DNA of 64,000 bases from Brachybacterium halotolerans (lineage in GTDB: Bacteria; Actinomycetota; Actinomycetes; Actinomycetales; Dermabacteraceae): positions 441,963 through 505,962 of the forward strand of contig NZ_JAEDAJ010000001.1 of assembly GCF_016623465.1 (NCBI RefSeq), read 5' to 3'. Made by a program: the position numbers and the translations under genes. The notes beneath the pieces were generated by a model, which had not been told where the DNA came from, made no database searches, and saw only the letters and a list, made by a program, of their open reading frames with translations. Of this stretch, positions 1 to 64,000 are shown one piece after another (the first letter of the stretch is position 1; each line of letters starts with the position of its first letter).

Positions 1-72
<72 letters not shown>

Positions 73-144
73 ACGCTCGTATCGTCGTGCCACCGGCAGG
101 TGCGCCGGACTTCGTGCAGTCGGCAGATGCGCCGGCGCCGGGGC

Positions 145-576
145 TCAGGCGCTGAGGGGCTTATCGCCGACCTCGCCGTCGCCGCCCGAGGTGGTGTCGG
201 GGGTGCTGCCCGCGGAGCTGTCCGGAGTCGCGGACGTCGATCCGGAGCCCGAGGCCGAGGAGGATGCCTTCGCGCTCTCGTCGCCCTCGTCGTCCCCCGA
301 GGCGTCGTCGGCGCGGTGGGTCGCGCGGTCCTTGACCGCCGTGGCCGCACCCGCGGCGGCGCCCTTCACGGAGTCGGCGACCTCGGGCGCGCGGTCCTTC
401 GCGCGCTGGGCCAGGGCTTCCGCCGATTCCTTGGCGTCGGACGCCTTCTGCTGGACCGTCGGGTCGTCGGCGATCTGGCGGGCGGTGGACTCGAGCGACT
501 CGTAGGGTCCGCGGCCCATGCGGGAGCCCGCGAAGAAGCCGAGCACGAGGCCGAGCAGGAAGATGACCTTCTTCAT
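145..576 (-). CDS. YtxH-like small membrane-anchored protein
   Basis: The 143-aa product starts MKKVIFLLGLVLGFFAG, a single N-terminal membrane segment followed by a Gly-rich GSRMGRGPYE turn. About 60 residues of Ala/Lys/Asp-rich sequence follow (amphipathic or coiled-coil-like), then a disordered Ser/Thr/Gly/Asp tail. This matches actinobacterial proteins annotated YtxH-like, whose role is unknown (envelope or stress related). The start at 576 is chosen because a GGAAGG ribosome site lies about 9 nt upstream and the membrane segment begins there; the reading frame continues upstream without homology. It is divergent from putA. The start is fairly sure, the function is not. Confidence 0.75.
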   Translation of the reverse strand: MKKVIFLLGLVLGFFAGSRMGRGPYESLESTARQIADDPTVQQKASDAKESAEALAQRAKDRAPEVADSVKGAAAGAATAVKDRATHRADDASGDDEGDESAKASSSASGSGSTSATPDSSAGSTPDTTSGGDGEVGDKPLSA

Positions 577-863
577 GGTGTTCTGCCTTCCGTCGGGGCA
601 GCTTCGGACACTGCCGCAGGTGCCCCATCGTGGCACAGGCACCCGATGACCGGACGTACGATGGCAGTCCCTCGGGCGCGCGCACGGACCCGAGGACGGC
701 AGGAGGGCACCGTCGCCCTCCACCCACCGCGGCGCACCCGTCGCGGGCCCTGCGCCGCCGTCCTCCCCGCCGCTCCCCGGGACACCGCGGGCCGTGCCCC
801 GCATCCAGCGTCAGCCAGCGTCAGCGAGACGTCCCGTCCCGTCGACAGATCAGGAGAACAGCG

Positions 864-3800
864 TTGCCCACGACCACTCGGACCCGCACCACGTCCATCG
901 CGCCCGAGCAGGTCGCATCGCAGGTCAGGGACTGGGTCCACGAGGCCGCAGCGCGGCCCGTCCCCCGCTCCGCCCAGCTGCTGGCCGATCTCCTCAAGGA
1001 CCCGAAGGGCCTGGACTTCACCGTCGCCTTCGTGGACCGCGTGATCCGCACCGAGGATCCCCGCGCGGCCGCCTCCGAGCTCAAGCGGCTCGCGGCGGAC
1101 CCGCCGTCGTTCCTGCCCGCTCCGCTGCGCCGCGTGATCTCCTTCGGCGGCGCCACCGCACCCACGCTGCCCCATGCCGTCATCCCGACCGCGCAGGCCG
1201 TCATGCGGCGCATGGTCTCCCACCTCATCCTCGACTCGCGCGACCCGCAGCTCGCCCGCTCCGTGCGCCGTCTGCGCGCCGAGGGCACCGACCTGAACAT
1301 CAACGTGCTCGGCGAGGCCGTCCTCGGCGCCCGCGAGGCCGGGCGGCGCCTGGCCTCCGTGCGAGAGATGGCCGGCCGGGACGACGTCGACTACGTGTCG
1401 ATCAAGATCTCCTCGATCGTCGACCATCTCTCGCTGTGGGGCGCGGCGGAAACGGTCGACCACGTCGTGGAGACCCTGCTGCCGCTCTACCTCGACGCCT
1501 CGCGCCAGGACTCCCCCACCTTCCTGAACATGGACATGGAGGAGTACCGGGACCTCGAGCTCACCCTCGACGTGTTCGAGAAGCTCCTGGACCGCCCCGA
1601 GCTCATGCAGCTGCGCGCGGGCATCGTGCTGCAGGCCTACCTGCCCGACTCGTTCGCCGCGATGCAGCGCCTGCGCGCCTTCGCGAAGGACCGTGTGGCC
1701 CGTGGCGGCGCGCCCATCAAGGTGCGCGTGGTCAAGGGCGCGAACCTCGCCCTGGAGACGGTCGACGCCTCTCTGCACGGCCTGGACCAGGCACCGTTCC
1801 ACACCAAGGAGGAGTCCGACGCCCAGTACAAGCGGATCCTGCTGGACTCCCTCGAGCCCGAGCACCTCGGGGCCGTGCACCTGGGCATCGCCGGGCACAA
1901 CCTCTTCGACGTCGCCTTCGCTCACCTGCTGATGGGCGAGCGCGGGATCGACGGGGCCGACGACGAGGTCGAGTTCGAGATGCTCGCCGGCATGGCCCCG
2001 GGGCAGCAGCAGGTGGTCCGCGAGGCCGTCGGCTCGATGCGCCTGTACGTGCCGGTGGTCTCTCCCCGTGAGTTCGACGTGGCCGTCTCCTACCTGGTGC
2101 GGCGCCTCGAGGAGAACGCCTCGAGCGAGAACTTCATGTCGGCCGTCTTCGAGCTCGACGACAGCGAGGACCTGTTCGCACGGGAGCAGGCGCGCTTCGA
2201 GGCGTCACTCGCACGGGCGATCGAGGGCCCGGCGGAGGCCACCCACCGCGACCAGGACCGCGCGGCGGAGGAGCACGGGGAGCGGCCGGCGCTCGGCTCG
2301 ACCGTGATCCCCGCCCGTCCCGGCGCCTTCCGCAACACTCCCGACACCGACATGTCCACGGCCGCGAACCAGGAGTGGGCCGCCGGGATCATCCACCGCG
2401 TGCGCGGTTCCCGCATCGGCATCGAGGAGATCGAGGCGGCGCGCGTGACCACCCGCGAGGGCGTCGACGACGTCTACCGCCGTGCCCTCGCCGCCCAGGA
2501 GACCTGGGCGAGGAGGGGCGCGAGCGAGCGCGCGCAGGCGGTCCGCGAGGTCGCGCGCGTCTTCGCCGCCCACCGCGCCGACCTCCTCGAGGTGATGGCC
2601 GCCGAGACCGGCAAGGTGCTCGAGCAGGGCGATCCCGAGGTCAGCGAGGCCATGGACTTCGCCCTCTACTACGCCGAGCAGGCGGAGCTGCTCGAGGAGC
2701 TCGACGACGCGGTCCTCACCCCCCGCCGCCTGACCCTCGTGACCCCGCCCTGGAACTTCCCGGTCGCGATCCCCACCGGCGGCGTGCTCTCGGCGCTCGT
2801 GACCGGCAGCGCCGTCGTCATGAAGCCCGCCCCGCAGGCCCGCCGCTGCGGCGCGATCATCGGAGCCCTGGTCCACGAGGCCGGGATCGACCGGGACCTC
2901 GTCCAGATCGTCGACGTCCCCGAGGACGAGGTGGGGCGCGCCCTGATCGCCGATCCGCGGGTGGACCAGCTGGTCCTCACCGGCGCCTACGACACGGCGG
3001 CGCTGTTCGCCTCCTGGAGGCCCGAGCTGCCGATCAAGGCGGAGACGAGCGGCAAGAACGCCGTCATCGTCACTCCCCACGCGGATCTCGACCTCGCCGC
3101 GAAGGACGTCGCCGCGAGCGCGTTCGGCCACGCCGGTCAGAAGTGCTCCGCCGCGAGCCTCGTGATCACCGTCGGCTCCGTCGCCCGCTCCCGCCGCTTC
3201 TCCTCCCAGCTCGCCGACGCCGTGATGAGCCTGCACGTCGGCTATCCGACGGACCCGACCTCCCAGATGGGCCCGGTCATCGAGGAGCCCGCCGGCAAGC
3301 TCGCGGACGGGCTGAGCAGCCTCGGCGCCGGGGAGCGCTGGCTCGCCGAGCCGCAGCAGCTCGACGAGTCCGGCCGTCTGTGGAGCCCGGGCGTGCGCGA
3401 GGGCGTCGAGCCGGGTTCCGAGTACCACCTCACCGAGTACTTCGGACCGATCCTGGGCATCGTCCACGCCGACACCCTGGAGGAGGCGACCGAGATCCAG
3501 AACGGCACCTCGTACGGGCTCACCGCCGGCCTGCACTCCCTGGACCTGGGCGAGATCGCCTGGTGGACCCAGCACGTGGAGGCCGGGAACCTGTACGTCA
3601 ACCGCGGGATCACGGGTGCGATCGTGGAGCGCCAGGCCTTCGGCGGCTGGAAGCGCTCCGCGATCGGGGAGACCTCGAAGGCCGGCGGCCCGAACTACCT
3701 CATCCACCTCATGGATGCGGCCGACGTCGAGGGCCGGCGGACTCCCTCGGGAGCGATCCGGGACGAGGCCACCTGGCTGACCACGGCCAAGCACTCGGAT

Positions 3801-4319
3801 GCGGCCCACTGGACCAGCACCTTCGCCGCCCGTGACCCGCAGGACCTGCACGGTGAGATCAACGTGCTGCGCTACGTGCCGATCCCCACGGTGGTGCGCG
3901 CCGCCGAGGGCGCGCGGGAGGTCGAACTGCGTCGCGTGCTGCACGCGGCGGCGACCGTCGGCGCCGACATCGAGGTCTCCGTGGCGACCGGCGCCCTGCG
4001 CGCCGCGGCCACTCAGGAGCTGCCGGTGGGCACCACCGTGCGGATGGAGGACGCCGACGCGTTCGCCGCCGCCGTCCCCGCGCAGTCCCGCCTGCGGATC
4101 CGGCTGGTCGGAGAGGCCGACGACGCCCTGCTGGGCGCGATCTCGCGCCGCGTCGAGGTGGCCCTGTTCCGCGGCCCGGTGACCGCAAGCGGACGGATCG
4201 AGCTGCTGAGCTTCTTGCACGAGCAGGCCATAAGCGCGACCGATCACCGCTACGGCAACATCATCCCCGAGACCCTCGACGTCACCGGCGGCGAGGGGTA
4301 CGTCCACGGTCGCGACTGA
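864..4319 (+). CDS. putA: Bifunctional proline dehydrogenase / L-glutamate gamma-semialdehyde dehydrogenase
   Basis: This 1151-aa fused enzyme oxidises proline to glutamate through pyrroline-5-carboxylate using FAD and NAD+. The N-terminal half is the proline dehydrogenase barrel, with GAPIKVRVVKGANLALE and the substrate-binding RRLEENASSENF motif. The second half is an aldehyde dehydrogenase with TPPWNFPVAIPTGG, Glu727 in ETSGKN and catalytic Cys761 in GHAGQKCSAAS. About 180 C-terminal residues form the accessory domain seen in long PutA proteins. No N-terminal ribbon-helix-helix repressor domain is present, so it is not the autoregulatory enterobacterial type. The TTG start at 864 follows AGGAG by 8 nt; the frame is open further upstream but that part lacks PutA-like sequence. 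Confidence 0.95.
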   Translation: MPTTTRTRTTSIAPEQVASQVRDWVHEAAARPVPRSAQLLADLLKDPKGLDFTVAFVDRVIRTEDPRAAASELKRLAADPPSFLPAPLRRVISFGGATAPTLPHAVIPTAQAVMRRMVSHLILDSRDPQLARSVRRLRAEGTDLNINVLGEAVLGAREAGRRLASVREMAGRDDVDYVSIKISSIVDHLSLWGAAETVDHVVETLLPLYLDASRQDSPTFLNMDMEEYRDLELTLDVFEKLLDRPELMQLRAGIVLQAYLPDSFAAMQRLRAFAKDRVARGGAPIKVRVVKGANLALETVDASLHGLDQAPFHTKEESDAQYKRILLDSLEPEHLGAVHLGIAGHNLFDVAFAHLLMGERGIDGADDEVEFEMLAGMAPGQQQVVREAVGSMRLYVPVVSPREFDVAVSYLVRRLEENASSENFMSAVFELDDSEDLFAREQARFEASLARAIEGPAEATHRDQDRAAEEHGERPALGSTVIPARPGAFRNTPDTDMSTAANQEWAAGIIHRVRGSRIGIEEIEAARVTTREGVDDVYRRALAAQETWARRGASERAQAVREVARVFAAHRADLLEVMAAETGKVLEQGDPEVSEAMDFALYYAEQAELLEELDDAVLTPRRLTLVTPPWNFPVAIPTGGVLSALVTGSAVVMKPAPQARRCGAIIGALVHEAGIDRDLVQIVDVPEDEVGRALIADPRVDQLVLTGAYDTAALFASWRPELPIKAETSGKNAVIVTPHADLDLAAKDVAASAFGHAGQKCSAASLVITVGSVARSRRFSSQLADAVMSLHVGYPTDPTSQMGPVIEEPAGKLADGLSSLGAGERWLAEPQQLDESGRLWSPGVREGVEPGSEYHLTEYFGPILGIVHADTLEEATEIQNGTSYGLTAGLHSLDLGEIAWWTQHVEAGNLYVNRGITGAIVERQAFGGWKRSAIGETSKAGGPNYLIHLMDAADVEGRRTPSGAIRDEATWLTTAKHSDAAHWTSTFAARDPQDLHGEINVLRYVPIPTVVRAAEGAREVELRRVLHAAATVGADIEVSVATGALRAAATQELPVGTTVRMEDADAFAAAVPAQSRLRIRLVGEADDALLGAISRRVEVALFRGPVTASGRIELLSFLHEQAISATDHRYGNIIPETLDVTGGEGYVHGRD

Positions 4320-4351
4320 CGGGGGCCGACGGGCCGCGAGTCGACTCCGTC

Positions 4352-4440
4352 GGATCGGCCCGTTCGACCCGTCCGCCGGACCGGACCGTTCGACTGGCCC
4401 GTCCGCTGGATCGGCCCGTTCGACCCGTCCGCCGGACCGG
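4352..4440. repeat. Two exact 33-bp direct repeats (56-bp period)
   Basis: Positions 4352-4384 and 4408-4440 are identical over 33 bp. They sit in the 290-bp gap between putA and the acyltransferase gene. Shorter CCGTTCGAC and CCGTCCGC pieces recur around and between them, so the block is a degenerate tandem array built from CCGGACCG-like words. No gene is seen in the gap. A TAGCCT hexamer at about 4565-4570 could be the -10 of the downstream gene. Confidence 0.8.
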
Positions 4441-4609
4441 CCTGTCGGACATGTCCGTTCCGCCGACGACCCGGCCCGTCGACCTGATCACACGCGCCCT
4501 CGCGCGCGGGGCGCGATGCGTCCCATTCGCGGCGCGGGTGCTTGAGCGCGTCACCTTCCGCTCCTAGCCTCGTCACGTTCCGTTCACCCCCGACGAGAGG
4601 CGCAAGCGC

Positions 4610-5860
4610 ATGGCCGGCCAGCAGGATCCGAGCGCGGAGCCAGCCCCCACCGAGACGGCCGGCACGGGCCCGGCCGGTGGGAGCGCCCCGGCCGTTCCGA
4701 CGCACACGCCGCGGCGCCCGCCCACGCACCGCGCCCACGGCGATGCCCGCGGGACGTCCGCTCCCGCGGCGCTCGACACCCGCGCAGCGCCCTCGGACCC
4801 CGGGAAGCCCGAGAAGCCCGCGAAGGCCGATAAGCCCGCGAAGAAGCCCCGTGATCCGCTGCTGGACAACGCGCGCGCGATCCTCATCGCGCTCGTGGTC
4901 GTGGGCCACACGATCGAGAGCAACGACAACGCGTACCTCGACATCCTCTACACGTGGATCTACTCGTTCCACATGCCCGCCTTCGTCGCGATCTCCGGCT
5001 TCCTCTGCCGCTCCTACCGCAACGAGCCGCGGCAGGTCTCGCGCCTGCTCACGGGCATGCTCCTGCCGTACCTGATCTTCCAGGTCCTCCACTCGATCGA
5101 GAGCGACCTCCTCGACGGGAACCCGATCACCGTGAGCCTGTGGCACCCGGCCTGGACGCTGTGGTTCCTGCTCGCGCTGACGTTCTGGCGGGTGTTCTCG
5201 CCGATCCTGCGCTCCCTGCGCTACCCGCTCGTGTTCGCGGTCGCGATCTCCGTGCTGGCGCCCCTCGAGGCGGACTTGGACACCGTCCTCACCTGGGGCC
5301 GCGTGCTGAGCTTCCTGCCGTTCTTCGTGCTGGGACTGATGTGCACGCCGGAGATGCTCGCGAAGATCCGCGACGTGCGCTGGGGACGGGCGATCGGCGC
5401 GGCGGCCTTCGCCTGCGCCCTCGTGGTCGCGGCGATCACCCACGACATGTTCTCCAACGACATCTTCACGATGTCCCGCAGCTTCTCCGAGAACGATCTC
5501 GGGAACGTCTACGGCATGGTCACGCGCTTGCTCGTGCTGATCTGCGGCACGATCCTCACGATCGCGATGATCATGGTCGCCCCGCGTCGCCACCACTGGT
5601 TCACGGCCCTGGGCGTGGAGTCCCTGACGATCTACCTGATCCACCCGCTGCTGCTGCAGATCCCCCGCGACCTGGGCTGGTTCGACGCGATGACGTCGAA
5701 CCTCGACGCGGTGATGCTCGTGGTCGGGGCGCTCCTCCTGGTGCTGATCCTCTCGCGCGCACCGATCGTCAAGGTGCTCTCGTGGATCACCTCGCCGCCC
5801 ATCGGCCACTTGCTCGTGCGGGAGCCGGCAGCAAGCGCGGCAGGGCCGGCGCGGCGCTGA
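4610..5860 (+). CDS. Acyltransferase-3 family integral membrane protein
   Basis: The 416-aa product has an 80-residue Pro/Ala/Lys-rich cytoplasmic N-terminus, then about ten hydrophobic segments. The core starts with LLDNARAILIALVVVGHTIE, the signature region of the acyltransferase-3 / fucose 4-O-acetylase-like family, whose conserved His (in VGHT) is thought to act in transfer of acyl groups to extracytoplasmic sugars or lipids. FHMPAFVAISGFLCRS and LTIYLIHPLLLQ also fit the family. The real acceptor cannot be read from sequence. The ATG at 4610 follows a GAGAGG site. It converges on the UDP-sugar pyrophosphorylase gene, with a long palindrome between them. Confidence 0.88.
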   Translation: MAGQQDPSAEPAPTETAGTGPAGGSAPAVPTHTPRRPPTHRAHGDARGTSAPAALDTRAAPSDPGKPEKPAKADKPAKKPRDPLLDNARAILIALVVVGHTIESNDNAYLDILYTWIYSFHMPAFVAISGFLCRSYRNEPRQVSRLLTGMLLPYLIFQVLHSIESDLLDGNPITVSLWHPAWTLWFLLALTFWRVFSPILRSLRYPLVFAVAISVLAPLEADLDTVLTWGRVLSFLPFFVLGLMCTPEMLAKIRDVRWGRAIGAAAFACALVVAAITHDMFSNDIFTMSRSFSENDLGNVYGMVTRLLVLICGTILTIAMIMVAPRRHHWFTALGVESLTIYLIHPLLLQIPRDLGWFDAMTSNLDAVMLVVGALLLVLILSRAPIVKVLSWITSPPIGHLLVREPAASAAGPARR

Positions 5861-5907
5861 GCCCGAGGCCCGCAGCGGCGCCGCGCACGGCCCGACCCGG
5901 GCGAAAG

Positions 5908-5994
5908 TGGCGCACCGCGGGGCGGCAGTCGCGCACCGGCGTATGGCGGACGTCTCTGCCATATCTGGCAGAGACGTCCGCCATTTGCCGGTGC
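5908..5994. terminator. 62-bp imperfect palindrome with arm-motif direct repeats between convergent genes
   Basis: Positions 5933-5961 and 5966-5994 form 29-nt arms (27 of 29 pairs match) around a TATC loop. The outer arm word GCGCACCG also occurs as direct copies just outside (about 5910 and 5931). The element lies between the 3' ends of two convergent genes, so it may end transcription from both sides. It has no T-run, and the stem is far longer than a usual terminator. A mobile repeat or a nucleoid-protein site are alternatives. Confidence 0.7.
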
Positions 5995-6070
5995 ATGACC
6001 GATGGACCGCGTCGACCATCCACAGATCCGCAGGGTGTGCCCCGCGCAGTGGGGACCCACCCGCAGGTCC

Positions 6071-7450
6071 TCAGCCGCCGAGCACGGTCCCGCCGGGGAT
6101 CTGCGCGGGGTCCTCGGGGCCGACGACGGCGTCGCCGCGGGCGACGACGTCACGCCCGAAGGTGTGATCGCCCGTCACGCTCAGCGAGGTCGCCTCGCGC
6201 AGGGACGGCACGCCGTGAGGGAAGCGGGCGTCGAAGTCGCCGATCAGCTTGTAGTGGTCACTGTCCAGGGAGACGGTCGGGGCCGACGGCACCTGCTGGA
6301 CGAGCGCGCTCTTGGTGTCGAGGTCGTAGACGTCCGAGCGCACCAGCAGCAGGTCGCTCGTGGCCTTCACGGGCAGGAAGCGATCGCGGCCGACGACGAT
6401 CGCGCTCGCGCCCTCGAACACCTCGATCGCGGCGCCCATCGCGGACTCGATCTGGTAGACCGGCGTGCTCGACTTGTCCGAGGGGTCGACGGTCTTGGAA
6501 TTGCGGATCATGGGCAGCGGCATGACGCCGTCGTGGGCGCGCAGCACCGCGTCGAGCTTCTCGAGGTCCATCCACAGGTTGTTCGTGTGGAAGAACGGGT
6601 GACGGTGCTCATCGGTGAAGAAGTCCATCTCCTCCTCCGGCGTCTGCGCGGTGTCGCGCAGGATGAGCCGACCGTCGGACTTCCGCACCGCGAGATGGCC
6701 GCCCTTGCGATCCGCGGGGGTGCGCGGGCACAGCTCGGCCGCGTAGGGCGCGCCGGAGGCGGCGAACCAGCCGGCCAGCACCGGGTTCGGGAGCGTGCCG
6801 AGGTTGTCGGAGTTCGACACGGACGCGTACTTGAAGCCGGCGGCCAGGAGCTTCTGGAGGACGCCGGAGGTCTGCAGCGCCGTGTAGAGGTCGCCGTGGC
6901 CCGGCGGGCACCACTCGAGGTCGGGATCGGCCTCCCAGGTGACGGGCTCGAGGTCGTCGGCCCGCAGCTTGGGCTCCTTGTTCTGCAGGAAGTCCAGCGG
7001 GAGATCGCCCACAGACAGGTCCGGGTACTGCTCGAGCACCTCGAGGGTGTCCTCGCGCGTGCGGAAGGAGTCCATGAACAGCAGCGGCAGCGGGGAGCCG
7101 GTCGCCTTCCGCGCGGCCAGGACCTGCTCGACGATGATCTGCAGGAAGGACCTGCCGTCGCGCACGGGCAGCAGCGACTTCGCGCGGTCCATGCCCATCG
7201 AGGTGCCCAGGCCCCCGTTGAGGTTGATGATCGCGAGGCGGTCGAAGGCCTCCTTGGCCTGGAACGGATCGATCGTGACGTCCTCGAGCCGGGGCGGGTC
7301 GAGGTACGGGGAGATGGTGTCCTCCGGGATCGACCCGGTGACGCCCTCCTCGAGCTGCTGGTAGTAGCGGGAGAACACGTCGATCGCCGTCTGGGCGACG
7401 CCGGCGTCTCGCATCTTCTGCTGGGCTGCGGAAAGGCCATGGGTGCTCAT
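6071..7450 (-). CDS. UTP--glucose-1-phosphate uridylyltransferase (UDPGP family)
   Basis: The 459-aa protein belongs to the eukaryote-like UDPGP family rather than the short bacterial GalU family. The nucleotide-binding signature [20 protein letters not shown] lies near residues 80-100. PPGHGDLY is the conserved uridine-binding loop, followed by NSDNLGT. It makes UDP-glucose or a related UDP-sugar for envelope glycans. The start [11 protein letters not shown] at 7450 lies 6 nt after the -10-like hexamer TACCCT and lacks a Shine-Dalgarno, so the message is probably leaderless. It is transcribed divergently from metG across a 73-bp gap. Confidence 0.9.
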
Positions 7451-7523
7451 GTGGCCAGGGTATCGGTCGACGCGGGCCGTTCGCGGTCCGCGTGCGGGCG
7501 TGGTGTCCGTAGACTTGCGTCCC
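7451..7523. promoter_or_regulatory. Divergent leaderless promoters of the UDPGP gene and metG
   Basis: In this 73-bp gap, TAGACT at 7510-7515 lies 8 nt before the metG ATG. On the minus strand TACCCT (7457-7462) lies 6 nt before the UDPGP ATG. Neither start has a ribosome-binding site. The arrangement predicts transcription starts at or next to the A of both start codons. No convincing -35 box was recognised for either. Confidence 0.6.
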
Positions 7524-9317
7524 ATGAGCACAGTCCTGTCCGCGGTCGCCTGGCCGTACGCCAACGGTCCCCGCCACATCGGTCATGTCGCCGGCTTCGG
7601 CGTCCCCTCCGACGTCTTCTCGCGCTTCATGCGCATGGCGGGCCACGACGTGCTCATGGTCTCCGGCACCGACGAGCACGGCACCCCGATCCTGGTCGAG
7701 GCCGACAAGGAGGGCGTGACCGCCCGCGAGCTCGCCGACCGCAACAACCGGATCATCGTCGAGGACCTCGTCGCCCTGGGCCTCAGCTACGACCTGTTCA
7801 CGCGCACCACCACCCGCAACCACTACGCGGTGGTGCAGGAGATGTTCGAGGTCGTGCGCGACAACGGCTACATGATCGAGCAGACCACCTCCGGCGCCAT
7901 CTCGCCGTCGACCGGCCGCACCCTGCCCGACCGCTACATCGAGGGCACGTGTCCGATCTGCGGCGCCCCGGGCGCGCGCGGCGACCAGTGCGACACCTGC
8001 GGCAACCAGCTGGATCCGACGGACCTCATCGACCCGGTCTCCCGCATCAACGGCGAGACCCCGGAGTTCATCGAGACCACCCATTGGTTCCTGGACCTGC
8101 CCGCGCTCGCGGCGGAGCTCGGTCGCTGGCTCGACGAGCGCGAGGCGACCGGCCTGTGGCGTCCGAACGTGATCCGCTTCAGCCAGAACATCCTCCAGGA
8201 CATCAAGCCGCGCGCGATGACCCGAGACATCGACTGGGGCATCCCCGTGCCGGGCTGGGAGGACCAGCCCACCAAGCGCCTCTACGTGTGGTTCGACGCC
8301 GTGATCGGCTATCTCTCCGCGTCCATCGAATGGGCGCGGCGCCAGGGCGATCCGGAGGCATGGCGCCGCTGGTGGAACGATCCCGAGGCCCTCACCTACT
8401 ACTTCATGGGCAAGGACAACATCGTCTTCCACTCGCAGATCTGGCCGGCGGAGCTCATCGCCCAGAACGGCGAGGGCGACAAGGGCGGCGAGCCCGGCCG
8501 CTTCGGGAAGCTGAACCTGCCCACCGAGGTCGTCTCGAGCGAGTTCCTCACCATGGAGGGCCGGAAGTTCTCCTCCTCCAAGCGCATCGTCATTTACGTG
8601 CGCGACATGCTCGAGCGCTATCAGCCCGACGCGGTGCGCTACTTCATCTCCGCCGCGGGCCCGGAGAACCAGGACGCTGACTTCACCTGGTCCGAGTTCG
8701 TCTCGCGCACGAACAACGAGCTCGTCGCCGGCTGGGGCAACCTCGTGAACCGCACGGCCGCGATGATCGCGAAGAACGTCGGCGAGATCCCCGCCGCGGG
8801 CGAGCTCGAGGACGTCGACCGGGCGCTGCTGTCCCAGATCGAGGGCGGCTTCCGGTCCGTCGGCTCCCTCATCGAGGCCCACCGGCAGCGCGCCGCGATC
8901 GCCGAGGCCATGCGCCTGGTGGGCGAGGCGAACCGCTACGTCTCGGAGACGGAGCCCTTCAAGCTCAAGGCCCCCGAGCAGCAGGAGCGCCTGCACACGG
9001 TGCTCCACGTGCTTGCGCAGGCCGTCACCGACCTCAACACCATGCTCGCCCCGTTCCTCCCGTTCTCCGCGAACGCGGTCGAGCGGGCGCTCGGCGGGGA
9101 CCGGCAGATCGCCCCGCTGCCCGAGGCCCGCGAGGTCGAGGACCTGGACGGCGGCCCCTCCTACGCGATCATCACGGGCGACTACACGGACGTGCCCGTA
9201 TGGGGCCACCGCGACGTCGAGACCGGTCGCCCGGTCGCGAAGCCCTCGCCGATCTTCACCAAGCTCGACCCGAAGGTCGTCGACGAGGAGCTCGAGCGGC
9301 TCGACCCCGAGGCCTGA
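7524..9317 (+). CDS. metG: Methionyl-tRNA synthetase
   Basis: The 597-aa class I synthetase charges tRNA-Met. HIGH is intact at residues 18-21 ([10 protein letters not shown]). A zinc knuckle is present with CPICG and CDTCG pairs near residues 145-160. The KMSKS loop appears as KFSSSKR (348-354). The C-terminal half is the anticodon-binding helical domain; the appended dimerisation domain of longer MetRS is absent. A TAGACT box just upstream and the lack of a Shine-Dalgarno sequence support a leaderless start at 7524. The gene ends 9 bp from the convergent PIG-L gene. Confidence 0.97.
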
Positions 9318-9326
9318 CCCGACGGG

Positions 9327-10091
9327 TCACTGCCCCGTCGAGCCTCCGAGCCCTCCCAGGTCGAAGACGCGGGCGGTGACGGCGAGCCCGCCGCCCTCGC
9401 TCTGCGCGCCGCCCTCCTGCAGGGCGCGCGGGATGAGCTCCTCGGGCGCGGGGTGCCCGGTGACGTGCGCGAGGTACGCCTCGTGGCTGCGCAGCGAGGC
9501 GATCGACGCCGCGGCGTCGTCGGGGCCGACGGGGATCGCGTGGGTCGGCCGCGAGTGGCCGACGACGATCAGGGCGCGGGCCTGCCACGGTCGATAGCCG
9601 TCGTGGCCGAGCTCGCGGAACACCCAGGGGTTCGCGGCGTCGCGCGTGCCGTCGGCCGCGGCCGTCCCGGCCGTGCGGTGGTCCGCCTGGTTCAGGGAGC
9701 CGTGGGCCTCGACCTCGTAGGTCGTGGTGAGCACGAGGTCCGGGCGCACGTCGCGGACGGTGCGGGCCACGTCGCGCCGCAGGTCGAGCGAGGGCTCGAG
9801 CATGCCGTCGGGATGGGCGAGGATCCGCAGATCCTCGACGCCCACCGTCGTGCAGGCGGTCCGCTGCTCGCGGGCGCGCAGCGGGGCGACGACCTCCGGT
9901 GCCTCCGCCATGCCCGCCTCCCCCGCGGTGAGCAGGAGGTAGGTGACCTCGACGCCGCGCGCGGTCCAGCGGTGCACCGCGGCGGACGCCCCGTACTCCA
10001 TGTCGTCGGGATGCGCGACCACGCAGAGCACACGGCGCACGTCCTCGTCGGGAAGCGTCGGCAGGGCGCGGGCGGCCTGGTGACTGGGCAT
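9327..10091 (-). CDS. PIG-L / LmbE family N-acetylglucosamine deacetylase-like hydrolase
   Basis: The 254-aa protein carries the zinc-binding signature VVAHPDDMEYG near residues 27-37 and the downstream QADHRTAG segment supplying a third zinc ligand. The family removes acetyl groups from GlcNAc-type substrates (for example in mycothiol or GPI precursors). Which substrate is used here is unknown, and nothing nearby marks it as the mycothiol enzyme MshB. The start at 10091 has a GGGGAG site. It is last in a minus-strand group with two membrane-protein genes, 55 bp after the upstream one. Confidence 0.88.
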   Translation of the reverse strand: MPSHQAARALPTLPDEDVRRVLCVVAHPDDMEYGASAAVHRWTARGVEVTYLLLTAGEAGMAEAPEVVAPLRAREQRTACTTVGVEDLRILAHPDGMLEPSLDLRRDVARTVRDVRPDLVLTTTYEVEAHGSLNQADHRTAGTAAADGTRDAANPWVFRELGHDGYRPWQARALIVVGHSRPTHAIPVGPDDAAASIASLRSHEAYLAHVTGHPAPEELIPRALQEGGAQSEGGGLAVTARVFDLGGLGGSTGQ

Positions 10092-10146
10092 GAGGACTCC
10101 CCTCGGTCGACGGGCGGCGAAGCGTCGGGCCGCCCGGGCTCCGAGG

Positions 10147-11184
10147 CTACTCGGGCTCGACTCCCGCGCGGGAGGGATCCGGAGCGCCCGCGCGCCCAGC
10201 GCCGGCTCGCGCAGCGCTGGCTCGCGCAGCGTCGGCTCGCGCAGCGCGACGGCGCCCGGCCCATCGGCGCAGTCGCGCCGTGATCCGCTCGAGCGGCAGG
10301 AACGCCGCCCAGCACACCACCGTGGGCAGGAAGTGGATCCCGAGCGCCACGAACGTCGCGAGATGGAAGACGAGGAAGACGCCGATCAGCGCGTAGAGCT
10401 TCCTCCCCCGCAGGAACAGCGCGAGCGGAGACATGGTCTCGAGGGCGATGAGCGCCCATTGGGCCGGACGGAACAGCCAGGGCACGTCCAGCATCCACTG
10501 CACCCACGGGGCGCCGCGGCGGATGAACGCGAAGGCGAACACTGCGCTGTTCGCCCAGGTCGCCGGGGACCCGGAGATCACCGACTTCTCGAGCACCGAA
10601 TAGAAGTAGGTGAGCACCACAGCGAGCTGGATGCACCGCAGCGCCCAGCCCGCCTGCCGAGAGAGCACTCCTGCGTCGGCCCCACCGACCCCACCGAACC
10701 CGTCGACCCCGTCCACCCGGTCGGCCCGTGCCCCCGCGATGCCGGCGGTGGGCAGCACGGCCACGGCGACCATGAGCGCCACGTGGTCGTGGCTGATGTA
10801 GCCGTAGCCCTGGGAGTAGAGCATCCAGATCCAGAAGCTCACGGCGAGCACCACGCCGCTCGCGCGCGGCGCGCGCCCCAGGGCGCCCAGAGCCCCGGAA
10901 GCGAGGATGACAACCAGCAGTCCCCAGCCCAGCACCGGCGTCACCGCGGGAAGGTGCAGGAGGCGGGCGAGCGCCGTGGGCCGGAAGTACTCGGGGTTCG
11001 CCGCGTGGCCGATCACGTCATTCGAGACCAGCAGCACGTCGAAGACGACGAACGCGCTGATCAGACGGCGCATCACCTCCAGACGCGCGAGGGGGATCGC
11101 CGGGGTGAGGACATCGAGCAGTCGTTCTGTCCCTCGCCGTGCGCGGGGCGGCGTGCTCGCGCCCGTCGAGATCGCCGTGCTCAT
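10147..11184 (-). CDS. HTTM / vitamin K-dependent gamma-carboxylase-like membrane protein
   Basis: The 345-aa protein has about eight hydrophobic segments and fits the HTTM-domain family: early RLISAFVVFDVLLVSNDV, a central SHDHVALMV loop and a late ALIGVFLVFHLATFVALGIHFLP segment. Bacterial members are uncharacterised. The C-terminal 35 residues are an Ala/Arg/Gly-rich low-complexity tail encoded by short direct repeats (around 10195-10250). Its ATG overlaps the stop of the upstream gene (ATGA at 11181-11184), so the pair is probably translationally coupled. The partner gene is often found beside HTTM proteins but is also of unknown role. Confidence 0.78.
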   Translation of the reverse strand: MSTAISTGASTPPRARRGTERLLDVLTPAIPLARLEVMRRLISAFVVFDVLLVSNDVIGHAANPEYFRPTALARLLHLPAVTPVLGWGLLVVILASGALGALGRAPRASGVVLAVSFWIWMLYSQGYGYISHDHVALMVAVAVLPTAGIAGARADRVDGVDGFGGVGGADAGVLSRQAGWALRCIQLAVVLTYFYSVLEKSVISGSPATWANSAVFAFAFIRRGAPWVQWMLDVPWLFRPAQWALIALETMSPLALFLRGRKLYALIGVFLVFHLATFVALGIHFLPTVVCWAAFLPLERITARLRRWAGRRRAARADAARASAARAGAGRAGAPDPSRAGVEPE

Positions 11185-11762
11185 CGCGCCTCCCAGGTGA
11201 CCAGGGTGACGTGCTCGGGCGGCCCGTCGGGCGCGCCTGAACGCAGGTGGTAGCGGTCGCTGCAGACGGTGAGGCTCGTCAGCTGCGGCTCGTCCGGGTG
11301 GTGGGCGTCGACGGCCCGGGCGAGCGGGGCGAGGCGCTGGGGGTCCTCGCGGATCCCGCGCAGGTTCCCCTCCACGTCGGAGCGCGCGATGCCGGCGTCG
11401 GGGAAGCTGATCGGGAGGACCTCGTCGCTGCCCTCGCGGGTGCCCTCGAGGCAGGTGTCGTCGACGACGCCGTCCGGGTCGCGGGGCTGGGCGAACATGG
11501 CCATCGCGCTGAACGGGAAGAGGTCGTCGGTGTGTCCGATCTGAGCGGCCGTCAGCACGGCCAGTCCCGCAGCCATCGCGAGGATCCGCCAGGCGAGGCC
11601 CACGGGGCCCATGCGCCCCACACGCGTCCGCCGCACACGCGGCACTGTGCCGCCGGGGGCTCCCGGCATCCCGGCCGTCGAGGGGCCGATCCCCGGATCA
11701 TCGTGCTGATCGGCGCTCCGCCCGGTGGGCCGATCGCGAGGGGACGCGGGATCTTCGGTCAT
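11181..11762 (-). CDS. Hypothetical single-pass membrane protein, coupled to the HTTM gene
   Basis: The 193-aa product has a Pro/Gly/Arg-rich N-terminus of about 60 residues, one membrane segment (VGLAWRILAMAAGLAVLTAAQIG, broken here as approximate residues 62-84) and a C-terminal domain expected outside the cell containing two or three Cys. I do not recognise a family. The start at 11762 is preferred over upstream codons because TATCGT lies 7 nt before it with no Shine-Dalgarno, the leaderless pattern of this genome. The stop overlaps the next ATG by 4 bp. Confidence 0.68.
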   Translation of the reverse strand: MTEDPASPRDRPTGRSADQHDDPGIGPSTAGMPGAPGGTVPRVRRTRVGRMGPVGLAWRILAMAAGLAVLTAAQIGHTDDLFPFSAMAMFAQPRDPDGVVDDTCLEGTREGSDEVLPISFPDAGIARSDVEGNLRGIREDPQRLAPLARAVDAHHPDEPQLTSLTVCSDRYHLRSGAPDGPPEHVTLVTWEAR

Positions 11763-11869
11763 TGCGCCCACGATAGGGAACGCGGACGCGGCCGGGCCGA
11801 ACCCCACGCCGATCACGCCCCACGACCTGGACCTCCGGGGTCCGCGCGCGACGCCCCTGCCCCGACCAC

Positions 11870-11882
11870 TAGGCTTCGAGCA
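11870..11882 (+). promoter_or_regulatory. Leaderless -10 box of the CrtI-like gene
   Basis: TAGGCT at 11870-11875 is followed by TCGAGC and the ATG at 11882. No Shine-Dalgarno is present. The same layout, TAGCCT-TCGAGC-ATG, occurs upstream of the histidine kinase at 25789, suggesting the same kind of leaderless start. Confidence 0.55.
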
Positions 11883-13366
11883 TGGCTTCCCCCTCGCTGG
11901 ACGCAGTGGTCGTCGGCTCAGGGCCCAACGGGCTCGCGGCGGCGGTCACCCTCGCCCGTGCGGGGCTGAGCGTCCAGGTCCTCGAGGCCGAGAAGACCCT
12001 GGGCGGCGGCTCCCGCACGCTCGACCTCGGCCTGGCTCCCGGGATCGTCCACGACATCTGCTCGGCCGTGCACCCGATGGCGCTCGCGAGCCCGTTCCTG
12101 CGCGAGTTCGACCTCGCGGCGCGCGGCGTGCGCACGATCGTGCCCGAGGTCTCCTACGCCCAGCCGCTGCCGGGCGGTGATGCCGGCATCGCCTGGCACG
12201 ACCTCGAGCGCACCGTCGAGGGGCTCGGGCCCGACGGGCCCTCGTGGCGCCGCATGTTCGAGCCCCTCGCCCGACATGCCGACGCCGTCACCGCACTCGC
12301 TCTCGGCGACAAGCGCTCGATCCCTTCGGAGGTGCTCTCCCCCGCCGGGCTCGTGGCCGGCGCCCGGTTCGGGCTGCGGGTGCTGCAGCAGGGCACCCGG
12401 GCCTGGGACGCGCCCCTGCACACGGAGAGGGCGCGCGCCCTGCTCACTGGAGTCGCCGCGCACGGCATCAGTCCCCTGCCGTCGCTGGCCGGCGCCGGGG
12501 TCTCCCTGCTCCTGGCCGCGCTCGCGCACGCGGGCGGCTGGCCGATCCCTGTCGGCGGCAGCCAGGCCATCGCCGATGCCCTGCTCGAGGACCTGCGCGC
12601 CCACGGCGGCAGCGTGATCGCAGGCCGCCCTGTGCGATCGCTCGCGGATCTTCCGCCCGCGCGCGCCGTGCTCCTGGACACGAGCGCCGACGACGCCTCG
12701 CGGATCCTCGGCCGCACGATCCCCCGCCGCACCGCCCGCGGCCTGCGGGGCCTCGGGCACGCGGGTGCCGCGGCGAAGGTGGATCTGGTGACCAGCGGGC
12801 CGATCCCGTGGGCGCATCCGGACGTGCGCCGCGCGGGGACCGTGCACCTGGGCGGCACCAGGGAGGAGGTCGCCGCGGCCGAGAACCAGGTGCTCGCGGG
12901 CCGCATCCCCGAGCGTCCCGTGGTGCTCGTGAGCGATCCGGCGGTCGCCGATCCCTCCCGCGAGGTCGGTGGTCTGCGGCCGATCTGGGCGTACGCGCAC
13001 GTGCCCGTCGGCGGCATGGAGGATCCCACCGAGGCCGTGATCGCGCAGGTCGAGGCGAGCGCCCCCGGATTCCGCGACACGATCGTCGCCGCGAGGGGCA
13101 TCCCCGCCGCGCGCATGGGCGAGCACGACCGGGCGATCGTCGGTGGCGACATCGCGATGGGGACGATCACGATGTACCGCATGATCGCGCGGCCCCGCGC
13201 GGTGTGGGACCCCTACCGGCTCTCGGACGACGGCCACTTCCTGTGCTCGTCCGCGACGCCTCCGGGCCCCGGGGTCCATGGCCTCAACGGCCATTTCGCC
13301 GCGCGGCGCGTCCTGCACGAGCGCTTCGGGATCCGTCGGGCCCCCGACCTCGGCCCTGGCGCCTGA
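11882..13366 (+). CDS. FAD-dependent NAD(P)-binding oxidoreductase, CrtI/phytoene desaturase-like
   Basis: The 494-aa protein opens with a Rossmann dinucleotide fold (VVGSGPNGLAAAVTLARAG) and the CrtI-type continuation VLEAEKTLGGGSRT. PGPGVHGLNGHFAAR at the C-terminus is the conserved FAD-binding end of the family. Members include carotenoid desaturases, but this branch is commonly found alone, as here, with no crtB, crtE or other carotenoid genes nearby, so a role in carotenoid synthesis is not supported. It is probably transcribed as a leaderless message from the TAGGCT box just upstream. Confidence 0.85.
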   Translation: MASPSLDAVVVGSGPNGLAAAVTLARAGLSVQVLEAEKTLGGGSRTLDLGLAPGIVHDICSAVHPMALASPFLREFDLAARGVRTIVPEVSYAQPLPGGDAGIAWHDLERTVEGLGPDGPSWRRMFEPLARHADAVTALALGDKRSIPSEVLSPAGLVAGARFGLRVLQQGTRAWDAPLHTERARALLTGVAAHGISPLPSLAGAGVSLLLAALAHAGGWPIPVGGSQAIADALLEDLRAHGGSVIAGRPVRSLADLPPARAVLLDTSADDASRILGRTIPRRTARGLRGLGHAGAAAKVDLVTSGPIPWAHPDVRRAGTVHLGGTREEVAAAENQVLAGRIPERPVVLVSDPAVADPSREVGGLRPIWAYAHVPVGGMEDPTEAVIAQVEASAPGFRDTIVAARGIPAARMGEHDRAIVGGDIAMGTITMYRMIARPRAVWDPYRLSDDGHFLCSSATPPGPGVHGLNGHFAARRVLHERFGIRRAPDLGPGA

Positions 13367-13458
13367 CGGCGCGAGAACCCTGCGCACTCCCAGCGAGCCG
13401 ACCGGTCGAGGCACGCGGCGCGTTCGACGGATCTGCCCCACTGGGGCACACTCGTGGC

Positions 13459-13671
13459 ATGGCTCAGCGATGCGAACAGTGCAGGAGAGTGATCCGCGGC
13501 CGCGCCCGGAAGTCGTTCACGGGGCGCCTGCTGTGCGAGCGCTGCAACGACCGGATCCTCGGCGCCTCCGCAGGGCATGCGGTGGGCGGCGGGGTCGGGC
13601 ACGCCGTGAGCGGCGGCGGCTGGTTCGGGCGCGTCAAGCAGTTCGCGAGCGGGAAGCGCCCGCGCCGCTGA
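13459..13671 (+). CDS. Small zinc-ribbon-like hypothetical protein
   Basis: The 70-aa product has two CxxC pairs (CEQC near residues 5-8 and CERC near 27-30), enough to bind one zinc, followed by a Gly/His-rich stretch and a basic tail. It lies 92 bp after the CrtI-like gene on the same strand. Its last 38 bp overlap the 3' end of the convergent PLP-enzyme gene. The start ATG follows CACACT plus 6 nt and may be leaderless. The function is unknown. Confidence 0.7.
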   Translation: MAQRCEQCRRVIRGRARKSFTGRLLCERCNDRILGASAGHAVGGGVGHAVSGGGWFGRVKQFASGKRPRR

Positions 13672-15064
13672 GCACCGAGGCGCGACCCGGCGCGTCCGTC
13701 GGTGCTGCGTCTCCCGGTCCCGCGTCTCCCCGTTCCGCGCCTCCCGGCTCCGCGTCGCCCGGTTCCGCGCCGCTCGGTCCCGCGTCGCGCGCCGTCCGCG
13801 CGGCGGCGAGGCCCCGTTGCAGGTCCGAGAGCAGATCGTCCACGTCCTCGAGGCCGATGCTGAGGCGCACCGTGCCCTCGCCCACCCCGCAGGCCGCCCG
13901 CTGCTCCGTGCTCAGGTGCGAGTGCGTCGTGGTCGCCGGGTGGCAGACCAGGGAGCGGACGTCGCCGATGTTCACGGCGAGGGTGAAGACGCTCAGGGCA
14001 TCGCAGAAGGCGGCGGCCGCTGCTTCCCCGCCCTCGAGGTCGATCGAGAACACTCCCGAGGTGCCGCGTGGGAAGTCGCGCGCGGCGAGGTGCGCGTCGG
14101 CGCGACCGGGGGCCGACGGATGGTTCACACGGGCGATTCCTTCCGCGCCCTGCAGGCTGCGAGCGATCTGCTCGGCGTGAGCGCTGATGCGCTCAAGGCG
14201 CAGGTCGAGGGTCTCGATGCCCACGAGCACGTCGCGGGCGCTCTGGGCGGGAAGGGTGGCGCCGAAGTCGGTGACGTACTTGGCCCGGGCGAAGCCCAGC
14301 AGTCCGGAGCCGCCGGCCTCGTACTCGTCGGCGAAGGTCACGTGGAAGCGCTCGTTGGGTGTGGTCAGGCGCGGCCAGCGCTCGGGACATCGGCGCGGGT
14401 CGAAGGAGCCGGTGTCCACGATGAGTCCGGCGATCGTGGTGCCGTGACCGGCGAGATACTTGGTGGCCGAGTGCACCACCACGTCGGCCCCGTGCTCGCC
14501 GGGACGGTAGAGAGCGGGGCTCGCGAGGGTCGAGTCGACGACCACCACCGCGCCGTGCTCGTGGGCGATCGCGCTGATGGCATCGAGGTCGGTCAGCTCA
14601 GCCCCGGGATTTGCGATCGACTCGAGGAGGACGACGCGGGTCTCCGGGCGGATCGCGGCGCGCCAGGCGTCGACGTCCCAGGGGTCGACGGAGCTCCAGC
14701 TCACCTGCAGGTCGACGAGGGTGTCGCCGAGGAACTCCGTGGTCCCGCCGTAGAGGCGGGAGGAGGCCACGACGTGGGTGCCCGGCTCCAGCAGGGCGCA
14801 CAGCGCGATCGTGGTGGCCGCCTGCCCGCTCGCCACGGCGATCGCGCCGATCCCGCCCTCGAGCGCGGCGATCCGCTGTTCGAGGACGGCCGTGGTGGGG
14901 TTCCCGGAGCGGGAGTAGGCGAACCCCTCGCTCTCCCGGGCGAAGAGGGCCTTCAGAGAGGCGTGGCCGCTGTGGGCGTAGGCGCTGGTGGCATAGATCG
15001 GGGGGACGAGCGAGCCGTGGGCGCCGCGCGCGTCCCAGCCCGCGTGCACCGATGTCGTGGACAT
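13634..15064 (-). CDS. O-acetylhomoserine (thiol)-lyase-type Cys/Met metabolism PLP enzyme
   Basis: The 476-aa PLP enzyme begins MSTTSVHAGWDARGAHGS and has the Lys aldimine motif HSATKYLAGHG, as in MetY/MetZ/MetB. The early Arg/Tyr block SRSGNPTTAVLEQR is also conserved. MetY (direct sulfhydrylation of O-acetylhomoserine to homocysteine) is the best guess from overall length and the insert, but other members cannot be excluded. The ATG at 15064 has a strong GGAGAAGG site. The last about 40 residues are a Gly/Ala/Pro/Asp-rich repeat tail beyond the family's normal end, encoded by a 12-15-bp repeat at about 13700-13800 that runs into the opposing small gene. Confidence 0.85.
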   Translation of the reverse strand: MSTTSVHAGWDARGAHGSLVPPIYATSAYAHSGHASLKALFARESEGFAYSRSGNPTTAVLEQRIAALEGGIGAIAVASGQAATTIALCALLEPGTHVVASSRLYGGTTEFLGDTLVDLQVSWSSVDPWDVDAWRAAIRPETRVVLLESIANPGAELTDLDAISAIAHEHGAVVVVDSTLASPALYRPGEHGADVVVHSATKYLAGHGTTIAGLIVDTGSFDPRRCPERWPRLTTPNERFHVTFADEYEAGGSGLLGFARAKYVTDFGATLPAQSARDVLVGIETLDLRLERISAHAEQIARSLQGAEGIARVNHPSAPGRADAHLAARDFPRGTSGVFSIDLEGGEAAAAAFCDALSVFTLAVNIGDVRSLVCHPATTTHSHLSTEQRAACGVGEGTVRLSIGLEDVDDLLSDLQRGLAAARTARDAGPSGAEPGDAEPGGAERGDAGPGDAAPTDAPGRASVLSGAGASRSRTA

Positions 15065-15206
15065 GACCTTCTCCTCCCGAGCGGCCGACGGGGCCGAGGA
15101 CGCCGCTCCCGGCCACTCTCGCGCGCACACGGGTCGGGCGCCCAGGAATGTGACCACGTATGACCGCTCATGCGGTCCCCGCGCACCGGACGTGGCGGTC
15201 GGGCAC

Positions 15207-15251
15207 GGGATGCGCGGCTCGCGCGGGTCGGGCTCGGGATGCGCGGCTCGC
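15207..15251. repeat. Short direct repeat downstream of tag
   Basis: The 16-bp word GGGATGCGCGGCTCGC occurs twice with a 29-bp period in the 212-bp gap between the tag-like gene and the PLP-enzyme gene. GGTCGGGC and TCAGGCTCGA words are also repeated. No gene or hairpin terminator is evident in the gap. Confidence 0.55.
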
Positions 15252-15276
15252 CCGGTTCAGGCTCGAGTTGAGCCGG

Positions 15277-15936
15277 TCAGGCTCGACGCGCGCCGGTCTC
15301 GTCCCAGAGGCCGGAGCTGCCGCGGCGGTGGGAGCCCAGCAGGTGGGTGTCGACCACGCCGAGGGCCTCCATGAGCGCGAACATCGTCGTCGGCCCCACG
15401 AACCGGAATCCTCGGGCCTTGAGCTCCTTCGCGAGCGCGCGGGACTCGGCGGAGGTCGTCGGCACCTCGGCGGCGGTGCGCGGCGCAGGGCTCGTCCCCG
15501 GCCGGTAGCTCCAGACCAGATCGGCGAGGGTCGAGCCGCGCGGCAGGTCGCCGCGGGCGCCGATCCCCTCGGCCTCGCGCAGGGCGAGGGTCGCGCGGGC
15601 GTTGGCGATGGTCGCCTCGATCTTGCCGCGGTGGCGGATGATGCCCTCGTCGGCGAGCAGGCGCTCCACGTCGGCCTCCTCGAAGCGGGCGACCGCCTCG
15701 GGGTCGAAGCCCGCGAAGGCGCGGCGGAATCCGGGGCGGCGCCGCAGGATCGTGGCCCAGGAGAGGCCGGACTGGAAGCCCTCGAGCGCGAGGCGCTCGA
15801 ACACCTCGGCCTCGGTGCGTCGCGGCATGCCCCACTCGGTGTCGTAGTACTCGCGCAGATCCTCGTGGCGGCTCGCCCAGACGGGGCGGGCCAGTCCGTC
15901 CTCGCCGACGACAAGGTCCTCGCTCGGATCGCTCAT
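15277..15936 (-). CDS. tag: DNA-3-methyladenine glycosylase I family protein
   Basis: The 219-aa protein matches Tag over its length: YYDTEWGMP near residues 30-38, ALEGFQSGLSWATILRRRPG with the base-pocket Glu and Trp, and a helical C-terminal half. It should excise N3-methyladenine from alkylated DNA. The Cys of the usual N-terminal CPW motif and the His of the YHD motif are replaced (PVW and YYD), and the C-terminal Cys is not seen, so the zinc site of E. coli Tag is missing. It starts 9 bp after the siderophore-interacting-protein gene and is probably co-transcribed with it. Confidence 0.87.
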   Translation of the reverse strand: MSDPSEDLVVGEDGLARPVWASRHEDLREYYDTEWGMPRRTEAEVFERLALEGFQSGLSWATILRRRPGFRRAFAGFDPEAVARFEEADVERLLADEGIIRHRGKIEATIANARATLALREAEGIGARGDLPRGSTLADLVWSYRPGTSPAPRTAAEVPTTSAESRALAKELKARGFRFVGPTTMFALMEALGVVDTHLLGSHRRGSSGLWDETGARRA

Positions 15937-15945
15937 GCGGCGGGG

Positions 15946-16806
15946 TCAGTCCTCGTCGATGCGGCCGACGGGCTCGCGCTTCTCGGCCTGGAACTGGTCC
16001 TCGACGCGGCCGGCGGCCCAGTAGGCGGAGATCGAGATGAGGGAGCGGTCGATGCCGCGCTCCTTGACGAGGTTCCGACGGATCCGCTTGATGATGCCGC
16101 GCTCCCCGTGGGCGAAGACCTGGAGGCCGTCGGCCGGGAGGTCCAGGCCCTCGGTCTCGGTGACCAGCTGCTCGCGGTCGCCGATCAGCCAGCGCAGCTC
16201 GACGCCCTCGGGGTGGTCGAGGTCCTGCTGGTCCTCGGCGTGATCGAGCTGGACGAGGGCGATGCCGCGGGCCGCGGGCTCCATGGCCTCGAGGGCGGAG
16301 GCGATGGCGGGCAGCGCCGAGTGGTCGCCGATCAGCACGTGGAAGCCCGTCTCCGGGTCGGGGGCGTAGCCGCCGCCGGCGCCGTTCGCGGCGACGACGT
16401 CGCCGGGCAGGACGGCGTCCGCCCAGGCGGCCGCGATCCCGTCGATCGTGCCCTCGCCGTGGAGCACGAAGTCCAGCGCGAGCAGCTGCTTCTCGCGGTC
16501 CCACGAGCGCACCGTGTAGGTGCGGCGGGACGGCAGGGTCTCGGGCGAGGTCTCGCGCAGGCCCTCCATGTCGTAGGGCGGCTGCAGGCCGCTCCCTGGC
16601 TGCGGGAGCAGGAGCTTGAGGTACTTGTCCGTGGAGTCGTTGTCGTTCAGGACGCTGACCTGGTCACCGCCGACGATCACGCGCAGCAGGTTCGGCGTGA
16701 TCCGCTGCTTGCCGATCACCTCGAGGACCGCCTGGGGACGCGGAGGCCGCTTCCCCTTGTCCCTGGGGTTCGGTGCTGCGGTCCCGGATCCTGTGGCGTC
16801 GCTCAT
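15946..16806 (-). CDS. Siderophore-interacting protein (FAD-dependent ferric reductase family)
   Basis: The 286-aa cytoplasmic flavoprotein fits the ViuB/SIP family that reduces ferric siderophores with NAD(P)H. RTYTVRSWD (about residues 93-101) is the FAD-binding RxYT motif. The central VLPGDVVAANGAGGGY and ISAYWAAGR near the C-terminus are family hallmarks. The start MSDATGSG at 16806 has GGAGG immediately before it and TACTGT 7 nt upstream, so it could be leaderless. No siderophore uptake genes lie nearby. No iron-box palindrome was recognised. Confidence 0.9.
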   Translation of the reverse strand: MSDATGSGTAAPNPRDKGKRPPRPQAVLEVIGKQRITPNLLRVIVGGDQVSVLNDNDSTDKYLKLLLPQPGSGLQPPYDMEGLRETSPETLPSRRTYTVRSWDREKQLLALDFVLHGEGTIDGIAAAWADAVLPGDVVAANGAGGGYAPDPETGFHVLIGDHSALPAIASALEAMEPAARGIALVQLDHAEDQQDLDHPEGVELRWLIGDREQLVTETEGLDLPADGLQVFAHGERGIIKRIRRNLVKERGIDRSLISISAYWAAGRVEDQFQAEKREPVGRIDED

Positions 16807-16904
16807 GCCTCCGACAGTACGGCAGACCGCCGACCCCCTGCAGGACCGAGGGATTATCGCCACACGTCCCTTGCGTTAAATCGGGGCCGGTCCTGGACGG
16901 GACG

Positions 16905-18050
16905 TCAGCTGCGCAGGAGGCGCCGGGCCGCGGCGCGGCCGGCGCGGTTGGCGCCGATGGTGGAGGAGCTGGGGCCGTAGCCGACGAGGTGGATGCGAGG
17001 GTCGTCCGCGACCTGGGTGCCATCCATCCGGATGCCGCCGCCCGGGGCGCGCAGGTGCAGCGGCGCGAGGTGGTCCAGGGCCGCGCGGAAGCCGGTCGCC
17101 CAGAGCAGGACGTCGAGGGGCGTCGTGGTGCCGTCGGCCTCGATCACACCCTCGGGCACGATGCGCGTGAACATCGGTCGCCGCGCGAGAGCTCCCCGGG
17201 CGTCGGCGGCCGCGAGGGCCGGGCTCCAGGGCAGGCCGGTCACGGAGACCACGCTGAGAGGGGCGAGTCCCTGCGCCACGCGCTCCTCGACCATCGCGAC
17301 GGCCGCGCGGCCCTCGATCTCGGGGGTGAACCCGCCCTCGCGGAAGACAGGCTCCCGGCGCGTGTACCAGAAGGTGGTCGCGACCTCGCTGAGCTCGGCG
17401 AGGAAGCCGGTGGCGCTGATCCCGCCGCCGACGATCCCGATCCGCCGCTCGGCGAGGGCCGCGGCGCCGGGGTAGTCGACGGTGCGCAGCATGCGACCGC
17501 GGAAGGTGCCGATCCCCGGCACGAAGGGGACGAACGGATTGCCCCAGGTGCCGGTCGCGTTCACGATCGCGCGCGTGCGGATCGGCGCCAGCGACCTCCC
17601 CTCCCCGTCCACGCTGTCGACGCGCAGCGGCGAGTCGATCCCCGCGTCCGGATCCTCGGAGCGCACGGAGGTCACGCGGACAGGCCGCTCGATCGGGAGG
17701 GAGCCCCGCCGCTCGAACTCGTCGAAGTAGGCGGGGACCGCGGTGTTCGCGCTCTCGAACTCGGCGACGGTGCCCTGCGGCATGTCGGGGAGGTCGGCGA
17801 TGTGGTTGACCGTGGCCATGGTCAGCGAGTCCCAGCGATGCCGCCAGGCGCCGCCGGGCCCGTCCTCGGCATCGAGCATGATGACGTCGGCGCCGCGGCG
17901 CAGCAGGTGGTGGCCGGCGCTGAGTCCCGCCTGTCCCCCGCCGATGACCACGACGTCCGCCTCGCGCAGGGAGGGCTCGTCGGATTGAACCGGACGGGCG
18001 GGCGGGGCGGACCGGACGGGCCCGTCGGACGGGACGGGCTGCTCGCTCAC
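16905..18050 (-). CDS. FAD-dependent monooxygenase-like oxidoreductase (CzcO/FMO type)
   Basis: The 381-aa protein has an N-terminal FAD Rossmann fold (VVVIGGGQAGLSAGHHLLRRG, residues about 33-53), the GPGGAWRHRWDSL segment after it and a second GxGxxxxG NADPH fold (GIVGGGISATG). This is the group called CzcO or putative flavoprotein monooxygenases, whose natural substrates are mostly unknown. The gene is last in the MFS-HAD-monooxygenase run. Its start overlaps the stop of the HAD gene by 4 bp. About 30 N-terminal residues are Pro/Ser-rich. Confidence 0.85.
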   Translation of the reverse strand: MSEQPVPSDGPVRSAPPARPVQSDEPSLREADVVVIGGGQAGLSAGHHLLRRGADVIMLDAEDGPGGAWRHRWDSLTMATVNHIADLPDMPQGTVAEFESANTAVPAYFDEFERRGSLPIERPVRVTSVRSEDPDAGIDSPLRVDSVDGEGRSLAPIRTRAIVNATGTWGNPFVPFVPGIGTFRGRMLRTVDYPGAAALAERRIGIVGGGISATGFLAELSEVATTFWYTRREPVFREGGFTPEIEGRAAVAMVEERVAQGLAPLSVVSVTGLPWSPALAAADARGALARRPMFTRIVPEGVIEADGTTTPLDVLLWATGFRAALDHLAPLHLRAPGGGIRMDGTQVADDPRIHLVGYGPSSSTIGANRAGRAAARRLLRS

Positions 18051-18901
18051 GGGAGCGCCAGTGCTCGGAGCGCGGCGGGGAGTTCCCTGATCCCGGAGAT
18101 CACCGCATCGGGGCGAGCGAGCCGATCGGCGGGGTCCACGCGCGCCTGCTGCCGCGCGGTGAGGTCGCGGAGGAACTCCGAGAAGGGGTCGTCGCGCTCG
18201 GGCGACGTGCCGGGCGAGGCCACCAGTGCAGGACCCGTCGGCCCCTGGAGCTCGGCGGGCGCCGAGGGGCAGTAGAGGACCGCCGCGCCGCCCGCGCGAT
18301 GGGCGCCGAGCACGTCATCGTCGAGCCGGTCCCCGAGGTGGACGAGGGGTCCGGCGCCGCTGCGTGCGCCCGTCAGGGCGCTCGCGAACATCACCGGATC
18401 GGGCTTCGGGGCACCGGCGGAGTCGGCGGTGACGAGGTCGTCGACGAGGTCGAGGAGACCGACCGCCCGCAGCGCTGGCACCTGATAGCGGCGCCACCCG
18501 TTGGTGATCACCACGAGTCGCCAGCCGTCGGCCTTCAGCGCCCGCAGCACCTCCGGCGCACCCTCCTCGAGCAGTCGGGTGCGCGCGGGAGCCACCTCCT
18601 CGAGTCGCTCGACGATGTCGAAGGGCAGCCGGGCGCCGCGCTCGCGAGCCACCCGGGCGAGGGTCGCCTGCCAGTCGTAGGCCGCGGCGGGGTCCTCGGA
18701 GAACATTCTCTGCGCCTCGGCCATCACCTGGTCGTGGAGGCCCTCGATCCCCTGCTCGCGGGCGACCTGCGCATCGAGGTCCGCGATCACGGTCCCCAGC
18801 GGCCCGTGGATGAGCGTCGCGTCCAGATCGAGGCCGAGTGTCCCCGCGGTGGGGGCGGAGCGCTCGGGCGGCGCGGAGGCTGGGCTGGTCATGCCGTCCA
18901 T
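18047..18901 (-). CDS. HAD-superfamily hydrolase
   Basis: The 284-aa protein has the HAD nucleophile motif as LGLDLDATLIHG (DxD), motif II VVITNG with a conserved Thr, motif III Lys in SAGAPKPDP and motif IV in HLGDRLDDDVLGA. Together these are a complete phosphohydrolase active site of the YjjG/haloacid type. The substrate is unknown. Two in-frame ATGs lie 9 bp apart (18901, 18892), neither with a clear ribosome site. It is 25 bp after the MFS gene and overlaps the monooxygenase start. Confidence 0.87.
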   Translation of the reverse strand: MDGMTSPASAPPERSAPTAGTLGLDLDATLIHGPLGTVIADLDAQVAREQGIEGLHDQVMAEAQRMFSEDPAAAYDWQATLARVARERGARLPFDIVERLEEVAPARTRLLEEGAPEVLRALKADGWRLVVITNGWRRYQVPALRAVGLLDLVDDLVTADSAGAPKPDPVMFASALTGARSGAGPLVHLGDRLDDDVLGAHRAGGAAVLYCPSAPAELQGPTGPALVASPGTSPERDDPFSEFLRDLTARQQARVDPADRLARPDAVISGIRELPAALRALALP

Positions 18902-18926
18902 TCTGCGGTCCGCGACGTCGCGCCGC

Positions 18927-20459
18927 TCAGGCGGCAGACTCGACGGGGATCTGCTGCGGCTCCTCCTCGGCCTCCTCGGGCGCCCGGATGAACCAGGCGA
19001 GCACCACGGGCACCAGGGCGATCAGTCCCGCGACGAGGAAGGCCGCCCGCGCTCCCGGGGCGCCGGCCGCCGCGGTCGAGAGGCCGTCGGCCTCCCCCTG
19101 ATGGAGGATCGAGGAGTACAGGCCGATGAGGACGGCGACGCCGGCCGCGCCGCCCACCTGCTGGAGCGTGTTCAGCGCGGCCGACCCGTGGGAGTACAGC
19201 CGGCGCTGGAGCGAGCCGAGCGAGGCGGAGAACAGCGGCGTGAAGGTCATCGCGAGGCCCACGGACATGAGGGTCTGGACGATCATCAGCACGGGCCAGG
19301 CGGTGTCCTCGCCCACCGTCGAGTAGAACAGCAGGGCGCCCGCGACCACGATCGTGCCGGGCACGAGGAGGACGCGCGGGCCCTTGGCGTCGTACACGCG
19401 GCCCATCACGGGCCCCAGCAGTCCCATGAGGATCGAGCCGGGCATGAGGATCAGGCCCGACATGAGGGCGTCCAGTCCCGCGACGTTCTGCAGGTACAGC
19501 GGCAGCAGGGTGAGCGTGCCGAACATGGCCATCGCGACGACGCCCATGATGATCACGGCCAGCGTGAAGGTGCGCGAGCGGAAGACCCGGAGGTCCAGCA
19601 GGGCGTCGTCGGCGCGCTGCAGGGAGACCTGGCGCAGGCAGAAGAGGGCGAGGATCACGAGGGCGACGACGATCAGGACGATCGCCGTGCCCTGGGTCCC
19701 CAGGCCCGGGATGGTCGCGCTCGCTCCGCCGCCGCCCGCGGTCTCGTGCGCCGAGCCCAGCAGGCTCAGCCCGTAGACGAGCCCGCCGAAGGCGAGGGCG
19801 GAGAGGATCACCGAGAGCACATCGAGCGGGGCGCGCAGGGTCTCCCCGAGGTTGGTCATCCAGCGGGCGCCGAGCAGCAGGGCGACGAGCGCGATCGGCA
19901 GCACGATCCCGAACAGCCAGCGCCAGCCCAGGGTGTCCAGGACCGCGCCCGAGAGGGTCGGGCCGATGGCGGGGGCCAGCGAGATCACGAGGCCCACGCG
20001 GCCCATCATGCGTCCGCGCGAGTGCGCGGGCACGACGTTCATGATCGTGGTCATCAGCAGCGGCATCATGATGCCGGTGCCGACCGCCTGCACGACGCGC
20101 CCCAGCAGCAGCATCGGGAAGCCGAGCGCGAGCAGGCAGACCAGCGTGCCCAGGGAGAACGCGCTGATGGCGAAGAGATACACCTGGCGCGTCGTGAAGC
20201 GCTGCAGGAGGAAGCCGGTGGTGGGGATGACCACGGCCATCACGAGCATGAAGCCGCTGGTCAGCCACTGCCCGTTCTCCGGGGCGATGCCCAGGTCGTT
20301 GTTCAGGTGCGGGATCGCGATCGCCATCGTGGTCTCGTTGAGGATCGCCACGAAAGCGGCGACCAGCAGCAGCCAGATGACGCGCATGCCCTGGGGATCG
20401 ATGCCCGTGGCCGGTGGCGCGGCGGGCTGCGGGGAGGGCGCGGTCTCGTGCGAGGACAT
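18927..20459 (-). CDS. MFS drug:H+ antiporter, DHA2 (14-TM) family
   Basis: The 510-aa membrane protein has about 14 hydrophobic segments. It begins after a 25-residue tail with MRVIWLLLVAAFVAILNETTMAIA, which contains a motif D1-like stretch. VVQAVGTGIMMPLL and SRGRMMGRVGLVISLAPAIGPTLSG (motif C) place it in the EmrB/QacA DHA2 family of multidrug exporters. The substrate is not predictable. It is the first gene of a likely operon with the HAD hydrolase and the flavin monooxygenase. The divergent promoter region upstream is 387 bp long. Confidence 0.9.
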   Translation of the reverse strand: MSSHETAPSPQPAAPPATGIDPQGMRVIWLLLVAAFVAILNETTMAIAIPHLNNDLGIAPENGQWLTSGFMLVMAVVIPTTGFLLQRFTTRQVYLFAISAFSLGTLVCLLALGFPMLLLGRVVQAVGTGIMMPLLMTTIMNVVPAHSRGRMMGRVGLVISLAPAIGPTLSGAVLDTLGWRWLFGIVLPIALVALLLGARWMTNLGETLRAPLDVLSVILSALAFGGLVYGLSLLGSAHETAGGGGASATIPGLGTQGTAIVLIVVALVILALFCLRQVSLQRADDALLDLRVFRSRTFTLAVIIMGVVAMAMFGTLTLLPLYLQNVAGLDALMSGLILMPGSILMGLLGPVMGRVYDAKGPRVLLVPGTIVVAGALLFYSTVGEDTAWPVLMIVQTLMSVGLAMTFTPLFSASLGSLQRRLYSHGSAALNTLQQVGGAAGVAVLIGLYSSILHQGEADGLSTAAAGAPGARAAFLVAGLIALVPVVLAWFIRAPEEAEEEPQQIPVESAA

Positions 20460-20846
20460 GGGACTCCTGGGTCAGGGCGGCGGCGCGCTCGCGGGCGAGG
20501 GGCGCCGGTGGGTCGTCGAGGGCCCGCGGCCGGATCGGCGGGGCCGACGACCCTGCGGGAAGGGCGGGAGCGCTGAGGCCGACGGCGGACGCCGTGGACC
20601 GGCGCCTGGCGTCGACGCGAGCGGCACTCCGGGCAACGTCGGCGGATCGGGCGGTATTCCCGTGGTCCGGACCGAGGATGCCGATCGCCCCGTCCACGAG
20701 TATCGCGGTCCGGGGCCCCTCGCGTCACGGGGGTTTTCCCGAGGACACGTCCGACCTCGGGCCGCCCTCGCCTCGGTGAGCGCGGGCCCGTGGTGAGCGC
20801 CGGACCGATGCTGTCGCCTCCACCTCGCCCTCGATAGCCTCGACGG
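20460..20846. other. 387-bp intergenic region between divergent MFS and DUF6314-like genes
   Basis: No convincing gene is seen. The right edge holds TAGCCT (20835-20840), 6 nt before the GTG start of the next gene, a leaderless promoter. No operator palindrome for the MFS operon was recognised and no TetR/MarR regulator gene is adjacent. Any open frames are shadows with biased composition. Confidence 0.5.
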
Positions 20847-21353
20847 GTGAGCGACCAGCAGCACGACCTCCGGCCCACCCCTCGGACATCGCCGGGTGCG
20901 AGCCCGCGGGCGCTCCTCGGCGACTGGCTGCTGAACCGCCGCATCGAGGATCGCCTGTCCCGCGAGATCCTGCAGGTGACCGGGACGACCGAGATCTCGA
21001 TGCGCGAGGACGGCCGTATCGCCTGGAGCGAGAGCGGTGTGCTCACCCGCGGCGCCGCGGATGCTCGGCCGATCCCCGTGCGACGCGAGCTCCTCATCGA
21101 GCGCCGTGCCCGCCCCCTCGATAGGCAGGGCGGCGCGGACTCCCCGGACGAGGACTGGATGGTGCTGTTCGCCGACGGCCGGGACTTCCATCCCTGGACG
21201 CCCGGACGGCCCGTGGTGCACCCCTGCGGCGAGGACCGCTACGACGGCCTCGTCGAGATCCTGGATGAGCGCGAATGGCGCGTGACCTGGGAGGTCATTG
21301 GCCCGGCCAAGGACATGACGATCCACAGCGTCCTCACCGCCCCGCAGGCCTGA
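20847..21353 (+). CDS. DUF6314-like conserved hypothetical protein
   Basis: The 168-aa soluble protein has a 25-residue Pro/Ser-rich leader and then LLGDWLLNRRIEDRLS, the opening of a compact beta-rich domain. FADGRDFHPW and HPCGEDRYDG, followed by WRVTWEVIGPAKDMTIHSVL, fit the actinobacterial DUF6314 pattern, a lipocalin-like fold of unknown role. GTG at 20847 is probably leaderless (TAGCCT 6 nt upstream). It converges on the diflavin reductase gene 49 bp away. Confidence 0.72.
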   Translation: MSDQQHDLRPTPRTSPGASPRALLGDWLLNRRIEDRLSREILQVTGTTEISMREDGRIAWSESGVLTRGAADARPIPVRRELLIERRARPLDRQGGADSPDEDWMVLFADGRDFHPWTPGRPVVHPCGEDRYDGLVEILDEREWRVTWEVIGPAKDMTIHSVLTAPQA

Positions 21354-21402
21354 GGCCCCGCAGGCCCGAGGCTCCGCGGATCCGTGGCGCCGCCGCCCGG
21401 GC

Positions 21403-23136
21403 TCAGTACACGTCCTCCCGGTACCTGTGCTCGGCCTGGAGCCGCGCCACCCAGGCCGCGCCCCGCTCCGGGGAGCCGAGCTCCCGGGAGGCGACGGCGC
21501 GCAGGGCGAGTCGCACGGCGGGCGCCATCTCGCGCGCATCGCCGCACACGTGCAGATGCGCTCCTCCGTCGATCCATGCGAAGAGCTCGGGGCCGAGTCG
21601 ATCCATCGTGTGCTGGACGTACTCGGCTCCGTCCGCCGCCCGGGACTCGGCGACGTCCAGTCGCGTGAGCACGCCGTCGTCCCGCCATGCCTCGAGCTCC
21701 CGTGCGTACAGCAGGTCCGTCGTGCGCTCGCGGATCCCGCACAGCAGCCAGCTGCGGCCCGAGTCGCCGCGCGCGCTGCGCTCCTGGAGATAGCCGCGGA
21801 ACGGTGCGACGCCCACGCCGGGGCCGATCATCACCAGATCGGCCGACGCATCGTCGGGCAGACGGAATCCCGGTGCGGGCCGGTGCCGCACGAGGACCTC
21901 CCGGGACGGGTTCCCGCCGGGCTGCTCCCCCGCGCTCCGGGCGAGCCGGGACAGGGCGCCGCTCGCGGTGCCCTCGAGGATCCTGCCGGCTCGCTCGTAC
22001 CGGAGGGTCCGCACGGTGAGGTCCACGCGGCCCGCGTCCACCCTCGGGCTCGAGGCGATCGAGTAGGCGCGCGTCTGCAGCGGGCGCAGCCACCGCACGA
22101 GGTCCTCGGCGTCGGCCTGCAGCTGCGGAACCTCCTCGAGGACGGAGAGCAGGTCGCGTCCCCATCGCCAGCGCTCGAAGTCCGTGGCGCGCCCGGCGAG
22201 CAGGCGTCCGAGGGCATCGTCCCCGGTGCGCTCCTGGATCGCCTCCACGAGCGAGCGCGGCAGCTGGCGCAGCTCGAGCCGCTCGGTCAGCAGACGCGCG
22301 GCGGTGATGCTCGTCGTCCCGTCCTCCACGACCTGGTCCGGATCGATCCGCAGCCGGTCGAGCACGGCGGCCACGAGGCGCGGGTCGTTGGGCTCGAGCA
22401 GATCGAGGGAGTCGCCGACCTGCCAGGGCGGTCCGTCGCCGTCGGGTTCCGCCGCCGCGAGCGCGGACGGCAGCGCGAGCGTGCAGTGCAGGATCTCCCG
22501 ATCGGGGTCCGTGTCGGTGAGCACCCGCACGCGCTCGACGATCGCGGTCCCGGCGGTCCGTGCCGCAGGGTCGGGAATCCGCAGCGGTTCGGGCTCGATG
22601 TCCTGGGGTCCGGCGGGCGGGGCTCCGGCACTGCTCGCGCCCCCGTCAGCGCTCACCGACCCCCGGGCGCCCGCTCCTCCGGCGGCCCCGGCCATGTCGC
22701 GGGCGACCGCGCCGATCCCCTCGCGCAGCCAACGCGAGGCGGGCGTCTCGTAATCGTAGTCGCAGGTGACGAGCTCGACGAGACGCTCCGCGCCGAGCTC
22801 GGCGAGGCGGTCGTCGAACTCGATGCCGGCCTGGCAGAAGTCCGCATAGACCCGGTCTCCCAGGGCGAGGACACCGAAGCGGAGGCGGTCGAGGTCCGGC
22901 GCGTCCGCGGCGATCAGCGCGTCCCACAGCTCCTCGACGTCGTAGGGGACATCGCCCTGACCCGTGGTGGAGACGACGAACAGCGCCCAGCGCATCTGCG
23001 CGAGCTCCTCGAGGGTCACGGCGTCGATCTCGCGCACGCGCACGCCGATGCCGACGGCGCGGGCGGCGGGTGGCGCGACGCGTTCGACGAGCTCCTCGCC
23101 GTTCCCGGTCTCGGAGGCATACAGCACGTGGAGCAC
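21403..23136 (-). CDS. Diflavin reductase (flavodoxin + FAD/NADPH reductase), CysJ/P450-reductase-like
   Basis: The 577-aa protein joins an N-terminal FMN flavodoxin domain (LYASETGNGEELVERV, residues 5-20; then VVSTTGQGD) to a ferredoxin-NADP+ reductase domain. RAYSIASSP binds FAD, GPGVGVAPFRGYLQER binds NADPH pyrophosphate, and the C-terminus ends in Tyr, which normally stacks on the flavin. Such proteins pass electrons from NADPH to sulfite reductase haemoprotein, P450s or methionine synthase. No such partner gene (cysI, P450) lies in this window, so the acceptor is unknown. It is not next to cysK in an operon. Confidence 0.88.
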   Translation of the reverse strand: MLHVLYASETGNGEELVERVAPPAARAVGIGVRVREIDAVTLEELAQMRWALFVVSTTGQGDVPYDVEELWDALIAADAPDLDRLRFGVLALGDRVYADFCQAGIEFDDRLAELGAERLVELVTCDYDYETPASRWLREGIGAVARDMAGAAGGAGARGSVSADGGASSAGAPPAGPQDIEPEPLRIPDPAARTAGTAIVERVRVLTDTDPDREILHCTLALPSALAAAEPDGDGPPWQVGDSLDLLEPNDPRLVAAVLDRLRIDPDQVVEDGTTSITAARLLTERLELRQLPRSLVEAIQERTGDDALGRLLAGRATDFERWRWGRDLLSVLEEVPQLQADAEDLVRWLRPLQTRAYSIASSPRVDAGRVDLTVRTLRYERAGRILEGTASGALSRLARSAGEQPGGNPSREVLVRHRPAPGFRLPDDASADLVMIGPGVGVAPFRGYLQERSARGDSGRSWLLCGIRERTTDLLYARELEAWRDDGVLTRLDVAESRAADGAEYVQHTMDRLGPELFAWIDGGAHLHVCGDAREMAPAVRLALRAVASRELGSPERGAAWVARLQAEHRYREDVY

Positions 23137-23369
23137 GGGCTGAGCGCTCGGGCCGGTCTCGTGGGCGGCGGCGGTGGTGGTCCAGCGGGTCGTGGCGATC
23201 GCCTCCAGGGCAGACGGAGTTCCGTTCCTCGTGGGGCGTGACTCCAGCCTACGGATCCCCGCGGAGCGCTGCGGATGCCGTGGGTCACACCCTCTGCCCG
23301 GGCGGTCCCGCCGGGGTCAGCGATCGCGTCGACCCCGGCGTGTCCCCCACGAGGCCCCCGAGTCCTCGC

Positions 23370-23747
23370 TCAGCTCCGCTCGGTGAGGGCGGCGCTCGCG
23401 CGCAGCACCTCGAGCCGCTGGCGGTACTCGGCCTCCTCGAGGTCTCCCCGGGCGAAGCGCTCGGCGAGGGTCAGCTCGGCCCGGCGCAGCGGCGCGAGGG
23501 CCTCGTCGGCCCGACGCGCTCGCTCCTCGAGCCGGCGCTGCTCGCGCTCCTCGTGGCGCTCGGCGGACCAGCGCCGGCGCCCGCGGGTGAGCAGCACGAC
23601 CGCGACCACGAGGATCACGAGCCAGAACAGCGGTGCGAGCAGGAAGAAGGGGCCGATGGGATGGGCGCCCCAGGATCCCGCTCCGCCGTCGGCGAGCAGA
23701 GGGACGGCGGGCGTCGCGGTGAGTGCGGTGGTGATCGCGGTGTGCAT
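23370..23747 (-). CDS. Small SHOCT-domain membrane protein
   Basis: The 125-aa protein has one strong membrane segment (PFFLLAPLFWLVILVVAVVLL, about residues 30-50), an Arg/Glu-rich coiled-coil linker, and a C-terminal short helix pair LTLAERFARGDLEEAEYRQR matching the SHOCT motif. Such proteins often accompany two-component systems; their role is unknown. The start at 23747 has a GGAAGG site. A TGCTCCC-CC-GGGAGCA palindrome about 100 bp upstream is shared with the promoter of the neighbouring histidine kinase operon, so the gene may be a target of that system. Confidence 0.82.
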   Translation of the reverse strand: MHTAITTALTATPAVPLLADGGAGSWGAHPIGPFFLLAPLFWLVILVVAVVLLTRGRRRWSAERHEEREQRRLEERARRADEALAPLRRAELTLAERFARGDLEEAEYRQRLEVLRASAALTERS

Positions 23748-23847
23748 GGCGTGTCCTTCCGACAGGGGCCGCACCTGCGGCGACCCGATGCCTCCAGCGA
23801 ACCGGCCACGGGCCCTCCGCACATCCCGCCCCGGGAGGCACTCCGAC

Positions 23848-23863
23848 TGCTCCCCCGGGAGCA
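23848..23863. promoter_or_regulatory. Candidate response-regulator operator upstream of the SHOCT gene
   Basis: The palindrome TGCTCCCCCGGGAGCA (7-bp arms, 2-bp spacer) lies about 100 bp upstream of the SHOCT start. Its minus-strand reading begins with TGCTCCCGGGGGA, found exactly in the inverted repeat upstream of the kinase gene at 25827-25860. A shared motif at these two promoters suggests binding by the response regulator encoded between them. Confidence 0.6.
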
Positions 23864-23886
23864 GGAGCGAGGTGCGGGGCCCCGTC

Positions 23887-23935
23887 AGCTCCGGCAGGAC
23901 CCCGTCAGCTCCGGTGCCACGCCGTCAGCTCCAGC
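23887..23935. repeat. Tandem copies of the response-regulator gene's 3' end
   Basis: The word CCGTCAGCTCC appears three times at a spacing of about 20-22 bp, the last copy being the final codons (Trp-Ser-stop region) of the response regulator gene. The two downstream copies therefore look like duplications of the gene end. No hairpin terminator is evident. Confidence 0.5.
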
Positions 23936-24587
23936 CGGGGCGCACCAGGCCCGTCTCGTAGGCGAGGACGACCAGGCGCGCGCGATCACGGGCGCCGACC
24001 TTCTGCATGATCCGCGAGACGTGCGTCTTCGCGGTGAGCGGGGAGAGCACGAGCCTGCCGGCGATCTCCTCGTTGCTCAGCCCCTCCCCGACCAGGCGCA
24101 GCACCTCCCGTTCGCGCTCGGTGAGCTCGCCGAGCGCGGTCGGGTCCGGGCGTTCGCGCAGGCCCCCGGCCGCGCGGTCCAGGAGGAGTCGGGTGATACC
24201 GGGCGAGAGCAGCGCGCCGCCGTCGTACACGACCCGCACCGCACGGATCAGATCAGCGGGTTCGGTGTCCTTGACCAGGAAGCCCGCGGCGCCGGCGCGG
24301 ATCGCCCGCACCACGTACTCGTCGAGCTCGAAGGTCGTCACGATCACCACGCGCAGCGCGCGGAGCGCGGGATCGGCGGCGATCTGCTCCGTGGCCCAGA
24401 GCCCGTCGCCCTCCGGCATCCGGATGTCCACGAGCGCGACGTCCACCGGGGTCCGACGCAGCGCAGCGAGCAGCTCCCTGCCTCCCGCCGCCTCGAGGAC
24501 GACCTCGATGTCCTCCTCGGCATCGAGCAGGGCGCGGAAGCCGCCGCGCACGAGCTGATGGTCGTCGGCGATCGCGACGCGGATCAT
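23925..24587 (-). CDS. LuxR/NarL-family response regulator
   Basis: The 220-aa regulator has a receiver domain with acidic pocket ADDHQ (residues 7-11), phospho-acceptor Asp54 in LVDIRMPEGDG and conserved Lys in FLVKDTEP. A NarL-type helix-turn-helix follows in the C-terminal 65 residues (ELTEREREVLRLVGEGLSNE then TVKTHVSRIM-like TAKTHVSRIMQKV). It starts inside the stop of the histidine kinase gene (ATGA, 24584-24587), so the two are translationally coupled partners. Its likely binding site is the TGCTCCCGGGGGA repeat near both its own operon and the SHOCT gene. Confidence 0.92.
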   Translation of the reverse strand: MIRVAIADDHQLVRGGFRALLDAEEDIEVVLEAAGGRELLAALRRTPVDVALVDIRMPEGDGLWATEQIAADPALRALRVVIVTTFELDEYVVRAIRAGAAGFLVKDTEPADLIRAVRVVYDGGALLSPGITRLLLDRAAGGLRERPDPTALGELTEREREVLRLVGEGLSNEEIAGRLVLSPLTAKTHVSRIMQKVGARDRARLVVLAYETGLVRPGWS

Positions 24588-25789
24588 GTGTGCCCCCAGG
24601 GAAGACGCGCGGTGACGACCGTCCCGCGTCCCTGCGGACCGGGCCCCAGGGAGAGGGTGCCTCCGAGCAGCTCGGAGCGGTCCCTCATGCTGCGGATCCC
24701 CGCCCCCGGATGAGCGAGCGCGGTGCCCACGCCGTCGTCGGCGACGTCGATCCGGAGCGCGCCGCCCTCGCGCCGCAGCCGGACCTCCGCCGTCTCGGCC
24801 CCGGAGTGCCGCACCACGTTCGTGAGCGCCTCGCGGACGATGCGGACGGCAGTCGCCTGGGTGCGACCCGCCGGAGCATCCTCGGCGCGGGGCTCCGTGC
24901 CATGGGGCTCCGTGCCGAGAGGGCCCGCGCCCCCGATATCGCTGTCCAGCGAGATCGCGAGCCCGAGCCCCCGGTGCTGCTCGAGGAGCGCGGGGAGGTC
25001 CGCGAGCTGCGGCTCTGGGGTCAGCGGCGCCTCCTCTCCGCGCAGGGTCGCGAGCACCCCGCGGGCCTCCTCGAGGCCGCCGCCCGCGAGGCGGCGGATG
25101 TTCCCGAGGGATTCGCGGGCCTTCGCCGGGTCCCTGTCGAACAGGTGGAGGCCCATCCCCGCCTGCACGGAGATCTGGGAGAGCGAGTGGGAGAGGACGT
25201 CGTGCAGCTCGCGGGCGATCTGGTCGCGCTCGGCCTGCTCCGCCTCGCGTCGCCGCTGCTCGAGCAGCGCCTCCCGTCTCCGCATCCGCTCGGCGCGCGA
25301 GCGAATGCCCATGCCGACGCCGAGGCAGACGGCCAGGATCACCGTTCCGGCGATGATCCGCTGGGGTGCTCCCGAGGGCCACAGCAGCTCCGCGAGCACG
25401 ACGCCCACCGCCCAGGTCGTGCACGCCGTCGCGAGCGCCCACACGGGGGCGGCGCGCACCAGCGCGATCACGAGCGCGATGCCGAGCGCGACCGGCGGAG
25501 GGCCGAAGGGCGGCGGCAGGAACAGCAGGACGAGCGCGAGCGGCGCGATCACGATCACCGTCGGCCCGGGACGCGTCCAGATCGCGAGCAGGGCGAGAGC
25601 CGAGAGGGCCGCAGCCGCGGTCCGCGCAGCGACGAGCGCGGGGGCCGTCTCCGTCCACACGCCGATGGCGAGCGTCGGCGGCACCTGGATCAGGAGCGCG
25701 ACCAGGGCGGGGAGCAGAGCGACGACGCGCCCCGGACCCCGTCGTCCCCGGGTGCGGGGCGCGGGATCCGCCCCGTCTCTCGCGCACAT
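24584..25789 (-). CDS. DesK-like sensor histidine kinase (HisKA_3)
   Basis: The 401-aa kinase has about five to six N-terminal hydrophobic segments forming a membrane sensor without a large extracellular loop. A coiled region (RAERMRRREALLEQRRREAE) leads to the HisKA_3 dimerisation domain with His196 in ARELHDVLSHSL. The C-terminal ATPase domain has VRIVREALTNVVRHSG (N box) and DVADDGVGT (G1). The ATG at 25789 lies 6 nt after TAGCCT with no Shine-Dalgarno, so the transcript is probably leaderless. This puts an inverted repeat (25827-25860) at about -38 to -71. Confidence 0.92.
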   Translation of the reverse strand: MCARDGADPAPRTRGRRGPGRVVALLPALVALLIQVPPTLAIGVWTETAPALVAARTAAAALSALALLAIWTRPGPTVIVIAPLALVLLFLPPPFGPPPVALGIALVIALVRAAPVWALATACTTWAVGVVLAELLWPSGAPQRIIAGTVILAVCLGVGMGIRSRAERMRRREALLEQRRREAEQAERDQIARELHDVLSHSLSQISVQAGMGLHLFDRDPAKARESLGNIRRLAGGGLEEARGVLATLRGEEAPLTPEPQLADLPALLEQHRGLGLAISLDSDIGGAGPLGTEPHGTEPRAEDAPAGRTQATAVRIVREALTNVVRHSGAETAEVRLRREGGALRIDVADDGVGTALAHPGAGIRSMRDRSELLGGTLSLGPGPQGRGTVVTARLPWGHT

Positions 25790-25826
25790 GCTCGAAGGCT
25801 ACGCCGGAGCGTGCGCCGGGTCGTCC

Positions 25827-25860
25827 TCCCCCGGGAGCATGCGCCGGTGCTCCCGGGGGA
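25827..25860. promoter_or_regulatory. Inverted-repeat operator of the kinase/regulator operon
   Basis: TCCCCCGGGAGCA (25827-25839) and its exact reverse complement TGCTCCCGGGGGA (25848-25860) flank 8 bp. Relative to the predicted leaderless start at 25789 it lies at about -38 to -71, where a two-component activator would bind. The 13-bp arm recurs upstream of the SHOCT gene (23848-23863). Confidence 0.65.
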
Positions 25861-25979
25861 GCAGACCAGGCCACGAGCCGCCGGGCCGGTGCGCTCCGAT
25901 TGCCTCGCGCGGTCGCGGCGGGCTACGGTGACGCCGTGCTGACCTGTCGTTGTCGTCCCTGAGCGCCTGCGCTCGGCCC

Positions 25980-26037
25980 GAGCGCGCCCGCGCTCCCCGC
26001 CAAGCGCGCCCGCGCTCCCCGCCGAGCGCGCCCGACG
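25980..26037. repeat. 22-bp tandem repeat upstream of cysK
   Basis: Two 22-bp units (25980-26001, 26002-26023) differ by one base and are followed by a partial third copy. Each unit contains GCGCGCCCGCGCTCCCCGCC. The block ends about 65 bp before the cysK start, within its probable promoter or leader. Confidence 0.7.
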
Positions 26038-26099
26038 ATCCATCGACCACCGTGCGGCGTCGACGCCGTCCGCCGCACCCCGTCCAGAGGACACCACTC

Positions 26100-27128
26100 G
26101 TGCACTACGCCCAGTCCGCGGCCGATCTCATCGGCTCCACTCCCCTGATCCGCCTGCAGCGCGTCACCGAGGGGATCGACGCGACCGTCCTGGTCAAGGT
26201 CGAGTACTTCAACCCCGGCGGATCCTCGAAGGACCGCATCGCCCGCACCATCATCGACGCCGCCGAACGGGAGGGCCGTCTGCGCCCGGGCGGCGTGATC
26301 GTCGAGCCCACGAGCGGCAACACCGGGGTGGGCCTCGCCCTGGTCGCCCAGCAGCGTGGCTACCGGACGGTCTTCGTGGTGCCGGACAAGGTGGGCCCCG
26401 ACCGTCGCGCCGTGCTCATGGCCTACGGCGCCGAGGTCGTGGTGACGCCGGCCGCGGTGGCGAAGGAGGATCCGCGCTCCTACTACAGCGTCGCCGATCG
26501 GCTGACGCGCGAGATCCCCGGTGCCTTCCAGCCCAATCAGTTCGTGAACCAGAACGGCCCGCTCGCGCACTTCCAGACCACGGGACCGGAGGTGTGGCGC
26601 GACACGGACGGCGCGGTCACGCACTTCGTCGCCGGCATCGGCACGGGCGGCACGATCAGCGGAGCGGGACGCTTCCTCAAGGAGGCCTCCGGTGGTCGCG
26701 TGCAGGTGATCGGCGCGGATCCGGAGGGGTCGATCTACTCCGCGGACCCCGCTGATCCCGAGCAGATCCACGCGAACCTCATCGAGGGGGTGGGCGTCAC
26801 CTTCGTCCCCGAGACCTTCCACCCCGAGGTCGTCGACGGCCTCCAGCGGGTCCCCGACGCGGAGTCCTTCGCGATGGCGCGCCGCCTCGCCCGCGAGGAG
26901 GGTCTGCTGGTGGGCGGCTCGAGCGGCATGGCCGTGGTCGCCGCCCTGCGCACGGCCCATGACCTGCCGTCCGACGCGGTGGTGGTCGCCCTGCTCCCCG
27001 ATCACGGGCGCGGGTACCTCGGGAAGCTCTTCGACGACGCGTGGATGCGCGAGAACGGCTTCGAGGTCGACGAGCCGGAGTCACTGGTGCCGGCGGACGT
27101 CCTCCGGGAGCTCGATCTCGAGCAGTGA
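26100..27128 (+). CDS. cysK: Cysteine synthase / cystathionine beta-synthase-like PLP enzyme
   Basis: The 342-aa protein is a fold-type II PLP enzyme. Lys44 in NPGGSSKDRIA binds PLP, TSGNTG binds the substrate carboxylate, and GIGTGGTISGAGR holds the PLP phosphate. No C-terminal CBS domains are present. The sequence resembles the actinobacterial CBS-like cysteine synthase as much as classical CysK, so either O-acetylserine or serine plus homocysteine could be the substrate. The start is GTG at 26100; the frame is open upstream but low-complexity. A strong hairpin follows at 27190, and the integrated element begins after it. Confidence 0.9.
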   Translation: MHYAQSAADLIGSTPLIRLQRVTEGIDATVLVKVEYFNPGGSSKDRIARTIIDAAEREGRLRPGGVIVEPTSGNTGVGLALVAQQRGYRTVFVVPDKVGPDRRAVLMAYGAEVVVTPAAVAKEDPRSYYSVADRLTREIPGAFQPNQFVNQNGPLAHFQTTGPEVWRDTDGAVTHFVAGIGTGGTISGAGRFLKEASGGRVQVIGADPEGSIYSADPADPEQIHANLIEGVGVTFVPETFHPEVVDGLQRVPDAESFAMARRLAREEGLLVGGSSGMAVVAALRTAHDLPSDAVVVALLPDHGRGYLGKLFDDAWMRENGFEVDEPESLVPADVLRELDLEQ

Positions 27129-27189
27129 CGGGCCGCGGGGCCGACGGTCGACGTCCGGTTCGGCCGCCCCACGAGCGTCCTGGACACGA

Positions 27190-27221
27190 CGAAGGCCCCC
27201 ACCATTCGGTGGGGGCCTTCG
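27190..27221. terminator. Strong hairpin terminator after cysK
   Basis: A perfect 14-bp stem, CGAAGGCCCCCACC with ATTC loop and GGTGGGGGCCTTCG, lies 61 bp after the cysK stop. There is no U-run on the plus side, but the GGGGGCC-rich stem is typical of high-GC actinobacterial terminators. It probably marks the last chromosomal feature left of the inserted element. Confidence 0.8.
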
Positions 27222-27298
27222 TGACGAGTCACTGTCTCACGGTTTCTCGAGTGGACCTAGCGGCAAGCTTGTCGAAACCTGCCCCGTCGTTGGTTCGC

Positions 27299-27682
27299 AT
27301 GGGCTCGATGCACCAGTCGATTCGCGTCCGCATGCTCAATGCCCGCCGCGAGGAGCCGCTCCCGCGTCAGCTTCCTCGCGCTAGCAAAGAACTGCTGGAC
27401 GTGGCGCAGAGGCAGTACGAGGCCGGCGCCACGTTGCGAGAGACTGCCAAGGAACTCGGGATCGGTCGGGAGCGGCTGGCCTTACTGCTGCGGGACCGGG
27501 GTGTACGGATGCGGCGTGCCACACCGTCGGCGGACGATGTGCGGGAGATGGCTCGTCGCTATTCCGGTGGTGAGTCGCTCGAACGCGTGGGCAAGCGCCT
27601 CGGATTCTCACCCAGCACAGTCCGCAACCATCTCCGGTCTATCGGCGTAGTGCTGCGTGACGTGCACGGACGTGAAAGGTAA
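27299..27682 (+). CDS. Small helix-turn-helix DNA-binding protein
   Basis: The 127-aa basic protein appears to hold two helix-turn-helix units: ATLRETAKELGIGRERLALL (about residues 45-64) and ESLERVGKRLGFSPSTVRNH (about 90-109). These look like the C-terminal HTH of resolvases and of element-encoded regulators. It has no catalytic recombinase domain. It is the first gene of the inserted element and sits 60 bp before the SF1 helicase on the same strand, so it may regulate or co-function with it. ATGs at 27299 and 27308 are both possible starts. Confidence 0.68.
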   Translation: MGSMHQSIRVRMLNARREEPLPRQLPRASKELLDVAQRQYEAGATLRETAKELGIGRERLALLLRDRGVRMRRATPSADDVREMARRYSGGESLERVGKRLGFSPSTVRNHLRSIGVVLRDVHGRER

Positions 27683-27742
27683 CGAACCTCGTCGATCGCC
27701 GAGATTGGACGTCAGGCACCTGTTGCTGCTCGACCGGGCAAG

Positions 27743-30700
27743 ATGGGGACCATGGGACTGGCTCGGGTCAGAGATGAGCGGCTTCGGATTCTGTCGTTCT
27801 GGTGGATGTTGGAGTTGTTCAGCCCGCAGCAGGTGCCGGCGTTGACGCGTCGAGCGACCCGCCCGTCGGATCGTCAGGTGATCGCGTGGCAGTCCGGGGA
27901 TCCTCTCCCCTGGGATGTACTGGCTCCGCCCGAGCCGTTCCACGGGACGCGCAGGGTCTGGCGCCACACCCTGTATCTGGGCGTCTACAAGCTGGAGGCA
28001 ACCTACGAGGCGTTGGGCCGTGTGTTCGGCGAGGATCCTGACGCCTACGACAAGCGACCCGACGGTGAGAGCGCCTGTGCCGGGCTCCTGATCGATAACG
28101 AGGGTCGACTGGTCACCGATTCGGCGGTGCTGTCATCAGCGCTCTGGGCAGCTGGCCGGACACGAGATCCAGGACCGAGCAACCCGCGCTGGATGGCCGG
28201 GTTCGACGAGGCCGCGGAAGAATTCGTCGAGTCGGTTGACGCTTTTGAAGGCGCCCGCCGCGACGCCGATGGCGGAGAGCAGCCCCCGCCTTACGACTCG
28301 GACTCGCTGAACGAGTTGCTGAAGCTCTCCCATGTCGCTGCCGGAGTCGAAGGCTTCGATGACCTCGCGAACGAGCGCCTGGTGATCGAGAGTGTGGCGG
28401 TGTCGGCGCGACGGGCCGAGGACGGAACGGACACCGACTTCTTGAACAGCTTCTACCTCGACGATCTCGCGGCTGTGCGCACCCATGTCGCAGGCGGAGA
28501 TCTCGGCGCCGGCCTTGCCACATATCTCACCGGCGACCAGACACTTCCCGTGTCCGACCGCATCGATGTCGTCACGCACCCGGGCGCGATAGACGCAGGC
28601 ACCGCGATCGAGCGCCTCCCCAAGGGCCGGTGGCCGGCAAACCCGGAGCACTCGCTCGCCTTGAGCCAGCAGTTCGCTGTCAACCGCGCGCTGAACGACC
28701 TTGGGCATAGCACTGGCCTGATGGGCGTCAACGGGCCACCGGGCACGGGCAAGACGACCATGCTGCGCGACATCCTCGCCGGGAACGTCGTCGAGCGAGC
28801 CCGACGACTCGCGGCTCTGTCTCGGCCTTCGGATGCCTTCACTGAGGTCACGCACCGATGGTCCGATGGCGAAGGCCACTCCCGGATCGTTCGCCAGCTC
28901 AAACCCGAGCTGACGGGATTCGAGATGGTCGTCGCGTCGGCGAACAACGCGGCCGTCGAGAACGTCACCACAGAGATACCCGACGAGAACGCCATCAACG
29001 CGCCGTGGCGCGGCCACATCGACTACTTCGGTGATATCGCGACCAAGATCCTCCAAGACGTGGCCTCCAGCAACACCACCGGCAACGCGACACCGCCAAC
29101 AGCCTGGGGCCTCGTCGCCGCCCGACTCGGCAGAAAGAAGAACCGCTCGGCCTTCCACTCAGCGTTCTGGTTCGACGAAAAGGACCCCAAGACCAAGAAG
29201 CCTGTCGAGAACGGCGTCCCAAGGATGCAGACAAGACTGACGCAGTGGCGCGACGGCGACGCTCCCTACACGCCCTGGGCACAAGCACGCGAAGCCTTCC
29301 ACGCAGCCGAACAGCGCGTCGACGTACTCATCCGGCAACGGGCGCAGGCCCAGGATCGGCTCCGCCGAGTCCCGGAACTGGCTGAGCGTGAACGTGGTCT
29401 CGAAGCGGCCATCGATCAGGAACTACGAGGTCTGAACCGGGCCCAACACGATCTGTCCCAGCATCAACCCGTTCAGCAGCAGGCAGATGAAGCCCGCGCG
29501 CAAGCCGTCAAGAGCCACAACCGGCACCTCGCCGCCAAGCCCGGCGTGCTGGAGACGATCTTCTCCTTCGGACGAGCCGTACGAGCTTGGCGCATACGCC
29601 TCGACGACCTCGCGCGAGCACTGGACAACGCCGAGCAACACCACCGAGAAGTGCACGACCGCGGGGAACGGCTCCACGACGCCGTACAGCATGCCCGAGC
29701 ACGGCTGTCCTCAGCTCAACACGACCTGAACAGCACTCGAGATCAGCGGAGCAGACTTCAGGCTCAGTGTGCGCAGGACGAAGAACGGTTCGGTGCGGCC
29801 TATCCCGGCCCGGCATGGCAGGGTGATCAACGAGAGCTACACGCGCCCTGGCTCGACGAAGAGCTCGACAGAGCACGCTCTGACCTCTTCGTCGCCGCGC
29901 TCCAACTGCACCAAGACTTCCTCGCCAACACCGCACGCGACATGCTCAACGGCCTGCGTGCCGCCGGTGAGGTCGTCGCCGGGAACTATCCACGCGACCT
30001 CGAGCCAGAGAAGCTCCGGGCCGCCTGGCAACTGTTCTTCCTAGTCGTTCCGTTGATCTCCACAACTTTCGCCTCGGCCAGCCGGATGTTCAGCGGCATC
30101 GGCTCAGAGGCGATCGGCTGGCTGCTCATCGACGAAGCAGGCCAAGCCTCACCCCAGTACGCCGTCGGCGCGATCTGGCGCGCGCAACGCATCGTCGCAG
30201 TGGGCGACCCGCTCCAGCTCGAACCCGTTGTCACACTCCCCGAGAAGGCACAGCGCAATATCGCCAGCAGTTGCGACATCAGCACGACCTGGATCCCGCC
30301 ACGCGCTTCCGTCCAGACCCTGGCCGACCGCGTCACACCGTTCGGAACGCTGCTCGATCAAGGCGAGGACAAGGTATGGGTCAGCGCGCCGCTGCTGGTG
30401 CATCGCCGCTGTGACAACCCAATGTTCACCCTGTGCAACCAGATCGCCTACAACAACCTCATGGTCAACGGCGTCCACCGCGACCTCAACGACCCCCACG
30501 AGCGCTTCGACAGCCCGACCGGTCCGATCATCGCCGCCAGCTACTGGGCCGACGAGCCGGCCAACAGCCCAGGTAGCCATCTCCAACCAAGTCAGATCGA
30601 GCGGCTAGAGAAGGCCCTCGCCTACTTGAACGACCACGGCATCCCACCGTCGGAGGTCATCGTCATCTCCCCATTCCGAGCCGTCGCAGACCGCCTCCGC

Positions 30701-30955
30701 ACCCTCATCCCGAAATACCAGGGCCTCCAAGCCGGGACCATTCACACAGCGCAAGGACGCGAAGCCGCCGTCGTGATCCTCGTCCTCGGCGGTGACCCCA
30801 GCAAACCGGGAGCACCCGCCAACTGGGCACGGACCCCGAACCTCGTCAACGTCGCCGCCAGCCGTGCGAAACGCCGCCTCTACGTCATCGGCGATCGCGC
30901 CTTCTGGGCACGACACAACTACTTCCGAGACCTATCCAACGCCCTCCTTCAATAG
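27743..30955 (+). CDS. Large SF1 (Upf1/Dna2-like) AAA helicase, defence-type cargo candidate
   Basis: The 1070-aa protein has about 300 N-terminal residues of unrecognised sequence, then a complete SF1 helicase: Walker A GPPGTGKTTMLRD (about 330), motif II LLIDEAGQASPQ (about 793), motif III VGDPLQLEP, motif V TIHTAQGREAAVV and motif VI NVAASRAKRRLYVIGD (about 1030). A long Arg/Glu/Gln-rich coiled coil (about residues 505-690) splits the two RecA lobes, a 1B/stalk-like insertion seen in Upf1-type enzymes. No nuclease domain is obvious. It converges on the SF2 helicase across 101 bp. Such stand-alone helicases are frequent in defence islands. The start may be the second ATG (27752). Confidence 0.85.
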   Translation: MGTMGLARVRDERLRILSFWWMLELFSPQQVPALTRRATRPSDRQVIAWQSGDPLPWDVLAPPEPFHGTRRVWRHTLYLGVYKLEATYEALGRVFGEDPDAYDKRPDGESACAGLLIDNEGRLVTDSAVLSSALWAAGRTRDPGPSNPRWMAGFDEAAEEFVESVDAFEGARRDADGGEQPPPYDSDSLNELLKLSHVAAGVEGFDDLANERLVIESVAVSARRAEDGTDTDFLNSFYLDDLAAVRTHVAGGDLGAGLATYLTGDQTLPVSDRIDVVTHPGAIDAGTAIERLPKGRWPANPEHSLALSQQFAVNRALNDLGHSTGLMGVNGPPGTGKTTMLRDILAGNVVERARRLAALSRPSDAFTEVTHRWSDGEGHSRIVRQLKPELTGFEMVVASANNAAVENVTTEIPDENAINAPWRGHIDYFGDIATKILQDVASSNTTGNATPPTAWGLVAARLGRKKNRSAFHSAFWFDEKDPKTKKPVENGVPRMQTRLTQWRDGDAPYTPWAQAREAFHAAEQRVDVLIRQRAQAQDRLRRVPELAERERGLEAAIDQELRGLNRAQHDLSQHQPVQQQADEARAQAVKSHNRHLAAKPGVLETIFSFGRAVRAWRIRLDDLARALDNAEQHHREVHDRGERLHDAVQHARARLSSAQHDLNSTRDQRSRLQAQCAQDEERFGAAYPGPAWQGDQRELHAPWLDEELDRARSDLFVAALQLHQDFLANTARDMLNGLRAAGEVVAGNYPRDLEPEKLRAAWQLFFLVVPLISTTFASASRMFSGIGSEAIGWLLIDEAGQASPQYAVGAIWRAQRIVAVGDPLQLEPVVTLPEKAQRNIASSCDISTTWIPPRASVQTLADRVTPFGTLLDQGEDKVWVSAPLLVHRRCDNPMFTLCNQIAYNNLMVNGVHRDLNDPHERFDSPTGPIIAASYWADEPANSPGSHLQPSQIERLEKALAYLNDHGIPPSEVIVISPFRAVADRLRTLIPKYQGLQAGTIHTAQGREAAVVILVLGGDPSKPGAPANWARTPNLVNVAASRAKRRLYVIGDRAFWARHNYFRDLSNALLQ

Positions 30956-31056
30956 GCGCAGCCGCTCACACGCGCCCTTCCGGGCAACTTGAGCGCGCTT
31001 CCTTGCTGTCTGCCGGAGTGCGGGTGCGGACACTCCCGGACCATCGCTCTGCGCGA
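30956..31056. other. Short gap between the two convergent helicases
   Basis: Only 101 bp separate the convergent helicase genes. CCGGAGTG and CACTCCCGG around 31013-31041 can form a weak stem that might end transcription from both sides. No gene is present. Confidence 0.4.
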
Positions 31057-34000
31057 TCAGTCCGATCCGTAGACCTCAAAACCGCCTTTGGTCACGGTCT
31101 GCACATATGAGGCAGCGCCGGCGATGAGCCTTAGCTGCTCGTCACTCGCTGAACCGATGCTCAGGCCTGGCTGGACAATGATCGTCGTGAACCGCGGGAA
31201 CAGCAGACACGCTTGCTGCCTGATCCGGAAGAGCATCTCGCGATCACCGATTTCGAACGCCGTCCCTCCAAAGCGGCGCGTATATCCGACGGCCCGTCGG
31301 TCGAGGTGCTCGAGGAGTGGCAACGCTGCGTTGTCTCGCCATCGCGCGCCGCGCATCGCTTGGCCGCAGACTTCGTAGAGGTCCTTGAGGCGGGATCCCG
31401 CATCTGGTTTCGAGGAGTACTTGCAGTGCACCAGCGTGACGTGCAGGTCCCCTCCATCGACTCGGATGCCGACGAGGTCGGCTGCCTCACCCGACCTGTC
31501 ATCGTCGATGAGGACGTCAAAGGTCTGGTTCTCACCGAGGTAGCGCGCCATGAAAGCCTGGATCGAGTCGGCTCTGCGATCGGGGCCCTGCGATTCGACG
31601 GCGATGTTCACACCTCCGGCGGCCCAGTCGAGAGAACGCAGGTTGTCGCGGGGATATGGCGGAAGCTCGGTTCGGGGCGCGAGCAGCCGGTCATCGCCGG
31701 TGATCAGTCGGTCGCCGGAGAGAAGGAGCGTGGGCTTGTGGTTGTTTAACCAGGTCGACAGAGGCGCTGTCGATCCGCGCCCTCCCTCGACCGTGGCATC
31801 GTCACCCAGTGCACGGTAGTGCACACCAGTCGAACCGAACCGCCCCTCGTACGCGAGCTCCCACGTAGGTGTGACGACGGAGAAACGAAGTGGGCCGTCG
31901 ACTCCGTAATCGTCGATCCTCAATCCGGCATCGGTCAACGGAACGCCGTTGGCGTTGAAGACAACGCGTGAGGACGTTCCGGCGCCGACGTAGAGCTCCC
32001 ATGGCCACTCGACCGCGAGGAACGGGTACGGGGGCCGCTCCTTGACGTCGACAGGGATGATCATGTCGCGGAACAGCGATCGGACGTCAACAGACCTGTC
32101 CCGCAGCTTCGCTCCCTGATCGCGACACCATCGTCGCCATTCTGCAAGGTTCGACGCCGTTCGCATCGACCAGAATCTCCCGGATAGCGCCGCTGCAATC
32201 GTGACGCGCTCTCCCTCTTGAAACGCCTTGGCTGCGACGTGTGTGTTGGCCTTGTGGGTGCGCTCGGCTTCTGTCAGTGCCGTCTCGACATCGCTTCCCA
32301 CGTGCATGGAGAAGCGCTTGTCACGATCCCGGGCATCGAGTAGCCCAATGTTCGTCGGAACGAGGCGGTCGAGCTTTGCAAAGACCTTGAAGGTGTCGTA
32401 ACCGTTGACCGGCGCCGGTTCATGCCCGACCACTGCCTCGACGAGATCGTCCAGGCTGCGTTTGGTGTCCGAGCAGTGAACGTAGAGGAGCCCCTGCGTC
32501 CGATCGAGGAAGAGCACGACGAGCGTGTAATCAGTGGCTCGCAGGGATGGGATGTCACCCCAGCGGAGATCGGAGACCGTCTCGATCACGAACCAGGCGA
32601 TGGTGTCATCACGGTTGACACTAATCAGGCCGTCCAAGATGCTGTCGCCGAACACGGCACGGGCCGCCAGCGGGTCCCAGTCCACGGTCGTCGTCGCGAA
32701 GGCGCGAGCGCTCATCTTCGGTTCCAGCAGGCCAACAGGCACGTCAGGCGGATTGTCAAGGAACGAGGCCTCGAACTCGCTGATCTCGTCAGCTCGCTCG
32801 GTCGCACGCTCCGTAATGTCGCTGAGGACCTTGTCCCAGTCGGGATCCTCTCGCAGGAGAAAACGCAACGGCGAGAGCGCCTGCTTCGGATCCTGGCGGA
32901 TGAAAACGCTCGCGGTTCCGATCGGGACGGGAGATGACGTACGGGCGAGCCGGCCGATGAGCTGGACCATAGGGCTCAGGGATCGATGCGTGTCATGGAA
33001 CGCTCCGACCTTGAGCGTGGGGAGGTCGAAGCCTTCGCCCAGCATGTCGACGCAAACGATCACGCGGCTGGACCGCTCCCGCATGGCTCGGATCGCCGCG
33101 TCACGTTCGCTCGCCCGCAGCGAGTCGTAGATCACCTTCGGAGCGAACTCGGGAGCGAGTCGCGAGTACAGCGCGTGGATCTCGTCGGCCCGAGGCTTCG
33201 TCGCGACCCGAGCCAGGAGTAGGTGTTCGTGCCCGGCGTCCAGATCGCTACGGAGCCGAGACAGCGCGGCTCTGGCAAGCGCTTCGTCATCGTCATCCAG
33301 ATCAAGGACGGCCGTGAAGTCAATCGTGCTGAAGTAGCCTTCTTTCTGTGCCTCCCGAAGCGGGAAACGAAAGATCACTCGTCCCGGCAACGTCAGTCCG
33401 TCACGCCGGTAGGGGGTCGCGGTGAACAGCAGGACGGGACGCTCCCCGAAGGCGCGGATGATCTCCGTCCACGTTCGCGCTGGCGCGTGATGCGCCTCAT
33501 CGACCAGGAGGTGTGTGAACCCAGAGAAGAACGCTCGCCGCACGGCATCCTCTGACGCGTGGATCGCGTTCGGAGTCGCCACCACGACGTTGCAGGCAGC
33601 CACGAAAGCGGCCGCGTCCTGTTCGCTGTCGAATCGTCCGGCGACTCGCCCGACCCGCGGTCTCATCGCGTCCGGCCCGACGATGCCCTCTTGCTGGAGG
33701 ATGCCGAGCGTCTCGAACTTTGAGGCAATCTGCTCTCTCAGAGCCGAGGAAGGGACCACGACAAGGACGCGTTCCGGACGCTGCGCGACCAACCATGCCA
33801 CCATGGTCTCGGTCTTGCCCGTCCCCGTGGGCATCACCACGATTCCTGGCTCTGTGAGGCCCGACGACTGGTATCCGACGATGGAATGCAGCGCACCGAT
33901 CTGCGGGCGACGCAGGCTGTGCGGGCGACTGTGGGACGTGAACCCGATCGCTCCGTCGAAGGACTCCCTCACGGCATCCGCGGGTAAAGGGTGCCTCGAT

Positions 34001-34263
34001 CCCACCCAGGTGATCTCGTCGCCCGATGCGCCGTTCTCGGGAAGGACGGCGACCAGGCCTTCTTCGCGCGGTTCGTCTGGTCCTGATGCGGTCGGCCACT
34101 GTCCGTACCTGCTTCGAATGTGCGGAGCAGGTCCGTCCGCGAGGTCGAGTCCATCGTGGGCCGGGACCAGCAATTGACGGAGCGTGTTCTTCCCGATGGC
34201 CTCCGTGGTCGCCCACACGTCGCTGGTTCTCACTGCAGCCACCCTGCGGTCGCACCAGCACAC
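31057..34263 (-). CDS. SF2 DEAH helicase with a possible C-terminal nuclease domain
   Basis: The 1068-aa protein is a ResIII/UvrB-like SF2 helicase: Walker A VVMPTGTGKTETMV (about 143), DEAH box LLVDEAHHAP (about 253), motif III FTATPYRRDG and motif VI QLIGRLARTS. A long middle region is unrecognised. Near residues 920-960 is GEAADLVGIRVDGG followed by VTLVHCKYSS, which has the spacing of a PD-(D/E)xK nuclease core with His in place of the usual Glu of ExK, then DLYEVCGQAMRG. No methyltransferase or specificity gene is adjacent, so it is not a normal restriction system. The GTG at 34263 or an in-frame GTG at 34233 (behind AGGGTGG) may be the start. Confidence 0.83.
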   Translation of the reverse strand: MCWCDRRVAAVRTSDVWATTEAIGKNTLRQLLVPAHDGLDLADGPAPHIRSRYGQWPTASGPDEPREEGLVAVLPENGASGDEITWVGSRHPLPADAVRESFDGAIGFTSHSRPHSLRRPQIGALHSIVGYQSSGLTEPGIVVMPTGTGKTETMVAWLVAQRPERVLVVVPSSALREQIASKFETLGILQQEGIVGPDAMRPRVGRVAGRFDSEQDAAAFVAACNVVVATPNAIHASEDAVRRAFFSGFTHLLVDEAHHAPARTWTEIIRAFGERPVLLFTATPYRRDGLTLPGRVIFRFPLREAQKEGYFSTIDFTAVLDLDDDDEALARAALSRLRSDLDAGHEHLLLARVATKPRADEIHALYSRLAPEFAPKVIYDSLRASERDAAIRAMRERSSRVIVCVDMLGEGFDLPTLKVGAFHDTHRSLSPMVQLIGRLARTSSPVPIGTASVFIRQDPKQALSPLRFLLREDPDWDKVLSDITERATERADEISEFEASFLDNPPDVPVGLLEPKMSARAFATTTVDWDPLAARAVFGDSILDGLISVNRDDTIAWFVIETVSDLRWGDIPSLRATDYTLVVLFLDRTQGLLYVHCSDTKRSLDDLVEAVVGHEPAPVNGYDTFKVFAKLDRLVPTNIGLLDARDRDKRFSMHVGSDVETALTEAERTHKANTHVAAKAFQEGERVTIAAALSGRFWSMRTASNLAEWRRWCRDQGAKLRDRSVDVRSLFRDMIIPVDVKERPPYPFLAVEWPWELYVGAGTSSRVVFNANGVPLTDAGLRIDDYGVDGPLRFSVVTPTWELAYEGRFGSTGVHYRALGDDATVEGGRGSTAPLSTWLNNHKPTLLLSGDRLITGDDRLLAPRTELPPYPRDNLRSLDWAAGGVNIAVESQGPDRRADSIQAFMARYLGENQTFDVLIDDDRSGEAADLVGIRVDGGDLHVTLVHCKYSSKPDAGSRLKDLYEVCGQAMRGARWRDNAALPLLEHLDRRAVGYTRRFGGTAFEIGDREMLFRIRQQACLLFPRFTTIIVQPGLSIGSASDEQLRLIAGAASYVQTVTKGGFEVYGSD

Positions 34264-34553
34264 GCCTCGGAAACAGACGTGTCAACGTGGGATGGCCGTT
34301 GGCCAGATGATCTACGGAGCTTCCAACGCAGGCATGCTTCAGCGCGCTGCGCCAGGTCTGGTGTCGTCACCGGGTGCCTCCTACCGGTGACACGGTCACC
34401 TATCTGCAGATGCTCATTGAATTCATCATGCTGGACCGCACATGTTCTTCGTGAGCCGACACGCGGCCGCGCGCGAGAGGTCTATCGAGAACTCCATCGG
34501 GCTGTGGCTGCCGTTACCGGATGTACGGTCACAGGACACAGGCATGCGGGCGG
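34264..34553. other. 290-bp gap upstream of the SF2 helicase gene
   Basis: No gene is recognised. The gap must contain the SF2 helicase promoter, reading leftward, and the end of the transcript of the 178-aa gene. No clear hairpin or inverted-repeat operator was found, and base composition is clearly less G+C rich than the chromosome. Confidence 0.4.
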
Positions 34554-35090
34554 TCAGAACGGCAACGAGGCCCCCAGCGCATCGATCACCTGTCGAGCGC
34601 CCTCGGCAGCCTCCTCGGTCGCAGCCTTTCCGAGACCCGCGCTGATCGGGGCAAGCAGTCCCTTGATGAGAGTGACTCCCCGCCGCACGATGCCCTGATC
34701 GGGCTCGGACTTGACCACTTCCTGGAGGACGAGGTTGGCGTTCTCGCGGAGCTCTGCCCCGTCGGTCTCGTCAAGCTGAAAGGTCGACAGGCTCGCCAGG
34801 ATGTCGGTGAGCAGTTGCGCAAGTTGCTCGTACCCAGCGGCGACCTGCTCGCTGTGCTCCTGAACCTGCGTGACGCTCTGGTTGTCCCATGCGAGCTGGG
34901 CGTGGTCTCCGTTCACGGTGACGACTGGCCCGTTGTAGTTGTTGACTGTTGTGGCAGCCGGGAGCGAGACGACGCCGTGGTCGGCTTCCAGCGGCACCCG
35001 GACGGGGTTCTTGGCGAACTCGCGCTCGATCTCGCGCGACATCTTCCGTATGGCCTGCTTGTTGATCTTGAACCCGTTCGCCATGCTCAC
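34554..35090 (-). CDS. Conserved hypothetical protein, possible defence accessory
   Basis: The 178-aa protein has a basic N-terminus (KINKQAIRKMSREIEREF), then a central Asn/Gln/Val-rich stretch containing TVNNYNGPVVTVNGDHAQLA and WDNQSVTQVQ. The alternating NxxVxGDxxQ pattern suggests a short beta-solenoid like those in AbiTii-type proteins. A helical C-terminus ends in a Gly/Ala-rich amphipathic segment (GLLAPISAGLGKAA). The GTG at 35090 follows AGGA by 6 nt and is preferred over the ATG 6 bp later. It reads the same way as the SF2 helicase, 290 bp upstream of it. I recognise no function. Confidence 0.65.
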   Translation of the reverse strand: MSMANGFKINKQAIRKMSREIEREFAKNPVRVPLEADHGVVSLPAATTVNNYNGPVVTVNGDHAQLAWDNQSVTQVQEHSEQVAAGYEQLAQLLTDILASLSTFQLDETDGAELRENANLVLQEVVKSEPDQGIVRRGVTLIKGLLAPISAGLGKAATEEAAEGARQVIDALGASLPF

Positions 35091-35310
35091 ACCACTTCCT
35101 GCTCCGGAGGATCGCCTGCACCAAGGATCGCATGCAGCACAGACATCGGAGCGCCGTTCGAGGCCTTCCCTCGTCGCTCTGACAGGAGTATTTTGATGAG
35201 TAGGCGGCCTCTACCTACGTGACCCACTGCCGGATGCAGTGGGATGACCAGTCGGCCTCGGTCGGAGCGGTCCTTCTTGATTCCTTGTCACCGGAGACGA
35301 GGAGAGGACT

Positions 35311-35661
35311 GTGCTCATGTTCCGCCTGATCTGGATCGGCAGCGTCTACACCCACTACTTCGTGCGTCGATACATGCCCACCAACATCCTGCTGGACCTG
35401 ATCCGTACGCGCCGTGGGCTGAAGTGGGGCCTGCCGGCGATGCTGCTGGCCATCCCGTATCTGTACGTGGCGAGCTTGCTGACGGTGCTGATCGAGGACG
35501 GCGCACCGGACTGGCTGCACGTGCTGGTGGTGTTGTGCATCTGGAACGCGATGAAGTTCGCGAGCATGGGCCCGGTCAGCGTCGTCCTGCTGCTGCGGGC
35601 GCGCGCCATCGAGTGGGGCGAGCGTTGTAGGTCTCGCCGCTCCGTGTCCGCGGTCGCCTGA
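35311..35661 (+). CDS. Small membrane protein of conjugative elements
   Basis: The 116-aa protein has two or three hydrophobic segments (LPAMLLAIPYLYVASLLTVL and WLHVLVVLCIWNAMKFASM) and the conserved-looking opening FRLIWIGSVYTHYFVRRYMP. Similar small proteins occur in actinobacterial integrative elements beside DprA and relaxase genes; the role is unknown. The GTG at 35311 has an excellent GGAGAGG site 4-6 nt upstream. It is followed 69 bp later by the DprA gene on the same strand. Confidence 0.7.
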   Translation: MLMFRLIWIGSVYTHYFVRRYMPTNILLDLIRTRRGLKWGLPAMLLAIPYLYVASLLTVLIEDGAPDWLHVLVVLCIWNAMKFASMGPVSVVLLLRARAIEWGERCRSRRSVSAVA

Positions 35662-35730
35662 CCGCACCCTGTTGCGTGAGGGCGGTTGTGCACCTTCTCG
35701 GCGTCATCTGACCGAGAAGGAGGCCTCGTC

Positions 35731-36735
35731 ATGGCCGGTATCGCTGACCTGGCAACTGATGAATGCCACGCGCGGATGCTGTTGTCGATCCTGTCCGGAC
35801 CCGACGACGCCACCACTGGGCACATCCTTGCCCGTGAGGGTGGGGTCGAGACGATCCGCCGGCTCGATGATGACGGCGCGGTGCCGGGGCTGAATCGTGT
35901 GGACGCGCGGGTCTGGCGTGATCGCCTCGCGTTGCCGCGCCGACTGGAAAATGTGGCCGGGCGGATGCGCGACATCGAGCAGTCCGGGATCGCGACGGTG
36001 ATTCCGGGTGATGCGCACTGGCCGCAGGCGCTGAACGATCTGGGCGACCGTGCCCCGTACGTGCTGTGGGCGCGCGGTGCGACGTCGTTCCTGGCCCGGC
36101 CGACCGCCGATCTGGTGACGGTCACTGGTGCTCGGGCGGCGACGGCGTATGGCGAGCAGGTCGCCTGCGAAATCGCTGGCGACCTCTCGCACGGTGAGCG
36201 GGTCGTGGTGGCCGGCGGCGCATACGGGGTCGAGGGTGCCTCTCACCGGGCAGCGCTCGCGTCTGGTGGCGACACGATCGCGGTGCTCGCCAACGGGGTC
36301 GACCGCCCATACCCGACCGGTCATCGCGAACTGCTTGATCGAATCGCAGATGTTGGCCTGTTGGTCAGTGAGGTGCCGCCGGGGTCGGTACCGACGCGGC
36401 AGCGGTTCCTGGCGCGCGGCCGGTTGATGGCCGCACTCTCTGGGAGCACCGTTGTGGTCGAGGCGGGCGTACGTTCAGGCGCGCTGCATACGGCGGTCGA
36501 GGCGCAGCGTCTGGGCCGAAGCGTCGGCGCGGTCCCGGGGCCGGTGACCTCGGTGACCAGCAGCGGCCCGCACATGCTGCTGCGTAACGGCACCGCCCAG
36601 CTCGTCACCGACGGCAGCGACGTCGAGGACCTGATCAACCACGCGCCAGAACGCGGCGCCGATCGCGCAGCGCTGGGTCCGGAGTTCGCACACCGCCCGG
36701 TGCCGTCAACGGATAAACCGACGCGGTCGATGTAG
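35731..36735 (+). CDS. DprA/Smf-like DNA-processing protein, element-encoded
   Basis: The 334-aa protein has the DprA Rossmann domain: VTVTGARAATAYGEQVA, VVVAGGAYGVEGASHRAAL (the GGAxGID-type loop) and TIAVLANGVDRPYP, then RGRLMAALSGSTVVVEAGVRSGALHTA. DprA loads RecA on incoming single-stranded DNA during transformation. Element-borne copies may protect or process single-stranded transfer DNA. The C-terminal winged helix of chromosomal DprA is reduced. The ATG at 35731 has an AAGGAGG site; a longer upstream frame is not needed. It is likely co-transcribed with the small membrane protein. Confidence 0.85.
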   Translation: MAGIADLATDECHARMLLSILSGPDDATTGHILAREGGVETIRRLDDDGAVPGLNRVDARVWRDRLALPRRLENVAGRMRDIEQSGIATVIPGDAHWPQALNDLGDRAPYVLWARGATSFLARPTADLVTVTGARAATAYGEQVACEIAGDLSHGERVVVAGGAYGVEGASHRAALASGGDTIAVLANGVDRPYPTGHRELLDRIADVGLLVSEVPPGSVPTRQRFLARGRLMAALSGSTVVVEAGVRSGALHTAVEAQRLGRSVGAVPGPVTSVTSSGPHMLLRNGTAQLVTDGSDVEDLINHAPERGADRAALGPEFAHRPVPSTDKPTRSM

Positions 36736-36761
36736 CCCCCCGGTCGCCGTCCTCTTCGTGC

Positions 36762-36793
36762 AAGGGCCTCGCATCCCGTGATGCAAGGCCCTT
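36762..36793. terminator. Bidirectional hairpin between dprA-like gene and relaxase remnant
   Basis: AAGGGCCT..GCATC pairs with GATGC-AAGGCCCTT around a short CCGT loop, with one unpaired base in the left arm. It lies 27 bp after the plus-strand DprA stop and 25 bp after the minus-strand relaxase stop, so it suits both. TTCCTCTTGTCC follows on the plus strand. Confidence 0.7.
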
Positions 36794-36817
36794 CCTCTTG
36801 TCCTCTGTCCGATCTGG

Positions 36818-38371
36818 TCATAGTTCGAGCTCTCGGGCGAGGCGCTGAGTGGGCCGCTGCTGGTCTCGGTGCTGCGGGCCGGTGAGTGCGCGGAATGCTG
36901 CGTCTGCACGGGCACGATCGATCTTCTGCGCGGTCCCCTCCGGTATCGGGCCGAGCGGACTCCCGTCGGTGATCGCGTAGCGATCGCGGTACGCGGCGAT
37001 GATCCGGGCATGTAGATGCCACCGCTGCCGCCCACGGGCATCTGTCGGCGGTGTGCCGAGCGGGCGTGTCCAGGGTTCGTCGGCGCGGATCGCTGTGTCG
37101 AGGACGGCGTCGGCGCGGGCTTCGATCAGGTCACGACGCTCGTCCAATGCCTGACGCATGTCTGCGGCGACCTGGCCGTCGACTCGTGGGATCAGGCCAA
37201 CAATCAGGCGTGCTGGTCTACGGGTACGGCCGGAACCGGCCGGGCGCGCGGTGGCGTGAGCGAGGCGGTGGTGGATGATCGAGGCGATGTCGTCGGCGTC
37301 CTCGAGTCCACGGGCTTGGATGAGGCGTGGCAGGAGCTGGTCGACGTCGTGATGGTTGGCCTCGGTCCGTCGCAGATCCGCGGTCAGTGCACCGAATGCC
37401 TCGGAGTCGATGACGGTCTCGGCTTGCTCGTCGGTGAGCCCGCTGGTGCGGATGAGCTGAGCCCAGCGGTCGTGTTGGGCGGCTTGGGCGATGGTCTCGT
37501 ACTCGGCGGCGAGCTGTGCGATTGAGCCCCAGGCCTCCTGCTCGGCGGTGATGGTCTCGTGCGCGGAGAGCTCTGCCCCGACGTGCTGCAGCACTCCGTA
37601 GAGCACGGTGCGGGCGGTCGCGTCGGGGTTGTCTGACGGGTGCGGCGCGGCGTGGTCGTCGGGGCGGTTCAGCACCACGTAGGCGCGGTTGGAGTCGCGG
37701 CCGCGGGTCATGGCTACATAGAAGTTCTCCCGTGTTGTCGTCGGCTCGACCAGCACATGCGCAGTGTCGGTGGTGATGCCCTGCGCCCGATGCGCTGTCA
37801 CCGCGTACCCGAGATCGACATGCGCGGCAGCGTAGGCAGCCGGAAGGACGAGGGGGCCGCCGAACCGGCGCCCGGTCTTGCGGATGGTGATGGAGCCGTC
37901 GTCGCGGACGGCGGTGATGGTCCAGCGTTCGCCGTTGCGGATCCAGTCCTTCCCGTTCCGCAGCCGGCGGTCGTTTCGGCGAGTGATGATCGTGTCCCCG
38001 ACACCGGCCCGGTTGCCATCGTTCAGGTCGACCTCGCGGCCTGGGCGGAGGGTGCCGTCGAGGATGAGGTCGGCACGGGCTCGGTTGTTCAGCTCGGTGA
38101 CGTCGTCGCGGGATTCCGCGATCAGCACCGACACGTGCCCCGCGGCCCCGTCAGCGCGCCATGCCATGTAGGCGGCATCGATCATCGGTTCGGCATCGCC
38201 GTCGGTGATGCGGTCGTGATCGAGGTAGGTGTCGATCACCTCGGTGCGTCCGTGCCGCAGTGCCAGGGATGCGGTCTTCCCCCACCCATGGGTGAACCGG
38301 TGCACGTCGATGAGCTCCGGGGCATCGTCGCGGTCGGAGACGAGGAGGTTGAACGCTCCCCCGGCATCCAC
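36818..38371 (-). pseudogene. TraA/MobF-type relaxase, C-terminal fragment
   Basis: About 518 codons of the C-terminal part of a conjugative relaxase-helicase remain. RecD-like helicase motifs are visible: GYAVTAHRAQGITTDTAHV (motif V) and NFYVAMTRGRDSNRAYVV (motif VI), followed by the long charged tail typical of TraA. The N-terminal relaxase domain with the catalytic Tyr and the first Walker A are missing. The reading frame runs into the left end of the IS3 element at 38372, so the first part was lost there. It is transcribed toward the DprA gene. The fragment cannot nick DNA. Confidence 0.85.
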
Positions 38372-38419
38372 TGAAGCGCCCTGGGTTCCGTTCCGAGTCT
38401 CAGCAAGGAGAATCGGAGC

Positions 38420-38734
38420 ATGCCCAAGAAGTTCAGTCCAGAGCTGCGTGACCGTGCCGTGCGCATGGTCTACGACCGGCAGGCACTCGAAGGTGGCCCC
38501 AGATCGGTGTCGATCCGTGCGGTCGCACCTCAACTCGGTGTTGGCATGGAGACGCTGAGGATCTGGTGCAACCGCTACGGGCCGGTCGAACCCTCTGCCG
38601 GCCCCGGGGAGTCGCTCGAGGAGGAGAACCGCCGGCTACGTCGAGAGCTCGCCGAGTCCCGGCGGGCCAACGAGATCCTCAAGGCCGCGTCCGTGTTTTT
38701 CGCCAAGGAACTCGACCACCCCACGACGAATTGA
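38420..38734 (+). CDS. IS3-family transposase OrfA (HTH protein)
   Basis: The 104-aa protein starts MPKKFSPELRDRAVRMVYDR and has an IS3 OrfA helix-turn-helix plus a C-terminal leucine-zipper-like helix (LEEENRRLRRELAESRRAN). It binds the inverted repeats and joins OrfB by -1 frameshifting to form the full transposase. A GTTTTTC run near 38694-38700 is the only slip-like site seen and is not an ideal heptamer. The ATG is 48 bp inside the left end. Confidence 0.92.
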   Translation: MPKKFSPELRDRAVRMVYDRQALEGGPRSVSIRAVAPQLGVGMETLRIWCNRYGPVEPSAGPGESLEEENRRLRRELAESRRANEILKAASVFFAKELDHPTTN

Positions 38735-39645
38735 TCGCCTTCATCGACAGGCATCGCGATCGCTTCGGGGTCGAGGCCATCTGCCGCATCCTGGGCGCGA
38801 CAGAACGTGGATTCCTCACCTCTCGCGGCTACCGCGCCGCGAAGCAGCGCCCGGCATCGGCCAGGGCGATTCGTGACGAGGTGCTCGTCGAAGAGATCCG
38901 TCGGATTCATGCCGAGAACTACGGCGTCTACGGGTATCGGAAGATGCATCACGCGATGCGCCGTGCCGGATGGGACATCGGCCGCGACCAGACCGCTCGG
39001 CTGATGAAAGCTGCTGGTCTGTGCGGGATGCGCCGTGGCCGAAAGGTGCTCACGACGAGCTCTGCTGGTGGCCCGGACCTTCGTCCTGATCTGGTCGAGC
39101 GGGACTTCACGGCTGCCGGACCGAATCGGCTCTGGGTCGCTGACATCACTTACGTCCGGATCCCGTCCGGGTTCTGCTACACCGCGTTCATCACGGACGT
39201 CTTCACGCGAAGGATCGTCGGCTGGGCGGTGGCCACCACCCTCCACACCGAGGCGCTGCCACTGCAGGCTCTCGAGCAGGCCCTCCAGACCACCCCGGCA
39301 GAAGCGTCCCGGACTGGGCTGATCCATCACAGCGACAGAGGCAGCAACTACGTCTCGTTGGCTTACTCCGATGCGCTGATCACTGCCGGGGTCCAGGCCT
39401 CGGTCGGACCAGTCGGGGACAGCTACGACAACGCCTTGGCCGAGACCGTCAATGGTCTCTACAAAGCCGAGCTCATCCACCGACGCCGCACCTGGCCCTC
39501 AGCTGCCGCAGTCGAGATCGCCACCCTGGACTGGGTCAACTGGTGGAACACGAAGCGCCTTCACGAAGCCCTCGACTATCGCACCCCGGCCGAACTCGAA
39601 GCGGCCTACACTCGCCCCACGACGACCGCACCCGCGACCGTCTAA
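38731..39645 (+). CDS. IS3-family transposase OrfB (DDE integrase)
   Basis: About 304 residues in the -1 frame relative to OrfA. The DDE triad is visible: WVADITYV (D), HHSDRGSNYVS (D) and YDNALAETVNGLYKAELIH (E). The HTH_21 segment YGVYGYRKMHHAM is also present. The TTG at 38731 overlaps the OrfA stop, so either reinitiation or frameshifting from upstream (the frame stays open from 38566) would make the product. All catalytic residues are intact, so the IS may still be active. Confidence 0.92.
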   Translation: MIAFIDRHRDRFGVEAICRILGATERGFLTSRGYRAAKQRPASARAIRDEVLVEEIRRIHAENYGVYGYRKMHHAMRRAGWDIGRDQTARLMKAAGLCGMRRGRKVLTTSSAGGPDLRPDLVERDFTAAGPNRLWVADITYVRIPSGFCYTAFITDVFTRRIVGWAVATTLHTEALPLQALEQALQTTPAEASRTGLIHHSDRGSNYVSLAYSDALITAGVQASVGPVGDSYDNALAETVNGLYKAELIHRRRTWPSAAAVEIATLDWVNWWNTKRLHEALDYRTPAELEAAYTRPTTTAPATV

Positions 39646-39672
39646 CCACGGAACGAAACCCAGTGCGCTTCA

Positions 39673-40754
39673 ACATCCGCTCCACGGATGCGAACGGCCG
39701 AGAAGTGCGCGACGTGGAGCTCGACACGGACCGAGCCGACTTGATCCGGTTCGCGTTCACCGCCTACGCCACCGGGGACTGGTCGCTGTCCAAGCTCGCC
39801 CGCGAGCTGGAGACCCGCGGTCTCACCACCAGGCCGACACCGTCGTATCCGGCAAAGCCGGTCACGACGAAGCTGCTGCACAAGATCCTCACGAACCCCT
39901 ACTACCAGGGCATCGTCACGTTCGGCGAGGTCACCTACCCCGGCTCGCATGAGCCGCTCGTGACCCCGGAGACGTTCGACCAGGTCCAGACGATCCTCCA
40001 GCAGAACAACATCGTCGGCGACAAGCCGCAGAAGTACGACCACTACCTCAAAGGCTCGATCTACTGCGCCTGCGGGAAACGGCTCATGTTCGAGCGGCCC
40101 CGCAACCATCAAGGCGTCACCTACGACTACTTCACCTGCACCGGCCGACGCTTCAAACGCAACACCTGCCAGCGCACCGCGATCCTCGTCCACCGCGTCG
40201 AAACCAGCATCGAGAACCGCTATGCCAACGTCTCCATCACCGAGGACGAGGGCAAGCGGATCAAGGACGTGCTCGGGCAAGTGTTCGATTCCCTGGCCGC
40301 GTCGACCAGTGACGAGCGGAAGCTGCTCACCACGCAGAAGACGAAGCTCGAAGCCGAGCAGGTCAAGCTCCTCCAAGCCCACTACGCGGACGCGATCCCC
40401 ATCGACCTGCTCAAGACCGAGCAAGACCGCATCCGCGCCAGCCTGGCCCAGATCACCAGACGACTCGACACCCTCGACACGACTCACGAGAACGCGAAGA
40501 TCGGACTCGACGGCATCCTCGGGCTCCTCACCGACCTCAGCGACGTCTACGCCAAGGCCGAGCCCGCCGAACGACGCATGCTCAACAGGGCACTGTTCGA
40601 CCGCATCACTATCGATGCCGACGACCACGCCGGTCTCAGCCCGAACCACACGATCGCTACGATCCTCGCCGCCAAGACCAGCGGACACAACGAAAGAACC
40701 TTGCCCCGCAATGATGCGGGCAAGGTTCGAACGTTTCCGATTGGGTGGAGCTAA
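39673..40754 (+). pseudogene. Large serine recombinase, N-terminally truncated
   Basis: About 360 codons remain of a large serine recombinase (an integrase of mobile elements). Visible are the Recombinase domain (TGDWSLSKLARELETRGLTT and LHKILTNPYYQGIVTFGEV), the zinc ribbon (YCACGKRLMF ... CTGRRFKRNTC) and the coiled-coil arm (about 40300-40560). The N-terminal resolvase domain with the catalytic Ser and Arg residues is gone, cut at the right end of the IS at 39672. A GTG inside the IS end (39663) could start a fragment. The stop codon lies within the tRNA-Ala 3' end, so the last 9 bp overlap the tRNA gene. Confidence 0.88.
40697..40727. terminator. Hairpin at the right end of the element
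   Basis: AACCTTGC(C)CCGCA pairs with TGCGGGCAAGGTT around ATGA, with one bulged C. It lies in the last codons of the recombinase fragment, 19 bp before the tRNA. It may be a terminator for the tRNA reading leftward or for the recombinase, or part of the attachment site; the sequence does not decide. Confidence 0.5.
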
Positions 40755-40818
40755 GGGGATTCGAACCCCTGACCTCTTCCATGCCATGGAAGCGCGCTAC
40801 CAACTGCGCCATAGCCCC
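40746..40818 (-). tRNA. tRNA-Ala (anticodon GGC)
   Basis: The minus-strand 73-nt sequence begins GGGGCTATGGCGCAGTTGG and folds as a standard cloverleaf. The acceptor pairs GGGGCTA with TAGCTCC (one G-U) plus discriminator A. The anticodon stem is CTTCC/GGAAG with loop ATGGCAT, giving anticodon GGC for GCC alanine codons. The T-arm is GGTTCGAATCC. CCA is not encoded. The element's recombinase fragment ends within its 3' end, which marks it as the integration target. Confidence 0.97.
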
Positions 40819-40891
40819 GTACTGGGTGCCGATCCGGCTCTGACCTCTCGGTCCGGCCTTGCGACTCGACGAGTCTACAACCTCGGCCAGC

Positions 40892-41527
40892 TCATGCGAA
40901 ATCGGCCGGGACGTTGTGTGACAGCAACCTCATCGCCTTCCCCGTGGGGTCCGAGTGCAGCGGTTCGAGCAGGCTGCGGTGGCAATTGCCCATGCCGCCG
41001 ATGCCGTGGAAGGCGCTCGCGTCCAGGCCGATCAGGGTGGTGATGCCGGCGCGGATCGCAGCGCCGTGGGAGACCACGAGGATCGTCGCGCCGGGGTTCT
41101 CCGCCATCAGCGTCCGGGCGGCGACGGCGAACCGCTCCCCCACGCTCTCGCGGTCCTCGATGCCGATGCCCGGGACGGTCCTGCCGGCGCGCCACTGGGC
41201 GTGCAGCTCGGGCCAGCCCTCGTGGATCTCCTCGCCGGTGAGGCCCTCCCACTTCCCGAAGCTCTGCTCGATGAAGGCGGCCTCGGTCTCCACCTCGGCC
41301 GCACCGACCGCGTCGGCGATCGCGCGGGCCGTGTCGCGGGCGCGGGTCAGCGGGGAGCTGATGACGAGATCGAAGCTGTGGCGGGACAGCGCGTGCGCGA
41401 CCGCTCGGGCCTGCTCGCGGCCGGTCTCGTTCAGCGGGATGTCGACCTGTCCCTGCAGGCGCCCCTGGACGTTGTGGTCGGTCTGCCCGTGCCGCACCAG
41501 CAGCAGGCGGCTGCGGGGATCGCTCAT
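40892..41527 (-). CDS. Histidine phosphatase family protein
   Basis: The 211-aa protein has the phosphoglycerate-mutase-like RHG motif at LLLVRHGQTDHN (residues about 8-19), the acid residue region LVISSPLTRARDTARAI and the second catalytic His in ILVVSHGAAIRAG. In many actinobacteria the gene downstream of rsfS encodes such a phosphatase, proposed as glucosyl-3-phosphoglycerate phosphatase; the substrate here is not proven. Its ATG overlaps the rsfS stop by 4 bp, so it is the last gene of the nadD-rsfS operon. Confidence 0.92.
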   Translation of the reverse strand: MSDPRSRLLLVRHGQTDHNVQGRLQGQVDIPLNETGREQARAVAHALSRHSFDLVISSPLTRARDTARAIADAVGAAEVETEAAFIEQSFGKWEGLTGEEIHEGWPELHAQWRAGRTVPGIGIEDRESVGERFAVAARTLMAENPGATILVVSHGAAIRAGITTLIGLDASAFHGIGGMGNCHRSLLEPLHSDPTGKAMRLLSHNVPADFA

Positions 41528-41898
41528 GCGCCGGCGCCCTCGACCTGCAGGTCGACGACGGGCGCGTCCCGCCACAGGCGCTCGAGCGCGTAGAAGGCGC
41601 GGTCCTCGGCGTGCTGGACGTGCACGACGACGTCGCCGTAGTCGAGCAGGACCCAGCGGGCGTCGCGCTCGCCCTCGCGACGCAGGGGCTTGCGGCGGTG
41701 CTCCTTGATGAGGTCACCCTCGATGCCGCCGACGATGGCGCTGACCTGGCGCTCCGAGGAGCCGCTGCAGACCACGAACACGTCGGTGATCACGACCTGC
41801 TCGGACACGTCCAGGCCGATGATCTCCTCGGCGAGCTTGTCGGCGGCCGCGTGCGCGGCGGCACGGGCGAGGTCGAGGGATTCGGGCGAAGCGCTCAC
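41524..41898 (-). CDS. rsfS: Ribosome silencing factor RsfS
   Basis: The 124-aa protein matches RsfS/Iojap, which binds ribosomal protein L14 and blocks subunit joining in poor growth conditions. Conserved segments are LDVSEQVVITDVFVVCSGSS and the C-terminal WVLLDYGDVVVHVQH. GTG at 41898 overlaps the upstream stop (41895-41897), and the gene's own stop overlaps the next ATG. This tight packing agrees with the actinobacterial nadD-rsfS-phosphatase operon. Confidence 0.95.
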   Translation of the reverse strand: MSASPESLDLARAAAHAAADKLAEEIIGLDVSEQVVITDVFVVCSGSSERQVSAIVGGIEGDLIKEHRRKPLRREGERDARWVLLDYGDVVVHVQHAEDRAFYALERLWRDAPVVDLQVEGAGA

Positions 41899-43025
41899 GC
41901 GGAGGTGACCTCCAGGTCGGTGGGGACGGCAGTCGAGGCAGAGGCGGCGGACGCCGCCCCGTGCAGGGTGTCGGAAGGAAGGACGTCGGAGTGCAGGGCC
42001 CCGAGCGGGGCGGCCAGGGCCTGGTCGGTCCCGGGGCCGAGGACGCCCGTGGCCAGCAGGACCACGAGCGCGATGATCGCGAGGGCGATGAGCACCCACA
42101 CGACCCACAGCAGCGGCTTGCCGCGCCCCTGCTCGGGACGGTTCAGCACGCGGCCCTCGAAGCGGGGGGCGGGCTTGGGACCCGGCGCCTCGCCGACGCC
42201 CATCTCACCGAGCTCGACGCCGTCGGCGTCGCGATCGACCGTGAGGGTCGAGGTGCTCGCGTCCTCGCTCGTCGCGTCCTCGCTCGCCGCGGCCTCGTTC
42301 GTCGTGCCCTGGGACGGGGCGCCCGCGTCGTCGGAGACGCTCGCACGCTCGGCATCCGGGGCGTGGGTGTCCGCGTCGGCGGTCGGCGCGGGGGCGGCCG
42401 ACGGGCTCGGCTCCTCGGGCTCGACCTCGATGATCCGGGCCCGCTTGCCGAACTTGCGGAGCTTCGGGACGGGGGTGTCGGCCGTCGGCGCGGCCATCGC
42501 ACCGCGCGAGGACGGCCGGCCCGCCGGGAGCGCTCCCGTCCGGGTGGAACTGCCGTGCGCACCGGCACCGGCGGTGGACGCCGCATGGTGGGGTGCGCCC
42601 GACGTCGGCCCGGCGGCATCGGTGCGCGAGGTCGTGCTGTCGGCCGACTCGGGATCGGCAGCCGCGGGATCGCCGGCTGCGGAGTCGGCGGCCACGGCGT
42701 CAGCGCCGGGGGCGTCGGCATCTCCGTCGGCGCCGTGGGCCCCCTCGACCGCGGAGGCCTCGTCGGAGGGCCCTCCGGTCGATGGTCCGTCGGTCGACGG
42801 TCCATCGGGCGACGCCCCTTCGGAGGACGAGCCGTCGGCCCCCGGGTCGGAGGTGCCAGCTGCGGCGTCGGCCCCTGGAGCGGAACTGCCGTCGTCGCCG
42901 GTGGCCGGGAGCTCGCCGGTGTGCTGGGCGGCAAGGGCCCGCTGCTCGGCGGTCTCCTCGGGGGTCAGCTGGCGGGCACGTCGACCGTGGCGCCTCGGCG
43001 CCTGCGGGGCGTCGTTCTCACTCAC
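41895..43025 (-). CDS. Hypothetical membrane protein with long disordered N-terminus
   Basis: About 376 residues. The first about 270 are low-complexity Ala/Asp/Ser/Pro/Gly sequence with short repeats ([14 protein letters not shown]), then a basic segment ([19 protein letters not shown]) and, near the C-terminus, one membrane segment ([20 protein letters not shown]). The disordered part is predicted to be cytoplasmic. Some actinobacteria have an unrelated gene in this slot between nadD and rsfS. GTG at 43025, 8 nt after AGGAGG, is preferred over the GTG at 43034. It overlaps nadD by 8 bp. Function unknown. Confidence 0.75.
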
Positions 43026-43626
43026 CGCCCTCACCTCCTGTGTACAGGGCGTACTTGTTGATGTACTGGACCACGCCGTCCGGGACCAGGTACCAGACGG
43101 GCTGGTCGGCGGCGACGCGGATGCGGCAGTCGGTCGAGCTGATCGCCATCGCGGGGACCTCGATGAGCGTCACCCGGTCCGCGGGCAGGCCCTCGGTCTC
43201 GAGCTCGTGGCCCGGCCTCGTGACGCCCACGAAGTGGGCGAGCTCGAAGATCTCCCGGGTGTCCTTCCAGGTGAGGATGGACTGCAGGGCGTCCGCACCG
43301 GTGATGAAGAACAGGTCCGCGTCGGGATGCATGCGCTGCAGATCCCGCAGGGTGTCGATCGTGTAGGTCGCGCCCGGCCGGTCGATGTCCACGCGGGACA
43401 CCGTGAACACAGGGTTCGCGGCCGTCGCGACGACCGTCATCAGGTACCGGTGCTCAGGGTCGGAGATGACCTTGTCCGACTTCTGCCACGGCCGCCCCGT
43501 GGGCACGAAGATGACCTCGTCGAGCCCGAAGACGCTCTGCACCTCGCTCGCGGCGACCAGGTGGCCGTGATGGATCGGGTCGAACGTCCCGCCCATCACG
43601 CCGATCCGGCGAGGCTGCCCCTCCAT
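43018..43626 (-). CDS. nadD: Nicotinate-nucleotide adenylyltransferase
   Basis: The 202-aa enzyme makes deamido-NAD from nicotinate mononucleotide and ATP. The nucleotidyl-transferase motif [16 protein letters not shown] (residues about 8-23) has GxFDPxHxGH, and the C-terminal [12 protein letters not shown] matches ISSTxIR with Asp-Cys-Arg in place of the usual xIR. It starts 3 bp after the small membrane-protein gene and overlaps the next gene, so all belong to one operon. Confidence 0.95.
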
Positions 43627-43629
43627 GCG

Positions 43630-43851
43630 TCAGTGCCGACGCGCGTCCGTCGAGGCGCTCTCCTGCGCCGTGTGCGCGCGAGCACCGGTGCGGGTCTTCG
43701 CGGGGCGCTGGTTCTGGCCGCTGAACAGGTAGGTGATGCCCAGCAGGATGAGCAGGCCGAGGAACATGGCGCCGCCGACGAGGATCGGGGGGACGCCGCC
43801 CTCGGAGGCGTGCGAGCCGCCCTCGGCGAGGATCAGGACGTGGTCGAGCAT
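43630..43851 (-). CDS. Small single-pass membrane protein upstream of nadD
   Basis: The 73-aa product has one membrane segment (ILVGGAMFLGLLILLGITYL, about residues 23-42) followed by a basic, Arg/Ala-rich tail. A GAAAGGTG site precedes the ATG. The nadD start lies 3 bp after its stop. Short membrane proteins in this position are common in actinobacteria and uncharacterised. Confidence 0.75.
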   Translation of the reverse strand: MLDHVLILAEGGSHASEGGVPPILVGGAMFLGLLILLGITYLFSGQNQRPAKTRTGARAHTAQESASTDARRH

Positions 43852-43952
43852 GTGTGCACCTTTCGATGACGTGAACCCTCACATCATCCCATAGCCGAGC
43901 GCTCCCCGGACCCGGGCGCGGCCGGGTCGTGCGCGGATTCTCAAGCAGGTCC

Positions 43953-45353
43953 TCAGGGCTTCACGTGCCCGTCGCCGATGACGATCCACTTGGTGGAGGT
44001 GATCTCCTGCAGGCCCATCGGCCCGCGGGCGTGGAGCTTCTGCGTGGAGATGCCGATCTCCGCGCCGAAGCCGAACTCGGCGCCGTCGGAGAAGCGGGTC
44101 GAGGAGTTCACCATCACCACGGCCGAGTCGACGGCCGTCGTGAACAGCCGCTGCGAGGCGAGATCCGAGGTGATGATCGACTCGGTGTGCCCGGAGGACC
44201 AGCGGCGGATATGGGCGATGGCCGCCTCGACGTCGTCGACCACGCGCACCGCGAGATCGAGCGAGAGGTACTCGGCGGCCCAGTCGTCCTCGGTCGCGGG
44301 GACCACGGGAAGCACCGCCGGCGCATCGCCGGCGTCGTCCCGGGTGAGGATCGCGCGGGCCGCGTCGTCCGCATGGAGCGTGACGCCGTGCGGGGCGAGG
44401 ACCTCCGTGATCGCGGCGAGAGCCTCCTCGGCGACGTCACGGTGGACGAGAAGCGTCTCCAGCGCGTTGCACACGCCGATCCGCTGGGTCTTCGCGTTCC
44501 CGACGATCGCAGCGGCCTTGGTCAGGTCGGCGCTGGCGTCGATGAACACGTGCGTGGTGCCGGTGCCGGTCTCGATCACCGGGACCTTCGCGTTGTCGAC
44601 GACGCGCCGGATCAGCCCGGCGCCGCCGCGCGGGATGAGCACGTCGACGAGTCCTCGGGCGCGCATGAGGACGTCGGCCCCGGCGCGCCCGTGCTCGTCG
44701 ATGCCGACGACGAGGTCCCGCGGGAGCCCCTGCTCCTCCAGGACGTCGCGCAGCACGGCGATGAGGGCGGTGTTCGAGTGCAGTGCGGCGGAGCCGCCGC
44801 GGAGCACCACGGCGCTGCCGGCCTTGAGCGAGAGCCCGGCGGCGTCGACGGTGACGTTCGGGCGGGCCTCGTAGATCATGCCGATCACGCCGAGGGGCAC
44901 GCGGACCTCGCGCAGCTCGAGCCCGTTGGCGAGCAGCCCGCCGCGGACCACCTCTCCGATCGGGTCGGGCAGGGCGGCGGCGTCGCGCAGCTGCTGGGCG
45001 ATGGTGGCGACGCGGTCCTCGTCCAGGAGGAGGCGGTCGCGCAGGCCCGCCTCGATGCCGGCGGCGTCGGCCTCGGCGATGTCCTGGGCGTTGGCCGCGA
45101 CGATCTCCCCGGCGCGCGCGACGAGGGCGTCGGCCATGGAGCGCAGCACCTGGTCCTTGCGCTCGCGGGTGAGGGTGGCGAGCGCGGGCTGGGCGTCCTT
45201 GGCGCGGCGGGCGGCGACGAGCACCGCCTCCTCGACATCGGTGGCGGTGCCGGACGCGGCAGAGCCTGGGGCAGCAGAGCCGGGGGCAGGAGAGCCGGGG
45301 GCGCTGGGAGCAGAGGTGGGCGTGGGCGCGGGCGTCGAAGTCGTCTCGTCCAT
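43953..45353 (-). CDS. proA: Gamma-glutamyl phosphate reductase
   Basis: The 466-aa protein catalyses the second step of proline synthesis, NADPH reduction of gamma-glutamyl phosphate. The Cys nucleophile region is [16 protein letters not shown], and [20 protein letters not shown] is a ProA hallmark. An N-terminal extension of about 40 residues is Ala/Pro/Ser/Gly-rich and encoded by repeated GGAGAGCCGGGGGC-like words. TAGTGT lies 6 nt before the ATG with GGAGGG between, so a leaderless message is possible. proB lies 2 kb away, past two plus-strand genes, rather than directly adjacent. Confidence 0.95.
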
Positions 45354-45531
45354 CCCTCCACACTAGGCCGCAGGCCCCTCCCCGAGGCAGGCCCGCTCCC
45401 CTTCTGGACGTCCCGGGGCGTGCGCGGAGTCACGTTCTGCGGTGCTACGGTCGCGAGCACCGGCGCAGCCCGGTCGCTACGGCAGCGTGGTCCTGTCGCC
45501 GTGTGCGCCGTCCCCTCGGAAGGAGTCCACG

Positions 45532-45900
45532 ATGAGCACGATCCGGGTCCGCCGCATCTACGAGGACCCCCAGCGGTCCGACGGCGCACGGGTGCTCGTG
45601 GACCGCATCTGGCCGCGCGGCGTGAGCAAGGAGCGCGCGGACCTCACGAGCTGGTGCAAGGGCGTCGCTCCGTCGACCGAGCTGCGCAAGTGGTACCAGC
45701 ACGACCCCGAGAAGTGGGAGGAGTTCGTCGAGCGCTACCGCGCGGAGCTCGACGACACCGAGCGTGCCGAGGCCCTCGACGAGCTGCGCGGCTACGCGGC
45801 GAAAGGGAACCTCACGCTGCTCACCGCCTCCAAGCGCGACGACATCAGCGAGGCGACGGTGCTGAAGGACGTGCTCCAGGAGGAGCGCAGGAGCAAGTAG
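45532..45900 (+). CDS. DUF488 family protein
   Basis: The 122-aa protein matches DUF488: VRRIYEDPQRSDGARVLVDR then IWPRGVSKERADLTSW and a C-terminal GNLTLLTASKRDD. The family has conserved Arg and Asp residues suggesting an enzyme, but no proven reaction. A GGAAGGAG site precedes ATG 45532. It and the ribokinase gene form a plus-strand pair inserted between proA and proB. The sequence has no signal or membrane segment. Confidence 0.88.
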   Translation: MSTIRVRRIYEDPQRSDGARVLVDRIWPRGVSKERADLTSWCKGVAPSTELRKWYQHDPEKWEEFVERYRAELDDTERAEALDELRGYAAKGNLTLLTASKRDDISEATVLKDVLQEERRSK

Positions 45901-45962
45901 TCCTGAGCGCGGGGTTGCCGCGAGCTGCGGAGCAGGCGGCGCGAATGGGACAGAATCGGAGC

Positions 45963-47039
45963 ATGCACTCCGACTCCCACTCCCGTGCGTCCGCACAGTC
46001 CGCTTCGGCGCCGGCCTCGTCCGGGTCCTCTCCGTCCCGGCGCTCGCCTTCCGGGTCCGCGTCGACCACGCCGGACCCGTCGGACCCGTCGGACCCGTCG
46101 GACCCGCGGATCGTGGTGGTCGGCTCGATCAACGCGGACCTCTCCACGCGGGTCGCCCGCCATCCGCAGCCCGGCGAGACGCTGCACGGCACGGGCGGTG
46201 AGGTGCGCCCGGGCGGCAAGGGCGCCAACCAGGCGGCCGCCGCCGCGCTGCAGGGCGGCGCCGTCGCGATGGTGGGTGCGGTCGGCGATGACGCCATGGC
46301 GTCCGACGCCCTCTCCGTGCTCTCGTCCAGCGGCGCGGACCTCTCCGCGGTGCACCAGGTGGACGGGCCGACGGGCCTCGCCGTGGTCACCGTCTCCGAC
46401 GACGGGGAGAACACGATCGTCGTGGTCCCCGGCGCGAACGCGACCATGAACGCCGCGCGGGTCCGCGAGAGCGGCGACCTCATCGCGGGCGCCGGCGTCG
46501 TCGTCCTCCAGGGCGAGATCCCGCGCGACGGGATCGAGGAGGCCGCCCGCCGCACGCGAGGACGTCTGATCCTGAACCCCGCCCCCGTGCTCGAGCTCGA
46601 CCGCGACGTGCTCCTGCGTGCGGACCCGCTCGTGGTCAACGAGCACGAGGCGGCGCTCGTCCTCGATCTGCTCGAGGAGCACGCGGGCTCCTCCCCCGCT
46701 CCGGAGGACCTCGCCCACGCCCTGCACACGGCCGGCATCGAGAGCCTCGTGATCACCCTCGGAGCCGAGGGCGCCCTGGTCGGAGGGTCCGGAGCCGATG
46801 GCGAGCCGCAGTCCGATAAGGCCTGGTCACTCGTGCGGGTGCCCGCCGTCACGGTGCGCGCGGTGGACACCACGGGCGCCGGGGACGCCTTCGTCGGCTC
46901 CCTCGCGGTGCGGCTGGCAGAGGGCGCGTCCCTCGTCGACGCCGCCCGTTTCGCAACCCGGGTCTCCGCCGCATCGGTGACGCGAGAGGGAGCGCAGACC
47001 AGCTACCCGCGCAGGGGCGAGGAGCTTCCCGGCGCCTGA
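45963..47039 (+). CDS. rbsK: Ribokinase (PfkB family)
   Basis: The 358-aa sugar kinase matches ribokinase: GSINADLSTRVARHPQPGET, GGKGANQAAAAA (PfkB motif 1) and VDTTGAGDAFVGSLAVRL with the catalytic Asp (motif 2). It phosphorylates ribose or a related sugar. A disordered N-terminal extension of about 48 residues ends in the repeat PSDPSDPSDP, encoded by a 9-bp tandem repeat near 46075-46105. ATG 45963 is 6 nt after CAGAAT, so it may be leaderless; an in-frame ATG at 45945 is an alternative. No ribose transport genes lie nearby. It converges on proB. Confidence 0.93.
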   Translation: MHSDSHSRASAQSASAPASSGSSPSRRSPSGSASTTPDPSDPSDPSDPRIVVVGSINADLSTRVARHPQPGETLHGTGGEVRPGGKGANQAAAAALQGGAVAMVGAVGDDAMASDALSVLSSSGADLSAVHQVDGPTGLAVVTVSDDGENTIVVVPGANATMNAARVRESGDLIAGAGVVVLQGEIPRDGIEEAARRTRGRLILNPAPVLELDRDVLLRADPLVVNEHEAALVLDLLEEHAGSSPAPEDLAHALHTAGIESLVITLGAEGALVGGSGADGEPQSDKAWSLVRVPAVTVRAVDTTGAGDAFVGSLAVRLAEGASLVDAARFATRVSAASVTREGAQTSYPRRGEELPGA

Positions 47040-47199
47040 GAGCGCTGCGCGCCCCGTGCGGCCCAGGATGCCGCATTTTTCCCGACCCCCGAGAGCGCTG
47101 CGCGCGGCCTGGCCACCGAGAGTGCTGCGCACGTCCTGGCGTCCGAGAGTGCTGCGTAATCGTCGTTATGAGCGCTCATAACGACCGTTACGCAGCACT
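47038..47199. repeat. 27-bp degenerate tandem array ending in a 52-bp palindrome
   Basis: GAGAGYGCTGCGC occurs at 47038, 47091, 47118 and 47145 (spacings 53, 27, 27 bp). The first copy includes the rbsK stop codon. The last copy is the left arm of a 52-bp palindrome (47148-47173 paired with 47174-47199; 24 of 26 pairs match) centred on GAGCGCTC. The block fills the gap between convergent rbsK and proB. It could be a bidirectional terminator or a repeat element. The same layout, arm-motif direct repeats beside a long palindrome, occurs at 5908-5994 with unrelated sequence. Confidence 0.8.
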
Positions 47200-47292
47200 G
47201 AACGCCCCGGAGGAGCCGACGCGCCTCGAAGGAACCGACGTCCGCTGGCCGCCGATCGCACAGCGGTGGGGCCGACGTCCGTCGGCTCCGGC

Positions 47293-48480
47293 TCACTCGG
47301 CGGAGCCGGTCGCGTCCGCGACGGGAGAGGTGATCAGCACCATGTCGTCGCGGTGCACCACGGAGCGGCCGTAGCGGTCGCCCATGCGGTCGCGCAGCTC
47401 CTTGGTGGTGAGCCCCGCCATCGCGCGCAGGTCCTCGCTCGAGTAGGTGACGAGTCCGCGGGCGATCACGTCGCCGTCGGGCGCCGCGATGTCCACCGGG
47501 ACGCCCGCGGGGAACGCGCCGTCGACCTCGGCGATGCCCACGGCGAGCAGGGAGCGGCGGCGGGAGCGCAGGGCGTCGGCCGCGCCCTTGTCGACCACGA
47601 GGGTCCCCGCGCCGCGCGTCGCGTACCGCAGCCACACCAGGCGGGAGCGGCGGCGGCCCTGCTGGGCCGGGAAGAAGGTGCCCACGTCCTCACCCGAGAC
47701 GCCGCGCCCGAAGTTCTCGGCGGCGGTGAGCAGCGTCGCGGTGCCCGTGCTCGCGGCGTGGTGGGCGGCGTCGAGCTTGGTGACCATGCCGCCGGTCCCG
47801 ACGGAGGAGCCCACCGAGCCGACCTTCACGTCGGTGAGCGCCGCGAAGTCCTCGACCACGCTGAGGCGCTCGGCGTCCGGCTCGGCCGGGTTCTTCGTGT
47901 AGAGCCCGTCGACGTCGGTGAGAAGCACCAGCAGGTCGGCGCCCAGCAGCTGGGAGACGAGCGCGGCGAGGCGGTCGTTGTCCCCGAAGCGGATCTCGTG
48001 GGTGGCGGTGGTGTCGTTCTCGTTGATGATCGGGATGATGCCCAGGCCCAGCATCGCCTCGAGGGCGGTGCGGACGCTGCCGTAGGTCTCGCGCCGGATG
48101 ACGTCGGCCTCGGTGAGCAGCACCTGCCCGGTGATCCGGCCGTGCGCGCCGAAGGCCGCGGACCAGGCCGTGGCCAGCAGCGCCTGGCCGACGCTCGCGG
48201 CGGCCTGCTGGGAGGGCACGTCGGTCGGCCGTGCGTCGAGGCCCAGGGGGCGCAGCGACGCGGCGATCGCGCCCGAGGAGATGATGACGACGTCCCAGCC
48301 GTCCTCGAGCAGCGCGGCGATCCGGTCGGCGATGATCCGCAGCCCGGTCTCGTCGAGGTGGCCGTCGTCGCGGGTGAGGCTCGAGGAGCCGATCTTCACC
48401 ACCGCCCGACGGGGTCCGGGGATGTCGGTGCGCGCCTGCAGTCGCGCCGGCTGGTGCGGTTCGTCGGTCACGGTGGCCAT
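47293..48480 (-). CDS. proB: Glutamate 5-kinase
   Basis: The 395-aa kinase starts proline synthesis by phosphorylating the gamma-carboxyl of glutamate. VVKIGSSSLTRDDG, VVIISSGAIAA and VSQLLGADLLVLLTDVDGLY belong to the amino-acid kinase fold. The C-terminal about 100 residues (SRRRSLLAVGIAEVDGAFPAG) are a PUA domain, usual for long ProB. It starts 2 bp after obgE ends and is the last gene of the rne-side minus-strand cluster. Confidence 0.95.
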   Translation of the reverse strand: MATVTDEPHQPARLQARTDIPGPRRAVVKIGSSSLTRDDGHLDETGLRIIADRIAALLEDGWDVVIISSGAIAASLRPLGLDARPTDVPSQQAAASVGQALLATAWSAAFGAHGRITGQVLLTEADVIRRETYGSVRTALEAMLGLGIIPIINENDTTATHEIRFGDNDRLAALVSQLLGADLLVLLTDVDGLYTKNPAEPDAERLSVVEDFAALTDVKVGSVGSSVGTGGMVTKLDAAHHAASTGTATLLTAAENFGRGVSGEDVGTFFPAQQGRRRSRLVWLRYATRGAGTLVVDKGAADALRSRRRSLLAVGIAEVDGAFPAGVPVDIAAPDGDVIARGLVTYSSEDLRAMAGLTTKELRDRMGDRYGRSVVHRDDMVLITSPVADATGSAE

Positions 48481-48482
48481 GG

Positions 48483-50015
48483 TCAGTCCTCCTGGTCGTC
48501 GATCGCGGGATCGGCCCAGTGCCCGGCGCGGCGCTCCTCCTCCATCGCTGCCAGGCGTCCCATGCGGGCCTCGGTGCGGGCGCGCTGCTCCTCGCGCTTC
48601 TCATCGCGCGTGGGGCGGTGGTGGTCCTCGAGTCGACGGTCGGTGCCGCGGCGGCCGAGCAGCTCGGCGCCTCCCACCATTGTGGGCTCCCAGTCGAAGA
48701 CCACGGCATCCTGTCCAGGACCGATGACCACGGTGCTGCCGGGAACGGCCCCGGCGCGGTAGAGCTGCTCCTCGACGCCGAGGGTGGCGAGGCGGTCCGC
48801 GAGGTAGCCGACGGCCTCGTCGTTGGAGAAGTCGGTCTGGCGCACCCAGCGCTCGGGCTTGTCGCCGACGACCCGGTACGCCTTGTCGCCGTCGTACTGC
48901 TCGGTGACGACCTCGAACTCCTTGGCACCGAACGACCGCGGGGTGAGGACGATGGGTGCGGCCTCCGGCTCGGGCAGCCGGGCGCGGGCCTGCTCGACGA
49001 GCTCGGCGAGGGCGAAGCCGAGCTCGCGCAGGCCCCGGCGGGAGACGGCGCTGACCTCGAACACGGGCACTCCCCGCTCGGCGAGGCGGTCGCGCACGAG
49101 GTCGGCCATGTCGGCGCCGTCGGGCACGTCGGTCTTGTTCAGGACCACCACGGTGGGACGCTCCATGAGCGGCGTGCGGTCCTCGGTCTCCTCGTCGAGC
49201 CGGCCCGCGTAGGCGGCGAGCTCGCCCTCGATGGTCTCGAGGTCCTTCACGGGGTCGCGGTCGGACTCGAGCGCGGCGGCGTCGAGCACGTGGACGATCA
49301 CGTGGCAGCGCTCGATGTGGCGCAGGAAGTCCAGCCCCAGGCCCTTGCCGCTGCTCGCGCCCGGGATCAGCCCGGGCACGTCGGCCACGGTGAAGCGGTG
49401 CTCCCCCGCCTCGACGACGCCGAGGTTCGGCACCAGGGTCGTGAACGGGTAGTCGGCGATCTTGGGCCGGGCCGCGCTCATCGCGGCGATCAGCGAGCTC
49501 TTGCCGGCGCTCGGGTAGCCGACGAGGGCGACGTCCGCGACGCTCTTGAGCTCGAGGACGAGGCTGCGCTCCTGGCCGGGCTCGCCGAGGAGGGCGAAGC
49601 CGGGCGCCTTGCGCTTCGGGGAGGCGAGCGCCGCGTTGCCCAGGCCGCCCTGTCCGCCGCGGGCGGCGACGAAGCGGGTGCCGGTGCCGACCATGTCGAC
49701 GAGCACGTTCCCGTCCTTGTCGGCGACCACGGTGCCGTCGGGCACGGGCAGGATCAGGTCCTCGCCGCGGGAGCCGTGGCGCATGTCGCCCTTGCCGAAG
49801 TCGCCCGAGCTCGCGCGCTGGTGCGGCTTGTGGTGGTAGCTCAGCAGCGTCGTCGTCGAGGGGTCGACCTCGAGCACCACGTCGCCGCCGCGGCCGCCGT
49901 TGGCCCCGTCGGGCCCGGCGAGCGGCTTGAACTTCTCGCGGCGGATGGAGGCGGAGCCGTGCCCGCCGTCACCGCCGGTGACATGCAGGACGACGCGATC
50001 GACGAAGGTGGCCAT
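48483..50015 (-). CDS. obgE: Obg-family ribosome-assembly GTPase
   Basis: The 510-aa GTPase has the Gly-rich Obg fold at the N-terminus ([20 protein letters not shown]), the G domain with Walker [15 protein letters not shown] (G3) and NKTD (G4), and the Obg C-terminal domain ([20 protein letters not shown]). A charged about 50-residue tail follows, as in actinobacterial Obg. It helps 50S subunit assembly and couples growth to guanine-nucleotide levels. A canonical terminator precedes it. Confidence 0.96.
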
Positions 50016-50057
50016 GGGTCTCTCCTGCGGACGGCGGGATGGTGCTGCGGGGAAAAA

Positions 50058-50093
50058 CGTGAAGGGGCGGAGCAGGTGCTCCGCCCCTTCACG
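50058..50093 (-). terminator. Rho-independent terminator after rpmA
   Basis: A perfect 17-bp stem (CGTGAAGGGGCGGAGCA and its complement) with a tight central CC is followed on the minus strand by CGTTTTTCC, a T5 run. It ends the rplU-rpmA transcript before obgE, so obgE-proB probably uses its own promoter or read-through. Confidence 0.93.
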
Positions 50094-50141
50094 AGGGTAT
50101 GTGCTGCGTCGCGCTGTGCGCGCCGCGCCGGGACCGAGGTC

Positions 50142-50396
50142 TCAGACGCCGGCGATCACGTTGACGACGTTGCGGTCGCGCTTGCGGCCGAACTCCACGG
50201 TGCCCGCGGTGAGCGCGAACAGCGTGTCGTCGTTGCCGCGGCCCACGCCCGCACCGGGGTGGATGTGGGTGCCGCGCTGGCGCAGGATGATCTCGCCCGC
50301 GCCGACCTGCTGGCCGCCGAAGCGCTTGACGCCGAGGCGCTGCGCGTTGGAGTCGCGACCGTTCTTCGAGGAGCTCGCGCCCTTCTTGTGTGCCAT
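50142..50396 (-). CDS. rpmA: 50S ribosomal protein L27
   Basis: The 84-aa protein is complete L27: [20 protein letters not shown] at the N-terminus, which reaches into the peptidyl-transferase centre, and the [20 protein letters not shown] block. It lacks the cleavable N-terminal extension of some Firmicutes L27. It follows rplU by 39 bp and ends before a canonical terminator. Confidence 0.98.
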
Positions 50397-50435
50397 GGGA
50401 AGAACCTTCTCTCGTTCAGCCTGGAAGGGCGACGC

Positions 50436-50744
50436 TCAGGCGATGCCCGTGATCTTCAGACGGGTCAGCTCCTGGCGGTGGCCCTGGCGCTTCTTGTAGC
50501 CCGTCTTGTTCTTGTACTTGAGGATGCGGATCTTCGGACCGCGGAGGTCCTCGACCTTCTCGGCCGAGACGGTGACCTTCTCGAGGTCGCCCTTGGCCGA
50601 GGTCACCGCGTCGCCGTCGACGAGCAGCACGGGCGTGAAGTCGACGCTCTGGCCCGGCTCGCCGGCGACGCGGTTGATCACGATGGTGTCGCCGACCGAC
50701 ACCTTCTCCTGACGACCGCCTGCGCGGACGATTGCGTACACCAC
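50436..50744 (-). CDS. rplU: 50S ribosomal protein L21
   Basis: The 102-aa protein is L21 ([20 protein letters not shown], then [20 protein letters not shown] and a short tail). The GTG at 50744 is chosen because it gives the usual M-V-Y-A-I start and follows GGAG; the frame extends upstream without homology. It is first in the rplU-rpmA transcript, read from the promoter at 50921-50949. Confidence 0.97.
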
Positions 50745-50914
50745 GTCACTGCTCCATCTTGGTTCGTACTGGGTCGTCGTCTCCCGCCGCACCGCCTCCG
50801 GCGCTCCGGGGCGGAGAGCTGGGCGGGTGACGTCCGGGCCGGGTGCGCGACCCGCGAGGGTCGCAGCTCCGCCGACCGAGCGGCCGGGAACGACGATCGA
50901 CGCGTTCTGCGCCG
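50745..50914 (-). other. rplU 5' leader (possible L21 leader structure)
   Basis: About 170 nt lie between the predicted transcription start and the rplU GTG. The stretch contains CGACCC-GCGA-GGGTCG and further GC-rich complementary segments able to form hairpins. L21 leader RNAs that bind L21 are known in other bacteria, but I cannot confirm this family by eye. Confidence 0.4.
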
Positions 50915-50920
50915 AGGGAC

Positions 50921-50949
50921 AGCCTACGAGGCCCGGCCGGACCGGTCAA
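50921..50949 (-). promoter_or_regulatory. Strong vegetative promoter of rplU-rpmA
   Basis: On the minus strand TTGACC (50949-50944) and TAGGCT (50926-50921) are separated by 17 bp, matching the housekeeping sigma consensus. It is the best -35/-10 pair seen in the window and faces rplU. Confidence 0.75.
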
Positions 50950-51002
50950 GGCTCATGACCGGTCCGACCTGCGATTTCACCGCTGAGAGCCTGTGGAACT
51001 CA

Positions 51003-54000
51003 TCACGCGTCGGCGGCGCTGTCGTCGCGCTCCTCGGCGCTCCCGGAACCGTCCGCGGCATCGGGGGTGACCTCGGTCGCCTGCTCCGGCGTGTCCCCTG
51101 CGGCCTGCGCGGCGTCGGCCTCCACCGTCACGGCCTCCCCGTCGACGACGACCTCGGGGTGCTCCTTGGATCCCGTGGCCGCGGCGATCGAGGCGATGGT
51201 CGCGCGGGCGAGGGCGCGCGAGGCGCTGTCGGACTCGAGGCGGTGCACGTCGGTGGAGGCGGTGAGCTCCTCGACGGCCTCCTTGGCGCTCTGGGATCCG
51301 CGGTCCGAGCCGCCGTTCCCGCCGCCGGAGCCGTTGCCGCTGCTCCCGTTCCCGCCGCCGTTGCTCCCGTTGCCGCTGCTCCCGCTGCCGCCCTTGGACT
51401 TGCCCTTGCGGCGGCGGCCGCCCTTCGAGGAGTCGTCGTCCTGGGAGCCCTGGCCGCCGTGGTGCTGATGGCCGGTGTCCACGCCGTCGAGGTCGACGAT
51501 CATGCCGCGGCCCGCGCAGGCCTCGCAGGTCGTCGAGAAGGTCTCGACCAGGCCAGCGCCCACGCGCTTGCGGGTCATCTGCACGAGGCCCAGCGAGGTG
51601 ACCTCGGCGACCTGATGCTTGGTGCGGTCCCGGCCCAGGCACTCCACGAGTCGGCGCAGCACGAGGTCGCGGTTGGCCTCGAGCACCATGTCGATGAAGT
51701 CGATGACGATGATCCCGCCGATGTCGCGCAGGCGCAGCTGGCGGACGATCTCCTCGGCGGCCTCGATGTTGTTCTTGGTGACGGTCTCCTCGAGGGAGCC
51801 GCCGGCGCCGGTGAACTTGCCCGTGTTCACGTCGATGACGGTCATCGCCTCGGTGCGGTCGATGACCAGGGAGCCGCCCGAGGGCAGGTAGACCTTGCGG
51901 TCCATGGCCTTCAGCAGCTGCTCGTCGATGCGGTGCTTGGCGAAGACGTCCTTCTCGCCGACGTGCTTGGTCACGCGCTCCAGCAGGTCGGGGGCGACGT
52001 CGGAGACGTACTCGTGAACGTCCGAGTAGACGCCCTCGCCCTCGACGATCAGCGAGGTGAAGTCCTCGTTGAAGACGTCGCGGACGACCTTGATGGCGAG
52101 GTCGGGCTCCTGCGAGAGGGAGGCGGGAGCGGACTTCGACTTCTGCGCCTTCTGGATCCGGTCCCACTGCTTGCGCAGGCGCTCGACGTCACGGGTGAGC
52201 TCCTCCTCGCTCGCGCCCTCGGAGGCCGTGCGCACGATGACGCCCGCGTCCTCGGGGATGACCTGCTTCATGATCTTCTTCAGGCGCGAGCGCTCGGCGT
52301 CGGGCAGCTTGCGGGAGATGCCGGTCATCGAGCCGCCGGGCACGAACACCACGTAGCGGCCGGGCAGGGAGATCTGGCTGGTCAGCCGCGCGCCCTTGTG
52401 GCCGATCGGGTCCTTGGTGACCTGCACCAGCACCGGATCGCCGCTCGAGAGCGCGAGCTCGATGCGGCGGGGCTGGCCCTCCAGGCCGGCCGCGTCCCAG
52501 TTGACCTCGCCCGCGTACAGCACGGCGTTGCGGCCCTTGCCGATGTCGACGAAGGCGGCCTCCATGGACGGCAGCACGTTCTGGACCTTGCCCAGGTACA
52601 CGTTGCCGACCATCGAGGTGTGCGACTTCTGGGCCACGTAGTGCTCGACGAGGATGTCGTCCTCGAGCACCGCGATCTGCGTGCTGCCCTTGCGCTCGCG
52701 CACCACCATGGAGCGCTTGACGGACTCGCGGCGGGCGAGGAACTCGGCCTCGGTGATCACGTTGCGGCGGCGACCCTGGTCGCGTCCCTCGCGGCGGCGC
52801 TGCTTCTTGGCCTCCAGGCGGGTCGAGCCCTTGACGGCCTTGACCTCATCACGAGCCTCGCGGACCTTGACGACGGTGTTCGGCGGATCGTCGGGCGACG
52901 GGCCGTTCTCCGAGTTCGAGGACGAGCCGGAGCGGCGGCGACGACGACGGCGGCGCGAGCTCGAGCCGCCCGAGGAGCCGTCCTCGTCCTTGCCCTGGTC
53001 CTCGCCGTCCTGGGAGTCGCGGTCCTCGGAGTCGTCCGCCGAGGACTTCTTGCCGTCTTTCGTCGCGCGCTCGGAGGCGTCGTTCGAGGTGTCCTCGGAG
53101 CGCTCATCGTCGTCGCGCGAGTCCTCGTCCTCGCGATCGGCGGAGTCCTCGCCGCGACCGCGACCGCGGCGACCGCGGCCGCCCCGGCGGCGACGTCGAC
53201 GGGAGGAGCCTGAGGACTGGCCGTCCTCCTCCTCGCCGTTGCTGTCGTTCTCCTCGTCCGCGCCGCTCGCATCCGCGTCGACGTCGTCCTGGGCGCCGTC
53301 GCGCCGGGTGCGGCGGTCCTCGCCTGCGTCCTGACCGTTCTCCTCGCCCGACGCGTCCTCGGAGGACTCGCCCCGGGAGGATCCGCGGCGGCGACGGCTG
53401 GAGGAGCGGCGCCCGCGGGAGCCGCGGCCGCGGCCGCCCTGCTCCTCCTGCGCCTGCTCGTCCGCGCTGACCTGGGTCTCCTCGACCTCCGGCGCGTCCT
53501 CGCCGTCGGCGGGCGCCTGCTCCTGCTCGGGGAGCACGGCCTCGCTCTGGGGCCGGGTGGCGCGGCGGCGCCGCGAGCCGCGGGAGGCAGTGCCGAAGGA
53601 CAGCTCCGCGCTGCCGGACTGGTGGTCCTCGTCGTCGTGGCCGGCGCGCTGCTCGGGCACCGTGGTGCGCTTCTCGGGCGTGGGCGCCTGGAAGATCAGC
53701 GAGGCGAAATCGATCTGGGTCTGCTCGCGCACGGCCTGCTTCGGCTCCTGCGGGCGGTTCTCGGCGAGGGCCTGCAGATCCGCGGCGACACCGCTGGGCC
53801 GCTCGGAGTCCGCCTCGGCCGAGGCGTCGGCCCCGGTCTCGGCGTCGTCCTCGGAATCCTCGGGGGTGGTCTCCGCGGTCTCGACGGCGACGGTCTCGTC
53901 CGCGGCATCCGCCGCAGGATCCGTCTCGGGCGCCGGCTCGGCGACCGTCTCGGTCGCGGCGGGCTCGGCGACTGTCTCGACGGACTCCGCGGGGGCGACC

Positions 54001-54284
54001 GGCGCGACGGGCGGGCCGGCGGGGGCGCCTGCGGCACGACGACGACGCCTGGTCGCGGGCTTCTCGGCCGCTGCGGGGGCCGGCTCGCTCGGGGGCGTCT
54101 GCTGGGCGGCGACGGTGGTGTGCCGCTGGGGAGCGTCGGCCTCGGGCGCCGTCTCCTGGTGCTGCGGGGCGCCGACCGGGGATCCGGCGCGGCGGCGCGG
54201 ACGCTTCGCCCTCCCCGTTCCGCTCGTGGTGCTGGGCGTCTCCTGCGATGCCGACGTCTCGGGGGTGCTGATGTCCTCAGCCAT
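51003..54284 (-). CDS. rne: Ribonuclease E/G family endoribonuclease
   Basis: The 1093-aa protein has a long acidic, repeat-rich N-terminal region (about residues 1-480; Ala/Glu/Asp then Arg-rich SRRRRRRGG tracts). The catalytic part follows: the S1 domain (HTSMVGNVYLGKVQNVLPSM), the RNase H/DNase I-like core with metal-binding Asp in VIDVNTGKFTG and IIVIDFIDMV, and the zinc-link CEACAGRG. A Gly/Ser/Asn-rich C-terminal tail ends it. The core in the middle of a long chain is the actinobacterial RNase E layout. ATG 54284 has AGGAG 7 nt upstream. It processes rRNA and mRNA. Confidence 0.95.
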   Translation of the reverse strand: MAEDISTPETSASQETPSTTSGTGRAKRPRRRAGSPVGAPQHQETAPEADAPQRHTTVAAQQTPPSEPAPAAAEKPATRRRRRAAGAPAGPPVAPVAPAESVETVAEPAATETVAEPAPETDPAADAADETVAVETAETTPEDSEDDAETGADASAEADSERPSGVAADLQALAENRPQEPKQAVREQTQIDFASLIFQAPTPEKRTTVPEQRAGHDDEDHQSGSAELSFGTASRGSRRRRATRPQSEAVLPEQEQAPADGEDAPEVEETQVSADEQAQEEQGGRGRGSRGRRSSSRRRRGSSRGESSEDASGEENGQDAGEDRRTRRDGAQDDVDADASGADEENDSNGEEEDGQSSGSSRRRRRRGGRGRRGRGRGEDSADREDEDSRDDDERSEDTSNDASERATKDGKKSSADDSEDRDSQDGEDQGKDEDGSSGGSSSRRRRRRRRSGSSSNSENGPSPDDPPNTVVKVREARDEVKAVKGSTRLEAKKQRRREGRDQGRRRNVITEAEFLARRESVKRSMVVRERKGSTQIAVLEDDILVEHYVAQKSHTSMVGNVYLGKVQNVLPSMEAAFVDIGKGRNAVLYAGEVNWDAAGLEGQPRRIELALSSGDPVLVQVTKDPIGHKGARLTSQISLPGRYVVFVPGGSMTGISRKLPDAERSRLKKIMKQVIPEDAGVIVRTASEGASEEELTRDVERLRKQWDRIQKAQKSKSAPASLSQEPDLAIKVVRDVFNEDFTSLIVEGEGVYSDVHEYVSDVAPDLLERVTKHVGEKDVFAKHRIDEQLLKAMDRKVYLPSGGSLVIDRTEAMTVIDVNTGKFTGAGGSLEETVTKNNIEAAEEIVRQLRLRDIGGIIVIDFIDMVLEANRDLVLRRLVECLGRDRTKHQVAEVTSLGLVQMTRKRVGAGLVETFSTTCEACAGRGMIVDLDGVDTGHQHHGGQGSQDDDSSKGGRRRKGKSKGGSGSSGNGSNGGGNGSSGNGSGGGNGGSDRGSQSAKEAVEELTASTDVHRLESDSASRALARATIASIAAATGSKEHPEVVVDGEAVTVEADAAQAAGDTPEQATEVTPDAADGSGSAEERDDSAADA

Positions 54285-54760
54285 GGGGCTGCTCCTCATA
54301 GAGGGACCGACGCACCCCGGGCCCTTTGGTCATCGTCCATGCGGACGGAAGTCGTTCGCCCTCTCCGGCGCGCGGCTCCAGGTCAGGAGCGCTGCGATGT
54401 CGGCCGCTCGAAGCATCTCGATCGCGCTGTGCGCGGTATCGGTGCATGGCTGGTCGACCCCGAGGAGGTTCCCCCTCCGGGTACGCGGAGGAAGAGCGCT
54501 CCCGGCAGTATGGCACAGGCGAGCGCTCCTCCCGGGGACGTGGGCACCCGTGAGACGCGTGCGACGGGGCCAGAGTGAGAGGTCCGGAGGCGCTCGGGCA
54601 GGCTCGGGCATGCTCGGGAAGGCGCATGACGGTGCGGGCGATTCCCGCTGGCGGCAGGACCATCGTCCCTCTGCGGCCGCTCCCCCGGGTCCTACGCTGA
54701 TCGTGAACGCGGCGCACTCGCGTGCCGCGCCGTCCCCTCGCCCCACGGAGGACAGGTCCC
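54285..54760. other. 476-bp divergent region between rne and cydA
   Basis: No credible gene is seen. The region should hold the promoters of rne and of the cyd operon, and an rne leader that could be autoregulated. I found no clear Rex-type or CRP/FNR-type palindrome by eye and no AU-rich RNase E site. Short words GGCTCGGGCA-TGCTCGGG near 54595-54620 are repeated. Confidence 0.5.
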
Positions 54761-56317
54761 ATGGAAGCCCTCGACATCGCTCGGTGGCAGTTCGGCTCGA
54801 TGACCGTCTACCACTTCCTCTTCGTCCCGCTCACGATCGGCCTGTCCTTCCTGGTCGCCGTCATGCAGACGATCTCCATGCGCGCGCGCAGCTCGATCGC
54901 CAAGGACGCCTGGACGCGCCTGACGAAGTTCTTCGGGTCGATGCTCATCGTGAACTTCGGCATCGGCATCGCCACCGGCATCCTGCAGGAGTTCCAGTTC
55001 GGCATGAACTGGTCGGAGTACTCGCGGTTCGTGGGCGACGTGTTCGGCGCCCCGCTGGCCCTCGAGGGACTCGTCGCCTTCTTCATGGAGTCGGTGTTCC
55101 TGGGACTGTGGATCTTCGGCTGGGGCCGCCTGCCCGAGAAGGTGCACCTGCTGACCATCTGGTGCGTCTCCTTCGGCACCATGGCCTCGGCCTACTTCAT
55201 CGTCGCCGCGAACTCCTTCATGCAGCACCCGGTGGGAGCCTCGATCAACCCCGAGACGGGCCGTGCCGAGCTCGATCCCGACAAGGGCGGGCTGTGGGCG
55301 ATCCTCACGAACATCACCACCCTCGTGGCCTTCCCGCACATCATCTTCGGCGCGCTGCTGGTCGCGGCCGCCTTCATCACCGGCGTCGCCTCGTGGCACA
55401 TGGTCACCCACCACAACCGCGCACGCACCGCGGGCCTGACCACCGACGAGGGTCGTGCGCACGACCAGCAGGCGCGCACGATCTTCCGTCCTGCCGTGCG
55501 CTTCGGCGTGATCGCCCTGTTCATCGCTGGCCTGGGCCTGTTCGTCACGGGCGACCAGCAGGGCCAGATCATGTTCAAGCAGCAGCCGATGAAGATGGCC
55601 TCCGCGGAGGCGCTCTGCGAGACGGAGACCGGGGCGTCGTTCTCGATCCTCACCGTCGGCGGACCGCAGGCGTTCCATCAGGACTGCGGCGACGTCACGC
55701 ACGTCATCCAGGTCCCCTACGTGACCTCGTTCCTGGCCACGCACACCTTCGACGCGACCCTGCAGGGCGTCGACGAGCTGCAGGCGAAGGACCTCGAGAC
55801 CTATGGCACCACCGTCACCGACGTGCACGGCGAGCAGCACGCGGCCGACTACCGGCCCAACCTGTTCGTCACCTTCTGGTCGTTCCGCCTGATGATCGGC
55901 CTGGCCGTGTTCAGCGCGGTCCTCGCCTTCTGGGCGCTGTGGATCACCCGCGGACGGGGCGAGAAGGCGCGCACCTCGGGCTCGCAGGTCTTCAAGTGGT
56001 TCGCCGTGCTGTCGATCCCGATGCCGTTCTTCGCGAACGCCGCCGGCTGGGTCTTCACCGAGATGGGCCGGCAGCCCTGGGTGGTGGTCCCCAATCCGGA
56101 CGACCCCACGGTGTTCCTGATGACGATGCAGGGGGTGTCGGGCAATCCCGCCTGGATGGTGATCACCTCGCTCACGTCCTTCGCCCTGCTCTACACGGTG
56201 CTCGCCGTGATCTGGTTCCACCTCATGCGCAAGGCCGCGCTGAAGGGCATACCCCTGCCCCGGCGCGATCCCGAGACGCAGCAGCTGGACACCCCCACCC
56301 TGTCCTTCGAGTACTGA
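54761..56317 (+). CDS. cydA: Cytochrome bd quinol oxidase subunit I
   Basis: The 518-aa membrane subunit has about nine helices. His18 (MTVYHFLFVPLT) is the haem b595 ligand, Glu in EGLVAFFMESVFLGLW lies on the proton/haem path, and His in LVAFPHIIFGALL is the b558 ligand. The Q-loop is of the short type. It oxidises menaquinol and reduces O2 at high affinity without pumping. ATG 54761 has GGAGG 9 nt upstream. cydA-B-D-C follow without gaps, so oxidase and its assembly transporter are co-expressed. Confidence 0.97.
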   Translation: MEALDIARWQFGSMTVYHFLFVPLTIGLSFLVAVMQTISMRARSSIAKDAWTRLTKFFGSMLIVNFGIGIATGILQEFQFGMNWSEYSRFVGDVFGAPLALEGLVAFFMESVFLGLWIFGWGRLPEKVHLLTIWCVSFGTMASAYFIVAANSFMQHPVGASINPETGRAELDPDKGGLWAILTNITTLVAFPHIIFGALLVAAAFITGVASWHMVTHHNRARTAGLTTDEGRAHDQQARTIFRPAVRFGVIALFIAGLGLFVTGDQQGQIMFKQQPMKMASAEALCETETGASFSILTVGGPQAFHQDCGDVTHVIQVPYVTSFLATHTFDATLQGVDELQAKDLETYGTTVTDVHGEQHAADYRPNLFVTFWSFRLMIGLAVFSAVLAFWALWITRGRGEKARTSGSQVFKWFAVLSIPMPFFANAAGWVFTEMGRQPWVVVPNPDDPTVFLMTMQGVSGNPAWMVITSLTSFALLYTVLAVIWFHLMRKAALKGIPLPRRDPETQQLDTPTLSFEY

Positions 56318-56332
56318 GGGAGACACGGAGCC

Positions 56333-57415
56333 ATGGATCCCGTCCTCACCGACCCCACCGCTGTGCAGACCGCGTGGTTCTGCCTGATCGCATTCATGTT
56401 CGCCGTCTACTTCGTGCTCGAGGGCTTCGACTTCGGCGTGGAGATGAACCTGGGCGTCCTGGGTCGCGGCGACAGCGAGCGCCGCGGCACGATGCTCTCG
56501 ACGATCGGCCCGATCTGGGACGGCAACCAGGTCTGGCTGATCACCGCCGGCGCCTCGCTGTTCGCGGCCTTCCCCGAGTGGTACGCGACGCTGTTCTCCG
56601 GGTTCTACATCCCGCTGCTGGTCATCCTGCTCTCGCTGATCCTGCGGGTCTGCGCCTTCAAGTGGCGCGACAAGCTCGAGGGCCGTCGCTGGCGCACCGG
56701 CTGGGACGTCGTCCACACGATCACCTCGCTGCTCCCCTCGTTCCTGTGGGGCGTCGCGTTCTCGAACATCGTCGCGGGCGTCGCCATCGACGAGAACTCG
56801 TGGGTGACCACCTCCGTGCTGGGACTGCTCACCCCGTTCGCCCTGCTCGGCGGGCTCGTGTTCGTGATGCTGTTCTGGACCCACGGCTCGCTGTACCTGG
56901 TGCTGCGCACCGGCGACTCTCTGCGCGCGGACGCCCGCGCCCTCGCGGGCCGCACGATCTGGCCCACGACCGTGCTGGGCGCCGTGTACCTGATCTGGGC
57001 GCAGCTGACCGTCTCCCACACCGCTCTCACCTGGATCCCGCTCGCTGTCGCCGCGCTCGCGCTCATCGCGGTGATCGCGGGGAACCGCGCGCGCCGCGAC
57101 CGCCTCGCCTTCCTCGCGAGCGCGATCGCGATCGCCGCGGCCGGCGTGCAGCTGTTCGCTGGACTCTTCCCGTTCGTGATGCCCGCCGCGAACGATGCGG
57201 CCCATTCGCTGACCGTCGCGAACGCCTCCTCGTCCCCGCACACCCTGACGGTGATGCTGATCGCCGCGTGCGTGCTGCTGCCGTGCGTGATCGCGTACAC
57301 GATCTGGGCGTACTGGGTGTTCCGCCATCCGGTGACCGGTGACGGCTCGGACGCCCCCGACTCCCTGCTGGCGCGCGCCCGCCGCGGCTACCGGCAGGCA
57401 TTCGAGCAGGAGTGA
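56333..57415 (+). CDS. cydB: Cytochrome bd quinol oxidase subunit II
   Basis: The 360-aa membrane subunit begins with FCLIAFMFAVYFVLEGFDFG, the CydB hallmark, and IGPIWDGNQVWLITAGASLFA. It has about eight to nine helices and stabilises the di-haem site of CydA. It starts 15 bp after cydA, and its stop overlaps the GTG of cydD (57412-57415), so translation is coupled. Confidence 0.97.
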   Translation: MDPVLTDPTAVQTAWFCLIAFMFAVYFVLEGFDFGVEMNLGVLGRGDSERRGTMLSTIGPIWDGNQVWLITAGASLFAAFPEWYATLFSGFYIPLLVILLSLILRVCAFKWRDKLEGRRWRTGWDVVHTITSLLPSFLWGVAFSNIVAGVAIDENSWVTTSVLGLLTPFALLGGLVFVMLFWTHGSLYLVLRTGDSLRADARALAGRTIWPTTVLGAVYLIWAQLTVSHTALTWIPLAVAALALIAVIAGNRARRDRLAFLASAIAIAAAGVQLFAGLFPFVMPAANDAAHSLTVANASSSPHTLTVMLIAACVLLPCVIAYTIWAYWVFRHPVTGDGSDAPDSLLARARRGYRQAFEQE

Positions 57416-59160
57416 GACCCTCAGACATGGACCAGGCGACCCCGGGCACCGGACGGCACTCGGGCGAGCGCCGTCCGCCGCTGGATCCCCGGCTGCTGCG
57501 CGAGGTCGCGGCCGCCCGCCGGCACGTCGTGCGGACCACGGCGCTGGGCCTGGTGCAGTCCGGGGCCGTCATCGCGACGGCCCTGCTCCTCGCCCGTCTG
57601 GGCGCCGACCTCCTCGTGGACCGCCGCTCCCCTCTGGACTCCCCCGCCCTGCTCGCAGCGCTCGTGGTCGCGCTCGGCGTCCGCGCCCTCGCCGTCCTCG
57701 TCGAGCAGCGCACAGCGCACCAGGCGGCCACGGCGGCCATCGCGGACCTCCGCTCCCGTCTCATCGGCCACGCGGCCAGACTGGGCCCCCGAGCAGGCGC
57801 CGGACGCGGCGCGGACCTGACCACCCTGGCGACGACCGGTCTGGAGAAGCTGCGCCCCTACCTCGTCGGCTACGTTCCACAGCTCCTGCTCTCCGCCACC
57901 GTCACCCCGCTCACGCTGCTCACCATCCTGCTGCTGGACCCCACGAGCGCCGGCATCGCCGTCATCACGCTGCCGCTCGTCCCGCTCTTCATGATCCTCA
58001 TCGGCAGGCTCACCGTGGGACGCTCCGAGGCCCTCCTCGCCGACACCCGCACGCTCTGGTCGCAGATGCTCGACCTCGTCGACGGGCTGCCCACGCTGCG
58101 CGCGCTCGGCCGCGAGCGCGGGCCCGAGAAGATGGTGCGCGCGCTGGGGGATCGCCACCGCCGCTCGACCATGGGCTCGCTGCGCTACGCCTTCCTCTCC
58201 TCGATGGTGCTCGAGCTGCTGGGCACGCTGTGCGTCGCGCTTGTCGCGGTCGCGATCGGCCTGCGCCTGGTCTACGGGGACATGGAGCTCGCCCCCGCGC
58301 TCGCGGTGCTCGTGCTGATCCCCGAGGTGTACCTGCCGCTGCGCCAGGTGGGAGCCCAGTTCCATGCCTCGACCGACGGCGTCGCCGCCGTCTCCGCCGC
58401 CTTCGACGTGCTCGGCGAGAGCGCGCCGGCCGACGGCACCGCCGCGTGCCCCGACCTGCGCACCGCGACGCTGCGCCTGGACGGCGTCGGCGTGCACTCC
58501 CGCGACGGCCTCGCCCCGCACGACGCGGACCTGGTCGTCCGGCCCGGCACGGTGCACGCGATCGCCGGCGCGAGCGGCAGCGGCAAGACCACCGCCGTGC
58601 AGGTCATGCTCGGCTTGCTCGTGCCCGACGAGGGCTCGGCCCGGGTGGTCGCCGCCGACGGCACCGCCACCGCGATCCAGGACCTGCGACGGGAATCCCT
58701 CTGGTCCCAGACGATGCTGCTCCCCCAGCGGCCCGTGCTCCCCACCGGCAGCCTGCGGGAGGTGCTCGCGGAGGCCGCGCCGCACGGGAGCGCCGACCAG
58801 AACCGGCTGGACCGCGCGGCGCGCGCCGCGGGTCTGGACCGCGTGATCGCCGCGCGCGGCTGGGACGCCCCCGTCGGGCGGGGCGGGAGCGGTCTCTCGC
58901 TGGGCGAGCGCCAGCGTCTCGCGCTCGCCCGCGCACTGCTCGCCCCGGCCCCGCTCGTGGTCCTCGACGAGCCGACAGCGCACCTGGACGGCGCCACCGA
59001 GGATCTCGTCCTCGACCTCGTGCGCACGCTGCGGGCCGAGGGCCGCACCGTCGTGCTCGTCGCGCACCGCTCGCGCCTTCTCGACGTGGCCGACGAGGTC
59101 ACGCAGCTGAGCCCGATGCACGTCGGCCCGGACGAAGCCGCGGAAGGAGCAGTCCGATGA
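57412..59160 (+). CDS. cydD: Thiol reductant ABC exporter subunit CydD
   Basis: The 582-aa half-transporter has six N-terminal membrane helices and a C-terminal ATPase: Walker A AGASGSGKTTAVQ (about residues 385-397), signature LSLGERQRLALARAL and Walker B LVVLDEPTAHLD. With CydC it exports glutathione/cysteine-like thiols needed for cytochrome bd assembly. GTG 57412 overlaps the cydB stop; an ATG at 57427 is an alternative. The stop overlaps cydC (ATGA). Confidence 0.94.
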   Translation: MRPSDMDQATPGTGRHSGERRPPLDPRLLREVAAARRHVVRTTALGLVQSGAVIATALLLARLGADLLVDRRSPLDSPALLAALVVALGVRALAVLVEQRTAHQAATAAIADLRSRLIGHAARLGPRAGAGRGADLTTLATTGLEKLRPYLVGYVPQLLLSATVTPLTLLTILLLDPTSAGIAVITLPLVPLFMILIGRLTVGRSEALLADTRTLWSQMLDLVDGLPTLRALGRERGPEKMVRALGDRHRRSTMGSLRYAFLSSMVLELLGTLCVALVAVAIGLRLVYGDMELAPALAVLVLIPEVYLPLRQVGAQFHASTDGVAAVSAAFDVLGESAPADGTAACPDLRTATLRLDGVGVHSRDGLAPHDADLVVRPGTVHAIAGASGSGKTTAVQVMLGLLVPDEGSARVVAADGTATAIQDLRRESLWSQTMLLPQRPVLPTGSLREVLAEAAPHGSADQNRLDRAARAAGLDRVIAARGWDAPVGRGGSGLSLGERQRLALARALLAPAPLVVLDEPTAHLDGATEDLVLDLVRTLRAEGRTVVLVAHRSRLLDVADEVTQLSPMHVGPDEAAEGAVR

Positions 59161-61028
59161 GCGCGGTCCTCAGCAGCAACGAGAACAACAGCAGCAGCGG
59201 AAGCGGCAGCAGCGGCAGCGGTTCGAACGCCGGCACCAGCAGCGACGCCGTCTCGGGGCGGTCCAGCCTGCGTCGGATGGTGGAGCTCCTGGAGATCCCG
59301 CGCTCCCGGCTGCTCGCCGCCGTCCTCGCGGCGATCGCGACCCTCGCATCCTCCTTCGCCCTCGCGGCGCTCGCCGCCTGGCTGGTGACGACCGCCTGGA
59401 CGATGCCGAACGTCCTGGATCTCACGGTCGCCGTGGTCGGGGTGCGCGCGCTCGGGATCTCCCGCGGCGTCTTCCGCTGGCTGGACCGCATGCTCACGCA
59501 TGACGTCGCCCTGCGGGGCGTGGTCTCCCTGCGCACCAACCTGTACTCGGCCCTCGCCCGCCGCCGCGGGGACACCCTCAGCCGGGTCCGCCGGGGCGAC
59601 CTGCTCGCCCGACTGGGCGATGACGCGCAGGAGCTCGGGGACCTCGTGATCCGTGCGATCGTGCCGGGACTGGTGGCCGTCGTGATGACGGTGGTGGTCG
59701 TGCTGACGATCGCTCCGCTCAGCCTGCCGGCGGCCGCGTGCATGCTGCTCGCACTCGTGCTCGCCGGGGTCCTCGCGCCCCTCGCGGCCCATCGGGCGGC
59801 GCGGCTCACCGAGACGGCCGTCGTCGAGACCCGCTCCGAGCTCACGGCGAGCGGACTGGGGGTCCTGGACGATGCGACCGCCCTGCGGGTGCAGGGCCGA
59901 CTGGACGAGCGCATGGAGGAGCTCGCGCGGGCGCAGAGCGACCACGACGCCGCGATCGACCGTGCGGCCCTGCCCTCGGCCCTGGCCGCGGCGTCGATCC
60001 CGGCGGTGATGATCCTCGCCGTGCTCGGCTCCGTGCTCGCCGCGGGCGGCGCCTGGCTGCACGGCGGCGCGGGGGCAGGGGCGATCGGCATGCTCGTCCT
60101 GCTCCCCCTCAGCAGCTTCGAGGCCGTCACCGCGCTGCCCGCGGCGGCCTCCCAGCTGGCCCGCACCCGCGCCGCCGCCGCCCGCCTCGAGGACGCCGTC
60201 GGCCCGGATTCGCCGACGCCCGGGCCCGACACGACCGGCGGGACCGAGGCGGCCGACGGGACCGCCGTCGCTGCGCCGGGCGGCGCCGGGAGCGCCGGCC
60301 GCCCCACGACACCGCGTCTGTCCGCGCACGGACTGTCCGCGGGATACGGGCGGGACGCGGTGCGTGTGCACGATCTCGATCTCGACCTCGCCCCTGGGGA
60401 GAGGATCGCCGTGACCGGCGGCTCCGGCACCGGCAAGACCACGCTCGTGCAGACCCTGGCGGGTCTCCTGGAGCCCGTCGCCGGCAGCGTGCGCCTGGGC
60501 GGCGACGACCTGCGCGACCTCCCCGAGGACGCGGTCCGCGCCCAGGCGATCGCACTGCTCGAGGACGCGCACGTCTTCGCCACCACGGTGCACGAGAACC
60601 TGCGAGTGGCCCGCGGCGACGTGAGCGCGACGCAGTGCGCCGACGCGCTGCGCGCCGTCGGCCTCGAGGACTGGGTGGACTCGCTGCCCCGCGGTCTGGA
60701 CACGATGCTCGGGCCCGACGGGACCACGATCTCCGGAGGCGAGCGGAGACGGCTGCTGCTGGCCCGCGCCGTGGTGCGCGCCGCCCCGATCACGCTGCTC
60801 GACGAGCCCACGGAGCATCTCGATGCGGCGCGCGGCGACGACCTGCTGCGCCGGCTCCTGGATCCTGCCGACGGCTCCCTGCTTCCCGTCGGCGCGAGCG
60901 CCCTCGTCGTGACCCACAGAGTGGAGGCGATCCCCGAGGGCACCACTGTCCTGCATATCCTGCCCGGTGGCGGGCACGAGCTGCAGCGCGCCGAGCCCCG
61001 CACCGCCGAGCACGGGAGCACACCATGA
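59157..61028 (+). CDS. cydC: Thiol reductant ABC exporter subunit CydC
   Basis: The 623-aa half-transporter starts with about 35 Ser/Gly/Asn residues (NNSSSGSGSSGSGSNAG), then six helices and an ATPase with Walker A GGSGTGKTTLVQTLAG, a signature variant ISGGERRRLLLARAV and Walker B ITLLDEPTEHLD. A Thr/Gly/Pro-rich linker joins the two parts. ATG 59157 overlaps the cydD stop. Its own stop overlaps the ATG of a histidine kinase gene (61025-61028), tying a sensor directly to this operon. Confidence 0.94.
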   Translation: MSAVLSSNENNSSSGSGSSGSGSNAGTSSDAVSGRSSLRRMVELLEIPRSRLLAAVLAAIATLASSFALAALAAWLVTTAWTMPNVLDLTVAVVGVRALGISRGVFRWLDRMLTHDVALRGVVSLRTNLYSALARRRGDTLSRVRRGDLLARLGDDAQELGDLVIRAIVPGLVAVVMTVVVVLTIAPLSLPAAACMLLALVLAGVLAPLAAHRAARLTETAVVETRSELTASGLGVLDDATALRVQGRLDERMEELARAQSDHDAAIDRAALPSALAAASIPAVMILAVLGSVLAAGGAWLHGGAGAGAIGMLVLLPLSSFEAVTALPAAASQLARTRAAAARLEDAVGPDSPTPGPDTTGGTEAADGTAVAAPGGAGSAGRPTTPRLSAHGLSAGYGRDAVRVHDLDLDLAPGERIAVTGGSGTGKTTLVQTLAGLLEPVAGSVRLGGDDLRDLPEDAVRAQAIALLEDAHVFATTVHENLRVARGDVSATQCADALRAVGLEDWVDSLPRGLDTMLGPDGTTISGGERRRLLLARAVVRAAPITLLDEPTEHLDAARGDDLLRRLLDPADGSLLPVGASALVVTHRVEAIPEGTTVLHILPGGGHELQRAEPRTAEHGSTP

Positions 61029-62152
61029 CCAGCCGGACCCCCACCTCTCCCCGACCGGCGGAGGCGAGCCTGCACGAGCTCGCGGCCGCCGTCGGCGCGG
61101 GCGGGGACGTCGAGGACCTCCTGGACCTCCTGGTCCGCGCGGTGCCTCCCCGCACCGGTGCCGCCGGTGCGGCGCTCGTGCTCCCGCAGCGCCGGGGCGA
61201 GTGGAGCGTCGAGGTCGCCGAGGGACGCGAGGCCCCGCTCCTCCTGGGGGCCGCGCCCACCGCGGGGTCCGCGCTGCACACCGCGCTGGTCAGCGGGGAT
61301 CCGGAGGCCGTGGGCGCCGTCGCCGAGCTCGTCCTCGAGGGCAGGACGTGGAGCGCGAGCGCGGAGATCGTCGAGGCGGGCGATCAGGGCCCGGGCGCTC
61401 TGCTCGCCCTCGGCGGGGAGACCTCACGACAGGCCGCGCAGCGTGCCCTCGAACCCCTCGCGCTGCTGGTGTCCCTCGCGCTCGACGACCGCCGCGGCAC
61501 CGCCGAGCAGGACCTGGACGATGAGCGCCGCCGCATCGCCCGGGACCTCCACGACCTCGCGATCCAGGAGCTGTTCGCCGTGGGCATGGAGCTCGAGGGA
61601 CTGACCTCCGCGCTCGACGAGGCGGCGGGCGCCGTCTCCAACGCGACGATCCGCCGCAGCGTCGAGACCTCCCTGCTGGGCGTCGAGAACGCGGTCGCCC
61701 AGATCCGTCAGATCGTCCAGTCGCTGCGCCGCGAGCGCAGCGAGGCGACGCTCAGCGAGCGCCTGCGCCACGAGACGGGTCTCGCGACCGCCGGGCTCGG
61801 CTTCGCACCCGCGCTGCGCCTGCCGCGGAACGCCGCGGCGATGGACGCCGAGGTGCCCGAGGAGATCGCCGAGGACGTCGTCGCGGTGGTCCGCGAGGCA
61901 CTCGCCAACGCCGCGCGGCACGCCCATGCGAGCGCCGTGGCCGTCTCCGTCACGCTGTTCAGCGAGGGCGTGGACCGCGTCGTGCAGGTGGCGGTCTCCG
62001 ACAACGGCCGCGGCATCGACCCGACGGTGAGCCGACGCAGCGGCCTGGCGAACATGTCGAGCCGGGCGCGCCGTCATCAGGGCTGGGTCGATGCGATCTC
62101 GCTCGAGCCGGGCACGATGATCAACTGGCGCGTGACGCTCCCGCCCGCATGA
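61025..62152 (+). CDS. GAF-type sensor histidine kinase coupled to cydC
   Basis: The 375-aa cytoplasmic kinase has no membrane segment. About residues 15-155 form a GAF-like sensor domain, then HisKA_3 with His176 in IARDLHDLAIQELFAVGMEL and an ATPase domain (VAVVREALANAARHAHA, SDNGRGIDP). It resembles DevS/NreB-type redox or gas sensors, though no haem ligand or Cys cluster is obvious in the GAF part. Its ATG overlaps the cydC stop, so it is the fifth gene of the cyd operon. The convergent response regulator 46 bp away is the likely partner. Confidence 0.92.
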   Translation: MTSRTPTSPRPAEASLHELAAAVGAGGDVEDLLDLLVRAVPPRTGAAGAALVLPQRRGEWSVEVAEGREAPLLLGAAPTAGSALHTALVSGDPEAVGAVAELVLEGRTWSASAEIVEAGDQGPGALLALGGETSRQAAQRALEPLALLVSLALDDRRGTAEQDLDDERRRIARDLHDLAIQELFAVGMELEGLTSALDEAAGAVSNATIRRSVETSLLGVENAVAQIRQIVQSLRRERSEATLSERLRHETGLATAGLGFAPALRLPRNAAAMDAEVPEEIAEDVVAVVREALANAARHAHASAVAVSVTLFSEGVDRVVQVAVSDNGRGIDPTVSRRSGLANMSSRARRHQGWVDAISLEPGTMINWRVTLPPA

Positions 62153-62172
62153 CGCGGGCCCCGGCCCGGCCG

Positions 62173-62193
62173 GAGTCCCCGAGTCGGGGACTC
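62173..62193. terminator. Hairpin between the cyd-operon kinase and the response regulator
   Basis: GAGTCCCC pairs with GGGGACTC around a GAGTC loop, lying 20 bp after the kinase stop and 5 bp before the stop of the convergent regulator. It could end both transcripts. No long T-run follows. Confidence 0.65.
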
Positions 62194-62198
62194 TCCGC

Positions 62199-62813
62199 TC
62201 AGGGCTTCCAGCCGGCCCTGCGACGCGCCGCCACCATCGCCGCGACCTGGGTGCGCCGCTGCAGACCCAGGGCCTGCAGGATCACGGTGACGCGGTTCTT
62301 CACCGTCTTCTCCGCGATCCCCACCTCCTCGGCGATCTCGCGGTTCGAGTGTCCGTCGCCGATGAGCTCGACGATGCGCTGATCGGAGGCGGAGAGCTCG
62401 GGTCCGTCCGCGACGCGGTCCTCGGGCCAGATCGACTCGCCGCGGTGCACCGCGAGGATCGCGCCGACGATGTCCGCGGCCCGCGCCGACTTCAGCACCA
62501 GCCCCGCGGCGCCCGCGGCCCGAGACTCGTGGACGGCCGGGTCGTCGTCGAAGCTCGTGAGCACCAGCATCCGCATGTCGGGGTCGACGGCCCGTGCCGC
62601 GCGCATGACGTCGATGCCGGTGCCGTCGGGCAGCTGGAGGTCCACCACGAGCACGTCCGGCCGGATCGCGGGCAGACGGCGCGCGGTCTCGGCGACGCTC
62701 GCGGACTCCCCCACGACCCGCAGACGTGCATCGGCGGCGACCACCGTCGCGATTCCTCGTCGAACCACCTCGAAGTCGTCGACGAGCATCACGCCGATCG
62801 GGGCGTCGTCCAT
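62199..62813 (-). CDS. LuxR/NarL-family response regulator
   Basis: The 204-aa regulator has receiver motifs VDDFE (residues 11-15), Asp58 in LVVDLQLPDGTG and Lys in LVLKSARA, and a C-terminal HTH (SNREIAEEVGIAEKTVKNRV). It converges on the cydC-coupled histidine kinase and is probably its partner, controlling the cyd operon or other low-oxygen genes; this is inferred from position. The start at 62813 begins the receiver directly; codons further upstream are not needed. It is separate from the DesK-like system at 23.9-25.8 kb. Confidence 0.9.
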   Translation of the reverse strand: MDDAPIGVMLVDDFEVVRRGIATVVAADARLRVVGESASVAETARRLPAIRPDVLVVDLQLPDGTGIDVMRAARAVDPDMRMLVLTSFDDDPAVHESRAAGAAGLVLKSARAADIVGAILAVHRGESIWPEDRVADGPELSASDQRIVELIGDGHSNREIAEEVGIAEKTVKNRVTVILQALGLQRRTQVAAMVAARRRAGWKP

Positions 62814-63048
62814 GGCAGAGTCCTCCGCGAGTGGTCGGTGCTGGTGGTGGGATCCGACGCTCGCCACGCTACCCCAGCAGGTCATCGGCTTCCTGGGGGC
62901 GCGAGGAGAACAACGGGCCGATGCACCACGGTGCCCGCGCGCACCCGGGCTCCCGGAACGCGGGTCCTCCCAGGTCGTACGATCGTCGGGTTCCGCCGGC
63001 CCGGCCCCGAGCCCCGGCCGGCGCGGAGCGAGAACGAGGAGGACCGCG

Positions 63049-63663
63049 ATGGACCACGTGCCCGATGAGCACGCGCACCATGAGCACGCCACGGGCGCGA
63101 CGGACCCGCACGACGGAGCCCATGCTCATCCTCACGACATGTCCGGGATGGCCGTCGGCGCGACCCTGCACTGTCTCACGGGGTGCTCCATCGGCGAGAT
63201 CATCGGGCTGCTGGTCGGCACCGCCGCGGGGTGGACGAACCTTCCCACCACCGTCCTCTCGATCCTCCTCGCCTTCGTCTTCGGGTACTCGCTCTCGGCG
63301 CTGCCGCTGGTCCGCGGGGGGATCGCCCTGGGCGACGCGCTGCGCCTGGTGCTCGTGGCGGACACCCTGTCGATCGCGACCATGGAGGTCGTGGACAACC
63401 TGGTCATGCTGGTGATCCCCGGTGCCATGGGGGCGACGCTGCTCGACCCGCTCTTCTGGGTCTCGATGGCGATCTCGCTGACGATCGCGTTCTTCGCCGC
63501 CTGGCCCGTCAACCGTGCGCTGCTGCGCCGGGGCAAGGGGCACGCCTTCACGCACCATGCGCTCGGCGAGGACGGCGCGATGGACAACCGGCCGCTGCTG
63601 ATCGGCATCACCGCCTTCCTGCTCGGCGGCTTCATCGCCTCGATCGGATCGCTGCTGGGCTGA
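63049..63663 (+). CDS. DUF4396 membrane protein with His-rich N-terminus
   Basis: The 204-aa protein opens with about 30 residues rich in His and Asp (HAHHEHATGATDPHDGAHAH), a likely metal-binding tail. The DUF4396 domain with four to five hydrophobic segments follows: ATLHCLTGCSIGEIIGLLVG, VLSILLAFVFGYSLSALPL and ISLTIAFFAAWPVNRALL. The family is widespread, sometimes near copper or heavy-metal genes, and has no proven function. ATG 63049 has a GAGGAGG site. Confidence 0.82.
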   Translation: MDHVPDEHAHHEHATGATDPHDGAHAHPHDMSGMAVGATLHCLTGCSIGEIIGLLVGTAAGWTNLPTTVLSILLAFVFGYSLSALPLVRGGIALGDALRLVLVADTLSIATMEVVDNLVMLVIPGAMGATLLDPLFWVSMAISLTIAFFAAWPVNRALLRRGKGHAFTHHALGEDGAMDNRPLLIGITAFLLGGFIASIGSLLG

Positions 63664-63698
63664 CGGGGGTCGGGATCGCCGGCCGCGCCGTGGGCCTC

Positions 63699-63733
63699 GT
63701 CAGGCGTCAGAAATCAGACGTCAGACGTCAGGC
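63699..63733. repeat. CGTCAG direct repeats between convergent genes
   Basis: CGTCAG occurs four times in about 35 bp between the DUF4396 gene and the Fpg-family gene. No stable hairpin is evident, and the repeat runs up to the Fpg stop codon. Confidence 0.45.
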
Positions 63734-64000
63734 CCTGCGCTGGCAGTTCGGGCAGAAGAAGCACGAGCGCTGCTGGAGCACCGAGCGGCGGATGATCGTG
63801 GCGCAGCGCGGGCACGGCTCCCCCGCCCTGCCGTAGGCGGCGAGGGAGCGCGCGAAGTACCCGGACCGGCCGTCGACGTTCACGTAGAGGTCGTCGAAGC
63901 TGGTCCCGCCCACGTCGAGCGCCCGGCGCATGACGGCCTCGGCGCCGTCCAGGACGCGCCTGGCACGGCCCCGGGTGAGCGTCTCCCCGGGGGCGTCGAA
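63728..64000 (-). CDS. Fpg/Nei-family DNA glycosylase, C-terminal end (cut by window edge)
   Basis: About 90 C-terminal residues are in the window. They contain the helix-two-turn-helix part ([20 protein letters not shown]) and the zinc finger [20 protein letters not shown] followed by FCPNCQRRA, with all four Cys. This end identifies a formamidopyrimidine-DNA glycosylase-type enzyme that removes oxidised bases. Wording such as DDLYVNVDG is typical of the second actinobacterial Fpg copy. The catalytic N-terminal Pro lies outside the window. Confidence 0.88.

Follow-up and report, generated by a model that had tools for sequence, protein, structure and literature searches.

Two unrelated large helicases, possible stand-alone invader-response genes, side by side in a tRNA-Ala island of Brachybacterium halotolerans

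SauUSI, a type IV restriction enzyme and one of the described systems nearest to the genes discussed here, cuts with a PLD domain. Hachiman (HamAB) pairs an SF2 helicase with a nuclease of PD-(D/E)XK type and has no methylase (PMC12278908); SF2–REase fusions have been described as auxiliary BREX effectors (PMC12839542); and Mokosh type II is listed with a PLD-like domain (PMC10952713). The window, which is the whole stretch of 64,000 nucleotides of Brachybacterium halotolerans DNA that was analysed, holds two large helicase genes, one of superfamily SF1 and one of superfamily SF2, which we call simply SF1 and SF2. The original prediction took them for a convergent pair and for the uncharacterised cargo of a stranded element. 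Do two such genes, lying nose to nose, make one system? We argue that they do not, and we lean modestly towards seeing in them two unrelated invader-response genes, each working by itself, that an island at tRNA-Ala carries next to each other as cargo. In the literature, as far as our incomplete coverage went, we found no paper naming either family.

Table 1. Features of the island and its integration site, in window coordinates.
Feature	Position	Strand	Basis
Integrated mobile element, 13,494 bp	27251..40744	n/a	flanking repeats, empty site, GC
attL-like core GTGGACCTA	27251..27259	+	repeat of tRNA-Ala 3' end at 40745
Small protein with two helix-turn-helix segments (start inferred)	27299..27682	+	HTH_38, Sigma70_r4
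SF1 Upf1/Senataxin-like helicase, 1070 aa	27743..30955	+	profile matches, AlphaFold
Coiled-coil insertion of SF1, aa 512-686	29276..29800	+	two long helices in the AlphaFold model
SF2 helicase with C-terminal nuclease-like module, 1068 aa	31057..34263	-	profile matches, invariant motif
Nuclease-like module at the SF2 C terminus, aa 880-1068 (E890, E926, D929, H946, K948, Q968)	31060..31626	-	invariant motif
SF2 helicase core, aa 116-445 (PTGTGKT aa 145, DEAHH aa 255)	32929..33918	-	Pfam ResIII, DEAD, Helicase_C; invariant columns
178-aa protein	34554..35090	-	weak similarity to PDC-M14B (2e-8)
Membrane-type small protein of 116 aa, probably part of the element backbone	35311..35661	+	no family match
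DprA-like protein, probable element backbone	35686..36735	+	Pfam 5.7e-58; PADLOC ShosA 1.4e-46
TraA-type relaxase-helicase remnant, relaxase half missing	36818..38371	-	TIGR02768 profile 485-715/751; cut at IS3 end
IS3-family insertion sequence	38372..39672	+	rve/HTH_21; terminal inverted repeats 18/20
Remnant of a large serine recombinase, lacking the resolvase catalytic domain	39673..40754	+	Pfam Recombinase only; PHROG integrase positions 257-561/651
tRNA-Ala(GGC), integration site	40744..40818	-	ARAGORN
attR-like core GTGGAGCTA	40745..40753	+	in 3' end of tRNA-Ala

The stranded element is real, and its borders can be placed (Table 1). Its GC is 0.64, against 0.73-0.75 outside; it lies between flanking repeats; and the empty site is intact in the sister genome G692, where the two flanks (window positions <27251 and >40744) are contiguous at C19:217261/217262. 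An integrase gene is present but truncated, as is the relaxase gene, because the IS3 copy cut both, and the ancestry of the element is conjugative. The attL-like core recurs at the left end of two related loci (L027 and L028) and, with one mismatch, of a third (L029); in Corynebacterium (L028), a 6-kb relative is bounded by the same core and by a tRNA-Ala(GGC), at 9508 and 15523. The two small proteins reported near the helicases are both encoded there, with one correction. The HTH ORF was first read as 27041-27682 (+); homology to its relatives starts only at 27224-27251, and since position 27041 lies outside the element, translation must really begin no earlier than 27251, probably with the ATG at 27299. 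This gene is weakly constrained (dN/dS 0.5-0.8), and its product is a possible regulator of SF1; as a conserved SF1 partner we rejected it, for it is confined to the close cassette, and at other loci the small genes that precede SF1 are unrelated. The 178-aa protein, which occurs in one related locus only (L031) and carries a stop there, was likewise discarded as a partner: it is accessory and not conserved with SF2.

SF1 is Upf1-like, as had been supposed. Its profile matches are AAA_11/AAA_12 and the IGHMBP2 family TIGR00376. The AlphaFold model (pLDDT 81.8), in which the predicted long coiled-coil insertion can be seen, finds its structural matches in Senataxin, Sen1, Upf1, IGHMBP2 and Aquarius. 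An unmatched N-terminal domain (~aa 1-295) precedes a core whose helicase motifs are intact, with Walker A GPPGTGKTT at aa 331 and DEAGQ at aa 797. We could recognise no nuclease in SF1, and neither an HKD motif nor a Pfam PLD match turned up in it or in the window genes scanned. The family is an uncharacterised Upf1/Senataxin-like one; in its tree some branches are long (L042, PDC-S37-like, L059), and their placement is unsure. At one locus (L048), the SF1 homologue has an ORF with a PLD domain upstream of it.

The superfamily assignment of SF2 likewise stands, on ResIII, DEAD and Helicase_C matches, and its helicase motifs are intact. The possible nuclease core that had been suggested for it fares less evenly: a C-terminal motif, E...GExAD...HxKxS, is invariant in distant homologues and present in 15/15 loci checked, and the predicted secondary structure of the module is compatible with PD-(D/E)XK, but the module has no match among Pfam and PDB profiles, where only chance-like hits to MotB and SelB appeared. 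The AlphaFold model is poor (pLDDT 51.6), so that fold comparison is usable for the helicase part only, and the large middle region (aa 450-880) is uncharacterised. SF2 occurs in 4/297 genomes. Its relatives adjoin BREX, Shango, Lamassu, restriction or Abi genes in 8/14 loci: BREX genes in Sinorhizobium (L232); Shango SngC; type I RM; a type III subunit with PDC-S06 and Abi_C; AbiEii with SIR2; and type II RM with LmuB, DrmB and Abi. Complete RM systems stand beside SF2 homologues in some loci only. A ~310-aa convergent partner, which seemed promising in several loci, dissolved into unrelated proteins. Scans of viral contigs by helicase motifs returned mostly generic helicases, with L163 and L226 the only true relatives; matches in phage collections were few, and the flanks read for the SF2 match resemble bacterial chromosome.

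What, then, might each protein do? SF2 is probably a methylase-free helicase-nuclease. Most likely a single polypeptide does both jobs, translocating on DNA at the expense of ATP and cutting it, with no methyltransferase to go with it: an XPB/RadD/HsdR-type motor would drive the movement, and the PD-(D/E)XK-like module at the C terminus, with its D...HxK site, would cut foreign or damaged DNA. (We infer this nuclease activity, along with substrates, regulation and defence phenotype.) SF1 is a Upf1/Senataxin-like ATPase that most likely takes hold of the single strands or RNA-DNA hybrids arising from incoming phage or plasmid DNA and blocks or remodels these, perhaps under the control of the HTH protein encoded upstream. 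We hold a defence role to be likely in the case of SF2 and plausible in that of SF1. The reading of two stand-alone genes is supported by the independence of the two genes, their constraint, their contexts, the invariant motif of SF2, the SF2–REase fusions described from BREX loci and the fold of SF1. The description of the locus as mobile-element cargo is borne out, and so is the remark that no methyltransferase or named system is nearby, in that none that is cognate and none that is complete lies in the element; both families sit in defence-rich neighbourhoods.

The facing helicases are exactly as they had been described, 1070 and 1068 aa long and 101 bp apart, and the ORF pair is more than chance: the cassette recurs at six loci, where dN/dS is 0.14-0.20 for SF1 and 0.10-0.13 for SF2. 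One could imagine from this purifying selection on both genes, and from an unbroken, neighbouring pair in each of three genera (the window, L027 and L031), a two-component system in which one helicase senses or unwinds and the other cuts, both expressed from the convergent locus; we think this very improbable. The one setting that SF1 and SF2 share is a ~90%-identical cassette that has spread recently, and no co-occurrence across divergent loci was found outside it; among 297 genomes, only the window genome and G241 have both genes, and what they have is that cassette. Even within it SF2 is truncated in L028, L029 and L030 (3/6), and SF1 is intact in 6/6; nor can one promoter serve convergent genes. 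That the two genes match in length and converge seems incidental, for elsewhere the genes convergent with SF2 are unrelated ones, and the convergent pair as a unit is rejected. That homologues of each helicase occur alone is an outcome which the original prediction named as counting against it, and it does so for the pair; the contexts, however, are not random: they are enriched in defence genes. A harder question is whether SF1 belongs to plasmid or ICE housekeeping (nucleic acid processing in transfer or establishment), with SF2 a defence gene beside it by chance. In >500 Klebsiella MOBH plasmids (IncFIB/IncHI1B) an SF1 homologue stands by itself in the transfer region, between traG and a lytic transglycosylase gene, and looks near-fixed among the records with that traG (582 vs 596 records); in other plasmids SF1 homologues lie near mobI or mobH; and the window element itself descends from a conjugative ancestor. 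Against this, chromosomal homologues sit among HerA, SIR2, DrmD, type IIG, SoFic and GajB-like genes and not among transfer genes; around ten of them 41 PADLOC models matched, against 1 in control regions, in a small sample that counts models and not proteins; the family is patchy (17/297 genomes); and transfer regions host defence cargo too. We regard the housekeeping role as unlikely, while giving it real weight. Somewhat more doubtful is the bolder idea that SF1 founds a single-protein family for immunity or plasmid competition, acting without a nuclease on RNA-DNA hybrids or single strands, and SF2 a separate one-protein D...HxK restriction family. On that idea the SF1 family would have passed from islands of actinomycetes into a fixed position within the transfer region of Klebsiella IncFIB/IncHI1B conjugative plasmids.

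Might either gene simply be a named system in disguise? SF1 has the COG1112/Upf1-kind SF1 helicase core that Mokosh type II calls for, is of the same superfamily as MkoC, and matches the PADLOC MkoC profile at E 3e-60. That match, however, is a partial one of ~201 bits (profile positions 244-946 of 1136 only), where the best MkoC-like proteins of the order reach 650-700 bits and form a separate clade, and the HKD motif is missing; we rejected the identification and give it hardly any credence. For SF2, a modification-dependent (type IV) enzyme like SauUSI, cutting only methylated or modified DNA, would suit an element with no methyltransferase among the ten element-region proteins scanned (which speaks against a type I or III R subunit); among restriction enzymes of known structure SauUSI is nearest to the helicase core (7clg, 4.3e-18), and the middle region could read modifications. 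Yet SF2 ends in another C-terminal module than the PLD nuclease of SauUSI, no SRA/EVE-type reader was found in it, no protein scanned has a PLD match or HKD motif, and other methylase-free designs fit equally, for example one that senses ends or damage, as Hachiman does (PMC12278908). We hold the type IV reading to be unlikely, with some weight to it.

If the preferred reading of two stand-alone genes is true, SF1 represents a large Upf1-like helicase family found nearly always in the transfer region of one major Klebsiella plasmid lineage, and it could affect which phages and plasmids are tolerated by Klebsiella strains with resistance or virulence plasmids. SF2 would extend the restriction repertoire by a helicase-nuclease that comes without a methylase and has an unusual catalytic motif. 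At this locus unrelated defence-like genes have travelled together briefly and then parted, a caution against calling neighbours a system.

How do the two stand beside what has been described? SF1 has the helicase-core fold in common with Senataxin/Sen1, Upf1 and IGHMBP2, but the motor alone, at 11-21% identity, its N-terminal domain being unmatched; those are eukaryotic RNA/DNA-processing proteins, and SF1 is bacterial. With MkoC of Mokosh type II it has a related Upf1-like core, but it is without a PLD and differs in its N-terminal region. SF2, like SauUSI, is a large single protein with an SF2 motor and no methyltransferase, but it is without a PLD and has a different C-terminal module. Hachiman HamAB, a helicase and nuclease without a methylase, is the candidate for something that works like SF2; its HamA, however, is a separate DUF1837 nuclease (E138/K140), where SF2 is one polypeptide with HxK, and the HamB profile meets SF2 in the helicase motifs only (9.8e-6), with no DUF1837 match in the element proteins scanned or in the C-terminal module. 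Like the SF2 helicase–PD-(D/E)XK fusions of BREX loci (PMC12839542), SF2 joins a helicase core to a C-terminal nuclease-like module; it differs from them in having D...HxK and not D/E-x-K, in lacking a profile match, and in being found mostly outside BREX. SF2 looks like a variant of the helicase-nuclease restriction enzymes.

The Upf1/Senataxin-like helicase (SF1) and the convergent helicase with a nuclease-like C-terminal module (SF2) lie exactly where the original prediction had placed them, with the sizes and convergent layout that it gave and 101 bp between them. Profile searches match SF1 to AAA_11/AAA_12 and TIGR00376, and its confident AlphaFold model (pLDDT 81.8, pTM 0.79) has Senataxin, Sen1, Upf1, IGHMBP2, and Aquarius as its top matches among solved structures; residues 512–686 form a coiled coil, and the first ~295 residues matched no family in the searches of this analysis. 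SF2 has domain matches to ResIII (3.4e-21), DEAD, and Helicase_C, and in profile comparison, XPB, RadD, and SauUSI are nearest to its helicase core. Both helicases are under purifying selection (dN/dS 0.14–0.20 for SF1 and 0.10–0.13 for SF2); the small helix-turn-helix (HTH) gene upstream of SF1 is weakly constrained (0.5–0.8).

Coordinates of the helicase genes, landmarks of the element, and plasmid homologues (window positions unless a locus is named)
Feature	Position	Strand	Description
SF1 ORF	27743-30955	+	1070 aa, SF1 helicase of Upf1/IGHMBP2 type
SF2 ORF	31057-34263	-	1068 aa, SF2 helicase
IS3 copy	38372-39672		inverted repeats at both ends
tRNA-Ala(GGC)	40744-40818		
SF1-family helicase, Klebsiella plasmid locus L258	6723-10064		
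SF1-family helicase, Klebsiella plasmid locus L041	9863-13213		

Both genes belong to an island at tRNA-Ala(GGC), and GC content falls from ~0.74 to 0.64 over 27–41 kb of the window. The 3' end of the tRNA gene is GTGGAGCTA, from 40745, and a repeat copy, GTGGACCTA, stands at 27251. In a sister genome (G692), the left flank of 27251 (93% identical) directly abuts the right flank of 40744 (97% identical) at a junction (C19:217261/217262) that reads ...TTTCTCGAGTGGAGCTAAGGGG; because the flanks are contiguous there, the element is 27251–40744, or 13,494 bp. A 6-kb relative occupies the same site in Corynebacterium (locus L028), between 9508 and tRNA-Ala(GGC) at 15523. The IS3 copy sits exactly between a truncated TraA without its relaxase part (profile positions 485–715 of 751) and a truncated large serine recombinase without its resolvase domain, and the simplest reading suggests that a single IS3 insertion plus deletion immobilised the element. 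A DprA-like gene in the element (35686–36735) also matches ShosA (1.4e-46); no adjoining ShosT partner was recognised.

Are the two helicases one unit? The original prediction treated the pair as a system, and we have rejected that idea because SF2 decays where SF1 is intact and because their homologues live apart. Six loci share a cassette at ~88–91% DNA identity, and each copy begins no more than 30 bp from the att core. SF1 is whole in all six; SF2 is whole in the window, Arachnia, and Brevibacterium mcbrellneri and reduced in the other three: residues 933–1068 remain in the Corynebacterium locus, residues 673–1068 in L029, and no more than a 41-bp stub in Microbacterium lacticum. Of 297 genomes from the same order, 17 have SF1 relatives and 4 have SF2 relatives, and only two have both: the window genome and G241, whose copy is the Brevibacterium cassette. 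Every locus read lacks SF2 beside distant SF1 relatives (27–80% identity) and SF1 beside distant SF2 relatives (27–62%), and the convergent neighbours of SF2 elsewhere are unrelated to one another. That is, SF1 and SF2 are two separate modules.

The suggestion of defence fared better: it is supported for SF2, which has defence-type neighbours at 8 of 14 loci read, and is plausible for SF1. Homologues of SF2 lie beside BREX genes on a Sinorhizobium plasmid (L232 2453–11859); near Shango SngC, a PD-(D/E)XK nuclease, and a UvrD helicase on a Paracoccus plasmid (L233 1–11940); and next to type I RM in Vibrio. Other neighbours are a type III restriction subunit with Abi_C and PDC-S06 (L163), AbiEii with SIR2 (L226), type II RM with LmuB (L063), DrmB within a Tn7-like element (L040), and an Abi protein (L039). 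On both alphaproteobacterial plasmids, a ~885-aa PD-(D/E)XK protein precedes the SF2 homologue, and the Paracoccus plasmid also has a UvrD/PDDEXK protein (AddAB-like) ahead of it, possibly a larger helicase-nuclease operon.

For SF1, ORFs near ten chromosomal homologues match 41 models of the PADLOC defence-gene set (1e-25), including, among those listed, HerA, SIR2, DrmD, SoFic, and PDC-S37; 104 control ORFs from seven regions of the same genomes matched one. This comparison tallies models, not proteins, and so amounts to at least five distinct defence-type proteins vs. one in the controls. A 160-aa PLD-domain ORF lies immediately upstream of one homologue (L048 7595–8077), at a locus that also contains DrmD-like and type IIG genes; it may supply a nuclease to the SF1 homologue in trans, or may belong with the adjoining DISARM-like genes. 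Elsewhere, a Schlafen AlbA_2 protein (L051 11932–13200) and a DUF4238 protein (L035 13308–14393) follow SF1 homologues on the same strand.

What, then, might each module do? In SF2, the helicase motifs are invariant, as are E890, E926-x-A-D929, H946-x-K948-x-S950, and Q968 of the C terminus, and GExAD...HxKxS recurs, with small variations, in all 15 homologous loci checked. These residues and the predicted order helix-strand-strand-strand-helix (from a model of low overall confidence) fit a PD-(D/E)XK-like nuclease in which H replaces the usual D/E; the module matched no Pfam or PDB profile, and thus, the nuclease is one that we infer. In a 2026 survey, PD-(D/E)XK–SF2 fusions are auxiliary restriction effectors of BREX (PMC12839542). 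Most likely, SF2 carries out ATP-dependent, methylase-free restriction, in which it would track along foreign DNA and then cut; such restriction could equally be modification dependent (type IV) or rely on sensing of ends or damage. For SF1, we modestly favour an immunity gene, whose product would bind single strands or RNA–DNA hybrids of the invader and would be regulated by the HTH protein. It may alternatively serve a transfer-linked function: on Klebsiella MOBH/MPF_F plasmids (including IncFIB/IncHI1B), a lone homologue (~33% identity over 95% of SF1) has traG on one side and a lytic transglycosylase gene on the other, a slot filled in nearly all Klebsiella plasmids with that traG (582 plasmid records with the SF1-family gene vs. 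596 with the traG). SF1 thus functions independently of SF2 and of any fixed nuclease partner.

Is SF1 simply MkoC, the Mokosh type II protein, to which PADLOC assigns it (3e-60)? The match covers only profile positions 244–946 of 1136, the score is ~201 bits vs. 650–700 bits for the best MkoC-like proteins of the order, the two fall in separate groups, and a scan of SF1 and the scanned window genes found no PLD motif; together, these led us to reject the assignment. Actinomycete proteins (L239–L244) score ~390–700 bits on the same model without the HKD (PLD) motif, and so the model may gather more than true Mokosh II. Unlike Mokosh MkoC, then, SF1 lacks the PLD motif, and its family is related to MkoC yet distinct; for SF2, one candidate parallel is Hachiman, with its sensing of ends or damage (PMC12278908).

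Follow-up and report, generated by a model that had tools for sequence, protein, structure and literature searches.

T4SS-type ICEs of Actinobacteria (PMC3218068) are the closest described counterparts of the element analysed here, and its intact relatives share with them a MobF relaxase-helicase, flanking att sites, and VirD4/TraG and VirB4-like (SCO6880) genes placed between the relaxase and recombinase genes. The family differs in using a large serine recombinase at the 3' end of a tRNA gene, an arrangement that has been called rare (PMC3218068). ICEs with a common attB are also known to accumulate side by side in tandem arrays (SXT/R391, cited in PMC3218068; Fean5518/Fean5534; Sav3708/Sav3728). 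In addition, deletions associated with IS150 in the LTEE lacked duplications in 14 of 14 cases and were explained as adjacent deletions that followed an earlier insertion; insertion of an IS at a break has been proposed for such deletions as well (PMC11708052). Literature searches for the ICE family considered here, whether by site or by genus, yielded nothing.

The locus that we describe lies in a 64,000-nucleotide stretch of the genome of Brachybacterium halotolerans (hereafter the window). Compared with the T4SS-type ICEs, the window copy appears to be a fused remnant without transfer genes; compared with known tandem arrays, it would keep only the outer ends of a putative tandem, joined through an IS. 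It resembles the IS150 deletions in that a single IS occupies the joint of a large deletion without a target duplication, and differs from them in that the order of events is deduced from the final state, with recombination between two IS copies being possible. Tandem ICE accretion (PMC3218068), IS-associated deletion (PMC11708052) and the decay of ICEs are each known already, and the window adds a new instance in which they are combined.

Results

An ICE remnant at tRNA-Ala(GGC) contains a complete IS3-family element

The remnant occupies positions 27251–40753 of the window (13.5 kb) and sits in the 3' end of a tRNA-Ala(GGC) gene. It is bounded by att repeats with the core GTGGA(C/G)CTA, at 27251 and 40745, and its ends are corroborated by the empty site in two genomes (G012 and G034), in which window sequence 24001–27259 continues straight into 40745 onward with an overlap of GTGGA(C/G)CTA. 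Its features are listed here, with the two ICE types defined further below.

27251–27286, plus strand: attL, core GTGGA(C)CTA and type-2 left ICE arm GTGGACCTAGCGGCAAGCTTGTCGAAACCTGCCCCG (empty sites; arm scoring)
27332–27682, plus strand: small HTH protein beside attL, a left-end gene conserved in both ICE types (HTH_38; tblastn)
27743–30955, plus strand: cargo, MkoC-like SF1 helicase (Pfam AAA_11/AAA_12; PADLOC MkoC, E=3e-60)
31057–34263, minus strand: cargo, ResIII/DEAD SF2 helicase of 1068 aa (Pfam)
34554–35090, minus strand: cargo, 178-aa protein (weak PDC-M14B match)
35311–35661, plus strand: 116-aa ICE backbone protein, type-2-like (identity to relatives)
35686–36735, plus strand: DprA-like ICE backbone protein, type-2-like (identity to relatives)
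36818–38371, minus strand: C-terminal 517 aa of a MobF relaxase-helicase, type 2 (profile search and relatives)
38372–39672, plus strand: IS3-family insertion sequence, 1301 bp, complete, single copy in the genome, without target duplication
38420–38734, plus strand: IS3 orfA, open (matches the IS3 family)
38566–39645, plus strand: open frame containing IS3 orfB with the rve integrase core (matches the IS3 family)
39673–40754, plus strand: C-terminal 359 aa of a large serine recombinase, type 1 (profile search and relatives)
40690–40753, plus strand: attR, type-1 right ICE arm and core GTGGA(G)CTA (empty sites; arm alignment)
40744–40818, minus strand: tRNA-Ala(GGC), the 3' end of which is the integration site

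The left-end HTH protein has tblastn matches of 48–55% in G013, G035, G043 and G069, a comparison that did not discriminate between type 1 and type 2. Among the cargo genes, the MkoC-like SF1 helicase is a possible defence gene, its PADLOC match covering only part of the MkoC profile. The two large helicases (27743–34263) might also form a defence pair.

An IS3 element had been recognized in the initial annotation between truncated genes for a relaxase on the minus strand and a serine recombinase on the plus strand, and alignment to the copies of 20 relatives now places its boundaries at 38372 and 39672. The element has the termini TGAAGCGC...GCGCTTCA and terminal inverted repeats of the TG...CA kind (TGAAGCGCCCTGGGTT / TGAAGCGCACTGGGTT), and OrfA/OrfB match the IS3 transposase model (NF033516 transpos_IS3, E=9.5e-85) as well as PF00665 and PF13276. 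It is flanked by CCAC on the left and ACAT on the right, so that there is no 3- or 4-bp duplication, in agreement with the annotation. Copies of this same IS in relatives have a 3–4 bp duplication in 8 of 20 cases (1.1 expected from shuffling). The IS type therefore does make target duplications, many of its copies are without one, and, because only 8 of the 20 have one, the missing duplication alone is weak evidence. Nor does it bear decisively on membership of the IS3 family, since a deletion joint does not preserve such a duplication. Separately, the right terminal repeat (39658–39672; CCAGTGCG versus CCAGGGCG) contains, at position 9 from the tip, a base that is unique among the copies compared and that might weaken this end of the IS.

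The IS marks a large deletion

Both genes that abut the IS are fragments that extend into longer proteins in relatives. The MobF relaxase-helicases of relatives have about 1190–1224 residues, and the window fragment is without the N-terminal 665–690 aa or so, including the relaxase domain and Walker A; the N-terminal TrwC domain of a functional T4SS-type ICE is thus not retained. The recombinase fragment lacks about 200 N-terminal aa including the catalytic domain and is not an intact integrase. The earlier statement that both genes are cut exactly at the IS ends holds to within 2–3 bp and not to the base: the breakpoints lie at 38371–38374 and 39670–39673, and they are ambiguous because native DNA and the IS tip have TC/TCA in common. 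On the recombinase side the shared sequence is the tip TCA (almost all close relatives have CTCAAC there); on the relaxase side it is TC(N). We considered whether the IS targets sequences resembling its inverted repeat, as the TCA match at both joints could suggest; duplication-bearing copies elsewhere show, by eye, no such preference, and the match is left as chance or microhomology.

When the missing DNA was counted against intact relatives, a check proposed in the initial annotation, the two cut points proved to be 8.5 kb apart in G069, about 20.6 kb in G043, 27.6 kb in G013, 32.7 kb in G049 and 42 kb in G035. The interval in G013 encodes TraG/VirD4, SCO6880/VirB4-like, M23 peptidase, ParB-like and primase proteins. 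A search of the whole assembly of the window genome (G000) gave no match elsewhere to the N-terminal half of the relaxase, a query that found matches in 9 of 13 genomes in a control, and neither TraG (T4CP) nor the SCO6880/VirB4-like protein of functional T4SS-type ICEs was found in that assembly. Matches to related recombinases in the genome comprise the window fragment and one 35% remnant elsewhere, and no other. This remnant, a second serine recombinase (L199, L243; G000:C1:680535-681302), is degenerate, with one stop, and lies near a tRNA-Arg(CCG).

These data bear on two other ways of producing such a joint. Inversion or translocation was rejected, the missing genes not being found in the genome by searches of which the relaxase query was backed by the control. 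Misassembly around a repeated IS would be conceivable in a draft assembly of 24 contigs; against it, the search for further IS copies suggested by the annotation returned none, the single copy lies in the middle of a 967-kb contig, and no IS sequence was found at contig ends when all 24 contigs were searched. The lost genes are, moreover, missing from the entire assembly, and both flanks fit the chromosome at a single tRNA-Ala locus, so that misassembly was set aside as very unlikely. With a single-copy IS and with the relaxase half and the TraG and SCO6880/VirB4-like genes absent, a true deletion is favoured over a simple insertion, a misassembly or an inversion, as first proposed: the truncated flanking genes lie far apart in relatives, and the DNA between them is absent, as in a large IS-associated deletion. 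The exact left junction occurs in the window genome alone among the matches listed from 396 genomes of the order, and the order-wide pattern search thus gave no second genome with it among those matches. Matches with two mismatches look like chance, a reversed-pattern control being equally frequent.

The claim that the event removed the genes for excision and transfer is likewise borne out, in that no relaxase domain, transfer genes or recombinase catalytic domain were found. Because these are missing, neither self-transfer nor self-excision of the remnant would be expected. The deletion may also have fixed the cargo in place.

The two sides of the IS have different ICE affinities

From relatives of both proteins we assembled 15 ICEs with a relaxase and a recombinase gene on one contig. 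Trees of the two proteins give the same two groups, each with support of 100/100: type 1 (G013, G047, G048, G049, G050, G052, G053, G055 and G066) and type 2 (G009, G035, G043, G059, G061 and G069). Relaxase and recombinase types agree in 15 of 15 intact ICEs, a set that includes near-copies and represents about 8 independent lineages, and the window holds the sole mixed element; the G009 pairing, which extends over 88 kb, is the one of lowest certainty, and for G043 a partial recombinase was used. The type of traG agrees with that of the recombinase in the clear cases, in both types. Backbone proteins of the window side with its relaxase: the 116-aa protein is 66–79% identical to type 2 versus about 50% in type-1 G013, and the DprA-like protein 62–68% to type 2 versus 54–57% to type 1 over comparable lengths.

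The attachment arms can be typed in the same way. Inside attL, type-2 elements have the left arm GTGGACCTAGCGGGAGGCTTGTCGAAACTTGCCCCG and type-1 elements GTGGAGGTAGCGCGACAGTGTTCGAACCTTGCCCC, and this arm matches the recombinase type in 12 of the 12 ICEs for which a left end was found (G049 and G066 were left out, their left ends not having been found in the fetched stretches). The attL arm of the window scores 60 against the type-2 consensus and 28 against type 1. The attR arm has a global score of 41 against type-1 G013 and 21 against type-2 G035, with its last 10 bp before the core fitting neither type well. Because the arms adjoin in the excised circle, and given the way in which serine integrases use attP, a working ICE should carry both arms of one type. 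Judged by this sequence typing, then, the DNA on the two sides of the IS is from different ICE lineages, type 2 on the left (attL arm, dprA-like gene, relaxase) and type 1 on the right (recombinase, attR arm). The idea of one ICE that lost its middle accordingly survives as to the deletion and is probably wrong as to the single ICE.

A tandem of two ICEs is the probable ancestor

ICEs of both types are found at tRNA-Ala; the GGC gene is the target of type 1 in G013 and of type 2 in G009 and G035. Two Brevibacterium genomes contain junctions between types (R2|L1; G053 at 822857/822905 and G052 at 391815/391863), in which a type-2 right arm is joined to a type-1 left arm and is followed by a type-1 ICE that ends at tRNA-Ala. 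This is the order deduced for the window, and the left member of these arrays is already a remnant. Internal att junctions like these, also present inside ICE remnants at L101 and L105, are a feature shared with known tandem ICE arrays.

We consider it probable that two neighbouring ICEs at one tRNA-Ala(GGC) gene were fused by a deletion associated with the IS. The ICEs, both of the T4SS type and related but distinct, would have been lodged one after the other in the 3' end of this gene, with type 2 on the left and type 1 on the right, beside the tRNA. The deletion would have ended in the relaxase gene of the left ICE and in the recombinase gene of the right one, removing all the intervening DNA, the internal att junction with it, and leaving a single copy of the IS3 element where the two sides meet. 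The left ICE would have contributed its left end and cargo, the right ICE its right end, and the outer att arms would accordingly differ in type, so that a single step explains the mixed ends. For two full-length ICEs, the loss would amount to between about 44 kb (9.7 from G069 and 34.6 from G013) and about 156 kb (89 from G009 and 67 from G053), and to less if one or the other had been shortened beforehand, like the left member of the G053 tandem. No tandem predecessor was found in any genome of the same species or genus (Brachybacterium), and it is from the present arrangement that we infer both the former tandem and the role of the IS transposase as maker of the deletion.

A less probable course of events starts from a single ICE that was already mosaic, with a type-2 left part and a type-1 integration module, and that lost a middle of roughly 8.5–42 kb by an IS3-associated deletion. 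A single element would then suffice, and ICEs exchange modules, extensive exchanges having been reported (PMC3218068); the mixed attR arm of L086 suggests that mosaics may occur. (In L086, a contig of a Janibacter MAG, the attachment arm reads type 2 and then type 1 near position 4630, as a natural mosaic or a chimeric contig would.) An exchanged integration module should, however, bring the recombinase together with both att arms, because these are contiguous in the excised circle, and a type-2 attL arm with a type-1 recombinase and attR is seen in 0 of the 12 ICEs whose left end is known. Relaxase/recombinase mixtures are likewise found in 0 of 15 pairs, and traG follows the recombinase in type wherever the typing is clear. 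We therefore retain the fusion of two tandem ICEs as the preferred reading.

Our searches also brought up other altered members of the family. Degraded ones occur at L248 (Actinomyces oris NZ_CP116225), L116 and L105:8870-10969, where C-terminal pieces of the relaxase lie near pieces of the recombinase, with an att arm between them in L105. At L241:1962-3572 (G053) and L240:2599-4167 (G039), inserts of 19 kb and 10 kb interrupt the ICE relaxase gene at the same P-loop codons; they have one edge in common and a serine recombinase that is 93% identical, and they have the appearance of an integrating element that targets the relaxase genes of ICEs.

Routes by which the IS may have made the joint

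For the molecular step, our first choice, by a narrow preference, is an adjacent deletion made by the transposase after a single IS insertion. Somewhat less probable, and compatible with either ancestor, is homologous recombination between a pair of IS3 copies in direct repeat, each of the cut genes having held one. It would leave one IS copy without a matching duplication, as is observed, and fits the joint equally well; the IS is also multi-copy in relatives, with five full-length copies in G023. It requires, on the other hand, two independent insertions in direct orientation, and a second copy is absent from the genome. Divergence along the IS is even and shows no trace of two parents, though identical parents would leave none; a search for IS halves from two diverged parents accordingly found no shift in divergence. 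Capture of an IS at a break comes third and seems improbable.

Discussion

Already at the sequence level, the locus presents an ICE that has been disarmed with its cargo kept, one IS joint having removed the genes for transfer and excision. Typing of the att arms offers an easy way to recognize islands in which two elements at the same site have been fused. It is tempting, at the level of a speculation, to see here a recurrent route: two ICE types might gather at tRNA-Ala and then be trimmed by IS activity, yielding fixed islands whose att arms do not match and which can be excised by neither integrase, so that cargo resembling defence genes might be kept in the chromosome. Should hybrid att arms prevent excision in trans, fusions of this kind would turn mobile elements into fixed islands with no way back.
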